64,000 nt of DNA from positions 1,250,001 through 1,314,000 of the forward strand of contig NW_026611617.1 of the NCBI RefSeq assembly GCF_028009165.1, read 5' to 3'. This DNA is from Akanthomyces muscarius (Eukaryota; Ascomycota; Sordariomycetes; Hypocreales; Cordycipitaceae). Below the pieces are notes generated by a model. It had not been told where the DNA came from, ran no database searches, and saw only the letters and a program-made list of their open reading frames with translations. Made by a program: the position numbers and the translations under genes. Positions 1 through 64,000 of this stretch are shown here, in pieces. Every line of letters starts with the position of its first letter. Within the stretch, counting starts at the first letter, position 1.

Positions 1-165
1 ATTTTAAGTACTTTTTATTTATAGTTTATCTATTTTTAGTAATAAAAATAGTTTAGTTATAAAATAAAAGACTATTTTTATATTAAAAAGAGAGATTAGT
101 TTTACTTATAATAATAATAAATAAAGGAATAATAATACTAGTTATATTAATATACTTTATTATTA
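1..165 (-). mobile_element. Internal fragment of Fot1/pogo-like transposon (pogo-A)
   Basis: This stretch matches 7438-7604 and about 56282-56448 almost base for base apart from C/T and G/A transitions. Both of those positions lie inside copies of the same pogo-like transposon, called pogo-A here. It is therefore a piece of a RIP-mutated pogo-A copy whose remainder lies left of the window. It ends where the chromovirus LTR begins at 166. Strand is given by analogy with the copies in which the transposase reads on the minus strand. No reading frame survives. Confidence 0.7.
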
Positions 166-358
166 TATAAGGTACTATTAGTAAAGAGCTTTAGGTACTA
201 GATAATCCTTAGGTTTTTAGAATAATAGTAGAATTATCGCTACCTCCTTACTACTCCCTTATTAGTAGTCTATAACTATATAGTAGCTTTTTCATATATA
301 ATACCTCTAGTTATTTATAACCTCCTACTAACTAATATACCTTATAGGTACCCTAATA
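166..358 (-). repeat. LTR of Gypsy-A1 (left)
   Basis: 193 bp, aligning along its full length with the LTRs at 6877, 11703 and 18433 and with the solo LTR at 23509. On the minus strand the intact family member starts TGTCAGGG and ends CACCTTACA. In this copy the TG/CA ends are changed to TA by transitions. Confidence 0.88.
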
Positions 359-3300
359 GGCTGCCCTTCCTTCTTATATGTTATTTTAGCGTAAAGCCTT
401 CTCTTTTTCTACTTCCCTATATATATATAACTAGTATATTATTACTTTATACTACTTTTATCTTAAAGGTTCACCTCTTATATAGTTATAAGGCTAGGGT
501 TTACTTTATAATTTACTTTTCTCTTAGTAATATTATTACTACCTATATATTACTACTTATATATTATAAAGTTAAAGCTTTTTTATAATAAGTCTATTAT
601 TTATTTAATTTAGTTCTAATACCTTTTAGCTTTTTTTATAATAAGCTTTACTTTATTTTTATATTATATACTATTTATCTTATATTATAGTATTAGCTTA
701 TACCTTTACTATATACTTTATATATATATATAGTAACTTACTTTTATATTATTATTTCCTTTTTATTTCTAAGTTTAGTTACTTTTTACCTTTATTCTTA
801 CCTTTTTAGTTACCTTATTAGTTTTAATAAACTTTTATAATAATAAATAGCTATTAAAGACTTAATTTCTTACTTCTTTTTTCTTTCTTTTTTTAATAAC
901 TTTAAATTATATATTTTAGTATTATTTTTATATTTACTTTATATATTATTATCTTATTTATTACGAACTTAATTTATAGATTACTAAGTTTAGCTACCTT
1001 ATTATTTTTTTTTTTTATATATTTATTTATTATTTAGTTTAGTAAGGTTATAGTTAACTTATATATAGAATTAAATACCTTTTTTTTTTAAAAAGAAATT
1101 ATTATATAAGTTTATTACTTCCTTATTAGGTCCTTACTAACTTATTATAGGTCTATTATTCCTACTATAACCTTCTTCTCTTTTATATAAGTCTATATAA
1201 GTTTAAAGTAGGTTTATAGCTAACTTACTATTTAGTACTATATAGCTTTATATAAGTAAGAATAAGAAAAGTCTATATATTATTAGCTTATAAGTGTTTT
1301 CTTATTATATTATTTTTACTACTAACTTATATTAAAGTTAGGATATTAGGTATTACTATTATTTTAAATAACTTATTAATAAAGGTACCCCTTATTAATA
1401 TCTATAAACTAATAGTAAGTACCCTTTTCTCTATTAGTTCTTTATAACTTAACTATAAGTTAGATAAGTTATAAAAGTGTTTTTACTATTAAGATAGTAG
1501 TAAACCTTATATTATACTTACTATAAGTAAGTAGTAAGTTTTTAACTTATTTTAAGCTACCTATTACTATAATAATTTAGTAAGTAGTTTCTTTTCTCCC
1601 TTTATCTTTACTACTAACTTACTATTAGGGCCTTATTTTTAAGAGTCTTTTAATTTAAACTTAGAAGGTACTAGGTTATACTAATAAGGTTATTATAACC
1701 TTATAAGGTCTAAAACGCTATACTAATACTACTATAAACTAGGGCGCTTATACTAATACTATTATATATATATAGATTTTCTATATAAAAATAGCCTACT
1801 ATTAGAGTGTTATTACTACTATTATAGCTATAAGTTTACTACTTTCTTATAGTGTCTTTAAAGCTAACTTATATATAGGCAGATTTTAATATTAAGGTCC
1901 TATTAGTACTAGTTTTATTAGATTTTAGTTAAGATAATAAAAAGGAGGAGGAGGAGTAAGTATTATACCCTTATTATATTATTACTAGCTTTTAAGTAAA
2001 AGTGTTTTTAAGAAAAGTAGAGTTTTAATATTATAAGCTTAATTTAAGTTTAAACTATCTTTATAGTATATTTATAGTAATAAATTTATTAATAAAAGTT
2101 ACTATTTTTCTTTACTTTTTTTATACTTCTCTTTTACCTTTTTTACTTTATAAACTTAATTTATAGTTAAAACTATAGTCTTAGCTTATACTTTTTAGGT
2201 AGTATTAGATCTATAAAGTTATTATACTTAACTTAAGAGTTTTCTATATTACTATAGTTCTTTTATTTTACTTTAAAGAGCTTTTATTTATTATTATATT
2301 TATACCTTATAATTTCTTTAACTATATACTTATTATTATTCTTAAATAAGGCTTATATATCTAGTATTATACTCTTATAGTAATTATATAGTTTAAAGCT
2401 AGATATATTAAATATATTATAAATTTTTAAGCTTTAAGGTAGGTCTAGTTTATATACTTATTTAATTATTTTAATTATTAAGATAATTTAAAAAGGTCTT
2501 ATATACTTCTCTATAAGTTTATAGGTAGGTTATATTAGTTTTAGATTTTTTATTAATAGTAATACTTAGTCCTTTATTTTATATTCTTTAAGCTATTTTT
2601 TATTATTATAGTATCTTATATACTACTTATTAGCTTCTTATATATATTTTATAGTGTTTTTATATATAATAAGTATTTCTTTTATATATTCTTAGGCTTA
2701 TATATTACTTATATTTAAGGTAGGTACTAAATAGTAAGTAGGTATATAGCCTAGTAGTAACTTTATAGGTATATTATAAATTACTACTTACTAGCTTATA
2801 TTATAAATAAATTATATTATAAATAGTTTTTTAACCTAATTAGTCTATTTAGTATTATAAAATATATATAAGTAGTATTCTAGTATCTAATTTATATATT
2901 CTATTAGGCTATCTATTTATAGGTAGAATATAATACTAAGTTATTACTTATATACTATAAAGTAATAAAAGCTTCTCTAAAAGCTAGATATAAAGATACT
3001 ATTTTAGTCTAAAATAATACTTTTAGGTACTCTATATACTATAATAATTTTCTTATAGAAGATTTCTATAAGTTTATTACTAGATAGGTATATATTTATA
3101 ATAATATAGATATTATATTATATTACCTTATTTACTATTACTAGTATTATATTATATTTACTATATTATTCTTATTATTTTAGTAATTAAGTAATAAGGT
3201 CTATTAATATTTCTTTAAATAGATAAGATAATAATAGTAATAGTATAAAGAGGTTATAAGGTTAATATATTTTAGGTTTTATTATTTAATATATATAATA

Positions 3301-6300
3301 ATATTTTATATATATATTAATATTATATCTTATTCCTTACTAAAAGAAAGATATAACTACTTTATATAGTATCTAATAAGTTCCCTAGTATCTTATAGTA
3401 AGGTTATTATAATATAGTTATAAGATCTCTACTCTTTCTTTAAGTAGTATATAGATTCTCCCTTTATTTACTAAAAGGCCTATTATATTTACTATCTAAT
3501 AGACTCTCTAAATTCTTAAGTCTTCTTTACTATTATTATATAGTGCTTTTTTAGTTTATTTAATAAAGACGTCTTTTTATTAGGCTACTAATAGTTACTC
3601 TTATAGTGTTTTCTTACTTAGTGTATTATTTATATTATTACTGCTTTTTTATAGTATATTCTCTAGCTACTTATTACTCTTAGTTACCTAAGTACTCTTT
3701 TAGCTTACCCTAATATAGTAAATCCTTATATTATACCTATTATTCCTTATTTATATAAAATAGTTTAAAAATTATAATAGTAGTTATTCTATATATAGCT
3801 TATTTATATCTATTTTATAGTCTATTTAGTATAATAAAGTATCTATAAGGTTATACTTACCTAGTCAAAAAATAATTCTAAAGTTATATAAAGATAGTTT
3901 ATCTATTATTATTACTTATCTATATAATAGTGTCTTCTTTTCTATAAGATAGCTATAATTTAGGTAGTTTATAATAATATTAATAGTTACTATTAGGTAG
4001 ACTAGGTAGTATCTTTATTAGTAGAATACTACTAAAATTATTAGTATTTTTATATCTAGTATTTAGTAATTTAGTTTAGCTTTTTATAACTTTCTTAATA
4101 AAAATATTATAAGATATTAGTAAGTTCTTTATAATTATAATAGTATTACTTTAATTATAAAGTCTAATATATCTATTTCTATATATATATAGGCTTTTAA
4201 ATTAAACTATATAAGTATAAGCGTTTTTTTAAATAATAGCTTAAAGTATTAAAATACTTATAATTTATAGATATTTAGTATAAATTTTACTAGTACGCCT
4301 CTTTTTATTTTTTCTATTAGAGATACTATAATCTTACTAAAGTTCTTAATAAATTACTTATAGAAATTTATAAACCCTATAAATACCTAGATTTCTTTAA
4401 TAGTAGTAGGTTATAGTTAGTTTATTACTCCTTTAATATATTCTAGATCTATTTTAATTTTATTTAATTTAATAATAAAGCTAAGAAATTTAACTATATT
4501 TATATTAAACTTATACTTTTTTAAGTTTAAAAATAGTCTAGCTTTATATAACTTTATAAAGACTTAGTAAATATACTATAAATAGTCTATAAGGTCCTTA
4601 CTAAAAACTAAAATATTATTTAAGTATATAATATAGATATAATTAATATCCTTATATAAGGTAGTATTAATATATTTTTAAAATAATATAAACACTTTAA
4701 TTAGCCTAAATAGTAATACTAAGTACTTAAAGTATCTAAATTAATAGCGAAATATTATCTTCTATTTATTACCCTTATAGATTCTTAGCCGCCTATATAT
4801 ATCTTTTATATTCAACTTAATATAGAACTTAGTATTTTATAGTTAATTAATTATTTCTATAATTAGGGGTAGTAACGCCTTATTTTTCTTAGTAATTTAG
4901 TTAAGGCTATAATAATTAATATATAGATAGAGTTTTCCCCCCTTTTTTAGTATAAATAAGATAAAAGCTCTTACTAAACTAATAGATCTTCTAATCTATC
5001 TTTATTTTAGTCTTTTATTAATAAAGTTATATAACTTATATAGTTCTCTTACTATAAAGTGGTAGATAAGTCTCTATAATAGCGTCTTATTATCTTCTAG
5101 TTTAATAATATATATAGGCTTATATAATAATAATAACTTTATAGCTTTTTTAGGTAAAAAGAGCTTTATAAATTCCTAGTATTCTTATAATAACCTTATA
5201 TATATTCCTTTTATAGTTATAATAGGTAGGTCTAGTTAGTTTACTATTAGTATTATTTTAAATTTAGTATTCTTTATAGCCCTTTAGGCTTCTTTTAAGT
5301 TTAATACTATTTTAATATCTTTTATATTAATATTATAATTCTAATAGTCTAAACTATTATAAATTAAAACGTTTTATTCTTTAATCTATTACTAACTAAA
5401 AATAAAGTCCTTTAAGGATATTATAACTAAAAAGGGAACTTATATCTCCTTTTTATACCTAAAATTATTTATAACTTATAGTGTTTTAATAACTTCCTTA
5501 TTTACCTAAACTCCTTTTTTAGTTAAAAGATATATTAGTATAGTTAGTTTAAAGAAGTTATAGACTTCTAATCTTTCTATTATATACTTATTAATAATAT
5601 TTAAATTACTCCTTATATTAATTATTACTATTATTTTTTCTTAGCTATATCTTATTTATATCTTTATTATAACTTTATATTAAAGGTAGATTTAATAGTA
5701 GACCTTATCTTATTATATCTCCTCTATCTAGTAGTTCTTAATTAGGCTATTATTTAGATATATTACTATATTTTTACTCTAAGCTATCTACTTTATTTTA
5801 GTAATTTTTAGCTAATCCTTATACTTATTAGTAGTATAACTTTCTTTTTTATAAATAGTATAATTATCTATAAAGTAGTTTCTTTATAAGTAGTTACTTT
5901 TATATTTAAAATATCTTATAAAGAAGTCCTTATTAATATATAGTATATTTATAGTATTTTAGTTACTTTATAGCTTATTTTTATCTAATATAGTAGGTTA
6001 AGGCTTTAAGATTATCTTAGCTTATAGGGTTATACTTATTACTCTTTTAGTGTTCTTTATATAAGACTTTAACTCTTTCTATATTATAGGATTACTATTA
6101 CTACTTATTACTATTTAGAGCTTATAATTAAGTCCTTTTAAAGCTATTATAATTTAAAAGTTAAAAAGTAAAAGATCTAATAGCTCTATTATAGTATTCT
6201 TTATTTAATATAGATATTTCCTTACTAGCTTATTAGTGTTATATTTATACCTTAAAAGGTTATAAGTTACTTATTATACCCTAATAGTTTTATCCCCTAG

Positions 6301-6876
6301 TTCTTTTTTATATTAGATATTAAAGTCTTTTTAGGTAACTCTCTTATAAGTTCCTTATAAAGTTATAGTAAAGTAGTAGGCCTATTATATCTACGCCTTT
6401 CCTTATAGATACTATACTATATATATTACCCTATTAAGGTTATCTATATAGTCTTTTATATATACCTAGAAGTGTATTTATAAGGTAACTATAAAGCTTA
6501 TATACTCTTAAAATAATTATCTAGTAAATACTATACTAAGAAGCTTTATTATTACTATATATTTCTTATAAATTAGTTTCTTTAAGAGGTTTTCTAATTC
6601 TAGAGTTACTATAATTAGCTACCCTTTTACTAGCTATTAGCTATACTTATTTCTATTCCTTTACTACTTTCTAGATACTAACTTATATCTTTTTTATTAT
6701 TATTAAGCTAATAGCTATACTTACTATACTATCTAGTAGGTTAGACTAAACTAGTAATATTATTTATTACGCTCTTATAGTAGTCTCTTTACTTACTTAT
6801 AGTAAGGTAATAATTTATTTAGTTATAATACTATAAGTAGTTTAACGTCCTATATACTAAGTAGTAGTAATAATCC

Positions 6877-7069
6877 TATAAGGTACTATTAGTAAAGAGT
6901 TTTAGTTACTAGATAATCCTTAGGTTTTTAGAATAATAGTAGAATTATTACTATCTCCTTACTACTCCCTTATTAGTAGCTTATAGCTATATAGTAGCTT
7001 CTTTATATATAATACCTCTAGTTGCCTATAACCTCCTACTAACTAATATGCCCTATAGGTGCCCTAATA
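6877..7069 (-). repeat. LTR of Gypsy-A1 (right)
   Basis: 193 bp, the same length and sequence family as the LTR at 166, with independent transitions. As the element reads on the minus strand, this is the 5' LTR. Confidence 0.88.
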
Positions 7070-8290
7070 ATATTTTAAATTAAAAAGATAAATCTTAATA
7101 TTTTAAAAACTATTAAAAATATTTAATTTAGTTATAAAAGCTTTATATATTAAATAAACTATAAAGAAAAAGTCTTTTTTAATAATATAGATAACTTTAA
7201 TATATATTAGATTATTAATTATATTACTATATATATATTTTAATAGTTAAAAATAAGTAATATCTAATAGTTAGAGTATATATAATAAATAAGTAGGTAT
7301 ATATAATATAATTATATTATTTACCTTATAATATAACTTAAAATCTATAAAGTAATAACTTTTATATTTATTAAGAATTAATAGTTTATATTTATTAATT
7401 CTTTTAGTCTTTATATATAAATTAAAATACTTAAATTATTTTAAGTACTTTTTATTTATAGTCTATTTATTTTTAATAATAAAAATAGTTTAATTATAAA
7501 ATAAAAGGCTATTTTTATATTAAAAGGAGAGATAAGTTTTACTTATAATAATAATAAATAAAAGAATAATAATACTAACTATACTAATATACTTTATTAT
7601 TATTATTTAAATATAATTTCCTTTTTATATTTTTTAACCTTTTTAATATCTTTTTATATCTATAATAACTATTTTAAATAATATATAACTTATTATAAAG
7701 TCTATCTTATTAAAGTTATAAATCTCCCCTTTTTATATACTATATTTTATAATAGTATTTTTTATAAATTAAAATTAGTTTTAATATTACTTTAGATTTT
7801 TATATTAGACTTTTTAATAGTTAATTTAATATAATAAATATATAATAAGTTCTAAGTATTACTTAATAAAGTTTATAAACTAATACTTTCTAATTAAAAT
7901 ATTATATTTAAGCTCTAATATATAGTTAGTTATAGCTTTTATATTATATAAATAAGATAGCTAAGATTATATATTTAAATTAAAAATATATTAAATAAAA
8001 AGATTTTTTTCTTTATTTATTAGTTTTTAAGAGTATACTATTATATTAGCTTAGTTTAGTTATTCTTATTAATAATATATTAGTATTATTTATAATATAT
8101 TATAAATATAAGCTATATTTTAAAGTAATAGTATAAAGTCTTTTTTTAAAGCCTTAAAGGTATTAATAATATCTTTTTTATTTAAAGTTAAAACTATTTT
8201 ATCTTATTAAGTTAATAGAATTTAAATATAGTTAGTTAAAAAATAATATAAAGTAGCTTACTTATTTAGGTAGCTTACTTACTTATAAAC
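7070..8290 (-). mobile_element. Fot1/pogo-like transposon pogo-A, partial copy with right terminal repeat
   Basis: The sequence is collinear with 55914 onward and, inverted, with 20574-22676. It ends in the family terminal inverted repeat (8255-8290, read as two spaced copies of a GTAGCTTACTT-like unit and then ATAAAC), followed by a TA that would be half of the target duplication. On the minus strand near 7700-7740 the transposase motif reads IYNFNKIGFIIG, recognisable as the Fot1/pogo IYNFDE-GF-G block with D and E altered by G-to-A changes. It is heavily RIP-mutated and non-functional. Confidence 0.75.
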
Positions 8291-8914
8291 TATATTAGTA
8301 TATATAATTATTATATTAGTAATAGGCGTTAAGGAACTATTATAATTAGATTCTACTAGCTTTAGTTAGGTTAGATCTATTATAATATATTACTACTAGA
8401 TAGTAAAATAAATTAGAATTAATTAAAACTATAATAGTATAGCTTCACTACTATACTAGTAGGTCTACTATAATAATAGATAGGGTGCCCCTTTTTTAAT
8501 AGGCTATATATAGACTTAAAGTATATAATTTTATAAAAATATAAAAATACGCTAAAAAAGGGAAATTATTTATAATAGTGGGATTAATATTAGGTTCTAG
8601 TTAGTATTCGTATATAGGCTAGTATAAGTGTGTATAGGTAAAATTATTATTTTTCAGTATTTATATAGTACTCTACGCCTAGTAGAGCTTTATATTAAAA
8701 ACCCTAACCCTTTTACCCTACTTATACTAAAAGTCTACACTAAGTGAGGCTCACTTCCCTCTTAATAGTACCTAAGGTATTATATTATATATATATTAAG
8801 TGTATTATCTAATATCACACTAATTTTAACTCTTTTTAGTAATACTAATATTTTTTCTAGGTTTACTCTAAAATCCTTTAGTTTAAATTTAATATTATAA
8901 GTAATAGGACTTAT
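8291..8914. other. AT-rich intergenic DNA without a recognisable gene
   Basis: No open frame, RNA gene or known repeat is visible here. The base composition is AT-rich but less extreme from about 8440 onward. A short AACCCTAACCC telomere-type stretch lies at 8700-8710. The 3' flank of the beta-propeller gene is in this DNA. Confidence 0.6.
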
Positions 8915-10357
8915 TTATACTTCTACTAATATTAATGACTCTAAGCTATATACATTAAAGAACTTTAGAAACGCGAGAACCTGTGGTGCTGTTCCGCAAC
9001 CCGCTATAGTAGGTGTAGTTGGCTGAAAGTCGACGAGTGGAATTTTATGGCCTCGGCAGCTTAAGCATGACGCTAACAATGTATACGTCTTATTAAGCGA
9101 GAGGTCCCGGCCAATAATTTGAACCATCTCAAGGCCGCCTTGCTGACGAATTGTGACGAGCGCTGATGGGTTGTAGCCTTTTTCTGCACCGTTGTGCGCA
9201 CCTTGTAGTGTGACTACCTTGTTCGCGGCCGGCTTGTCCATTAGGCCTTGCCGGGCTAGGTTTTCGGTACCATTGCTGCCGCTCGGCACTGCGTTCGCGA
9301 CATATATGAGGGCCTGGCCTTCTTGTCCGACATTGAGCGTTCTGACAATGGTGGGCGGGTAAACTGTCAGATCCACCTCGTCCACTGTATCGCTATGTTC
9401 GTTGAGAATGTACATGCGCGAGTTGTCCGGGCTCGGCCACAGGCCGTGAGGCTCGACACCTGAGGACTTGATGGAGCCGACGTACTTCGGTGCTTGATTT
9501 GCGTCCAGCTGTACGTACATTTTGGTCTCGTTCGTGGCAGCAACGGTCACGAAGCCGTACGTGGTGCCATTGATAACAGCAAAATTGGGGTGGTTCGTCT
9601 CTGCTCCCGTATCTAACACCGAAACCACCTTCCGCTCCTTGAGTGAGATAACTGAAACTTTGCCAACCATTTTGTGTGCGACCCAAAGCCTGTCGCCGTC
9701 GGCAGACAGCATCATATCTGAGGAAAACTTGTCCGCAAGCCCTTTAATGGTCGCCGTCTGACGGCGGCTCGCCACGTCGATGATAGAGATGTAGGTGCCA
9801 TTAATGTGGTTAGAATACGCAGTCCTACCATCCGGGCTAAACAGTACTTTGCTCGGTCCACCTTGAGAGGGAATGCGGTCAATAACACCCCCGTTGATGC
9901 CGTCAATGACAGTAATGTTGTTAACGCCACGGGTGCCGACCCAGACGGTGCGGTTATCGGCTGCGAAGAAAGCCTCGTGAGCGTTGCGGTCGGTGTACGT
10001 TTGCGAGATGATCTTGTTGTCGGCGCACCGAATTACCGTCGCCGTATTCGTCGTCACACTTAGTGACACGATATACTTGCCGTCCCTGGAGAAGCCAAGT
10101 CCGTGTGTGTTGACAGACTTTAGGTATTGCGGGTTCAGCACGGCACCCAGACGCGTGTCTCCTAGACTGATAGTACCTAGCACTTTTCCCGTGGCAGGTT
10201 GTATGACGGTGATGGTATTCGACGACTGGTCTCCCGTGTAGATGCGATCGGCGTGAGAGATGGGTTGGGCGACGCCGCCGGGGGCTGGGGCCTGCACTTG
10301 CCCCTGCGCTACGGCAATTCGCAAGAGAAAAACAATGGATGCAAGTGCGAACTTCAT
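8915..10357 (-). CDS. Secreted YVTN/YncE-like beta-propeller protein, C-terminus probably altered
   Basis: I take the start at 10357 (480 aa): from there the protein begins MKFALASIVFLLRIAVAQGQ, a good signal peptide with a hydrophobic core and an Ala-rich cleavage region. An upstream in-frame start at 10414 would hide that signal. After it come repeated propeller blades of the type [R/K]-x-[Y/W]-V-x-N-x-x-[T/S]-V-[I/V]-D, for example SNTITVIQPATGKV, NNITVIDGINGGV, SPDGRTAYSNHING and GKVSVISLKERKVV. This is the lactonase-like/40-residue YVTN fold. Such proteins bind or process small molecules outside the cell; the substrate here is unknown. The last 30 or so codons run into AT-rich DNA and end LESLILVEV, which may not be the ancestral C-terminus. 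No intron is needed. Neighbours on both sides are dead transposons. Confidence 0.72.
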   Translation of the reverse strand: MKFALASIVFLLRIAVAQGQVQAPAPGGVAQPISHADRIYTGDQSSNTITVIQPATGKVLGTISLGDTRLGAVLNPQYLKSVNTHGLGFSRDGKYIVSLSVTTNTATVIRCADNKIISQTYTDRNAHEAFFAADNRTVWVGTRGVNNITVIDGINGGVIDRIPSQGGPSKVLFSPDGRTAYSNHINGTYISIIDVASRRQTATIKGLADKFSSDMMLSADGDRLWVAHKMVGKVSVISLKERKVVSVLDTGAETNHPNFAVINGTTYGFVTVAATNETKMYVQLDANQAPKYVGSIKSSGVEPHGLWPSPDNSRMYILNEHSDTVDEVDLTVYPPTIVRTLNVGQEGQALIYVANAVPSGSNGTENLARQGLMDKPAANKVVTLQGAHNGAEKGYNPSALVTIRQQGGLEMVQIIGRDLSLNKTYTLLASCLSCRGHKIPLVDFQPTTPTIAGCGTAPQVLAFLKFFNVYSLESLILVEV

Positions 10358-10421
10358 GGCTTTTTTAGTGCAACAATCTGCTTTCGCAATAAAGGAATCA
10401 TCAGAAAGAGACAACAGTTAA

Positions 10422-10434
10422 CCTTATATAAATA
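10422..10434 (-). promoter_or_regulatory. Possible TATA box of the beta-propeller gene
   Basis: On the minus strand the sequence TATTTATATAAGG lies 65-77 bases upstream of the chosen ATG at 10357, a usual distance for a TATA element in ascomycete genes with a short 5' leader. This is sequence similarity only. Confidence 0.4.
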
Positions 10435-11058
10435 TAACATTCTTAGCGCCGGGTTTCACTTTCGTCCATTTCCCGATAGTGACATTAATAAGACCGTGCC
10501 AAACTCGGCAAAGCCGTGACTCAGCCTAAGCTCTTCGTCTCGTGTCTCACAAACATCCCCCTTAATAATTCTAGCAATCCGCTGTACTACTACAGTAATG
10601 GCTCATGTGTTTTTCATTTCCACGAATAGGATGTTGACAGCTATTGGAAGATTGCCAGATGTGGGGCAAGTGGGCCAGAAAGCGGGAAACACGGATATAT
10701 AGAAAGGTGTCACTGCCGTGACACCCGTGGAGTGACGTAATTTGTCATGGTTTAGACCCTAAAGGAGACTCGAGCTAAAGCCCTTATTATATTATTACTA
10801 TAAGATAGATTATAACTATATAGTTATAATACTTATATCTTATAGTTACTTACTTTACTACTATTTTAGTTAATATATAAATAACATTTTAAAATATATT
10901 TAGGATTTTTACTTTTTTAGTTTTCTTTATTCTCTTTTCTTATTATAAGATTATTAAATAAATTAAATAATATTTTTAAACTAAAATAGTTAATATATAT
11001 ACTTTTTAATATTAAAAAACTAATATTAATAACTTTTTTATAATTAATAATTCATATA
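10435..11058. other. Upstream region of the beta-propeller gene, then AT-rich DNA
   Basis: Up to about 10770 the base composition is normal for unique fungal DNA, with a TGACGTAA-type site at 10733 and no open frame of note. After about 10775 it turns abruptly AT-rich and holds nothing I can recognise until the pogo-A end at 11059. Confidence 0.6.
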
Positions 11059-11262
11059 GTTTATAAGTAAGTAAGCTATATAGGTAAGTGGGCTATATTA
11101 TATAACCTTATACTTTAGAATATATTAGAATAAAAGAATAAAAGTTCTAGTTAATAAAAACTATTTAGAATCCACTAAAGAAGTAATATCTATTACCTTC
11201 CTATATATCCTAGAATTATAGCTAATTTTACTATAATTTTTATAGCGCTAATAGTAGGTTTT
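11059..11262 (-). mobile_element. Left end of a pogo-A copy, cut by Gypsy-B
   Basis: It starts TA|GTTTATAAGTAAGTAAG, the same terminal inverted repeat as at 20574 and 55281, and stays collinear with 55281-55480 up to 11262. There the LTR of Gypsy-B begins. The rest of this copy is not found on the other side, so it was lost or lies elsewhere. Confidence 0.72.
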
Positions 11263-11497
11263 TATAAAGGTACTAGGCTTTAGCCCACTATTAAAACTAA
11301 GACAGTATAGGTTAGGCGTCGGCTAGCTAAGCTTTAGGAGGACTTTACTAAGACCCTAATTAAACTCCACACTAACTCTATATAAAACCTAAACTACTAT
11401 AAAATAGAAAAGACTCCTCCTTTTTCTTCCTCTCCTTAAAAGAGTTAAAACTAATTATAATACCTATTTATAGCTACCTTAAGGCTAGTTTATAATA
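11263..11497 (+). repeat. 5' LTR of Gypsy-B
   Basis: 235 bp, collinear with the 247-bp solo LTR at 21848-22094 and, in its last third, with the LTR at 59059-59287. The 5' end TATAAAGG represents TGTAAAGG and the 3' end ATAATA represents ATAACA, as preserved at 22094. Confidence 0.75.
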
Positions 11498-11702
11498 ATT
11501 AACTCTTTTTATTAAGTAAATATATAATAGAAGGCTACTAAACTTATAAAGAGCCTTTAAGTAAGTACTATTCTCTTTAAGAATAAAATAAAGTACTATA
11601 AGAGTAAAATACCCTTATATAAGCCTAAATAAGGGTAGTATAAGAATAACTCTAAGCCCTATATAGTATAAAGAACCTACCCTACTATATTACCTAAGGC
11701 CC

Positions 11703-11895
11703 TGTAAGGTGCTGTCGGCGAAGAGCTTCAGTCACTAGATGATCCTTAGGTTTTTAGAATGATGGTGGAATTATCGCTGCCTCCTCGCTACTCCCTCGTC
11801 GGCAGCCCGCAGCTATATAGTAGCTTCTTCGCACGTGATACCTCTGGTTGCCTATAACCTCCTACCAACCAACGTGCCCTGTGGGTGCCCTGACA
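11703..11895 (-). repeat. 3' LTR of Gypsy-A2
   Basis: 193 bp with TG...CA ends intact. It differs from the solo LTR at 23509 at only a few positions. Confidence 0.93.
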
Positions 11896-14800
11896 GGCTG
11901 CCCTTCCTTCTCACGCGCCGTCCCGGCGCGAAGCCTTCTCTCCTTCTGCTTCCCTATATACGCGCGGCTAGTACGCTGTCACTCCGTACTGCTTCCATCT
12001 CGGAGGTTCGCCTCTTATGCGGTCACGGGGCTAGGGTTCGCTTCGCAATTCACTTTTCTCTTAGTGACGTCGTCACTGCCTGTGTATTGCTGCTTACACG
12101 TCACGGAGTCGAAGCTTCTTCGTAGCGAGCCCGTTGTTTATTTAACTCGGTTCTAGCGCCTTCTAGCCTCCTTTGCAATAAGCTTCACTTTGTTCTTATA
12201 TTGCGTACTGTTCGTCCTGCATTATAGCGTTAGCTTATGCCTCCGCTGTGTGCTCTGTGTGTGTGCGCGGTGACTTGCCTTCGTATTATCGCTTCCTTTC
12301 TATTCTCGAGTTTAGCTGTCTTTCACCTTTATTCTTGCCTTCTTAGCCACCTCGCTGGCCCTAGCGAGCTCTCACAATAATAAATAGCTGCTGAAGACTT
12401 GATTTCCTGCTTCTTCTTTCCTTCTTCCTTTAATAACCTCGAATTGTACGTTTTGGCATTATCTTTGCGTTTACTTTGCGCGTTATTATCTTATTCGCCG
12501 CTAACTCGATTTACAGATTGCCAAGTTTAGCCGCCCCGCCGCTGCTGTTTTTTTTTTGTATGTTCGCTTGTTGCTTGGTTTGGCGAGGTCGCAGCTAATT
12601 CGCGCGCAGAATTAAATAACTTTTTTTTTTTAAAAAGAAATCATCATGTAGGTTCGCTGCTTCCTCGCTGGGTCCTCGCTAACTTATCGTAGGTCTGCCG
12701 TTCCTACCGCAGCCCCCTTCCCTTTCGTGTAAGTCTGCGCGAGTTTGAGGTGGGTTTATAGCTAACTCGCTGCTTAGTACTATGCAGCTCTATATAAGCG
12801 AGAACAAGAAGGGTCTGCGTATTGTTAGCCTGTAAGTGCTTCCTTATCGCGTCGTTTTCGCTGCTAACTCGTATTGAAGTTAGGATGCTAGGTGCCGCCG
12901 CTGCCTTGGGCAGCTTATCGATAAGGGTGCCCCTTATCAATATCTGCAGACTGATAGTAAGTACCCTTTTCCCTACTAGTTCCCTATGACCTAACCGCGA
13001 GCTAGACAAGTCGCAGAAGTGTTTTCGCTGTTAAGACGGTGGCAAACCTTGCGTCGCGCTTACTGTGAGCGAGCAGCGAGTTTTCGACTCGCTCTGGGCT
13101 GCCTGTTGCTGTGGTGATTCGGTAAGTAGTTCCTTTTCTCCCTTCGCCTTCGCCGCTGACTCGCCGCTAGGGCCCTGTTCTCGAGGGTCTTTTAACCCAG
13201 GCTTGGAAGGTGCTGGGTTGTACCGACGAGGTCGTTGCGACCTCGCGGGGTCTGAAGCGCCGCGCCGACGCTGCTGCGGACCGGGGCGCTCGCGCTGACG
13301 CCGCTGCGCGCGCGCAGATTTTCTGCGCGAGAATGGCCCACTACCAGGGCGTCGTCGCCGCCGCTATGGCTGTAAGTTTGCTACTTTCTCGTAGCGTCTT
13401 CGAAGCTAACTTGTGTGTAGGCAGATCTCGATATCGAGGTCCCGCCGGTGCCGGCCCTGCCGGATTTCGGTTAGGATGACAAGGAGGAGGAGGAGGAGTA
13501 GGCGCTGCGCCCTTATTGTGTTGTCGCTGGCCCTTAGGTAAAAGTGTTTTTAAGAAAAGTGGAGTTTTAATACTGCGAGCTCGATTTGAGCTCGAACTGT
13601 CTTTATGGCGTGTTCGTAGCGATAAATTTATTAATAAAAGTCGCTATTTTTCCCCGCTTCTTTTTCACTTCTCCCTCGCCTCTTTTACTCTATAAACTTA
13701 ATTCGTAGTTAGGGCTATAGCCTTAGCTTGTACTTTTTAGGTAGCGTTAGATCTGTAAAGTCGCTGCGCTTAACCTAGGAGTTTTCTGTGTCACTATAGC
13801 CCTCCTATTTTACTTTAAAGAGCCTTTATTTGCTGTTATATTTGTGCCTTATGATTTCTTCGACCACGTACTTGTCATCGTTCTTAAACGGGGCTCGCAC
13901 ATCTAGCGCTATACTCTTACGGCGATTATATAGTTTAAGGCTAGACATGTTAAACACGTTATAAATTCTTAAGCCCTAGGGTAGGTCCAGTTTATATACT
14001 CGTTTAGCTGTCCTGATCGCTAAGATGATCTAAAAAGGTCCCGCGTACTTCTCTACGAGTTTGCGGGTAGGTCGTGTTAGTTTCAGATTTTTTATTGACA
14101 GTAATACCTAGTCCCCTGCCTTATATTCTTTAGGCTGCTTTTTATTATTATAGTATCTTGCATACTACTTGTTAGCTTCTTATATGCATTTCGCAGCGTT
14201 TTTGTATACGATAAGTATTTCTTTTATGCGTTCCTAGGCTTATACATTGCCTGTATCTAGGGTGGGTACTAAAGGGTGGGTAGGCGTGTAGCCTAGCAGC
14301 AACTTCGCAGGTATATTACGGATTGCTGCTTGCCAGCTTGTGTTATAAGCGAATTGTGCTATAGATAGTTTTTCAACCCAATCGGTCTATTCAGTGTTGT
14401 AGAATACGCGCAGGTAGTGTTCTAGCGCCTGATTCATACGTTCTGTTAGGCCGTCTGTTTGTGGGTGGAATGCGACACTAAGTCGCCGCTTGCACGCCAT
14501 AAGGTAGCAGAAGCTTCTCCAAAAGCCGGATATAAAGATACTACCTCGGTCTAAGACAATACCTTTAGGTGCTCTATATACCGCGATAATTTTCTTATAG
14601 AAGATTTCCGTGAGTCTATCGCTAGATAGGTGTGTGTTTGTAGCGATATAGATGTTATATCGCGTCGCCCTATCTACTATTACTAGTATCGCGTTATATT
14701 TACTATGTTGCCCCTATTATTCTGGTAATCCGGTAATAAGGTCTATTAATATTTCTTCGAACAGGCGAGATAGCGGCGGTAATAGTGTAAGGAGGCTATA

Positions 14801-15190
14801 AGGTCGATACGTTCTGGGTTTTGTTATTTAACACACGTGATAGTGTTTTACATATATGTTAATATCACGTCTTATTCCCTGCTAGAAGAAAGACATAGCT
14901 ACTTTATGTAGTGTCCGGCGAGTTCCCTAGTGTCCCGTAGTGAGGTTATTATGGTATAATTATAAGATCTCTACCCTCTCTCTAAGTGGCACGTAGATTC
15001 TCCCCCTATTCACTAAGAGGCCTGCCACGTTTACCGCCTAGTGGACTCCCTGGATTCTCAGGTCTTCCTCGCCGCTATCACATAGTGCTTTCCTGGTTCG
15101 CTTAATAAAGACGTCTCCTTGTTAGGCCGCTAGCAGCTGCTCTTATAGCGTTTTCTCGCTTAGTGCGTTGTCTGTGTTATCACTGCTTCT

Positions 15191-15589
15191 TTACGGCGCG
15201 TTCTCTGGCTGCTCATCGCTCTCGGCCACCTGGGTGCTCCTCTGGCTCGCCCTAGTACGGCGAATTCTTACGTTATACCTGTTGTTCCCTGTTTGTATAA
15301 AACGGTTTAAGAATCGCGGTAGTAGTTGTTCCACACGTAGCTTATTTGCATCTATTTCGTGGTCCGCTCGGCGCGATAAAGCATCCGCGGGGTTATACTT
15401 ACCTGGTCTAAAAATGATTCTGAAGTCATATAGAGATAGTTCGTCCATTACTGCTACTTGCCTGTGTGACAGCGTCTTCTTCTCCGCGAGATAGCTGTGG
15501 TTCAGGTGGTCTGTGATAACGTCAATAGTTGCTACCGGGTAGACTAGGTAGTGTCTCCACTGGCGGAATGCCACCAAAATTGCCAGCAT
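15191..15589 (-). pseudogene. RNase H / integrase-linker fragment of Gypsy-A2
   Basis: A 132-residue open piece of the dead polyprotein. HRQVAVMDELSLYDF and FRPGKYNPADALSRR are the conserved end of the Ty3/Gypsy RNase H domain. The rest is the variable linker leading to the integrase zinc finger. There is no independent start or promoter, so it is not a gene in its own right. Confidence 0.85.
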
Positions 15590-16615
15590 CTCTGTATCTG
15601 GTGTTTAGTAATTTAGTTCGGCTCCTCGTAACTTCCTTAATAAAAACGCTACGGGATGCTAGCGAGTTCCCTGTAATTATGATAGTATTGCTCTGATCGC
15701 GAAGTCCGACGCGTCTGTTTCTACGTGTGTGCGGGCTTTTGGATCGAACTGCGTGAGTACGGGCGCTTTCCTGAATAATAGCTTAAGGTGCTGGAATGCC
15801 TGTAATTCGCGGATATTTAGCGTGAATTTCGCTAGTACGCCTCCCTTTGTTTTTTCCGTTAGAGGTGCCGCGATCTTGTTGAAGTTCTTAATAAATCGCC
15901 TATAGAAATTTATGAACCCTACGAATACCTGGATTTCTTTGATGGTAGTAGGTCGCGGCTAGTTCGCCACTCCTTTAACGTGTTCTAGATCTATTTCGAT
16001 TTTACCCGGTTTAATAATAAAGCTAAGGAATTTGACTGTGTTTATGTTAAACTCACACTTTTCTAAGTTCAAAAATAGTCCAGCCTTACGTAGCTTTACG
16101 AGGACCTAGCGAACGTGCTGCGAATAGTCTGCGGGGTCCCTACTAAAGACTAAAATGTCGTCTAGGTATATAATACAGATATAATTGATATCCTCGTGTA
16201 GGGTAGTATTAACGTATTCTTAAAATGACACAGGCGCTCCGGTTAGCCCAAATAGCAATACCAAGTACTTAAAGTGTCCGAATCGATAGCGAAATGCCGT
16301 CTTCTACTCGTCGCCCTTGTGGATTCTTAGCCGCCTATACGCGTCTTTTATGTCCAGCTTGGTGTAGAACTTAGCGCCCTATAGTCGATTAATTATTTCT
16401 GTGATTAGGGGTAGTGGCGCCCTGTTTTTCTTAGTGATTTGGTTAAGGCTATAATAATTAACGTATAAGCGGAGTTTTCCCCCCTTCTTCGGTACGAATA
16501 AGACAGGAGCTCCCGCTAAGCTAGTAGATCTTCTGATCTATCCTTATTTTAGCCCTTTATCGATGAAGTTGCGTAGCTTATGTAGCTCTCTCGCTGCGAG
16601 GGGGTAGATAGGTCC

Positions 16616-16867
16616 CTATAGTGGCGTCTTGCCGTCTTCTAGTTCGATGGCGTGTGTGGGCCTATGTAACGGTGGCAACTTCGCAGCTTTTTCGGGTGAG
16701 AAGAGCTCTGCGAATTCCTGGTATTCTCGCGGTAACCTCGCGCGTATTCCTTCTATGGTTATAGTAGGTGGGTCCGGCTGGCCTACCGCTAGTATTATCC
16801 CGAATTTAGCGTTCTTTACAGCCCTTCGGGCTCCTTTCGAGTTCGATACTATCTTGATATCTTTCAT
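16616..16867 (-). pseudogene. Pre-reverse-transcriptase fragment of Gypsy-A2
   Basis: An 83-residue open piece. The segment [21 protein letters not shown] followed by [12 protein letters not shown] is the conserved stretch between protease and reverse transcriptase in chromoviruses. The reading frame is broken directly downstream. Confidence 0.8.
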
Positions 16868-18432
16868 ATTAATGCCATAGTTCTAATAGTCTAGGCCGCT
16901 ATAGATTAAAACGTTTTGTTCTCTGATCTATTACTAACTGAGGATAAAGTCCTCTAAGGATGTTATAACTAAGAAGGGAACTCATATCTCCTTTCTGCGC
17001 CTAAGGTCGTCTATAACTTGTAGCGTTTTAGTAACTTCCCCGTTTGCCTAGACTCCTTTTTTAGTTAAAGGATGTGTTAGTACGGTCGGTTTAAGGAAGC
17101 TACGGACTTCCGATCCTTCCACTATACGCTCGTCGATAATATTTAGATCGCTCCCTATGTCAATCATTACTGTCACTTCTTCCTAGCCGTGTCTTATTTG
17201 CGCCTTCGCTACGACCTTATATCGAGGGTAGATTTAATAGTGGACCTTATCCTATTATGTCTCCTCTGTCTAGCGGTTCTTAATTGGGCTATTATTTAGG
17301 TACGTCGCTGTGTCCTCACTCTAAGCTATCCGCTTCACCCTAGTAATTTTCAGCCAATCCCTATACTTATTAGTAGTATAACTTCCTCCTCTATAGATAG
17401 TGTAATTATCTACAGAGTAGTTTCTTTATAAGTAGTTGCCCCCACATTTGAAACATCCTATAGAGAAGTCCCTGCTAATACGCGGCGTATCTATAGCGTT
17501 CTGGTTACTTCGTAGCTTATTTTCATCTAACGTGGCGGGTCAAGGCCTCAGGATTATCTCAGCTTGTAGGGTTATGCCCACCGCTCTTTTAGTGTTCTCT
17601 GCACAGGACTCTAGCTCCTTCCACGTTATAGGATCGCTGCTACTGCTTATCGCCGTTTAGAGCCTATAACTAAGTCCCTCTAGAGCCATTATGATTTAGA
17701 AGCTAAGGGGTAGAGGATCTAGCAGCTCCATTACGGCGTTCTCCATTCGACGTAGATACTTCCTCACCGGCTCATTAGTGTTATGTTTATACCTTAGGAG
17801 GTCGCGGGTCGCTCGCCGTGCCCTGACGTTTTTATCCCCCAGTTCTTCTTTACACTAGATGTCGAAGTCTTCCCAGGTAACTCCCCTGTAAGTTCCCTGT
17901 AAAGTCGTAGTGAAGTAGCGGGCCCATCGCGTCTACGCCTCTCCTTGTAGACACTGTGCTGCGTGTATTACCCTATCGAGGTCATCTATATAGTCTTCCG
18001 CGTGCGCCTGGAAGTGCGTTTATAAGGTGACTATAAAGCTCATATACTCCTAGAACGATCGTCCGGTGAATACTGCGCTGGGGAGCTTCGTTGTCGCCGC
18101 GCGTTTCCTGCGAATTGGTTCCTTTAAGAGGTTTTCCAATTCTAGAGTTACCGCGATTAGCTGCCCTTTTGCCAGCTACTCATAGTATGCTGCTAGCTAT
18201 GCTCGTTTCTGTTCCTCCACTGCTTTCTAGATGCTAACTCGTATCTCCTCCGCTGTCATTAAGCTGATGGCCGTGCTTACCATGCTGCCTGGTAGGTCGG
18301 ACTGAACTGGCGATGTTGTTCGTTGCGCTCTCACGGCGGTCTCTCCGCTTACTTATAGCGAGGTAATAATTTGTTCGGTCATAGTGCTGTAAGTAGTTCG
18401 GCGTCCTATATGCTAGGTAGTAGCGATAATCC

Positions 18433-18625
18433 TATAAGGTGCTATCGGCGAAGAGCTTCAGTCACTAGATGATCCTTAGGTTTTTAGAATGATAGTGGAA
18501 TTATCGCTGCCTCCTCGCTACTCCCTCGTCGGCAGCCCGCAGCTATATAGTAGCTTCTTCGCACGTAATACCTCTGGTTGCCTATAACCTCCTACCAACC
18601 AACGTGCCCTGCGGGTGCCCTGACA
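18433..18625 (-). repeat. 5' LTR of Gypsy-A2
   Basis: 193 bp, nearly identical to 11703-11895. One terminal base is changed (TATAAGG for TGTAAGG on the plus strand). Confidence 0.93.
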
Positions 18626-20573
18626 GGCCCCCTAATCTAACTAAATAATAATACCTATATATCTAAAAGGAAACCTCTCTTACCTAAAAAGAAGTATAAT
18701 AGTAAATTAGATTTATTCTAAGGTTAGAAAAAGGTAATTAAGTATAAACTAGAAATTAATATAGACTTTATTAGTCTATTAAAGTCTTAGTTTATATATA
18801 TTTAGAATAACCTTAGTCTAACTAACTAATAAATAGTTACTATATACTTTAAAAAGGGCGGCTAATATAGTAATATAAATCTATATAATTTCCTTTATTA
18901 TTTAAGTAGAGTATTTAATAACTTATATTAATAAAAACTTACTTTAAATAGAATTAGTTAACTATAATAAAAGGAATAAGAGTCTTTTTTTAAGTTCTAT
19001 ATCTACTTTAAGTAATAGCTAGCCTTAATAGAAGGTCTATTATAAATAGATAATATTAAACTAAATAAACTTTATCCTACACTTTTAGACACTATAAGAT
19101 ATCTTACTATTAGCTAAAAGGTTTCTAAAAGCTATTATAATACTACTATATAATAACTATAATCCCTTATTATTAAGTAAGAATCTTACTAAATTAAAGT
19201 AATATTAAAACTACCTTTAAATAAGAGAAACTAATATTATATTAATTATAAAGGGGATTTTACTATAATAGGAATTAATATACTCTTAATACCTCTTTAA
19301 ACTATAATTCCTAATACTTAAAGTAACTTAGGGTAGAAATAAGCTTTATAGGTTTTATAAGAAATTATATAGGTATAATAAGAATCTAATACCTATCTTA
19401 AATATAAGTAAAATAAGTACTATATTAAGGAATATAAGTTTATATAGGCCCTCCCCCTAATAGATATTAATTAACCTAATACTAGCTTAGAACCTAATAA
19501 ATCTACTATAAGTTTAGAAAATAATAAACCTTAAAGAAAAGTCTTCTCTTAAAGTAATTAGAATAGTTAGTCTTAAATAATATACTAAGTATTAAATTAT
19601 AAAATAAAATAGTTTAAAAGTAGGTAGAAAAAAGAATAAATACCTAACCCTTCCTAATACTAGTTATATTAGAGGCTTTTATATTACTTAATATTCTTAT
19701 AGACTTAAATTATAACTATTATAAAGCTATTTAAGAGAGTATAACTAAGTAATTAGGCCTTTAACTTATACCCTTACCTATTAAATAGAATATCTAATTA
19801 ATAGTAAAAAAAGGCTTTAAGTTTATAGTCTCTTATATAATATAAATAAGTATTAATATTAATAACTAGTCTTTTCTAATATTATTTTATATTATCCTCT
19901 TATTAGCTTATACTATTATTTTAGGCCTTATATAATTAAAACACTATAATCTAGTCCTAAATATAAATATAAGCTATATATATATATATATAATTAACTT
20001 TAAACTAATAAATATATATACTAAATAAAAGGTTAAAGGTATAAAGATATTCTTTACTTAATAGATATTAACTTTATAGAGTATTAAAATATAAATATAT
20101 AGAAATTAGTAAGAAAGTTCTAATACTTATTATAAGTAATATAGTTAATAAATAAGTCGCTTAAATAAGTAAGTCGCCTATATTCTCTAACCTTTTACCC
20201 TTTAACTATTAATAACTTAATTATAATATAGAAGAATATCTAAAATTAATTAAAATCCTCTTTTTTACTAATATCTATATCTATAATATAAGTATATATA
20301 TTATAGCTAGTCTAGTTATATATATTATATTACTAACTATATATTTTAACCCTTACTTTATAATAACTATAAGCTTATATTTTATCCTTTATTTAAGTAT
20401 TAATATCTATTTATTCTTTTAAATCTCTTATATCTTATATAAAAAGAGATCTTTTAATTTATAGCCTTATTTTTTTAGCCTACTAATACTTACTAACTAG
20501 CTTATTTATAGTTTTAAAGCCTTATATTTAAGTATATAAAGATATAACCTTATATATAATAACTATTAATATA

Positions 20574-22676
20574 GTTTATAAGTAAGTAAGCTATTTAAGT
20601 AAGTAAACTACTTTATATTATTTTTTAATTAATTATATTTAAACTCTATTAACTTAATAAGATAAAATAGTTTTAACTTTAAATAAAAAAGATATTATTA
20701 ATACCCTTAAGGCTTTAAAAAAAGACTTTATATTATTATTTTAAAGTATAATTTATATTTATAATATATTATAAATAATATTAATATATTATTAATAAGA
20801 ATAATTAAACTAAACTAATATAATAATATACTCTTAAAAATTAATAAATAAAGAAGAAAATCTCTTTATTTAATATATTCTTAATCTAGATATATAATTT
20901 TAGCTATCTTACTTATATAATATAGAAGTTATAATTAACTATTAATTAAAACTTAAATATAATATTCTAATTAAGAGATACTAATTTATAAACTTTATTA
21001 AGTAATATTTAGAACTTATTATATATTTATTATATTAAATTAATTATTAAAGAGTTTAATATAAAAATCTAAAGTAATATTAAGACTAGTTTTAACTTAT
21101 AGAAAATACTATTATAAAATATAATATATATAAAAGGGAGAGATTTATAATTTTAATAAGATAGGCTTTATAATAGGCTAAATATTATTTAAAATAGTTA
21201 TTATAAGTATAAAAAGATATTAAAAAGGTTAGAAAATATAATAAGAAAATTATATTTAGGTAATAATAATAAAGTATATTAGTATAATTAGTATTATTAT
21301 TTCTATATTTATTATTATTATTATAAGTAAAACCTATCTCTTTTTTTAATATAAAAATAGCTTTTTATTTTATAACTAAACTATTTTTACTACTAAAAAT
21401 AGATAGACTATAAATAAAAAGTACTTAAAATAACTTAAATATTTTAATCTATATATAAAAACTAAAAGAATTAGTAAATATAAGCTATTAATCCTTAATA
21501 GGTATAAAAGTTATTACTTTATAGATTTTAAGTTATATTATAAGGTAAATAATATAATTATATTAGATATACCTACTTATTTATTATATATATTCTTACT
21601 ATTAGATATTACCTATTTTTAGCTATTAAAATATATATATAATAATATAGTTAATAATTTAATATATATTAAAGTTATTTATATTATTAAAAAAGAATTT
21701 CTCTTTATAGTTTATTTAATATATAAAGCTTTTATAACTAAATTAAATATCTTTAGTAGTTTTTAAAGTACTAAGATTTATCCTTTTAATTTAAAATATA
21801 TTATTTTATAACTTAATATAAAGTTATAGACTTTACTACCTTCTAGTTATAAAGGTACTAGGCTTTAGCCTACTATTATAACTAAGATAGTATAGGTTAA
21901 GTGTTAGCTAGCTGAGCTTAGGGTTGACTTCGCTAAGACCCTAGTTAAACTCTATACTAACTTCGTATAAAACCTAGACTACTATAAAACAGGAAGGGCT
22001 CGCTATCTTCCTATTTCTTCTCTTTCTTCTCTTTAAGAGAGTTAATAACAATTATAACGCCTATTCACAGACGCCCTAGGGCTAGTCTATAACACTAGTA
22101 TTACTAATAGTTAAGAACTTCCCTAACTTCTAAAAACCCCTAATAACCTAATAGAGGCTTTATTTTAAATAGAATATATTAAAAAAAGGATAAGGATCTA
22201 TTAGAGTAGCTCTTTAAGTAAAATTATTATAAATATCTTTTAATTATTAAAATATATAATAAAAGTAATATAATAGATAATATTAATATAAGAATAAATT
22301 AATAAGTTAAAAATAATAAATATATAACTTTTTTAGTACTAATATATAAAAAAAAATACTTATAAACTAGAAGATATTTTACTTTAAAAGCTAGTAAAAA
22401 TTTAACTACTTAGTTATAAGAGAAGGGTTAAAGAAGATATAATAAGTCTAAAAGTCTAGGTCTATTAATATAGCCTAAATTATACTATTAGTACTATAAT
22501 AATTATAGTAAAATTAGCTATAATTCTAAGATATATAAAAAAATAATAAAAATCATTTCTTTAGATAATTATAATTAATATTTATAAACTAGATTTTATT
22601 TTAGTTTATTAAAGTATATTTTCTATTATAAGGTCTTAGAAGGTAGCTTACTTACTTAGATGGCCTACTTATAAAC
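20574..22676 (+). mobile_element. Fot1/pogo-like DNA transposon (pogo-A), full-length copy nested in pogo-D
   Basis: The inverted repeats GTTTATAAGTAAGTAAG... at the left and its inverse ...CTACTTATAAAC at the right are flanked by TA on both sides. Each end holds two spaced copies of a GTAAGTAAG-like unit. A solo LTR is inserted at 21848-22094; without it and its duplication the element is about 1,851 bp. The transposase lies on the plus strand. Around 21133-21178 it reads KGEIYNFNKIGFIIG, the Fot1/pogo catalytic block with the Asp and Glu codons altered by RIP. Other pieces of the same family lie at 1-165, 7070-8290, 11059-11262 and 55281-56883. Confidence 0.85.
21848..22094 (+). repeat. Solo LTR of the Gypsy-B family
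   Basis: 247 bp, starting TATAAAGG (for TGTAAAGG) and ending ATAACA, with a perfect 5-bp duplication CTAGT at 21843-21847 and 22095-22099. It aligns with the LTR at 11263. It sits inside pogo-A and is clearly less RIP-mutated than its host in its middle part, so it arrived later. Strand is that of the LTR in Gypsy-B. Confidence 0.88.
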
Positions 22677-23508
22677 TATATTATACTTTTTTTAAAATTA
22701 TTAAGTATATTAAGACTTTTAGTTAAAAAGCTATTTAAGTAATTAGTAATTTATTTTTTTAAAATTAAAGACTATAAAATCACTTTATTTACTATACTTA
22801 GTATCTAAAAGACCTAAGATTTAGCTAATCTTAAATATAAGTTTAAAAGACTTAATATTATAAACTAAAGTTCTAAAATAGAAATAACCTTTTTAAAATT
22901 AAAATAGGTAATTCTAGTACCTTAAAAACTACTTTAAATATTTTCTTTTATAATAAACTTATTAAAAGTATTAAAAAATATAAAAAAGAAGTCTTTTATA
23001 GTAATATATATAATACTAGTCTTTATAAGACCTTTAATTTATTACCTATAAGTCTTTTTTAGTAAACTAAAATAGCTAATATCTAAAAGTTAGAATATAT
23101 AAGAAAAATATATAGGTATATAAAAGGTAATAATATTTTTCTTTTAGTAGAAAAGCTTAAAAGTAGTTAAGTAGTAACTTTTATAGCTATTTAGAATTAG
23201 GAGATAATAACTACCCTTTTTTTAATCTTTTATATATTTATTAAAATACTTAATCTAATTTATACTAATTTTATTTATTATTTAGCTATTTAAACTTATA
23301 TTAATATACTAATCTAAAAGTAGATATTTATCTTTATACTAAAATATAAAGTATTTTTAGCTTTTTATTATAATATATAGTAGTACTATTAAGCCCTAAG
23401 AATTTATTACTTAAATTATAATAACCTATTTTTTATTATTAAACTATACTACTTTTACTTTTTTAACCTAATTAGAGCTTATAATAACTATTCTTATTAT
23501 AATAAAGT

Positions 23509-23701
23509 TGTAAGGTGCTGTCGGCGAAGAGCTTCAGTCACTAGATGATCCTTGGGTTTTTAGAATGATGGTGGAATTATCGCTGCCTCCTCGCTACTCC
23601 CTCGTCGGCAGCCCGCAGCTATATAGTAGCTTCTTCGCACGTGATACCTCTGGTTGCCTATAACCTCCTACCAACCAACGTGCCCTGCGGGTGCCCTGAC
23701 A
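23509..23701 (-). repeat. Solo LTR of the Gypsy-A chromovirus family, almost unmutated
   Basis: 193 bp with TG...CA ends and a perfect 5-bp duplication AAAGT (23504-23508, 23702-23706). It is the best preserved LTR of the family in the window; CpG-rich parts such as CTGTCGGCGAAG and CCTCGTCGGCAG are intact. It lies inside RIP-saturated pogo-D DNA. Confidence 0.93.
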
Positions 23702-24308
23702 AAAGTCTATTAGAAATTTAGTCTTATTAAAGTTATAAATATTAGACTTTATAATATTATATTTTATAATTATATTCTTTAAAAGTATAAACTAATTATA
23801 AATAATAGTTAGATCTTTATATTTAGCTCTTTAATAATTATATCTTTATTAAAAATATATAATAAGCTTTTATTATTATTATATAAGGTTTTTTACCTAA
23901 TATACTCTAATATATCTATTATTATACTTAGTAAATAGTTAATTTATTATATCTTCTATATTTATATACTAAAAGGGAAGTCCTTATAAATCTAACTAGA
24001 GAATATATTTTATTATAGCTTTTTCTTTTAAATTAGTAAGTTTTTTTAAATTAGGTATAAAGTTATATTATATAATTTAGCTATTATATTAGTTATAAAT
24101 AGTTATTTAAGGTATATTATAGATTAATATAGCTTCTTTATAACTTAGTTTTAGGTCTTTTTTAAGAGCTTAAAGGGTAAGAATAATACCTATCTCTTTT
24201 AAAAGGATTTCTATAAATCGTTATTAAGTAATAGAAGTACTAAGACGAAGGGTGCTAAAAACTAGGTGGAGTGGGTGACTCGCTTATTTAAGCGACTCGC
24301 TTATTAAC

Positions 24309-25175
24309 TACGTTAATTAATTATTTAAAAAGTAATAAACATTTCTTTATACTTTAATTACCTTATTATATACTATATATTAGGTGTGTTTATATTAGAT
24401 ATTGCCTTTTATCTATATAATTCTATTAGTCTATACCGCTAGTAGTGGACTTGCTAATTTATCTAACTCTACCCCCTATTGCTGCTAATTTCCAATCTAA
24501 CTGTACTATAGTTGTGGTGGACTGGGTTAGTAGGCTAGCTTAATCTGCACACAAATAGTTCAGTCACGTAAAGTAAAGTAAAGCTAGCCAAGATCTGAGT
24601 ATACATGAGACGAATTTCTTTCCTGTTTAACCGACTCCAGTCTAGGCGTCTGCGGGCTCTGCGCCTGGTGTTGTGTTGTTGGCAACTGGTGGCGACCCCG
24701 CATATATCTAGCGGACCGCGTCAGTCATCTCTCGGCACAAGAAGCCATCCACCGTCAGGTCAAAAAATAAACAAAAGGAATGACCATGCGATTCATCAAA
24801 AGACACACAGAATCATCATTGCAACTTCTGATGCTAAATATGTTCCGCAGCCGCCCCATAGGCAAGCGAAATCTCTGAAAGACCCTTGAACAGGGCCTAA
24901 GAAATAGAACAATCGGACTACTGCCCATGTAGACAGGCAGAGGTGATAAATTGAGTACAGTTTATATTCAAATACAAATCAAGATGACGATAATGCAACA
25001 AATCAAGATAAAACGAAGGAAATTTACAAAGGAAAGAAATATCGACCAATACCGTCGCCACACGCCTACGCGCCACTCGCCCACACGGCCATCACGTTCG
25101 TAACAGAGGCCACGCAGTTCAACCGGCCACTACCAGGGCCATGGTCGCCCCCCCCTATTCTCCCTACTTTGTGTC
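24309..25175. other. Boundary from AT-rich repeats to GC-normal DNA; 3' flank of the NRPS gene
   Basis: Composition changes from AT-rich to normal between about 24400 and 24500. Nothing here looks like a gene. A 94-codon open frame at 24605-24889 on the plus strand has no recognisable feature. The DNA just below 25176 is the 3' untranslated and terminator region of the NRPS. Confidence 0.6.
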
Positions 25176-28100
25176 TCAACAGCGTTCAATAATGGATAAT
25201 TGAGCGTTCCAGTCCGGGTACCGGACAATGTCCTCTACGCTCAAGGAGTACCCCTTGAGCTCCATATGCGCTGCCAGCAAACTGGCCGACACTAAATCGC
25301 CACCACTTTCAAAAAAGTTCAGGGGCGATGTGCTCCATGCTTCGAATGATCTGTTGAGTGTTTCAGACCAGGCCTGTAGCAGCGCCGCTTCGGCATCTGG
25401 GTTGTTTTGGGCTGCTACAGCATCGGCCTCGGTTATAGAGATATTCCTCGCATGATTGTCTGCATTCGAGCTCAGCGCCTTGGCGTATGTCGTCTGGCTC
25501 GGCGCCTGCAAGGGCGTATCCATAGCTTTGTAAAAGAGGATGATGGTGTCTCGCAGCCGGAAGGAGAGTTTCTGCGCCTCCGCGTCACTGAAGAGCCCGG
25601 GTCCGAAGCTGAGCTCGATCCTGTAGCAGTCTTTGTGCGCCTTCGAAGTGACATGAATGTCGACCATGTCAAGATCCCCGACCCCAAGATCAACGTCTTC
25701 TTCCGCGTGCATGCCGCGCGCCTTCTCAGCAGCAACTGAGTCTTCGAAGTTGTGGTGGTACAAGACGGTTCCGGCAAAGGCCCAAGTGGCCCAGTTCGTG
25801 CAGGCTCGGACAATTTCGCGCGAGCCGAGATTCTCGTGATTCATGCTGGCAATCTGCTGGTCGTTGATATAAGAGACGAGATCACGCGCCGTCCATGTTT
25901 GACCAAACTTCACACGCGTGGGAATAATGTTGACGCAGGCTCCGAAGACATCGTCTACTCCAGGCAAACCACGGCCGTGAGTCAAGGTGCCGAACACAAT
26001 GTCATCCTCTGCGGTCGCGTGTGCAAGCGTATATGCCCATGCAGATTTCAAAATAGTTGAGAATGTAAATTCGCCGCCTTCTACGGCAGACCGGGGTATC
26101 TCGACTGCCATGGATGGGCCTTCACCATAACTCAGCTTGTACGTAGCGGGCTTTGTCATGGTAGTCATGGTCGAACCGTCGAGTAGTCGTCTCCAATATT
26201 CCAGAGCAGATTCCTTGTTCATTCGAGACAGCGAAAACATATAGTTTGAAAAGCTAGCCTTGCGAATGTCTTCGGAACGTGGGATGATACGGTTTGTGCT
26301 GGTTAGAGATTCGTTGTACATCTCTTCGAAAGCATCCCACATCTTGACCAGACTCATGCCATCATGCTGGGCATGGGACATGCGAACAATGATTCTGTAG
26401 GTTTGCTGTGCAACGTTGTGTAGGATTGAGATGCGCGTCAATGGTCTCCCATATGGGATTTGCATGGTGAGATCATGTTTGCGAATTTGTTCTGTCTGCG
26501 CATCAAAGTCGGTTCCGTTCTGGATTGTAAACACGGGTACGTAGACATCAATCTCTTTCAGAACAACCTGCAGGAAAATATCGTTGTGCGCGACGAAGAC
26601 GGTGCGCAGCAGATCATATCGTTGGACTAGGGCGGCGCACGTTGCTCTCAGCTTGCTTATGTTGGGTGCACCGCTGCCGTCCATGGTATGATATAGCAGG
26701 AGATTGCGATTAGCCGAGTGTGTGAGAGCAATGCAACGCGCCTGATGGTCAGTGACAGGCAGTATGTCTTCAACAGTGTCCGAGCCGATGCCCAGCTCAT
26801 AAAGCTGAGCATAGAGTGCCTCCTTGTTGTTAGATGCAGCAAGAGGTAGCAGAGAGAATGGTCTGTACCGTGGGGCATCCAAATCGTCTTCTTGACTCAT
26901 TTTCTTCAGCAGCAGTGCTTGATCACAGAAGATTTTGCTGGTGAGGATGTTTGCAACTGTAAGCAAATAGCCACGCGCGCGAGCTTCACTGACAAGACGC
27001 ATGGCGCTAATGGAATCACCGCCAAGTTTCAGGAAGTCATCATTGGCACTGATAGTAGAGGGCTCAACGTCAAGGACGGTAGACCACAGTTGCTGTAGTG
27101 ACATCTCTAAGGCGCCGCTGGGCTCGCGGTACTCCTGGGTTGAACCGCCCGCGGCGGCCAAATCCTCGCGCGTCAGGCCGCTGGCAATTTCACGTAGCCG
27201 CCGGCGATCAGTTTTGCCAGTTGCAGTCAGAGGAGAATACAAAATGGGGATGTAGGCCGCAGGTATCATGTATGGCGGAAGCTGCAAAGCCAAGCGCTCC
27301 TCGAGGTCTTGTGTGGCTTGCTTGACAAAGTCCTGGAATCCAGCCTCATCCATATCCCGCAATTGCTCACCAGTCGCAATTACAAAAGCGACCAGCATCG
27401 ACTTCCTGACGGCCGTGGGAGTAATCACTTCTGTAACCACTTGTATACCTCCACTGGTGAGGCAGGCTTCGATGTGGGATTCAATGTCGCCGAGTTCCAC
27501 ACGCTGGCCGTTTATCTTGACCTGCCCATCTTTGCGCCCGACAAAAGTCAGGGTTCCGTCCGTATTGTATCGTACCAAGTCACCGGTCTTGTACATTCGG
27601 CTGGTACGACCTGGGTGTCCTGGTGCGCCGCGGCCAAGGAACGACGCGCTGGTAATGAAGCTTGTTGCATTCGCATTGTCCCCAAGATATTCGCCGACCA
27701 AGGGGCCCTCCAAAAGAAGTTCTCCCACTACTCCAATCGGCACCAAGCTGTCTCCCACCGACGCATCCACAATCCAAGTATTCAACCCAAGTCCCCTTCC
27801 AATTGGAATAATTCCTGATGCGGCTTGTGTTGCATCAATCTCCGTAATTGTTGATGTCGGGGTACATTCACAAGGCCCATATGGGTTCAGCACCTTGGTC
27901 ACTGCCGACCATGCTCGTGCATTCTCTGCCGACAACTTCTCGCCGCCAAGCACAATTGTTTCAAGTTGTGACAGCGTCTCCAGAGACAAGGTGCTGATTG
28001 CACTTGGTGTCATGTCCGCATGAGTTACCCGCATTCGGCGAATGGCTCCAGCGGCGTCGTTTTTTCTTTCGTCCTCGGATGGTACACACAGACAGGCACC

Positions 28101-31100
28101 AATGGTAAATGTGTGGCAAAAGTTTGACCAGCTCACGTCAAAGGATTGATAGGCGAAGTCGAACACGCGTGAGGTAGGTTTGAAATAGTGTGCTGCTTGC
28201 TGATGCTTGATGGCACTGCTGTAATTTGAGTGAGAGATTGCTACACCCTTCGGCACGCCAGTACTGCCGGATGTGAAGTTGACGTAAAGCCGGCATGCTG
28301 GATCCACACTAGGCAGAAGCATGTGGTGCGCTTGAGGTATACAGGATAGCAGCGCGTCACTGATAATGACCACGTTGGCGCCGTGGAGCTTGCTGGCGAG
28401 CTCTACCTGGCTGGGAGATGCCAATATGACCGGGGAAGTGACCTGGTTGACAATTGACTCTAACCGCTCAAACGGCTGGTTCACGTCGAGAGTGACGGAG
28501 CCCCCCCCGGCTTTCATTACCGCCAACATTGCAACAGAGGCCCATTTCGATTTTTCGACACAGTGAGGAACAATGGCGTCAGACGTTACGCCGAGCTCAA
28601 TGAGATGATGGGCAAGGCGGGTTGCCAAGGTATCCAGTTCCTGATACGTCAGGTCGCCGTCCCAGGCGCAGACAGCAGCCGAATCTGGCTGCCTTGCGGC
28701 CGTCTCAGCAATTGAGTCGTGCACGCACTTATACTGAGTCTCCGGCACAGCCGCGTTCCAAGACCAAATATCATGCAAGTCATCCGAGCTGAGTGAGAGT
28801 GGCTGGCTGCCCTCGATGATGACCTCGATAGCTGACTGCATGTGGGACAGAACCCGCGCAGCTTGTTTCTCGGTTAAGTACGTGAGCGAGTAGCTGAGGT
28901 CAAGTTCAATCACAGTTGACCCATGGTTTATACCCAATCCAATCGCATACTGCAAACAGTGATTAGCCTTGGATACAATGGGGTGAGGAAACAAATCGGG
29001 CTTACCTCGGTTGGATCGTCACCATCAATGCTCTTTAAAATAATGGAGTCACTGCCCTGGTTATTGGAAGTTTCGACAACTCGCTGATACGAAACAATAG
29101 ACCCAAATAATTGCTGATCGGGGCTGACTCCAAGGTCGTGCTGAATTGTAGCAAGCGAGCTGTGCTGGTAGCTGAGATCCTGCATCAGCTGTTGGTGAGT
29201 ATGTTGCACAAAAGACTTGCCTGAGAAGTCATCATCAACTTCGGCCCGGCAAATCATCATATTTGTGTATGCGCCAACAGACGCGTGTATTTGCGGCACA
29301 TCGACGTCTCTGCCGGATGCCAGGTATCCGAAGCAAACTGAGCGGCGGCCAGTATACGCAGACAAGGTGAGGGCCCAGGCACTCTTCAGCAGACTAGCAG
29401 GCGTCACCATACAGGCTGTGCAGAATTGCATGATGCGGGAGATCTGAGATTGTTCCAAGGAAACGGTGAGCTCCGCCGACTGAAAAGTGGCCTTTTCTGT
29501 GACAGCAGAGAGACGCGGAAACTGACAAGGATCCATATCTGACAGCTTTGTCGTCCAATATGCAGTATTGGCGGTCTTGTCCCTGCTAGATAAGACTTTT
29601 GCGTATGCCTGCATTGTGGGTAGCATGTTGGTAGAGAAAGATTGTCCCTTAAGTGAATCGATGAAGTTCTGCTCTAGGATGCTCGCAGAAGCGCCATCTG
29701 TTATAGCGTGACTCATTTCCAGCTGCCAGAAGAGCTTGTCGGGTGTTTGACAGAAAATAGCCCTGTGTGGAGGCACAGACGGTTGATATTCCACGCTCGA
29801 GATCCCTTGTATCTTCCGCAGTGCTTCGAAATCATCCTTTGCTGATAGGAGAATGGTATTCCCCTTGTACTCTGCCAAAATCACCTGATGGAATGCAGAA
29901 CTACCATCTTGGCCGTTGATGAAGACGGTTCGTAATGCTGGTTGGTGTGCGATGACCTTTTGCCACGCTAGTAGAGCATTCTGCACACTTATAGCTTGAC
30001 CATAAAAAGCAGATATTTCGTAGAGTTGCTTGGTTTTATAAGCGTTGTCCTCTCTCATTTGACTCAGGAGCATGCCATCAACTGTTGGTGAGCATGGAAG
30101 CACTTCTTGAACTGACGACTGATTTGTAGACTCAATCTCTGCGAGAATGTCGTTGGACATGAAGTCGAGAGTCCTATAATTGAGTGCAAGATGCTCGAAA
30201 TCACAGAGAGTGCGTGATGGCTTGGAGTCCACCAGCTGACGGGAGATAACTTGCAACGAGTGGTCAATACCGGCAATCCACTGCCTGATGCGCCCCTGAT
30301 GAGCAATATGACGGTTGAATGAAAAGTCAAAGCAAGCCCGACCTCTCTCGATTGCAACTTCGATGTTGAAGAAGCTGGATGCTGGACAGCTGTAGCCTTG
30401 CTCTGAGACACCCTCAAGATTAACGTCTTGAAACAGGGCCGATTTGTCTTCGAGCTGCTGGAATAGTCCGTGATAGTTAAAAACAACCTCCATGTCTGTG
30501 TTGTGAGACTCGAATACCTCCTGTCCTCGGGGATTGAGGTACCGCGAAGCAAAATAGGCCCATCCATTGGACGGGAGTCGTCTCCTGGCGTCCTTGACGG
30601 TTCGAACTAGCTCGATGACTGAGGAGAAACAGCTGACATGCAGAGGGCTGAGAGTGGTAAACCAACCAACAGTGCGCGATGGATCAATCTCGGCGGACCA
30701 TGGCTCTCGACCATGACCTTCGTTGAAAACTGTCAAACCCTCTCGTTCGGGAAAGGAAGCCCGAAATGAGTGCCAGATAGAGGCAAGTAGAATTTCGACC
30801 GGTTCCGTTTTCAGAGAGGCATTGGCAGTTCCCAAAACAAGGCTTGTTGTCTCTTCACTAACATTGATATGCATGATGTCGTGATCCAACATATTGTTGG
30901 GAATGGGATTTGGGGATTCACTTGCCCAGAATCCGAGATTGTTAGATGCTTCCGAGGTTGTCAGCGTTGACGTCGGCACAAGCGATTGGGCCTTTTCGAT
31001 CTGCAGCTCGTTCCACATCTGGAACGGCATTGCCTTTGGCAAGTCAACACTCTCTAATAGCAGCTTTAAATCATCCAGTATAATGCGCCAGGATACCAAA

Positions 31101-34100
31101 TCAATCACCAGATGGTGCGCAATAAGTACCAAGTATTGGTCACCGTGCAGGTCGCAAATATCAGCGGAAAACACAGGGCCCTGTTCAATGTCGATGCTGC
31201 GGTGCCTCGCTTGTGCGAGATCGCGGATGGCATCCAGCGACTTGTAAGATGCGAGACCGACACCATATACGCCTTCGGAAGCGGCAACAATGCGCTGCTT
31301 CCACACCCCGGCTTGCTGCTCAAATCTGGCGCGCAGCATGGAATGATTTTCTACCAGCTTCGCAAAAGCCGCCATAATTTCATCGGTAGGAACACCTCGC
31401 GTTACCTTGACGTAGAAGCCCTGGTTATAGAAGGTTTCTGCCCCCTCAGAGCGGCTGGGCGGGTCTTGGTCAAAGTACCACTGCTGAATGGGCGAGAGAG
31501 GAAAGAGTGTATCGTGCTTCTCACTGTACGTAGCTGAGTCCAATGTGGTTCTCTTGGCGGAGCGCGCAAAGTCTTCCAATGTTTTGCTTTGAAGCAGCTC
31601 GGCAACGGAGAATGCGATATTGGCGACTCGAAGCTGCGAAGCTAAGCGCATAGCAGAGATGGAATCGCCTCCATTGGCAATGAATGACTGAGCAAAGTTC
31701 AACTTGTCAGGCTGCACATTAAGAACAGCGCTGCATGCTTCTTGGATAATGCGTTCCATTTCTGTGACTGGTTCTCGTACAGCGGCTTCGTTTCCGGAAC
31801 TGTTGACTCTCGCAAACACTTCTGGATTCATCTCAGCCACCCAAGTGTTGACTGACATGCGGTCTTGCTTTCCCGAGGCAGTCATCGGGAGTGTTGCGGT
31901 TACCACCCAAATCGTTGGAATCATGTACCGTGGAAGAGAAGTTTGAAGCTGGTCTTGAAGCGCCATAAGATGAGACGAGACGATGTCATCATACTTCGAG
32001 GCTACCAACTGTACACTTCGTGCTGAGACGGTATCTTCGGAAGGAATATCTTTGAACTGGACAACGCAGACGAGGCGTTTAGCACAGAGACCTTTTGTTG
32101 GGAGTACAATGACACATTGGTGGGTAGCCTCATAGCGACCGATATGGCTCTCAATTTCGCTTAGCTCTACACGCTGGCCATTGATCTTGACCTGTGCGTC
32201 TTTGCGCCCAACGAACGCTACGGTACCGTCAGAATTGTACCTGACAATATCTCCAGTGCGATAGACGCGTCCGTGGCGGTGTTGACTTAGTGGGCCGTTG
32301 AGCAGGAACTTGGGGTTGGAAATGAATGCCAAGTTGGTTTTGTCGGGGTCACCAAGGTATCCGCTTCCGAGTAGCGGTCCTTCAAGCAGAAGCTCTCCAA
32401 TGCCACCAATTGGGACCAGAGACTGGCCCGTGGCCGCGTCGGCAACCCAAGTGTTCAGTCCATGTGCGTGGCCGATGCTATTGCTCTGAACGTTACTTGG
32501 AGTAATGGCTTCCGTAAAAGTTGAAGTAGGAGTGCATTCGCTGGGTCCATATGAGTTCTTCACCGTGAGATTAGGGAACGCGGCCCATTGTTCTGCGTAC
32601 GCAGCAGTAAGGCGCTCTCCGCCAAGTGTAAGGCTGTGCAGTATGCGTAGAGATTCATCTGATAGGACAAGGGCAGCAGATGGAGTCAAGTCTGCATGTG
32701 TCGGGTTCAAACGGGAAATGGACCCGTTCAAGTCGTCTTTTCGGTCACTGTCAGAGGGTATACACAGCGTTGCGCCCACTTCAAACGTCAGCAAGACGTT
32801 AGCCCAGGCAACGTCGAACGCGTATGATGCAAAGTCAAACACACGTGACGTTGGAATAATGCCCTGAGCTGTCTTCTGATGGCGAATCGCGCTGCTGAAG
32901 TTAGAATGTGTAATCATAACACCCTTGGGGGTTCCGGTGCTACCTGACGTAAAGACCAGGTAGAGCAGATTTGCGGGTGAAACGGTAGGCAGCGGCTTTT
33001 GCAACTTGTCTTGCGACATGTTGGCTACTAGGGCAGCCCCTATGACAAGGGTTTGTTTGTCACTCAGTGTAGAAGCGAGCTCTCGTTTCAAATAGGAGCA
33101 CAAAATGATCGGCGCCTTTACTTGGCTGATGATGGAGCGAAGCCGGTCGAGAGGCTGGCTAGCGTCAACAGCGACCGAGGCAGCACCGGCCTTCATGACA
33201 CCGAGCATTGCGATAGGCATCCACTTGGATTTTTCAAACACCAGGGCAATAATATGACCAGGACGTACGCCTTGCTCGATTAAATGGTGAGCCACTTGCG
33301 TAGAGAGGCGGTCCAGGTCAGAATATGTCCAATTACCGTCCCAGGCACACACGGCTTGGGATTCTGGATGCTGACAGCAACTGTCCACGATGAGTTCGTG
33401 CACGCAACTGCTGACAGTCTCTGGGACGGAAGCGTTCCATTTCCAGATTTCGCTGGAATCCTGCTCACTGAAACAAGATATGTCGCAGACGCGCTGTCCA
33501 GGCTGAGGGTCGGACAGCTGTCGAATAACATGCTCCAGCTGACGGAGAAAGCGCCACCCCTGCAGATCATCCATCACATATGAGTCGAAATTCATCTTGA
33601 TTTTGATAGAATCTTTGCGCAAAAGACACTCTAGTGTCAGTGCATAGGTCTCAGACTCTTGCTGGGCGTCGTTGTCGTGGGAGCCCGATTCGTACACATC
33701 ACGAACGATGACTTTACTATGCCACTCGGCACTTTCATCGGCTGGCTGAACGATCAGAAGAGTCTGGAAATCGCACAGTCGCTCCGCTGCCGCACTTAGC
33801 CGTCGTATATTTTGGAGACCCATTTGCTCGTAGCTGGTCATCTCAATCGACTGCTCTTGAACCATTGCTAGGAACATAGTCACAAGCGCATCCGCAGGAA
33901 CAGAAATATGAACCGGCACCGTTGCAATGGCAGGGCCAATCATTGACTCGACACCAGGAACCGCAGCTTGTCGACCGGTGGTGGTTGCTCCATAGATGAC
34001 GTCGGGTGAACTCATGTACGTCGACGCTAGAATGGCCAAGGCAGCACGAATTGCGGAAGAAGGTGTGACAGCGCTGTTTTCCCAGTTCAACGATTCAATT

Positions 34101-37100
34101 TCGTGCAGTATCCTTTGATCAGTCTTTGGCTGGTGCGACGACGATGGAAGTACTGGGAACGCTTGCGCTTCAGAGTCGGATAGCTGAGCGTCCCAGAATG
34201 TCGCACATTGCGACTTGTCAACTGATTGAATATACTTGACAAAGGAGTTAAACTGATGGGCGTTGTCAAAACCTTCGGCGCCATATGCTTTCTCGAGCCG
34301 ATCAAAGATCAGATTTAGAGACCAACCGTCATAGACGGCGTGGTGGAGGGTAAGCATAAAGTAGGTTTTGCCATCCGCTGTCAACAAGCCATATTTCGCC
34401 AACGGAGAGCCGAGCGCAAACTCGTCTTCTGCTTCCTTCTCTGTGTAATCACGGAGCGATGCGGCAGAAGCATCTGTGTTCCACTCCGGAGTATACTTGA
34501 CGGAAATCTGTGTAAGTCCTTTCCCCGTCAAGTCGACGATTCTAGTCTGCAGAATGGGAGTACTGCTGACGACGGAGTCCCACGCTTTTTTGAATTGCAG
34601 AACATCACAGTCCGACTTCAGCTCCAGTGCGCACCGAATAATATAATCTCCAGCGCGTTGTGCTGTGAGCGCGAGTAAACCTGCCTGGAGAGGCGTGCAG
34701 GGATACATATCTACAATGTCGTCTGGTCGTAGATGGCAGGCCATTGCGGCTTCTTCAATCATTGTAGCGAGTTCGCCCTCGAATGGCCTCATGAGAGAAA
34801 AAGCATCTACTATCGATACAGCCTCTGGGCGTTGGGTAGTTGTCAAGAGAGACATGTCGCTCAGTTTGGGGTTGCGAAGGATATTAGCAACAGAGAGAAT
34901 CATTCCAGCCTCGCGAGCCGCTCCGACCAACCGCATCGCGCCGACAGAATCACCTCCAATCCGAAGAAAGTTGTCGTCCGCCCCGATGAGACTAGGCTCG
35001 ACATCAAGAACCTTGGACCACAGTTCTTGCATCTGGCGCTCCATGTATGTATCGGGCATTCGTCGACTTTCGGACTGTGTTGATAGAAGCTGTTCCCACG
35101 ATAAAGCATTTGCCATCTCCCGCAGACGACGCCTGTCTGTTTTCCCACTGGCGGTGGTGGGGACCTGTTGTAGTGGTATGTAGGCGGAGGGAATCATGTG
35201 CGCCGCCACTCTAGCAGTGAGAACATCGCGCAGATGCTTTGTCGCTTCATGTGTGAAACTCTTTAGCGTATCCGCATCCATTTCCTTGGCTAGCTCTGTG
35301 CCGAAGCATACAAAGGCAATGAGCATGGCATGTGACGTGCCCTGCGGCGTGACAACTTCTGCAACCACGTCAATATTGCCAAAGTCTTGCACAAGGCAAG
35401 ACTTGACACCGGATTCGATATCGCCAAGCTCCACTCGCATGCCATTGATTTTGACTTGAGCATCTTTTCTTCCGAGGAAGGCCAGTGCGCCGGAAGCATC
35501 GTAGCGAACAAGATCTCCCGTCTTGTACAGCCGACCAACCCGGCCAAAGTCTTGAATAAATCTGGGGCTGTCGACAAATGCAAGATTGGTCTTAGCTTCG
35601 TCTCCTAGATAGCCAGCGCTCACTAGAGGCCCCTCCAAGAGCAACTCACCCGTTACGCCAATAGGGACGAGAGAGTTGCCACTTGTCGGGTCGACAACCC
35701 AAGTATTGAGGCCAGATCCAAAGCCGACACTTATATAACTTGCGTCTCTGCCCACCACCGGCGCCATGGTTGAAAACGTAGTGCATTCCGTAGGGCCGTA
35801 CAAATTGGTCACGTTAACCGATGGATGCACAGATGCAAACGTTTCGGAGCGAAGGGGTTCGCCAATGAAATGGAGACTCCTTAGCCCATTGAGGGCGTCG
35901 AGATCATGGCCGCGCAGTGCCGATGGTGTCAGGATCACGCTGTTGACTTCGAATCGAGATATTGCAGACATGATGTCGCCTTTGCGATCTTCATCGGAAG
36001 GAATACAGACGCAACCGCCCGCTGACAAGCCGTGTAGGAGGTTGCACCATGCAACATCAAACATGTAGGATGAGAAGTCCAAGATTCGCGATTGCTCATC
36101 AAACTGAAGACTTGAGCGTTGGTGGTGAATTGCACTAGCAATATTGGCATGTGTAACAACAACTCCCTTCGGTACACCAGTGCTTCCCGAAGTGAAAACG
36201 ACGTAAATGCTGTCAGAAGGCGAAACAGCTGGTAGAGGCTCTATAGACTCGGCCAATGTTGCAAAGAGTGTGTCGCTGACGGGGATGGCCACGGTTCCGG
36301 GGCGTGCAAGTCGGCTTGCAATATCGTGGCTTCTTGCTGAGGATAGAATTACAGTCGAATTCGCCTGCTCGACAATGCCCTGCAACCGATCCTCAGGCTG
36401 AGCTGAGTCCAAGACTACCGACGCGGCGCCGGCTTTCATAACGCCCAGCATGAGAACGGCTGTCCAGCGAGACTTTTCAATGCACAAAGGCACCACGTGT
36501 CCAGTGGTCACTCCAAGGCACGCAAGGTTCTTTGCCAATCGAGTCGTTAGCTTGTCCAGCTCGTCATATGTAAAAGTACCATCCCATGCGTCAATAGCTG
36601 TGGATTGGGGTCGCGACAGGGTCGTTTCTGCGATCAAGGCATGGACGCAACGGTTGACAGTCGTAGGTACAGTGCTGTTCCACTGCCATATATCGGCAGC
36701 GTCTTCGTCGCTGCAAGACGCTAAATCTTTGAGGGCGAACTCGCTACTCAATGCCGAGCAAAATTTGAGAAGCAGAGATAGGAGTCGGCTGGCTTGATTC
36801 TGGGCCAAATGATCGGACTTGTGATCGAGCAGGATTTCCACATTACTCTTTCCGTGGCTTATATTGACGACAAGGTCATACTGCGAAAATCAGTAATGCT
36901 TTTAGGCTGTGTCAATTGCTGTCATGACATACCTCTGTGGGATCTTCTCCGTCCAGAACAGTTATGCTAATGTGATTGCCAATGTCTGAAGGGCTCTCAA
37001 CTTGACGTTGATATGACACGATACTATTAAATAGTGCTTCTTTAGAGGAAGCAAGCAGTTCGTGTTGCACGCTAGCAAGAGAACTGTGTTGATAACCGAG

Positions 37101-40100
37101 GTCTTCCATGGTTTGGTCGTGCACAGCGCGAAGCAAGCTGTTGCTTGACTCCTGGCAGTCTATAGCGACGCGGCTAACAAGCATATTGGTGTATGCTCCA
37201 ACGACTTCATCTATTCCAGGAATTGGAACATCTCTACCTGAAGCCAGGTAGCCAAATACAACAGAGTCGGTCTTTGTGTAGGAAGCAAGACTCAGCGCCC
37301 AGGCCGTCTGTAAAAAGCTGGCGACCGTAATACCGAGCGTTCCACAGTGCGCCTCAATAGCACGCAACAATTCTCCATTGATTTCACAAGTCGAGACGAG
37401 AGCATGCGAGTCTTCGGCATTATATGAAATGGGTGGAAAATGGCATGGCTCAGTTCCGTGAAGCTTGTCTCGCCAATACACATCCTTCGCACTCTTGGGG
37501 ACAGATGAAAAATGTTGCGAGAATGCTTCGGTAGTCGCAGCTAGGTTAGTAGTTGAAAGATTGTTAGCGTACGCATCGGCCCAGTCCTTCTGCAGGATTG
37601 AGGTCGAGGCACCGTCAGTGATTGCGTGGCTCATCTCCATTTGGCATATGACATCGCTTGATGAAATGCGGCAGAGCACCACGCGGTGGGGAGGGCAGTT
37701 TTCAGGGTATTCAAAGGGTTCCAAGCGGTCCAGCCAATCTGACGCACTTGCTTCATCAATGACAGTATCCTCCACCAGAATCACATTTGCGATATGCTTT
37801 TCGAGCACGACCTGGTAGAATGCCGAAGCACTGTCAAGAGCGGGAACAAATGCCGCGCGGAGGCCGGGTTGGCGATCCACAACCTTTTGCCAAGCATCTG
37901 CGAGATACTCTAGACTGATGATGTCTGTCGACTCGGATGTGATTCGGAAGCGCTGCATCGTTTTATAGGATCCCGCATAGTTGATTTGACTGATCAGAAT
38001 CCCGTCAACTGTCGGGGTGCATGAGAGAACGTTTTGAACTTTGAAGCCATTTGCTAGTTCCACGGCGGGAATCACTGTTTCCTGAAGTGTCACAAGACTC
38101 TGATAATCAAGGTCCAAGAAGGGGTAGTCACATAGGGTCTGAGGCGGTCCAGAGTATGTCTGAAGCTCCTTGCAAATTGAGCGAAGAGCCGTGGGAATAT
38201 GATCAATCCAGCTTTTAATCATTTCTTGATGGGCGATGTAGCGATTGGCAGACACAGATAACACTGCCATGTCGTCTTCCAGAGACACCTCAATACCGAA
38301 TAGCGACGAAGCAGGAAGTAGAGGGCCTTGCTCTTGAACGTTGCTGAGTGTGACATTGGAGAAAAGTGCGTCGTCTTTTTCCAGCTGCTGGAACTGGCCA
38401 TGATAGTTAAATGTCATCTCCATCATACTGCCATGTCTTTCGAAAGCCTGCCTTCCCTGCTCATTCAGGTACCTGGAGGCAAAGTATGCCCAACCGTTTG
38501 CCGGAAGACGACGGCGCGCGTCTTTTATGTACCTGAGTAGCCCCAAATTGGTAACTGCCGCACTCCGCGGAAGATTGATGGGGCTGATGGAGGTAAACCA
38601 GCCCACAGTTCGAGAAATATCCACGTCCATGGACCACGGTTCGCGCCCGTGGCCTTCACTAAATATGGTCAAATTGGTGCGATCTGAGAAGACGGCAAAG
38701 AATGCATTCCATACCCCAGCCATCAGAATCTCTACTGGCTCGGTGTTCAATGCGTCGTTGGCCGCGGACAGTATATAGGCTGTAATGTCCTTGTCCACAG
38801 AGACTGTTCGCACGCTGTGTTCTTCAACAGTGTTGACTCTCTCGAGGGGCAACTGCCAGAAATCAATGCTGTTGTGTATGTTTGTCGTTGAGAGAACGGA
38901 GTCTGGACTAAGCGTCGAAGCATGGGCTGTTTGCAGATCATTCCAGGTCTGAAATGGCAAGCTGGATAGAAGCCTGCCGCGAGATAGAATAGTCTCGAGA
39001 TCTTCTAGCATAATACGCCAGGATACCAAATCGATGACAAGGTGATGTGCGACGAGTATAAGGTATGTGTCTGTCGAATCGTCACCCAGTGTACAGAAAT
39101 CGGCCGAAAAAACCGGACCGTTCTCTAGGTCGAGCTCCCCATGACGCCTCATTGTCAGACTGCCTAACTCAGACAAGCTTGACACATGAGAATGAGAATA
39201 CATAAAGTTTTTTCCGTTGCCGTGCGGTAGGACGAATTGCATCCATCTCCCTTCCACGTGCTGGAAACGTGATCGGAGCATCGAGTGGTGTTGAACAAGA
39301 CTGTCCAGAGCGCTAGCCATGGTTTCGCTTGATAACTGCTGACCAAGCTTGACGTAAAAGCCCTGGTTGCACCAAGCATTCTTTGCCGAATCGCGCTTGT
39401 GTGCCACTTGATCGAAGAACCAGCGCTGGATCGGAGAAAGGCTGAAATTCTTGTTTTCTTCTTCCGTAAATGAAGTCGGTTTCACGGAAGCTGTCTGCAT
39501 TCCAGTGGCGGCAAAGATCGCGAGCGACTTGCTCCTCAGCAATTGTGCAACAGAAAATGTGACATTTGCGGCGCGACAGTGCGCACTAAGACGCATGGCG
39601 GAAATCGAGTCGCCAGAGTTCGCAATGAATGACTTGTCCAAGTTGATGGCATCTGCTGGAATGTTGAGAATGGTACTGCAAGCAGAACAAAGGACTTTTT
39701 CTAGCTCTGTGGCAGGCTCGCGCCATGCTGCGGCGGTCCTGGCGAAGCTGGCTAGCGATGACACTGTCATTTCGTCAGCCTGTTCAATCCATTGACGCAG
39801 GCGCTTAGCGTCAAGTTTCCCGGATGTTGACAGAGGCAATTCTTTGAGAGGAACCCAAAGAGATGGCACCATATAGGCAGGCAGCGCCTCGCGCAACAGG
39901 ACCTCGAGTGCATCGATGTGAGCACTGACTGCCTGCTTATGAGCATAGGATTGAAGCTCAATGCCGCTTTCACTTGAAGAGTCACTAACACCCGAAAGGC
40001 TAAAGAAACCAACTACTTTGTTGGCGCATAGTCCACTCTTTGGATATGCGCATGCAGCTTGGCGTGTGTTCGGGTGACGAGAGATGTGACTCTCAATGTC

Positions 40101-43100
40101 GCTAAGTTCCACTCGTTGGCCATTGATCTTGACTTGGGCATCTTTTCTTCCAACGAAGCTGAGACTGCCGTCTGCATTATAGCGGACCAAATCACCGGTC
40201 CTATATAGTCTTCCTGCGCGGCCAGCGTAGCCAGGGGCTCCTTTCGTGAGGAATAAAGCATCATCGACGAATGCTTCCTTCGTCTTCATTTCGTCATTGA
40301 GATATCCCAAGCCGACGAGGGGCCCTTCGAGTATCAATTCTCCAACAGCTCCGATCGGAACGAGCGTCTGCCCTGAAGCGGTATCAACCACCCAGGTATT
40401 CAGTCCAAGACCTTTGCCAATGCTTGCAGTAAAGGTGTCGTCTGGTGTAATATGCTGAAGGGTCGCAGTTGGTGTGCACTCACTTGGACCGTACGGGTTC
40501 TTGAGTGCCACCAGGCCCGACCAGTAACGCGCGTTGTCAGCAGAGAGCTTCTCGCCGCCCAACACCAGCGTCGTCAGGCTCTTGAGTGCTCCTTCTGAAA
40601 GGACCGCAGCAGTGGACGGCGTGAGATCTGCATGTGTCACTCCGAGTCTTTGGATGGAGCCGGCCAGATCGTCCCGTCGGTCTTCATCAGAAGGCACGCA
40701 TAGACACGCGCCGATTGTAAAGGTATGGAAGAAGTTAGATACGCTAACATCAAAAGCGTATGACGCAAAGTCATATACTCGAGAAGTAGGCCGAAATCCG
40801 TGGGCTGCCTGCTGGTGTAAGATGGCACTACTAAAATTCGAATGGGATATCATGACTCCTTTTGGGGTGCCCGTAGAACCAGATGTAAAGATCAAGTACA
40901 GAGGGCTTGAAGGGTCCACGGTCGGAAGCTGGCCTTTGTAATGCTTTAAGGCGCGGGAGGATTGTGAGTCTAGGACAACATTCTCAGCCGAGCTAAGGTT
41001 TTGTGCAAAAGACGAGTTGCGCGCAGAGGAAATAATCGCGGTGGCGTTGATTTGAGCCACAATGGTACGGAGACGCTCCTCGGGCTGAGATGGATCTAGG
41101 GCAACAAATGCGGCGCCAGCCTTCATCGCCGCTAACATGGCGACGGGAGTCCACTTCGACTTTTCAAATAGAAGAGGTACAATTGTGCCAGCGACGTGAA
41201 GCTCCGTCAGTCGGAATGCCAACTTGGTCGCCAGGCCATCGAGCTCAGCGTAGACAAAGTCACCATCCCAGGCGCTGACAGCGGGCGAATGTGGTTGCCG
41301 TTTGACAGTCTCTTGGATTAGGTCATGAACGCACAGGTTTGCAGTTTCAGGAACAGTCTGGTTCCAGCCCCAAATCCTCTGCAGGTCGTCTTGGCTGGTC
41401 ACATTGACGTCCTCCAGCTTACGAGTAGCGTTGTTTTCGTCGCACAGTTGTCGTACAATGTGCTCATACTGCGCAGAAAATCGCTGAACTTCATGATTGG
41501 TGATGACCTGCGAGTCGAACATGACGCGGACAGAGACTGCGCTATCTCTTAGTAGGCATTCCATTGTAAGGGCATAAGTTCCGAGTGCTGCAGCGCCAGA
41601 CACATCGCCATCGTGCAAGTTGGAGGCGGCATCGGCAAAAATGGCCTTGCCGCTCTCGTTTGCTCCTTCTGCGGGCTGCACTACGAGGAGAGTCTGAAAA
41701 CTGCAAAGGCGCGCGGCATCGGAGCTGAGACGCCGGATGTTGTGAAGGCCGTCTTGTTCGAACGCAATCATCTGCAGCGACTGTGTCTGAACAGCAGCCA
41801 GGAGACCTTGGATGTCCTGGTTTTGCTTTACAGAGACGCGGATAGGAACCGTTGCGATGGTAGGCGCCACGAGACTCTCGATATGAGGCACAGGGGCTTG
41901 TCGACCGGACGTGACGGCGCCGAATGTGGCATCTGGAGAATCTGTGTAGAAACTCAAAAGTAGGCCCAAAGCTGCGCGCAGTGCAGATGGTGCGGTACCT
42001 CCTGCGATGGGCCATACCAAGTTGTCAATGGTTAACTCGTACAAACTGTTAGCTCTGGGTTCGTAACCTGGCTCAGGGAGTGGCGGAAAGGTCTGCCCCT
42101 CAACACCCGCAGACTGCTGCCTCCAGAAATCGGCAGCTTTATCTGCGTTGCCATTCTTCATATATTGCATGAACGGGTGGAAGCTGGAGATTTGTGTGTC
42201 TTGGCCGTTGTCGGACAGATATGCTTGTTGCAGGCGCTCAATCATAAGGTTGACCGACCAGCCATCGTAGATTGCGTGATGCATTTGCCAGACAAAGTAT
42301 ACTCCCGCCTTGTCTCCTTCGCCCGTGGCGAGGTCAAACCTCCCCAGGCTTGCTGCTAAGCCAAACTGCCCATGCTCCTGGGTCAATCTCTCAAGGGTAG
42401 GAATATTCTCACACGAGAGGTTCGAGCCTTCATCGTGATGGCGCAATACAACTTGCACAAGACCCTCGCTGTCAAGATTGACGATTCGTGTACGAAGAAT
42501 GGGAGTGGTGGAGAGTACGGTGGCCCAGGCCCTACATAATCGAGGCAGATCGACGGTTGGTTGCAGCTTTAGGTCGTAGCGAACAACGTAGTCACCTTCT
42601 CGCTTTGTAGACAGCGACATGAGGCCCTCCTGCAGCGGGGTGCAGGGAAGAATTTCTTCGATATCGGAGGCAGCGACGCGACACAAGGTAGCGGCCTCAC
42701 TGAAAGCATATTTCGGGTTCGTATCAGGTCGGAATAGTGATGAAAGGCTGTAGACGGCTTCGTCACCTGAAGTAGAAGCATTGGTCAAAACTTTTGCCAT
42801 TTGCTCTAGGTTTGGATGGAAGAAAATGTCGGAGACTGTCACGTGGAGGCCACAGTCCCGCGCCGCAGCAACCAGCTTCATGGCAGCAATTGAGTCTCCG
42901 CCGAGTCGTACAAAAGAATCATCGATGCTAAGCTCTATCTCACTGATCCCGAGGACGGAAGACCATAGCTCGAGTAGCTTGGCTTGGTTCGGTGTGGTGG
43001 GTAGACGCCTGGCCCCCAAGGAGCTCGCCGCCCCGGTCGCAGCAGCCAGATCCACTGATTTAACAAGGGAATGGAGCTTTCTTCTATCAGTCTTTCCAGT

Positions 43101-44723
43101 CGCAGAGAGAGGAAACTCGGCTAGAGGTATGTAGAGTGCCGGGATCATGTACGCCGGCACGGACGCACGCAGGCGATCCTCGAGCCCTTCTGTAATTCCG
43201 GCCAGACGTTGGGTAAGATCTGCCGAGTGGTTCTCGTCGGTGCTTTTCCGGTGCATGGCGAAAAAGGCAACAAGGAGTTTCGTCTCGCTGTTGCTGGGCT
43301 GAACCATTTCCGCGACAATGTCTTCGACGGAATCGGCCGGAATGGCTTGGCGAATGTGATGCTCAACATCACCAAGCTCGACTCGCTGGCCGTTGATCTT
43401 GACTTGCGTATCTTTTCTCCCGATGAATATTATGTCTCCCGTTTCTTGGTCATATCGCACCAAGTCGCCTGTTTTGTAGAGGCGCCCGTGACGACCGGAA
43501 GAAGCGGTACCCGGTACGCCATTGACCAAGAATGCTGGGTCAATCACAAACGCATCGGTATTCTTTGTGGCGTCCAGGTATCCCTCTCCAACGAGCGGCC
43601 CTTCAAGAAGCAGCTCGCCAACCTCGCCAACGGGGACCAAATTGTCTTCATCTTCGGCGCTGACAATCCAAGTGTTAAGGCCCAAGCCTCGACCGATGGC
43701 TCCACTGTACTCTGCGCTCGGGTCGACAGTGATGATTGTTGCAGTTGGCGTGCATTCGCTGGGTCCGTACGGGTTCTTCAGTTGTTTGACGAGTTTAGAC
43801 CAACGCTGCCCGTGTTCTGTGCTCAGCTTCTCTCCACCGAGCACTAAAACATCAATTTGCTCCAGCACTTGGTCCGGCAATATCCGGGCAACTGAAGGTG
43901 TAATGTCGACATGTGTAGCTCCGCGACGAATAATTGACCCAGCGAGGTCGTTGCTGCGCTCGGCATCCGAGGGGATAAGGAGGCAGGCTCCTATAGTGAG
44001 AGTGTGTATCAAGTTCGACCAACTAACGTCGAATGCATATGAGGAAAAGTCGTAGACGCGGGAGCTTGACGTAAACCCGTGTGCGTCTCGTTGGTGGAGG
44101 ATGGCGCTAGCGTAGTTGGAATGGGTAATTATAGCGCCTTTAGGCGTACCAGTGCTACCAGAGGTAAAGATGACATATAGTCGGTCGGCAGGAGACACTT
44201 TTGGCAGCTGCGTCGCACGGTATGGCGAGCAGAGGGCAACGAGGGCGTCGTCGCTGAGTATTACATGTGCCTCGCAGGAAACAATTTTGGCCGCCAGCGG
44301 CGCCTGCAATTGCGAGCAAATGATAACGGAAGCGGATGTTTGGCGTGCGATAGATTGCAAGCGCTCTTGTGGTTGGCTGGGATCCAGTAAAACCGATGCA
44401 GCGCCGCATTTCATGACCGCAAAAGCGGCTACCGCGGTCTGCTTGGACTTTTCGAAACAAATCGGAACAATTTGGCCCTTGCCAATGCCATTTGCAACCA
44501 GATATTGCGCCAACTCTGTAGACTTTTGGTCAAGTTCGTTATAGGTCCAATTGCCGTCATGTGCGCAGATGGCAAGTTCATCAGGTTTGGCGTGAGCCGT
44601 CTTGGAGAAGATCTCGTGAACGGTAGAAGCATTGGAACTGGGAACACTGGCGTTCCAGCCCCAAATCTTGGCTAGATCCGCCATGGCAGCAGGCATATGG
44701 GACGAGTCTGCGGTCCGCGTCAT
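25176..44723 (-). CDS. Pentamodular non-ribosomal peptide synthetase, predicted cyclic pentapeptide synthetase
   Basis: One gene of three exons: 44723-36933, 36880-29006 and 28949-25176. The 52- and 56-bp introns are phase 0 with GT...AG borders. The product is 6,479 aa. An in-frame TAA four codons before the ATG fixes the start. Approximate residues: A1 20-555, T1 (Ser611), C1 670-1110 (HHAIYDG), A2 1115-1655, T2 (Ser1706), E1 1755-2190 (HHLVIDLVSW), C2 2210-2650 (SHAITDG), A3 2655-3190, T3 (Ser3242), C3 3300-3740 (HHAVYDG), A4 3745-4285, T4 (Ser4337), E2 4385-4820 (HHLVIDLVSW), C4 4840-5270 (SHAITDG), A5 5280-5815, T5 (Ser5868), CT 5925-6370 (SHAQHDG), and a carrier-like tail 6405-6479 with GGDL. 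All A domains keep SGSTG-PKG, the pocket Asp and the GK-D lysine. No starter C, N-methyltransferase or thioesterase is present. Inferred product: L-D-L-D-L pentapeptide, released and probably cyclised by CT. I do not recognise a known compound. Confidence 0.95.
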
Positions 44724-47588
44724 GTTGCTTTATCGTAGTGTTAGTGAGATAGGCGTGCGTCGTGAGCGTCGTGAATCGTCGCTTCAAGTCAGCTATCTCG
44801 AGTTTGATAACACAATAATTTGGGAGAGTGTTATCAAGAACTAGAGTGTTGGGTAGATAAGCTACAGTGGCCCTGATCCTTGGCTAAGTATGGCGGGTAA
44901 GGCGTACTTGAGAATGGGCGATCTCTGCTAAAGTCTTCGGGCACAGCGGCGATTAGCGCTCTTGGTTGTGTATCGCCCGCATTGGCAAGAGTAATCAAAT
45001 TTGCCGTAAATAGGATCTTCTGTCATGCATTGCGAGATCTATGTGATATTCCACATACTGACCAGGACAGTTCCACTCAGGCTGACACAACGTCGAAACA
45101 AGCCTAGGCGCTCGTAGACGAATGCGGTAACGTGTACAGACACCATGCTTAGAATCGGCCTTGAAGCCACAGTGTCAATAGAGGCAGCAGCATAACTTCG
45201 AAAAGAGTGGGATGGGGCGTTACTGACCAAGTGCTGGCCGGAGTAATACGAACAAGACGGGGAGGTGGACCGGCGTTGTAGTCGCCGTCCAAAAGTAGAG
45301 CAGATGACCCGGAGGTTCCGTAACCACCACACGACAGCAGAAAGCGTACAGACGAGGGAGAAGAAAAACACTATTTGGAACCGCGGCTGATTAGTGAAGC
45401 AGCAGGGCTCTGTTAGCCTGCAGGTTACGAGCTACGGGCAAGTGCCGATAAGTCGTGGTCCGCCTGACCTTGACTTGAAACGTGCAAATACTCCAGGTAA
45501 CCGAAGGACTCTGGGTCAGAGTTGGCAAGCAAACGGAATAATTTTAGACGAGGATTCCTAATCAACACGAATATTACAACCGCGGTGGGACATTATGATG
45601 ACATGATGCTTCTTGCTCAGCTCGTGCAGGGGCCGGGAAAAACACCGGCTTAGCAAATACGCAATGGAAATTGTATTTCAGATTGGTTAGCACGTAGAGT
45701 CCGATTCTTCTACGTTACTTGCACTCGAAGGGCCGAAGCAAGTGTAAGGCCGAAGTAAGCGTTGTGGTCTGATTTCGTGGCCACTGGATGAGAATTGCCG
45801 ACGTAAGCCACACAACGCATGTCAGACGCTTAGCATCGACGTCTTTCACCACGAGTAGCGTTCGGGCTGTTACCAGAAAGATCCGAGCTGCTCATGGAGT
45901 ACAGTCGACCAAACTTGAACATTTCCATAAAAAAAGAAAAGGCCTGCGAGTGCCGATCAAGGTCCAACGGCACCGGGGCCTGTCAGCCTCACACAAGCAT
46001 TGCGGGTTAGCTTCATTTCTTTGCCTGCGGGACGATGATATGGGTTATGAGACAACAGGACTTGGTATTACGCAAGCACGATTTTTCCTTCCATTTGTTC
46101 TATTCTCAGCTTCCAGAAGGCCTTTGTGGGGAAAGCCTGTCATTGGCGGAACTGAGAGGCCGGAAGATTTTTGAGGCCGGAAGATTTTAGATTGGCTGCA
46201 ACCTCCAAGTTGATTTTGACGCAAGAAAATTGTGGAGTTTGGTGCGGGCACTTCGTAAAGATTTTGTTGTCGCCAGTGGCTGAGGCGTGAGCAACAGGCA
46301 GGGTTCGGAGTAGACGCCCCGGCTCGCGACGATGGAAGAAAGCAAGCAGTATAATCATCACGTCTAGCGTACTTGATGATTCTTGCACAGATTCTACCGG
46401 TTTATGAACTGCACTCGAGCGTATCCAAGAAAAGACATGCCCACCATTTGTCAACTGCTGGTCTAGCGCGAGATTTTACTTGCCCGAGGCGATTGCCGGC
46501 CGCGCCTTACAGGGCTAGCGAGCATTACAACTCAAGCCTTACCGAGCCGGCATGCCGGCCTATTTTTCTTCTTCGGCTTACCAATGCACAATCTACCGTG
46601 AGTGGGTCGGAGGTAATTCCGAGTGAAATGCCCCAAAGGGTGACAAAAAACATCGCCTGCGCACGCAAGGAATCTCACTCTAGCTACCAGCCATTGTCAC
46701 ACCAGACTTGGGAAATTTTATCTGAGAGTCGCTCGCTATGTGCAAAACTGAGCAAAGAATTTCATGAGATTCATTTTGTATTTTAAAATAACTTCTTCCT
46801 GTAGAGAAATTGTGTCTTTCCATGACATCTCTGGAGGTGGACCGGCCGTCCTTTTTGGTCACCCACATGACTGCCACCAAATCGCCGCCGTACATTAGCG
46901 CTCGGAAGTAACGAGGCACTAATCTGTATAATTTACTACTAGTTAGTTAGTCCATATTGGGCTCCATACTAAGCCGCTCCACGGACGTTGCCAAGCCACC
47001 TGGGCGTCTGCATCGGTACACACTTGGCACGTCAGCGTGGCGGCTGAGTAGCTCCGCACGGTGAGGAAAATCAACAGACGAAAATATGGTGACGGGGAAA
47101 AAAATTACTCGGTGAGGAAAATGACGCACAAGAGCTGCATGCTTATTTGTTGCCACTCACTTGACCCCTATTTGTAGGGACCCGGTCTAAATGCACCATG
47201 TACAAAGGTCGCGGCCTGCCTGCTGTGTGGTGTCATAGTAAGCACGCAGTGGTACATCACTACCCAATCGAATAATAAGACTGAAACTAAGTAACATTTA
47301 AATACACAAAAGAGGGATCCAGACCGAGAGCAGTCCCCACGACCTGTCAGCGTTACGAAAGGCAGAAGCGGCATTAGTTTTTCCAACCCCGCTTGCCATT
47401 GCAGTCATCTGCGGCTCGACGTTTGAGCCGCTACTTAACAATCGCTCGCTGAGGGCTTGCTACGGTTTCTGCATAGCTAGACTGCCGTGGCGCGCTTCTT
47501 ACTTTGCCAATCGTAAAAGTGTTGTGTAGTACGAGTATCGTTTGCTCAGTCAAAATTGCAGCACTGTCGGAAAAAAAAAGTCCCAATC
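44724..47588. promoter_or_regulatory. Shared divergent upstream region of NRPS and ABC transporter
   Basis: These 2.87 kb separate the NRPS start (minus) from the ABC start (plus), so they should hold both promoters. Open frames such as 45039-45371 (minus), 45788-46174 (plus) and 46373-46786 (plus) show no recognisable domain and overlap one another, so I do not call them genes. A 17-bp unit GAGGCCGGAAGATTTTT is tandemly repeated at 46156-46188. I cannot assign specific transcription factor sites. Confidence 0.5.
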
Positions 47589-50500
47589 ATGACGCTGTCG
47601 TGTCCCGTGTCCGCGGACAATGTCTTTGGGCCTGCGGTGGCGGCGCCGTGCAGGGCCGGTTTTGATTTTACGCTCCTTTTCGAAGAGACTGTCTTGACAA
47701 TTTTACCCTTGAGTCTGGCAAGTGAGTGTGAGCCCCGCCTGAACAGGTCTTGTTTTTATAAATAAAAAATAAAAATTGCTGACGCGATTCAGTATGCTGG
47801 GTAATCGGTCGCCTTGTCCAATTACGTTCTGCGACAGCCAAAGTCACGACCGGCTGGCTCCTGTCTAGCAAACTGGTAAGTAAGAAACGTCGCCCGAGAT
47901 GTTGGCCAGCCAGCCCTTTGTACAACGTTTAACGGTTCCAGCTCCTGTGGTCCGCCGACGTGGCTCTGCGGGTAGTCCAGTTAGCACTCTGGGTCTCGCG
48001 AGGCATACCCAGAACCGAGACGACGGTCGCTTGCTTGGCTCTATGTATCGTTGGGTCAGTTTTAATGCTCATTTGCTCGCACCGTGAGCATTTCCACGTG
48101 CTCCGGCCGTCGACTCCCTTGATTGTATTTCTAGGCGTGTCTCTCATTCTCGATCTCGCTCGCACACGAACGCTGTTCTTCTACTACACTGGCAAAGACG
48201 CTGTCGCCATTGTCAACGCGGTTGGGTATGGCGTAAAATTGCTACTATTTATTGCCGAAAACGTGGAAAAGAGACAGTGGCTGCGACCGCAATGGGCCGA
48301 AGTCTCTCGCGAAGAAGCCAGCGGCGTGCTAAACCGCTCGCTCTTCATTTGGCTCAACCCACTCTTCACTTTGGGCTTTGGTAGCAAACTGACGCTCAAG
48401 CAACTGTTTTCGCTCGATGCTGAGATTAAATCTGCGGCGCGTCCCGTCGAGCTGATGGAAGAATGGGAACTATGTGAGCGTGGTACCGCCTGTCGACTCG
48501 TGGACAACCGTCTGACCTTTGTGAACAGCGTCCAAATCGTCCAGTCATGCTCTGTTCTGGCAGTTTCTTCGCCACTACAAGTGGCAGTTCCTAGCGGGCG
48601 TATTGCCCCGACTCAGCTATAGCGGCTTCCTCTTTGCGCAGCCATTTCTCTTGGAGCGCGTCCTTGACTTTATCGATGAACAACGCGTGGCCAACACCGA
48701 TTCGACTGCATATGGCCTCATTGCTGCCTATGGTATCGTATATATTGGGATCGCTGTAAGTGTCGGCTGGAGCGGTTGTCTGGCTTTTGGAACTGACGGA
48801 GAACGCAACAGGTCTCCTACACCATTTATCAGCACAAAACATATCGACTTCTCACACTATATCGCGGGAGCTTGATTGCCCTCATCTACAACAAGACGCT
48901 AAAGATGAACGTTGCGAATGTGACCGATGCGGAAGCCATAACGCTCATGAGCGCCGATATCGATCGCATCGGACACAGTCTGCCACTGATTCATGAGCTG
49001 TACGCAAGCCTCTTGGACATTGCCATCGCCCTTTGGCTGCTGTACGGACGACTCGGTATTGCCATGATAGCGCCAATTATCTGGATTGCTTGTGAGTTTG
49101 CGACCTAGGGAGAGGGAAATGCATGAGTGGCAGGCCCTGGAACTTTGCAAAAGCAGGACTTGTTTTGCTAACGCTCGCCAGTATTCACGATTGCCGGTCT
49201 ACCAATTGCTGGCGCGGCTGGTAATGCTCAGTCGCCATGGCTAGACGCAATTGAAGATCGCTTGGCCGTAACTGCAAAGGCACTAGGCTCGATGAAGGCG
49301 GTCAAGATGACTGGCCTTTCTGATCTCGTTTCCACGACTCTTAGGCGTCTCCGATGGGCAGAGATTCACGCTTCTCTGCGCTATCGAGTACTAAACATTT
49401 TTGTGACCGTTTCCTGCAAGTGAATTACCATTCAACGGCTGAGGTCGAGTAACGTTGCTAACTTTTTCCCTCAAGATTTTGCATCCTCTGCCGTGGCTCC
49501 TGTCTGGGGGTTTGGTGTCTACAGTATACTAGCGAAAGCTAGAGGCACACCGACTCTCACTGAGGGCGTTGCTTTTGCTGCGCTCAGCCTGTTTGAGCTT
49601 ATGAATCAACCGCTCATCCATATTGTAGATGGTTTTGAACATATTCAGACTGTCAGAACCTCATTCCGTCGCGTTCAAGAGTACTTGGAGTCGGACGAGC
49701 GCGAGGACTACCGTGTAATTGTCAATCGATCTCCTTCAATATCAGATGATGAAAAGGAAAAGCTTCGCATTCTCGAAAAGGCACCTTCACATCACCAAGA
49801 TTTGAACGCAGATGACGCAGTCACTCTTGCGAATGTTTCGGCAGCATACAGCGTTGAGGGCGACCCGGTGTTGGCGAACCTCAACCTTTCCATCAAGAAA
49901 GGCGAGACTACAATGGTCTTCGGCCCAGTCGGGTGTGGCAAGTCGACATTTCTGCGACTACTCCTTGGCGAGATGGCTTCAGTCGTTGGAGAAGTCACGA
50001 CATGCTTCTCCACGGCAGCATTCTGTCCACAGACGCCTTGGATCACATGGGGGTCTATCCAGAGCAACGTTGTTGGCGTACTAGACTTTGAGGGAAAATG
50101 GTACAACATTGTTGCGCAAGCTTGTCTGCTGCTGAGGGATTTCCAGGAGCTTTCTGACGGAGATCAGACCAACACCGGCAGCCGCGGGTCTCGACTCAGC
50201 GGTGGTCAACAGATGCGCGTGTCGTTTGCCAGGGCTTTGTACTCGAGGCGCCCTGTCATGGTCCTAGACGATGTCTTGACTGGCCTCGATCGTGTCACGG
50301 AGCGCGGTATTCTGGAGCGGGTATTTGGACCTGGAGGGTTGTTGAAAGAAATGGAATCCACAGTCATCATGGCGACAAACAGCTTTTCCCACCTTCAGTT
50401 TGCCGACAACATCATCATTCTCAATGAAAAGGGCCAAGTCGCGCGACAGGGCAGGTGGGAGGCTATTAGTGCTGATTCTGCATTTGCGCACCACTCCGTC

Positions 50501-52472
50501 CACGACGAACCCGTCGTTACACACCGCCCAGAGCTGGAAATCTCTGACGAAACCATGCAGGAAATTGGAGTTCCGCTCGATGCGAATGAAGACTCGGGCG
50601 ACGATGACTCAGCACGTCCCGGTGACCTCCAAGTCTACGCATTCTATGCCAGAGTGGCTGGGGTTTGGCCAATACTTGCATACCTCTTCGCCTGCTCCGT
50701 GTTCGTGTTTGGTGTCAGCTTTCCTTCTGTTTGGCTGCAGAAATGGACAAACTACAACTCAGAGCACCCAAATGAGCGGATTGGATATTATCTAGGCGTG
50801 TACGGGGCTCTTGCCGGCGTGACCCTTCTAGGCTGCTCGCTCGCGGACAGCGTCTTCAACCTGGTGGTGATTCCTCGAACTTCGAAGAAGTTTCACGAGA
50901 TGCTATTGACTACAACTATGAGGTAAGCGCCCGTCGAAATAAATGTTGTGGGACGCCGGAGCCATAACTGCATGGATTGATCGTCGATTAACAAAAAGCA
51001 ACAGGGCCCCCACGTCCTTTGTCACATCAACCGATGCAGGAACAATCATCAACAGATTCAGTCAGGATCTTGAGCTGATCGACAATGATCTCCCCAAGTC
51101 TCTAGATCAAACTGTTTTCCAGCTGCTTAGCGCAGTCATGTCCGCTGTCCTAGTCTTCATCAGCTCAGGTTATGTTGCCATTGCGATTCCCTTTTGCATT
51201 GCTGCTATTGCTATTATTCAGCTCTACTACCTACGAACGTCGCGCCAGGTGCGAATTCTCGACATTGAGGCCAAAGCACCCCTTTTCTCGCAGTTCTTGG
51301 AAACTCTGGGCGGCATCTCTTGCATTCGTTCCTTTGGGTGGGTTGCTCAATACGAGAGCAACAACCGCGATGCTCTCAACTCGTCTCAGAAGCCCTATTA
51401 CACCCTGTGGTGTATTCAGCGATGGCTGACACTGGTGCTGGACTTGTTTGTCGCGGGGCTTGCGGTCCTTCTTGTCGGGCTTGCTACAAACATACGGGGT
51501 GGATCGACTGGTTTCCTGGGCGTCGCTCTTTTCCAAGTGGTCACGTTCAGCACAACTCTTCAAGTCCTCGTGGCAGAATGGACACAGGTGGAAATGGCGC
51601 TCGGTGCCATTTCGAGAATTCGATCCTACGTACTGCAAACCAAGAACGAGAACCAGACGGGCGAGAATGGTACCGTTCCGGAAGAGTGGCCCGATTCCTC
51701 TGCCACCATTGAGTTTAAAAACGTTACTGCGTCCTATGACGGCGAATCTGAACCAATCTTGAAGAACCTGAGCTTCACGATCAATATGGGCGAAAAGGTT
51801 GCGATTTGTGGGCGCACTGGAAGGTAAGCTTACAGAATTGGCACTTTTGTACCGAGACTAATTAGTTGCTACAGCGGGAAATCATCAACCATCTCTGCTC
51901 TCCTCCGGATGCTAGAGCTTGATGGGGGGTCCATCCATATCGGCCAAGTCGATATCAGCACCCTGCCCCGCCAGTTGATTCGCTCAAGACTCAATTCCGT
52001 TCCTCAGGAGCCCTTCTTTCTCCATGGCAGCGTCCGCTGCAACATAGACCCTGCCGAAGACGCCGCAGACGATCGCATACACGAGGTTTTGGAGTCTGTA
52101 GGTCTGTGGGAACTCTTCCAATCTCGCGGCGGTCTGGATGAGGACATGAATGAGGAAACATTGTCTCATGGTCAGCGACAGCTGTTCTGTCTTGCCCGAG
52201 CAGCTCTCAGTAGCGCCAACATTATCATAATGGATGAAGCAACAAGCGGCGTTGACGAAGAGTCTGAAAATTTGATGGAGAGCGTTATTGCCAAGGAGTT
52301 TGAAACTCGCACGGTCATTTCCGTTGCGCATAAGTTGGACGCCATTCTCGATTACAGTAGAGTCATTCTCCTAGATAAGGGAGTCATATTGGAGACTGGT
52401 CAGCCGCAAGAGCTCTTAGCCAAATCCGGTTCTGCTTTCAAAGCTCTCTTTGATGGTCAGAGGCGTGGTTAG
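47589..52472 (+). CDS. ABC transporter, ABCC/MRP-type full exporter
   Basis: I reconstruct nine exons: 47589-47721, 47793-47875, 47942-48473, 48529-48755, 48812-49091, 49182-49415, 49476-50922, 51005-51823 and 51875-52472. All phases agree and the product is 1,450 aa, the usual fungal ABCC size. The order is an N-terminal TMD0 (starting MTLSCPVSADNVFGP), a linker and TMD1 with LPRLSYSGFLFAQPFLLE, NBD1 with Walker A GPVGCGKS (646-653), LSGGQ (737-741) and LDD (760-762, Asp in place of the catalytic Glu as usual for ABCC NBD1), TMD2, then NBD2 with GRTGSGKS (about 1248-1255), LSHGQ (1348-1352) and MDEAT (from 1371). It should sit in the plasma or vacuolar membrane and pump amphipathic or conjugated compounds. 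Divergent position next to the NRPS suggests export of the peptide or self-protection. The sixth intron needs a GC donor. Confidence 0.93.
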
Positions 52473-53085
52473 ACTGGATCGGCTCGGGTTTTGGTAAATA
52501 GGTGCTGCCCTGCCTGGCCCCGCTACCCTACACAGCGAGGATTTCTGTAACGTTTATTCACTTAGAGAACCCGGCAGGGCGTATGACACAGAGAAGGCGA
52601 TCTTATTGATGGAATCTAGTTACTGCTTGCGCATAATAACTAAGCTTGAAGCCCCTAAAAGCCTCCTGGCCCTTTCGGCACCGAATCGTGAGGGGTTCGG
52701 TGCTGGCACGAGGCCGAGTCATCAAGAGCCCACAGTGGCTAGATATGCTGAGTCGTCAGATCGTTACAATTTCCGCAGAACTGTAAAAATAGCTGCGCGA
52801 CTTAATACCAAAGAAAAATGCTCTCTTTGCTCTCTGTTCGTCCTTTTTTTGTGTTCTGGGCTCAGAGAAAATTGTGTAAAACTGTAGCATCATTCCCACG
52901 TTTCCTGAAATAACTGCATTGGACCAAAGTCCGCATGAAATGAAAAAAAGGGTTTTGTCTCTTTTTATTCTCATTCTGTTCGCTCTTCTTTCTTAGTTAC
53001 TTTGTAATCTGTTGTGAAAAAAAGAAGAACAACAAAAGCTCCATGAAATGAGTCTAAATTTCCCCATCCCCAGTTGCGGCTACTA
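52473..53085. other. Convergent intergenic region between ABC transporter and hydrolase
   Basis: Both neighbours end here, so it should hold two terminators. The AT-rich, partly T-rich stretch 52840-53045 fits 3' ends. A 93-codon open frame at 52606-52887 shows nothing recognisable. Confidence 0.5.
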
Positions 53086-54775
53086 TTATTCCGCGTCCCT
53101 AACCAGATCAAACCAGATCAAATCCCGAATCGCCGGCTCGAGATCCAAGCCCAGTCGCACAGCCCGGTCATCCTCAAATACAAATTCGGCATCCATTGGA
53201 TCGTCGCCACCTTCTAATGCATCACACAGGTGTGCTATATATTCCCTCTGATGACGTTTGTGTTCAAAGCTCAGGGTAAACCCGAACGCGCGATCGCATG
53301 CGTCCACGAAAAGCGCTTCGTCTTTCATCTCCACGGTCAAATTTTTATAACCAATGTTTGTGAAGGTGCCAATGTAAGCGTCCAGCGGTACCTCTTGCGG
53401 GGGCAGTGACCTTGCTTTTTTTTTCGAAGGCTTTTCCGCTTTTCTCTCATTCGCGGAAGCTTTTGAAGTAGCATCTACCGGCTTGCCTGCATTCCTCGCC
53501 TGCTTCTTCTTTGTGCCGGGAGCCATCGCGTACGACCCTTTGTCTCCTGCATTTTCAGTGGTCACATTCACTGAAACAGCAGCCGGGCGAGTGGGTAATT
53601 TTTTCTCCTTTGGTTTGGTTCGAAGCTGCCTTTCGGAAGCTGGGAGCCCGAGAACCTCGTCTACCAGAGCCCTAATAACAGCAGTGGAAAGAGCCCCTGC
53701 ACCGGAAGAGTTGCCCATAACCACGACACCAAGTCGTTTTTCTGGCAAAAACACAAATCGGCTACCAAAACCAGCAATGTTTCCGTCATGGCCAACCAAC
53801 ATCTGACCTCTGTAATAGCACACTTCCATTCCAGCTGCATATATAGCAGGAGTCGTGTGTTGCTTCAGACGTTTTGCACCGGGGTTGACAATTGATCGCA
53901 TCCTGGTCAAGCCCTGGTAGACCTTGTCGTTGATAGGAAACTCGCGATTCATGAGCGCTTTGACCCACTTGATAAAATCGGCTGCGCTGGACATGACGGA
54001 GCCGGCTCCTTGGCCTTCGGGGCAGTCCGGGCTGTCAAACTCGTCGTATGAAGTTTTGTTCCAAAGATGCCCTTTGGCAATGCGGTCACCGAGCCCCCTT
54101 TCACGGGCCAGGGCAGGTTGCAGAGCCGTTGAATTCATGCCGAGCGGGTTGAAGAAGCGATCTTCGAGGAAGCGGGCAAAGGGCATGCCGCTTTCCACTT
54201 CGACCAGGTGCGTTGCGGCTGTGTACATCATGTTGCAGTAGAGGTAACGAGAACGGAGTGGAGCTGCGACAGCCAGGTTACGTAGATTCCGGGTTATGGA
54301 ACGAGCATCGTCTGGCTGTGCAGCGTATGTGCCCATGTAGGAATTATCATGGCTAACAGGTTTCGTTAGCCAACCTCTAATCAAAAGGGTTTCAAACTAC
54401 TCACCTCGCCATACCAGTCCTATGACTCAAAACATCCTCCACCGTTACTCCATCGGTGTAGTGGGTTTCTGGCATGACAAAGTCATCCGCCAGAAGCGCC
54501 GACATAGTAGCATCGTACTGAACCTTGGGGTGGTTCTTATTGTCGTCCACCAGCAAGGCCACGGCCGCCGCAGTGAGTGATTTGGCAGAAGAAGCAACGT
54601 CAAACACAGTTTCTGGCGTACAAGGTTCATTCCTTTCGACAGACGCGAATCCAAACCCTCGCGCTGCTGTTGCGGAGTCGCCTACCGCAATGCCGACTGA
54701 GATGCCCGGAACGTGATGCTCCGCCATCAAGGCGTTCACATGGTCTGTAAAGCGACTAGACCCAAAAAAATCCAT
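53086..54775 (-). CDS. Beta-lactamase-fold serine hydrolase (class C / D-aminopeptidase-like family)
   Basis: Two exons, 54775-54405 and 54352-53086, are joined over a 52-bp GT-AG intron to give 545 aa. The three catalytic motifs of the serine beta-lactamase/transpeptidase-like fold are in place: S62-S-A-K65 (SxxK nucleophile), Y162-C-N164 (YxN), and H312-D-G314 (HxG). No signal peptide is seen, so it is probably intracellular. After the catalytic domain (to about 365) there is a Lys/Ala/Pro-rich, low-complexity linker (about 368-445), then a C-terminal beta-rich domain (about 446-545) ending DLVRDAE. Fungal relatives include esterases, lovastatin-type acyltransferases and D-amino-acid amidases. 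Lying next to an NRPS with two epimerase domains, it could act on the peptide or its precursors, but that is inference. It may also be unrelated to the cluster. Confidence 0.9.
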
Positions 54776-55072
54776 CGTGATGCTGGTTCGCTCTGTATGC
54801 GGAAATGAGAGCGTGACACGACCACAGAGAAGCTGGTTCTGTTCTTGTGTTTATGTGAGACTTCGCGTTTGTGACTACTTTTATGCTCACTAAGGTGCAT
54901 GCAACCTGTCAGCGCTAGCCTAAAAATACAGCACCCCACAAAAAGTTAGTTGTTAAAATGCGGCGTGTTACTTTTCGGCATGTAGGGCACTGAATAAAAG
55001 TACTTCCTATACACGCAATTTAAGAGTAAAATAAGAAGTATTTAGATTTCTAGATTAATAATTAACTAAGGA
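54776..55072. other. Upstream region of the hydrolase and right boundary of the GC-normal island
   Basis: Normal composition holds to about 54990, then AT-rich DNA begins. There is no open frame beyond a 67-codon piece (54736-54939, minus) overlapping the hydrolase start. It presumably holds the hydrolase promoter. Confidence 0.5.
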
Positions 55073-55160
55073 TTAATATCGTATATAATAACCCCCTATA
55101 GCTTTAACAGCTTCAAGCCAGCGAGGCGATAACTCTAGAATCTTTATAATATAGCTATTA
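55073..55160 (-). pseudogene. Remnant of a Tc1/mariner transposase C-terminus
   Basis: On the minus strand this reads KILELSPRWLEAV, then KAIGGYYIRY and a stop. That resembles the conserved C-terminal end of Tc1/mariner transposases (PRR-x-x-A-V-I-x-A-x-GG-x-T-x-Y-stop). It is short and degraded and no terminal repeat is seen, so the assignment is tentative. Confidence 0.4.
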
Positions 55161-55280
55161 CTAATTACTACCTACACCTCTTATAAGTATACTTTAAACT
55201 TTTAGATATTTTCTAAATTATTAGTAAATTTATAAAGGTCTAGGTGTGCTTTAAATAATTTCCTTTTTAGAACTAATATA

Positions 55281-56883
55281 GTTTATAAGCGAGTAGGCCA
55301 CCTAAGTGAGTAGGCCACCTTCTAGGACCTTATAATAAAAACATATACTCTAATAAACTAAAATAAAATCTAGTTAATAAAAATTAATTATAATTATTTA
55401 AAGAAGTGATTTCTATTACCTTTTTATATATCCTAAAATTATAGCTAATTTTACTATAATTACTATAATACTAATAGTATAGTTTAAACTATATTAATAG
55501 ACTTAAACTTTTAGACTTATTATATCTTCTTTTACCTTTCCCTTATAACTAAGTAGCTAAATTTTTACTAGCTTTTAGAGTAAGAGATCCTCTAGTCTAT
55601 AAGTGTTTTTTTTTTATATATTAGCACTAAGAAAGTTATATATTTACTACCTCTAGCTTATTAATTTATTCTTATATTAGTGCTATCTATTATATTACTT
55701 TTATTATATACTTTAATAACTAAAAGATATTTATAATAATTTTACTTAAAAAGTTACTCTAATAGATCCTTATCCTTTTTTTAATATATTCTATTTAAGA
55801 TATAGCCTTTATTAAGTTATTAGGGGTTTTTAAAAGCTAGGGAAGTTCTTAACTATTAGTAGTACTAAGAGGTAATAAAGTTTATAACTTTATATTAAGC
55901 TATAAAATAATATATTCTAGATTAAAAAGATAAATCTTAGTACCTTAAAAACTACTAAGGATATTTAATTTAGTTATAAAAGCTTTATATATTAAGTAAA
56001 CTATAAGGAAAAATTCTTCTTTAATAATATAGGTAATTTTAATATATATTAGATTATTAATTATATTACTATATATATATTTTAATAGCTAAAAATAGGT
56101 AATATCTAATAGTTAAAGTATATATAATAAATAAGTAGGTATATATAATATAATTATATTATTTACCTTATAATATAGCTTAAAATCTATAAAGTAATAG
56201 CTTTTATACCTATTAAGGATTAATAGCTTATATTTACTAATTCTTTTAGTCTTTATATATAGATTAAAATACTTAAACTATTCTAAGTACTTCTTATTTA
56301 TAGTCTATCTAATTTTAGTAATAAAAATAGCCTAGTTATAAGGTAAAGGGCTATTTTTATACTAAAAGGAAAGGTAGGTTTTACCTATAATAATAATAAA
56401 TAAAGGAATAATAATACTAGCTATACTAATACACTCTATTATTATTACCTAAATATAATTTCTTTATTATATTTTCTAACCTTTTTAATATCTTTCTATA
56501 CTTATAATAACTATTTTAGATAATATTTAGCCTATTATAAAGCCTATCTTATTAAAGTTATAAATCTCCCCCCTTTATATACTATATTTTATAATAGTAT
56601 TTTCTATAAGCTAAAACTAGTCTTAATATTACTTTAGATCTTTATATTAGACTCTTTAATAGTTAATTTAATATAATAAATATATAATAAGTTCTAAGTA
56701 TTACCTAATAAAGTTTATAGATTAGTATCTCTTAACTAGAATATTATATTTAAGTTTTAGTAAGTAGTTAGTTATAGCTTCTATATTATATAAGTAAGGT
56801 AGTTAAGATTATATATTTAAATTAAGAATATACTAAATAAGGAGATCTTTTTCTTTATTTATTAATTTTTAAAAGTGTATTAT
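55281..56883 (-). mobile_element. Fot1/pogo-like transposon pogo-A, copy truncated at its right end
   Basis: It starts TA|GTTTATAAGCGAGTAGGCC, the least mutated version of the pogo-A terminal repeat in the window, with a second GTGAGTAGGCCACCT unit directly after it. It is collinear with the other pogo-A copies up to 56883, where an LTR-B fragment replaces the right end. The transposase is on the minus strand; the block at about 56575-56530 reads GEIYNFNKIGFIIG, with the catalytic Asp and Glu codons altered. Confidence 0.82.
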
Positions 56884-56930
56884 TATAAAGGTACTAAGCT
56901 TTAGCCTAGTATAGATTAGTTTAGCTTTTT
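56884..56930 (+). repeat. Gypsy-B LTR fragment
   Basis: TATAAAGGTACTAAGCTTTA is the LTR start seen at 11263 and 21848. About 18 internal bases are missing and similarity fades after about 56930. It marks the break of the pogo-A copy. Confidence 0.6.
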
Positions 56931-59058
56931 TATATTAAAAATGAAAAATAGTGGTGCGAATTTGCTCTATGTGCGAGTTGTGAAGCGGTATATGCTAGGT
57001 ACCCCTAATAGCGTAATTTAGTGGCGGTATAATAGGACTATAATAGACATAGTATAAGGGGCTTTTTACTAGGGGATGAAAAATAAAATGTATAAAAGGG
57101 ACGCTTATAATTAGCTAGTATAAAGGGGAAAAAAGATAAGGGAGATAAGGGTAAAAGGAATAGACTATCTTAGGCGTAGGCCTAGACACTTCTAGTATAT
57201 TTGTTATAATTTATTAATAACTATAAGTATACTAGTACTATTATTTATCTACTCCTAATTAGACCTAAAGATAGCACTATAAACCTTATTAGGTATATAG
57301 TAGTATAATTATAACTCTCCTATTAATCTAACTAGTTCTATATATATATATATTATAAGGTTAGACGTATAAAGAGTAATATAGTGTATTTATTGCCACT
57401 CCTTCTTAACCTTATACTATTATAACTAGATGTAGAATATAGTAGCGCTATTCTAATACTATAAGGGCACCTAACTTCTTATATAATATAAAGTATTAGG
57501 TAGTAGTGTGCTAGAAGTGCTGTACTTACTTTATACTAGGCGGCCTAAAGGCTTAGAGAGACCAGCTTAGGAGGAAACCGTACTAGATAAAGGGTGATAA
57601 GCTATGTGTAATAATTAAGCTGCTATTAATATATGCCCTATAAGGGAAGAAAGAATTATAAAAGTGGCGGCTAAATAGGAGTTACTTAGGGTTAGGGTTA
57701 GAAACTGTAAATTGAGTTATCTAAGCTAGCTCGCTCGGGAATTTTCTAATAATACATTTAGAGAAAGTAATAGTAAGGAAAGAAAGTAAAGAGGAGAGTG
57801 TCCTATCACTTATACAGCGACAAACTAGGGGCCAGGTCGTTATAAAATACACTAAAAATTTAGACCTATAAAAACCATAGGGGGGCTAGGTTGTTATAAA
57901 ATTAGAGCCTAAGTTGTTATAATAAGTTATAGTATAGAGTATAGTAAAATAAAAGGGAGAGGTAGGATAGAAAGAAGAGGGTTAAATTAAGTATAAAAAT
58001 ATAGAGTATATATTTTAGTGATTTTTAGTTAAATAGATATTATAGGTAATAATTCTATAAAAAATAGGTGTAATATAGTTAAGATAAGGCCTGTGTTATT
58101 ATAGAGCGAGAACTTATTATATAAAGCGCTAAGAACTAAGGGGGTTTAGGGGGTAAGCCCCTAATAAAATAGATAGGAGGAGGTTAAATAGATATTATAA
58201 GGTTAAATTCTATTAGAAATAGATATATTTAGCTAAGATAGGCCTATACTATTATAGAGTAAGAACCTATTATATAAAGCACTAAGAACTAAGGGGGTTT
58301 AGGGGGTAAGCCCCTAATAAAATAGGTAAAAGGCGGGTATAGATAAAGTTAGAGGCTAAAGAAGTATTTAAATAAGATACTAATATATAGACGCCTTAGA
58401 TAGGTTTTTAGGTATAAATATTTATAGTTATAAAAAGAAATTTTAATAGTAATATAGACTATAAAATAAAGCTATTTATATATAATAATAAATACCTATT
58501 TATATTTTACTAGATATATTAATAGGCATATCTATAAAATAAGGTTAGGTTATATTTAGCTAAATATTATAATTCTATCCCTATTATAATATATAAAGCT
58601 ATTATTAACACTATATAATAAATCCCTAGTTTAATCTAAGATTAGGTATAGTTAGTATAGTATATATTACCTAATTACTAACACGCTATCCCTTATATCT
58701 AAGCACTAAAAGAAGATAGGTTATATTATAAGGCATACCTATATATTATATATAAGGTCTACTAGATATAGTAGTATTACTAAGAGTAATATAGATAGTA
58801 GAATAATTAGAGATAAGGCAGCTATAAGAAGGCAAAGCCGCCTAAGTAATACCTATTACTATAAACTAAGAATATATAGTACTAGTAGTTATTTACTAAA
58901 AGGGGGGTTAGTTATTAGTTTAAGGTTAAGGCTAAAGTTAGGGTTAGGTTAATACCCGCCTATACTAATAATAAAGGTAGTAGGTTAGGTTTAGATAGTT
59001 AGGACGCTAATATAGACGCTAAGGCTGTATAGGATATATTAACTAAATAGATAGACAC
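56931..59058. other. AT-rich stretch of unknown origin
   Basis: No protein or known repeat is recognisable in any frame. It is less uniformly RIP-mutated than the flanks, with TG and CG dinucleotides still present near 56940-57010. It holds the 155-bp tandem duplication at 58028-58326 and two short TTAGGG-type runs (57686-57701, 58938-58948). Confidence 0.5.
58028..58326. repeat. Two-copy tandem repeat of about 155 bp
   Basis: Unit 1 is 58028-58182 and unit 2 is 58183-58326. Both begin GTTAAATAGATATTATA and share AACTAAGGGGGTTTAGGGGG near the end, followed by GTAAGCCCCTAATAAAATAG. The units differ by transitions and small indels. Confidence 0.8.
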
Positions 59059-59287
59059 TATGAAGGATTCGGGCTTTGCCCGCTCCCTAGGGACTTAATA
59101 CGAGAGCTTACTTAAGCTCTCGTATTAGGCGTAGATTATACTTACTTTATAGTGTAGATTATAAGCTAAATTAGGGGAGAGGGAGAGAGAGAGAGCCTCC
59201 CCCTTCCTTCTTCTTTCTTCTCTCTTTAAGAGAATTAATAACTATTATAACGCTTACTTATAGTAGCTATAAGGCTAGTCTATAATA
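59059..59287 (+). repeat. 5' LTR of Gypsy-C, with a 14-bp-arm hairpin
   Basis: It starts TATGAAGG (for TGTGAAGG) and ends ATAATA, the same 3' end as the Gypsy-B LTR. The last third is clearly related to that LTR; the first part is different. A perfect inverted repeat lies at 59097-59126. Confidence 0.7.
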
Positions 59288-60259
59288 ATTAATTCTCTTT
59301 ATAAAATAGAGAATTATAACCCCTATAGTACTATATTAGAGATATTCCTAGGCGTATAAGAACAGTATAACGCCCTTATAGAATAGAATAGGAGATAAGC
59401 TAAAAAGATATAGCTCCTCTATAAATAAATACTACTCTTATAAAATCAGGCCGTACCGCCCTTAAGAGTAACTACTATACCTTTTTCTACTAAATTAACT
59501 AATACTAATAATAATCTAATAACCTATAAAAGGAAACCACTCTTATAAGGGGATAAATTTAATAGCGACTAAAAAGCCTTTATAGGCTAGAAATAGGTAA
59601 TTACCTATAAGCTTAAAATTAATATAGAATTTATTAGGCCCTTAAAGGTATAATTTATATATATTTAGTTAAATCTAAGCTTAGTAGCTTAACTTAAAGT
59701 TACTATATACTTTAAGGTAGGCAGGTATAATAGGGAGTCTAACCCTTATACTTTCTTAAGCTACTTAAAGATAGTATTTAGTAACCCTTACTAATAGGAA
59801 CTTATAATAATAAAGCTAAACTACTTTAAGTAAGGGGAGAGAGAACCCTTCTTATAGTTCTATATATAATTTAAATAAGAACTAGCCTTAACTAATAGCT
59901 TACTTTAAAATAATAAGGTTAAACTTACTAAGCTCTACTTAGTACTTTTAGATATAATATAGGGGCTTATAGTTAGTTAATAAGTATTATAGATAAGCTA
60001 TAAGTCTATAATATAGGAACTATAAGAGCTCTCTATTAACTTAGAATTATATTAAATTAAAGAAAACTACTAATATAATATTTAGTAGAGAAACCCGCCT
60101 CTAAGAAAGGACTTAAAAGGGGACACTTTAATAATAGGTATATAAGGCCTATATATCCTACCCTCTTTTAACCTAAAGCCTTAAGGATAAAACTCTTTAT
60201 ATTAATAAACTACTTAGGTAACTAAAAAGGTTCTCTAGGAATAAAAGGATATAGGCGCC

Positions 60260-63200
60260 TGCCTTTATTATAGAAAAGATAGGCACTATATTAGTAAATA
60301 CTACCTCCTACTAGCATATTAGCTAATAACTAGGATAAATAAGATTAACACCTATATAAAGGAGAACACTATATTAAATAACTTAGAAAATAAGGACACT
60401 TAGGGAAAAGACTCCCCCTAAGCTAATAAAATATAAATATATTACTAAAAGACTAACTAAAAAACGTATACTAGATAGAAAAAGTGTAGAAGGATATAGT
60501 AGGTAGAATAAATATAAAACTATTTCTTATACTAGCTATCCTTAAGACCTATACCCTAATAGATATCCTTATAGATTTAAGGTATAAGTATTATAAAGCT
60601 ATATAGGAGGACACTATAAACTCCCTATAATTAGAGCGCGTATTACTCCCTTTATAGCGGTAAATTAAACTTATTACTAGGAACTCCCTAAAGTTCCTAA
60701 TATCCTATATAGCTAAGATATAAGTAGATATTAATAGTTAGGTATTTCTAATACTCCTCTATATTATACCTTCTCTCTCTTAGTTATTAATCCTAAGATT
60801 GTCTTAGCTAGCTTACTATAAATTATTAATAGATATAGAGTAGCGTTATATCTACCTATAAGTAGTAGTAAGATAGAAGATATACTCCCTAGACTAGCAC
60901 TAAATTATATAAGGCTCTAACCTATTAGGTAGTAGCTAGTTTTACTAATAATTAAAATAAGATTAAATTATATATAGTATAAAGATAAGGGTCTTAGTTA
61001 TAAGTATCTATAAAATTAATAATATTATATAATATACCTTAAAGAGCTTAAAAAGCCTATTAGAATAGTACTAGGCCTTTTAGAGCCTATTTATAAAGAA
61101 GGATATAGCTACCCTCCTACTATACCGCCCTAACTTTAATTATAAAATTAAAATCCGTATAAAGCTAGATAGGAGCCCTAAATAACTTCTATATAGTAGG
61201 CTATATTATATACTATAAGACTAATTACTTAAACTATACTACTAACTAACCGCCCTTCTTAATAAAGGCTAGATCTAAGCTAGCTCCTCTCTAGCTATAG
61301 TACCTATACTTTTAGTTAAAAAGGCAAATAAGAGTTAGCGTTTTTATATTAATTACTAAGGTCTTAACGCTATATTAGAAGATAACTACTACCTATTACT
61401 ACTTATTAAGAAGACTATCTATTCCTTATTAACTATAAAGTAGCTTACTAAGTTAGACGTCTACTTTACCTTCTATAAGCTATAAATAAAGCTTAGTTCT
61501 AAGAAGTATACTATATTTTATATAAGATTTAGATTATTTAAGTAGCTTATCTATCCCTTTAGCCTCTTAGATATACCTACTATATTCTAATAATATATAA
61601 ACTAGGTTCTAGGCGATATTCTAGACGACTATACTATAGCCTATCTTAATAATATTCTTATCTATAATAATAGCGACCTTACTAACTATAAGTAAAAGGT
61701 TACTATAATACTATTATAGCTTAATAAAACTAGACTTTATCTTAATCTTAATAAGTGTAAATTCTTTATTAAGATAGTAAAATACCTTAGGTTTATTATA
61801 AAGGTAGGTATATTACTTATACCTAACCTAAAGAAGGTTTAGGCTATCTATAAATAAGAGCCCTTATAGACTATAAAAGGGGTATAGAGCTTTCTTAGTT
61901 TCTCTAACTTCTACTAGGAATTTATCTTAAAATTCGCTACCTTATTAGAGCTACTTACCTAACTTACTTAAAAGTATATCTAGTTCTACTAGGGGGGGGA
62001 GGAGGATACTATTTTTAAAAAGCTAAAGTTACTATTTCTCTCTAAGCCCTACCTTATACTTTAAGATCCTACTAAGGAGGTTATAGTTAAAACTAACTAT
62101 TTTAGTATAGGGCTAAGAGGTTACTTATTATAACTTAATAATAGGAATATTTTATACCTAATTATATATTACTCTTAGAAGCTAATAATAGTAAAGTAGA
62201 ACTATACTATCTATAATAAGGAACTCCTTACTATAATTAAGTGTATCTAAGTATAAGAAGTAGAGCTTTAAGGGTAAGAGTACCCTTTTACTATACTTAC
62301 TAACTATAAAAACTTAAAGTACTTTATAAAACTATATATTATCTTAGAATAATAGGCCTACTAGGCTAAATTCCTCTTTATATTTTAATACCGCCTTTAC
62401 TACTAGCCTAGCCCTCTTATATAACAGCTAGACGTACTTAGCTATTAGGAGGTATATAAAGATAGACTAGACTGCCTACTAATAGGGATCTTAAGGCTAA
62501 TTAATATTACTATAATAAAGGATAGTCTTTATACTAAGGTGCTAATACCCCTATTTATAGATAATAACCTTAATACACTATAAGAATTAGCAGTTTAAAT
62601 AGACCTAAGCTATATAATAAAGATCACTATAGTCTAAGATAGCACTTATATATTTCCACCTAAAGCTAACTTAAAGGATTAAGTAATAGACTATACTATC
62701 TCCGTCTATTACTACCTATAGTTCTAAAGCTATCTCTAAGTACCTAATTAGGAGCCCCTTACTACTACTCTAATTAAGAAAGTATATACTAACCCCTCCT
62801 TAGTGTATTTAGGGAAGAATAATACCTTCCTCCTCTTTATATAGTTATACTACTAGTCTAGTATATTATAGGATATTATATAGTATATCTAAAACTATAC
62901 CTATTTTAGAGCTTATAAGTCTAAGAAACTATAATAGGGCCTCTTTTAACTAATACTAGTAGCTAACTACTACTAATAATAAATATCTATTAACTTTATA
63001 ACTAATTTACTAGTATAAAATAGTAATACACTATAGTTCCTTATAGTAATTATAAACTAGCTATCTAAATTTATTTAACTAAAAGTAATAACTATAATAA
63101 CAGCTAAGGCTTATATTAAACAGTTTCTCTTATATTAATAGCGTTTTTATAGCTTCTTTAGGTAAATTATTAGTAATAAAGGCTTTAACTAGGTTAGGGA

Positions 63201-63300
63201 ATTTTAGTGTACACTATACTGCCTAATAGGCACTAAGTAACTCCTTTCTACTATATATTACCCCTAGATAGATAGTAGTATAAAGAGGGTAAACTAAGAA
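60260..63300 (+). pseudogene. Broken gag-pol of Gypsy-C
   Basis: Zinc knuckle, protease, RT, RNase H and integrase follow one another in the Ty3/Gypsy order, but frames are interrupted by stops and catalytic residues are altered (YLNNIL in place of YLDDIL). It cannot encode an active polyprotein. Confidence 0.85.
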
Positions 63301-64000
63301 GTGTAAGTAGTACTATATATACTTATCTTATACTTATAGTATAATTAGATATAGTAACTACTAACTATATAATAGGTGTTAAATAATAGAGACTCCTTTA
63401 TTACTAGTTATAGCTTAAACCTCTTACTTTATAGCTATAATAAGGAATTAATTTAGACGCTATAAGAGGTAATAATAGTACTAAAGTCTCTAGTAGGACA
63501 CACCTAGACATTCTTTAAATAAATTTAAGATAAAGTTAAGCTTATATAGTCTACTATTATATATATATAGTAGTAATAAAAGGACTTTATAGATTAAATA
63601 TATTAACTAGCTAAATAATTCTATATTAGTAATAAAGTATAGCTTTCTTTTTAAAATATTACTATATTATAACTAAATAAGAAACTTAACTAGGTCTATA
63701 TAAAATATATAGTAACTAATATACTATTACTATTAATAGTTATATTAGACGTCCTTAGTAATATCTATAAAACCTTTTATATTAACCTTATTAAAAGAGC
63801 TATTACTAATCCCTTACTATCCTAAGCTTATAATAACTAGGCCCTAACACTTATACTAGTAAAAGATAAACTAGGTTCTAATCTAGCTAAAAAATACTTT
63901 ATTAAGAAAATCCTATACACTTAGAACGCCTATAGGCGTATAAAGAAAAGAGAAGTACTAGTAAAATAGACTAGCTATCTTACTCTAATATAGGAGCCCT

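What the first reader, a model, noticed from the sequence alone, without database searches (positions are those of the whole stretch)
25176..44723. Five-module NRPS predicted to make an L-D-L-D-L peptide released by a terminal CT domain
The domain order read from motifs is A-T-C-A-T-E-C-A-T-C-A-T-E-C-A-T-CT-T*. Two E domains keep HHLVIDLVSW and each is followed by a C domain of the D-accepting type (SHAITDG). There is no starter C domain, N-methylation or thioesterase; the CT domain has the SHxxxDG form known from fungal macrocyclising domains. I cannot match this layout to a named compound. The island has no other visible tailoring enzyme, so the product should be a simple, probably cyclic pentapeptide.
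Basis: partly seen in the sequence, partly recalled or inferred. Interest (0 to 1): 0.75.

Follow-up and report, generated by a model that had tools for sequence, protein, structure and literature searches.

The report
Five-module fungal peptide synthetase, dead tail
This is one intact fungal gene for a giant enzyme that most likely builds a small ring-shaped peptide of five amino acids, and it ends in a carrier-like domain that has lost the residue a carrier needs, a loss shared by nearly all the related fungal enzymes examined that end this way.

Summary
The finding is real. Window 25176-44723 (-) holds one three-exon gene (introns 36881-36932 and 28950-29005) for a 6479-aa NRPS, order A-T-C-A-T-E-C-A-T-C-A-T-E-C-A-T-CT-T*. 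A C-domain tree supports two LCL, two D-accepting and one terminal macrocyclase-type C. Orthologs with the same order and nearly the same five A-domain codes occur in Lecanicillium, Aphanocladium and Whalleya; Aspergillus and Penicillium forms add a methyltransferase-like insert. I found no named product.

The most interesting part is the terminal T*: its pantetheine-attachment Ser is Leu. In the proteins listed by two searches, 94 of 94 terminal T domains (the window's own included) lack that Ser, while 1191 of 1192 internal T domains keep it. T* is kept far better than the linker before it and groups apart from internal T domains (82 of 82, support 0.991). Best reading: CT cyclises the L-D-L-D-L peptide directly from T5, and T* is a conserved pseudo-carrier. 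I found no report of this in an open-access library.

The parts
25176..44723 (-). Whole gene of the five-module NRPS (6479 aa, three exons); exact start codon uncertain
   Evidence: Spliced reading without stop; Pfam; single-protein orthologs P0002, P0003, P0014 of 6464-6634 aa with the same order
36881..36932 (-). Intron 1, 52 nt, GT-AG, inside the first D-accepting C domain
28950..29005 (-). Intron 2, 56 nt, GT-AG, same codon position in the second D-accepting C domain
43032..44621 (-). A1, code DVSIVGPPT (nine positions read)
42795..43028 (-). T1 (GGDS)
41382..42671 (-). C1, LCL type (HHAIYDG)
39756..41330 (-). A2, code DVSLVGPPT
39510..39743 (-). T2 (SGDS)
38148..39455 (-). E domain of module 2 (HHLVIDLVSW, EGHGRE)
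36689..38039 (-). C2, D-accepting type (SHAITDG); contains intron 1
35069..36646 (-). A3, code DVCLHILTF
34850..35083 (-). T3 (GGDS)
33446..34726 (-). C3, LCL type (HHAVYDG)
31805..33403 (-). A4, code DVALTGSPT
31565..31798 (-). T4 (GGDS)
30218..31522 (-). E domain of module 4 (HHLVIDLVSW, EGHGRE)
28767..30118 (-). C4, D-accepting type (SHAITDG); contains intron 2
27144..28724 (-). A5, code DVSMVGPPT
26916..27146 (-). T5 (GGDS), carrier that should hold the finished pentapeptide
25491..26783 (-). CT, terminal condensation-like domain (SHAQHDG)
   Evidence: best solved relatives TqaA 5dlk, 5egf, 5dij, 5ejd, E about 1e-33; clade with TqaA CT
25200..25427 (-). T*, carrier-like domain with GGDL in place of GGDS (Leu 6441, window 25293-25295)
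47933..52469 (+). Neighbouring multi-exon ABC transporter; full-length type inferred from two ABC and one TM domain hits
   Evidence: PF00005, PF00664, PF00005 in successive open frames, translations; exact exon ends not determined
53089..54850 (-). Neighbouring beta-lactamase-fold serine hydrolase with DUF3471, two exons (outer bounds of open frames)
   Evidence: link to the NRPS not shown

Best explanation
One gene encodes a linear five-module NRPS. Modules 1 to 5 load five amino acids (shown: five A-T pairs; identities not assigned). E domains in modules 2 and 4 invert residues 2 and 4, and the D-accepting C domains that follow pass them on (domain logic). The L-D-L-D-L pentapeptide on T5 is attacked by its own N-terminal amine in the CT domain and leaves as a head-to-tail ring (inferred from the relation to TqaA CT). 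The terminal T* cannot hold a thioester at the usual site, because the pantetheine Ser is missing (shown by sequence); it is a conserved pseudo-carrier that most likely acts on CT by contact, for example by occupying the face where an acceptor carrier would dock (inferred, untested). Unlike in GliP, the chain cannot be moved to the last T before cyclisation.
For: Gene structure and order. C subtypes by tree: C1 and C3 with LCL, C2 and C4 with D-accepting, CT in a 23-member terminal clade with TqaA CT, support 0.995. CT to TqaA CT E about 1e-33. Five A codes nearly unchanged in L. saksenae, A. album and Whalleya (79, 79 and 48% identity over the region searched) and in A. welwitschiae; four available in P. 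digitatum, also alike. Terminal T Ser-less in 18 of 18 (window plus 17 relatives among the 120 listed, P0001 dropped as the same gene) and 76 of 76 (among the 110 new proteins), against Ser in 606 of 606 and 585 of 586 internal T domains of the same sets. T* identity to four orthologs 81, 78, 42 and 47%, linker before it 27, 33, 21 and 9%. Tree: 82 of 82 terminal T apart from 185 internal T, support 0.991. P0177 (A. niger) has HcpA-like A codes and GGDI at its terminal T, and the hcpA gene was tied by deletion to cyclic and derived linear tetrapeptides (PMC4041764, abstract).
Against: No metabolite, expression or structure data. One relative whose terminal T keeps Ser, P0285, groups with the T* set, and its CT sits beside Ser-less ones, so the history of the loss is not simple. 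In Whalleya T* (42%) is the least conserved of the domains compared, and the T* bounds in that comparison were trimmed by 12 residues that count in the linker. Of the 94 Ser-less terminal T, 25 score under 25 and 5 under 10 with the T profiles, so some are weak calls. Many relatives end in CT with no T found. The searches were seeded with this CT-T*, so they cannot give the frequency of Ser-bearing couplets. MlfA shows that module number and peptide length can differ in fungi.
Confidence: 0.7

Rival explanations
1. T* is a dying remnant of a GliP-type terminal carrier, without function.
For: The Ser is lost; Pfam PP-binding scores T* at 17.3 bits, under its cut-off of 20.8; many relatives end in CT without a detected T; echinocandin-type P0149 keeps only a weak trace (score 6); in Whalleya T* is the least conserved domain.
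Against: T* is kept at about the level of the C and T domains in three of four orthologs, while the linker before it is not; the lost Ser is replaced by Leu, Ile or Val in 93 of 108 cases; T*-specific residues such as a Glu at 94% recur, and the 108 fall into 28 clusters at 40% identity.
Confidence: 0.15
2. T* still works as a carrier, as T3 of GliP does, through another nucleophile.
For: The GliP cyclisation step is ascribed to CT plus T3 (PMC11610984, passages; Baccile 2019 recalled, not held). P0285 keeps Ser in this couplet.
Against: No other Ser is conserved near the site in 108 Ser-less sequences: the commonest of the positions from -6 to +8 has Ser in 25.
Confidence: 0.04
3. The enzyme is as read, but the product is not a simple cyclic pentapeptide: a domain is used twice, skipped, or CT hydrolyses the chain.
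For: MlfA has four A and five C domains for a pentapeptide; the CT of IvoA hydrolyses (PMC11546977, passage).
Against: Order and codes are collinear in the window and three orthologs in full, and in two more with an insert or a truncated model; no lone A or missing C; CT belongs with TqaA CT.
Confidence: 0.18
4. The three exons are separate genes.
For: Each is a long open frame.
Against: Each exon edge cuts through a C domain at GT-AG borders; the deposited model of the same gene (P0001) and orthologs P0002, P0003 and P0014 are single proteins.
Confidence: 0.01

Closest known systems
Uncharacterised orthologs: Lecanicillium saksenae NLG97_g303 (P0002), Aphanocladium album PWT90_05370 (P0003), Whalleya microplaca F5B20DRAFT_584637 (P0014)
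   Same: Same 18-domain order, same E positions, codes identical (P0002, P0003) or with at most one change each (P0014), Ser-less T*
   Different: No product is given in the names returned
Aspergillus welwitschiae BDQ94DRAFT_173144 (P0121) and Penicillium digitatum PDIDSM_5342 (P0017, model lacks A1)
   Same: Codes with at most one change each, same E positions, Ser-less T*
   Different: Methyltransferase-like insert before A2, and in P0121 an extra carrier after C1
HcpA / fungisporin-type synthetases (P0177 by its codes; P0195 by like domain order)
   Same: E followed by D-accepting C; terminal C-PCP, the PCP Ser-less in P0177 and P0195; HcpA is tied to cyclic tetrapeptides (PMC4041764 abstract)
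   Different: Tetrapeptide, displaced A domain (PMC4041764 passages and section)
GliP (gliotoxin DKP synthetase), two modules plus a last T
   Same: Ends in a CT-T couplet (PMC2823734 and PMC11610984, passages)
   Different: Its T3 is described as part of the cyclising machinery, and its active-site Ser is required by the abstract that I recall (Baccile 2019, not held)
TqaA CT domain (5DIJ, 5EGF, 5DLK, 5EJD)
   Same: Closest solved relatives of this CT; same clade
   Different: CT macrocyclisation is described as needing no additional T (PMC11610984, passage); the end of full TqaA was not examined here
MlfA (malformin)
   Same: Fungal NRPS for a cyclic pentapeptide
   Different: Four A domains, five C domains (PMC6298953, PMC6900853, passages)

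Membership tests
Fungal macrocyclising NRPS with CT domain | Terminal C-like domain after the last functional T, no thioesterase | tested here: met
Fungal macrocyclising NRPS with CT domain | CT in the clade of TqaA CT, catalytic His kept | tested here: met
   23-member clade, support 0.995; SHAQHDG; E about 1e-33
Fungal macrocyclising NRPS with CT domain | Releases a macrocycle | not testable with these tools
   needs metabolite or enzyme assay
Fungal macrocyclising NRPS with CT domain | Closed acceptor channel in CT | not tested
   structure prediction unavailable
GliP-type CT-T couplet | T domain after the terminal C | tested here: met
GliP-type CT-T couplet | Last T can carry pantetheine (Ser) | tested here: not met
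   GGDL
HcpA/fungisporin family | E-C-T-C-T end with an A domain displaced upstream | tested here: not met
   Window has A5 before T5
Malformin synthetase MlfA | Four A and five C domains | tested here: not met
   five A, five C, two E
Conserved five-module family (this work) | Order, E positions and five codes shared | tested here: met
   P0002, P0003, P0014 in full; P0121 and P0017 with insert or truncated model

The most novel reading that the evidence does not exclude
Fungal cyclic-peptide synthetases of this lineage end in a dedicated pseudo-carrier: a carrier fold that gave up its pantetheine site and was kept as a fixed partner of CT, mimicking an acceptor carrier so that CT cyclises the chain instead of waiting for an acceptor or hydrolysing. 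It would be a non-catalytic release-control domain that profile cut-offs can overlook.
Probability: 0.35. Interest if true: 0.75.

Novelty: new variant of a known kind. Interest (0 to 1): 0.55.

Why it matters
The synthetase itself is a new member of a well-known kind, but its shared codes in fungi that I place (from memory) in Hypocreales, Xylariales and Eurotiales predict that related pentapeptides await detection, also in Aspergillus welwitschiae and Penicillium digitatum. The Ser-less terminal carrier is the broader point. It turns the open question of how CT domains choose cyclisation into direct tests: does T* bind CT, and does removing it change release? It may also affect engineering of fungal cyclic peptides, where the tail could be cut off as useless or missed by annotation.

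Tried and rejected
Considered and dropped: malformin as the product (MlfA has four A domains); fungisporin type (different order). The beta-lactamase-like neighbour as a trans-acting cyclase: possible, but PF00144 has 49 matches in this genome (exon pieces, two of them this gene), so position alone says little. Amino-acid prediction from the codes: six code strings (five of the window, one of relatives) were found in no paper of the library, and prediction for fungal codes is called unsatisfactory (PMC10212144, passage), so I name none. The codes were read by anchoring motifs to GrsA numbering that I recalled; nine positions were read and the tenth letter, K, was added by the script. A claim that Ser was lost once: the T tree fits it, the CT tree does not, so I leave it open. 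Synteny of the neighbours in orthologs was not tested; I saw no way to reach fungal contigs here. Rfam found nothing at gathering thresholds; bacterial promoter scans equal chance. NCBIfam named no specific NRPS family at its cut-off among the 25 rows shown per exon, only the generic adenylation domain.

Not in print: the searches and the passages or sections read in 15 papers showed no mention of a Ser-less terminal T. I read no paper whole, and the library lacks most subscription journals, so this is weak.
Full report
What was checked. Three long open frames on the minus strand lie at the stated place. Two short GT-AG introns join them: 36881-36932 (52 nt) and 28950-29005 (56 nt). The spliced frame runs from ATG 44723 to the stop at 25176, 6479 aa, without interruption. 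Both introns fall at the same codon of the two D-accepting C domains, so they look like copies of one older intron. The C, E and T comparisons partly agree with an old duplication of an A-T-C-A-T-E-C block: C1 is closest to C3 (42%), C2 to C4 (41%), E1 to E2 (47%), T2 to T4 (55%); the A domains (45 to 54%) show no such pairing, and T3 is closest to T5 (54%), not T1. The tree pairs the C and E domains likewise. The exact start codon is uncertain; orthologs start at different points.

Domain order. Profiles built from the protein itself give A-T-C-A-T-E-C-A-T-C-A-T-E-C-A-T-C-T, and Pfam agrees in kind but does not list T* as a separate stretch in exon 3 at E<=0.001. In a tree of 140 C and E domains from 24 proteins plus TqaA CT, C1 and C3 fall with LCL domains, C2 and C4 with domains that follow an E, and the last C with terminal domains. 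All 16 terminal C domains with a T after them lie in an 18-member clade (0.924); the other two, P0149 and P0195, also have a T* by the second profile (scores 6 and 48). Two of eight terminal C domains without T (P0061, P0019) fall outside the 23-member clade. The nearest solved structures to the last C are four TqaA sequences at E 9.6e-34 to 3.8e-33. Both E domains keep their motifs in the window and in the five orthologs examined.

Where it is. The window lies at C10:1250001-1314000 of a 36.2-Mb genome in 12 contigs. C10 is 1370647 bases long, the same as the longest contig given for P0001, annotated Akanthomyces muscarius LMH87_008468. P0001 is the same gene: it differs only by nine residues missing at the N-terminus and in residues 5875-5932, where 49 residues are missing and six mismatch. 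The deposited model thus seems to place one or more extra introns between the T5 core and CT. P0002 and P0003 keep the residues there (T5 83 and 75%, T5-CT linker 64 and 70% identity), so those introns are doubtful. P0001 is dropped from the counts below.

Relatives. A search with the end of the protein scored 1713 candidates, found 1496 and listed 120. P0002 (Lecanicillium saksenae, 79%), P0003 (Aphanocladium album, 79%) and P0014 (Whalleya microplaca, 48%) have the same order. The five A codes of the window, DVSIVGPPT, DVSLVGPPT, DVCLHILTF, DVALTGSPT and DVSMVGPPT (nine positions), recur in them with at most one change each. P0121 (Aspergillus welwitschiae) has five likewise; P0017 (Penicillium digitatum) the last four, its model lacking A1. 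Both carry a methyltransferase motif before A2; in P0121 the stretch matches Pfam Methyltransf_12 at E 1e-5, below the cut-off. The window, P0002, P0003 and P0014 lack the motif. P0121 also has an extra T after C1, and the one internal T without Ser in all the sets, a Pro, is in P0121. So the scaffold is conserved over what I recall as three orders, and the Aspergillus and Penicillium products may be methylated. A1, A2 and A5 differ at one code position only, so residues 1, 2 and 5 are probably alike. I assign no amino acids.

The terminal T*. In the window the last T reads GGDL instead of GGDS. I located T domains in all proteins listed by the three searches and read the residue at the Ser column (recounted without P0001). 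One search list with the window (120 proteins): 18 have a T after the last C, 0 of 18 with Ser; internal T domains 606 of 606 with Ser., the 110 new proteins: 76 have one, 0 of 76 with Ser; internal 585 of 586., P0231-P0296 (66): 15 have one, 1 with Ser (P0285); internal 121 of 121., P0297-P0350 (54, the named ones mostly bacterial): 9 have one, 9 of 9 with Ser; internal 75 of 75. Terminal T were accepted from score 3, internal ones from 10; of the 94 in the first two sets 5 score under 10 and 25 under 25. Proteins that end in CT without a detectable T are not counted. The lists are the best 120 of each search, and the searches were seeded with this CT-T*; they do not give the frequency in all fungi.

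T* and decay. Against P0002, P0003, P0014 and P0121, T* (residues 6409-6472) has 81, 78, 42 and 47% identity, CT 81, 83, 52 and 54%, T5 83, 75, 45 and 40%, and residues 6376-6408 before T* 27, 33, 21 and 9%. In P0014 T* is the lowest of the domains. In 108 Ser-less sequences the site holds Leu 50, Ile 37, Val 6; the Gly two places before is kept in 107 and the Asp before the site in 99, so the register is firm; no other Ser is common nearby (at most 25 of 108). The 108 fall into 39 clusters at 50% and 28 at 40% identity. In a tree of 82 terminal T (score 25 or more; P0285 included) and 185 internal T domains (180 drawn at random from 1310 plus the window's five), all 82 stand apart from all 185 with support 0.991. 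T* has marks of its own, such as Glu at 94% where the commonest residue of internal T domains is Ala (45%). P0285, the one with Ser, is the first branch of that group (81 Ser-less together, support 0.867). The CT tree disagrees: the CT of P0285 lies beside those of Ser-less P0208 and P0217 (support 0.926). Whether P0285 kept or regained its Ser is open. That T* is a carrier homolog is shown by its match to T5 (34% over 56 aa, E 4e-7 for that single comparison); 10 of 11 weak solved matches are NRPS chains (E 0.019 and up), one is beta globin. Pfam scores T* of the window under its cut-off. In relatives Pfam is mixed: it shows five PP-binding stretches in four-module P0031 and two in P0232, but one in P0237 and P0238, so the domain is sometimes seen and sometimes missed.

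The genome holds at least three NRPSs ending in CT-T*, all three without Ser: the window, C3:3115812-3117470 (GGDL) and C6:2943815-2945524 (WGNL) (seven loci, L004-L010, were inspected besides the window).

Mechanism. Shown by sequence: five loading modules, two E domains, fitting C types, a terminal C of the macrocyclase clade, and a last T without the usual pantetheine site. Inferred: the peptide is L-D-L-D-L, is held on T5, and is cyclised by CT with its own N-terminus. In GliP the step is ascribed to CT and T3 together (PMC11610984, passages). That cannot be copied here. A Ser-less end is compatible with cyclisation: A. niger P0177 has codes like those printed for HcpA orthologs (by eye; PMC4041764 section) and GGDI at its end, and hcpA deletion tied that enzyme to cyclic and derived linear tetrapeptides (abstract). 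That paper calls the last domain PCP, and the word serine does not occur in its text. A review says that the acceptor side of TqaA CT is closed (PMC11546977, passage). I propose that T* acts on CT by contact; structure prediction, which could have tested it, was not available.

Surroundings. The gene lies in a GC-normal island at about 24.5-55 kb between AT-rich tracts. The window is about 57 to 121 kb from a contig end with TTAGGG repeats. In the island are also an ABC transporter at about 47.9-52.5 kb and a beta-lactamase-fold hydrolase with DUF3471 at 53.1-54.85 kb. The hydrolase has SSAK, YCN and HDG, which I take for the SxxK, YxN and HxG motifs of that fold from memory; its best solved relative is 2qmi, and D-aminopeptidase 1ei5 is also listed. 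With 49 PF00144 matches in the genome, cluster membership is unproven.

Verdict. As a synthetase it is ordinary. The conserved Ser-less terminal carrier is what deserves attention.

Noticed in passing
window 26820-26993 (about residues 5875-5932 of the NRPS): The deposited model of this gene (P0001, LMH87_008468) lacks 49 residues between the T5 core and CT, presumably by extra introns; the frame is open there and P0002 and P0003 keep the residues.
   Followed up: partly
window 47933-52469 and 53089-54850: ABC transporter and beta-lactamase-fold hydrolase in the same GC island, not mentioned in the finding.
   Followed up: partly
window 1-8000, 18500-24000, 56000-64000: AT-rich tracts with RIP-type dinucleotide ratios (TpA/ApT 1.5-1.75; substrate ratio 0.04-0.15) against 0.59 and 1.34 in 25000-44700. 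PMC11354060 reports 1.54 and 0.16 for A. muscarius AT-rich regions and concludes no active RIP (passages), which seems at odds with the usual criteria as I recall them. The genome has PF00145 matches at C2:4639982 and C3:2362046.
   Followed up: partly
window 14390-14713 and 15194-15604: Remnants of a retrotransposon (integrase core, below its cut-off, and RT RNase H, above it) on the minus strand.
   Followed up: no
G000:C3:3115812-3117470 and G000:C6:2943815-2945524: Two more NRPSs of the same genome end in CT and a Ser-less T (GGDL, WGNL); the tail of the first resembles those of four-module proteins of Cordyceps and Beauveria.
   Followed up: partly
P0121 about 1094-1690, P0017 1-444: Aspergillus and Penicillium orthologs carry a methyltransferase-like segment before A2; P0121 also has an extra carrier after C1 and one internal T with Pro in place of Ser.
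   Followed up: partly
P0149, P0152, P0154, P0158: P0149, named as an echinocandin B synthetase, and three similar proteins keep a weak trace of a terminal T (GGDLLDA, scores 6 to 10) after CT.
   Followed up: no
window A5 domain, residue region of EGPLVGEYL: A5 lacks one residue in the EGPLVGxGYL motif (EGPLVGEYL); L. saksenae and A. album share this.
   Followed up: no
window 1-64000: Subtelomeric: the window ends about 57 kb from a contig end with TTAGGG repeats; a second NRPS lies near 110-114 kb of the same contig.
   Followed up: no
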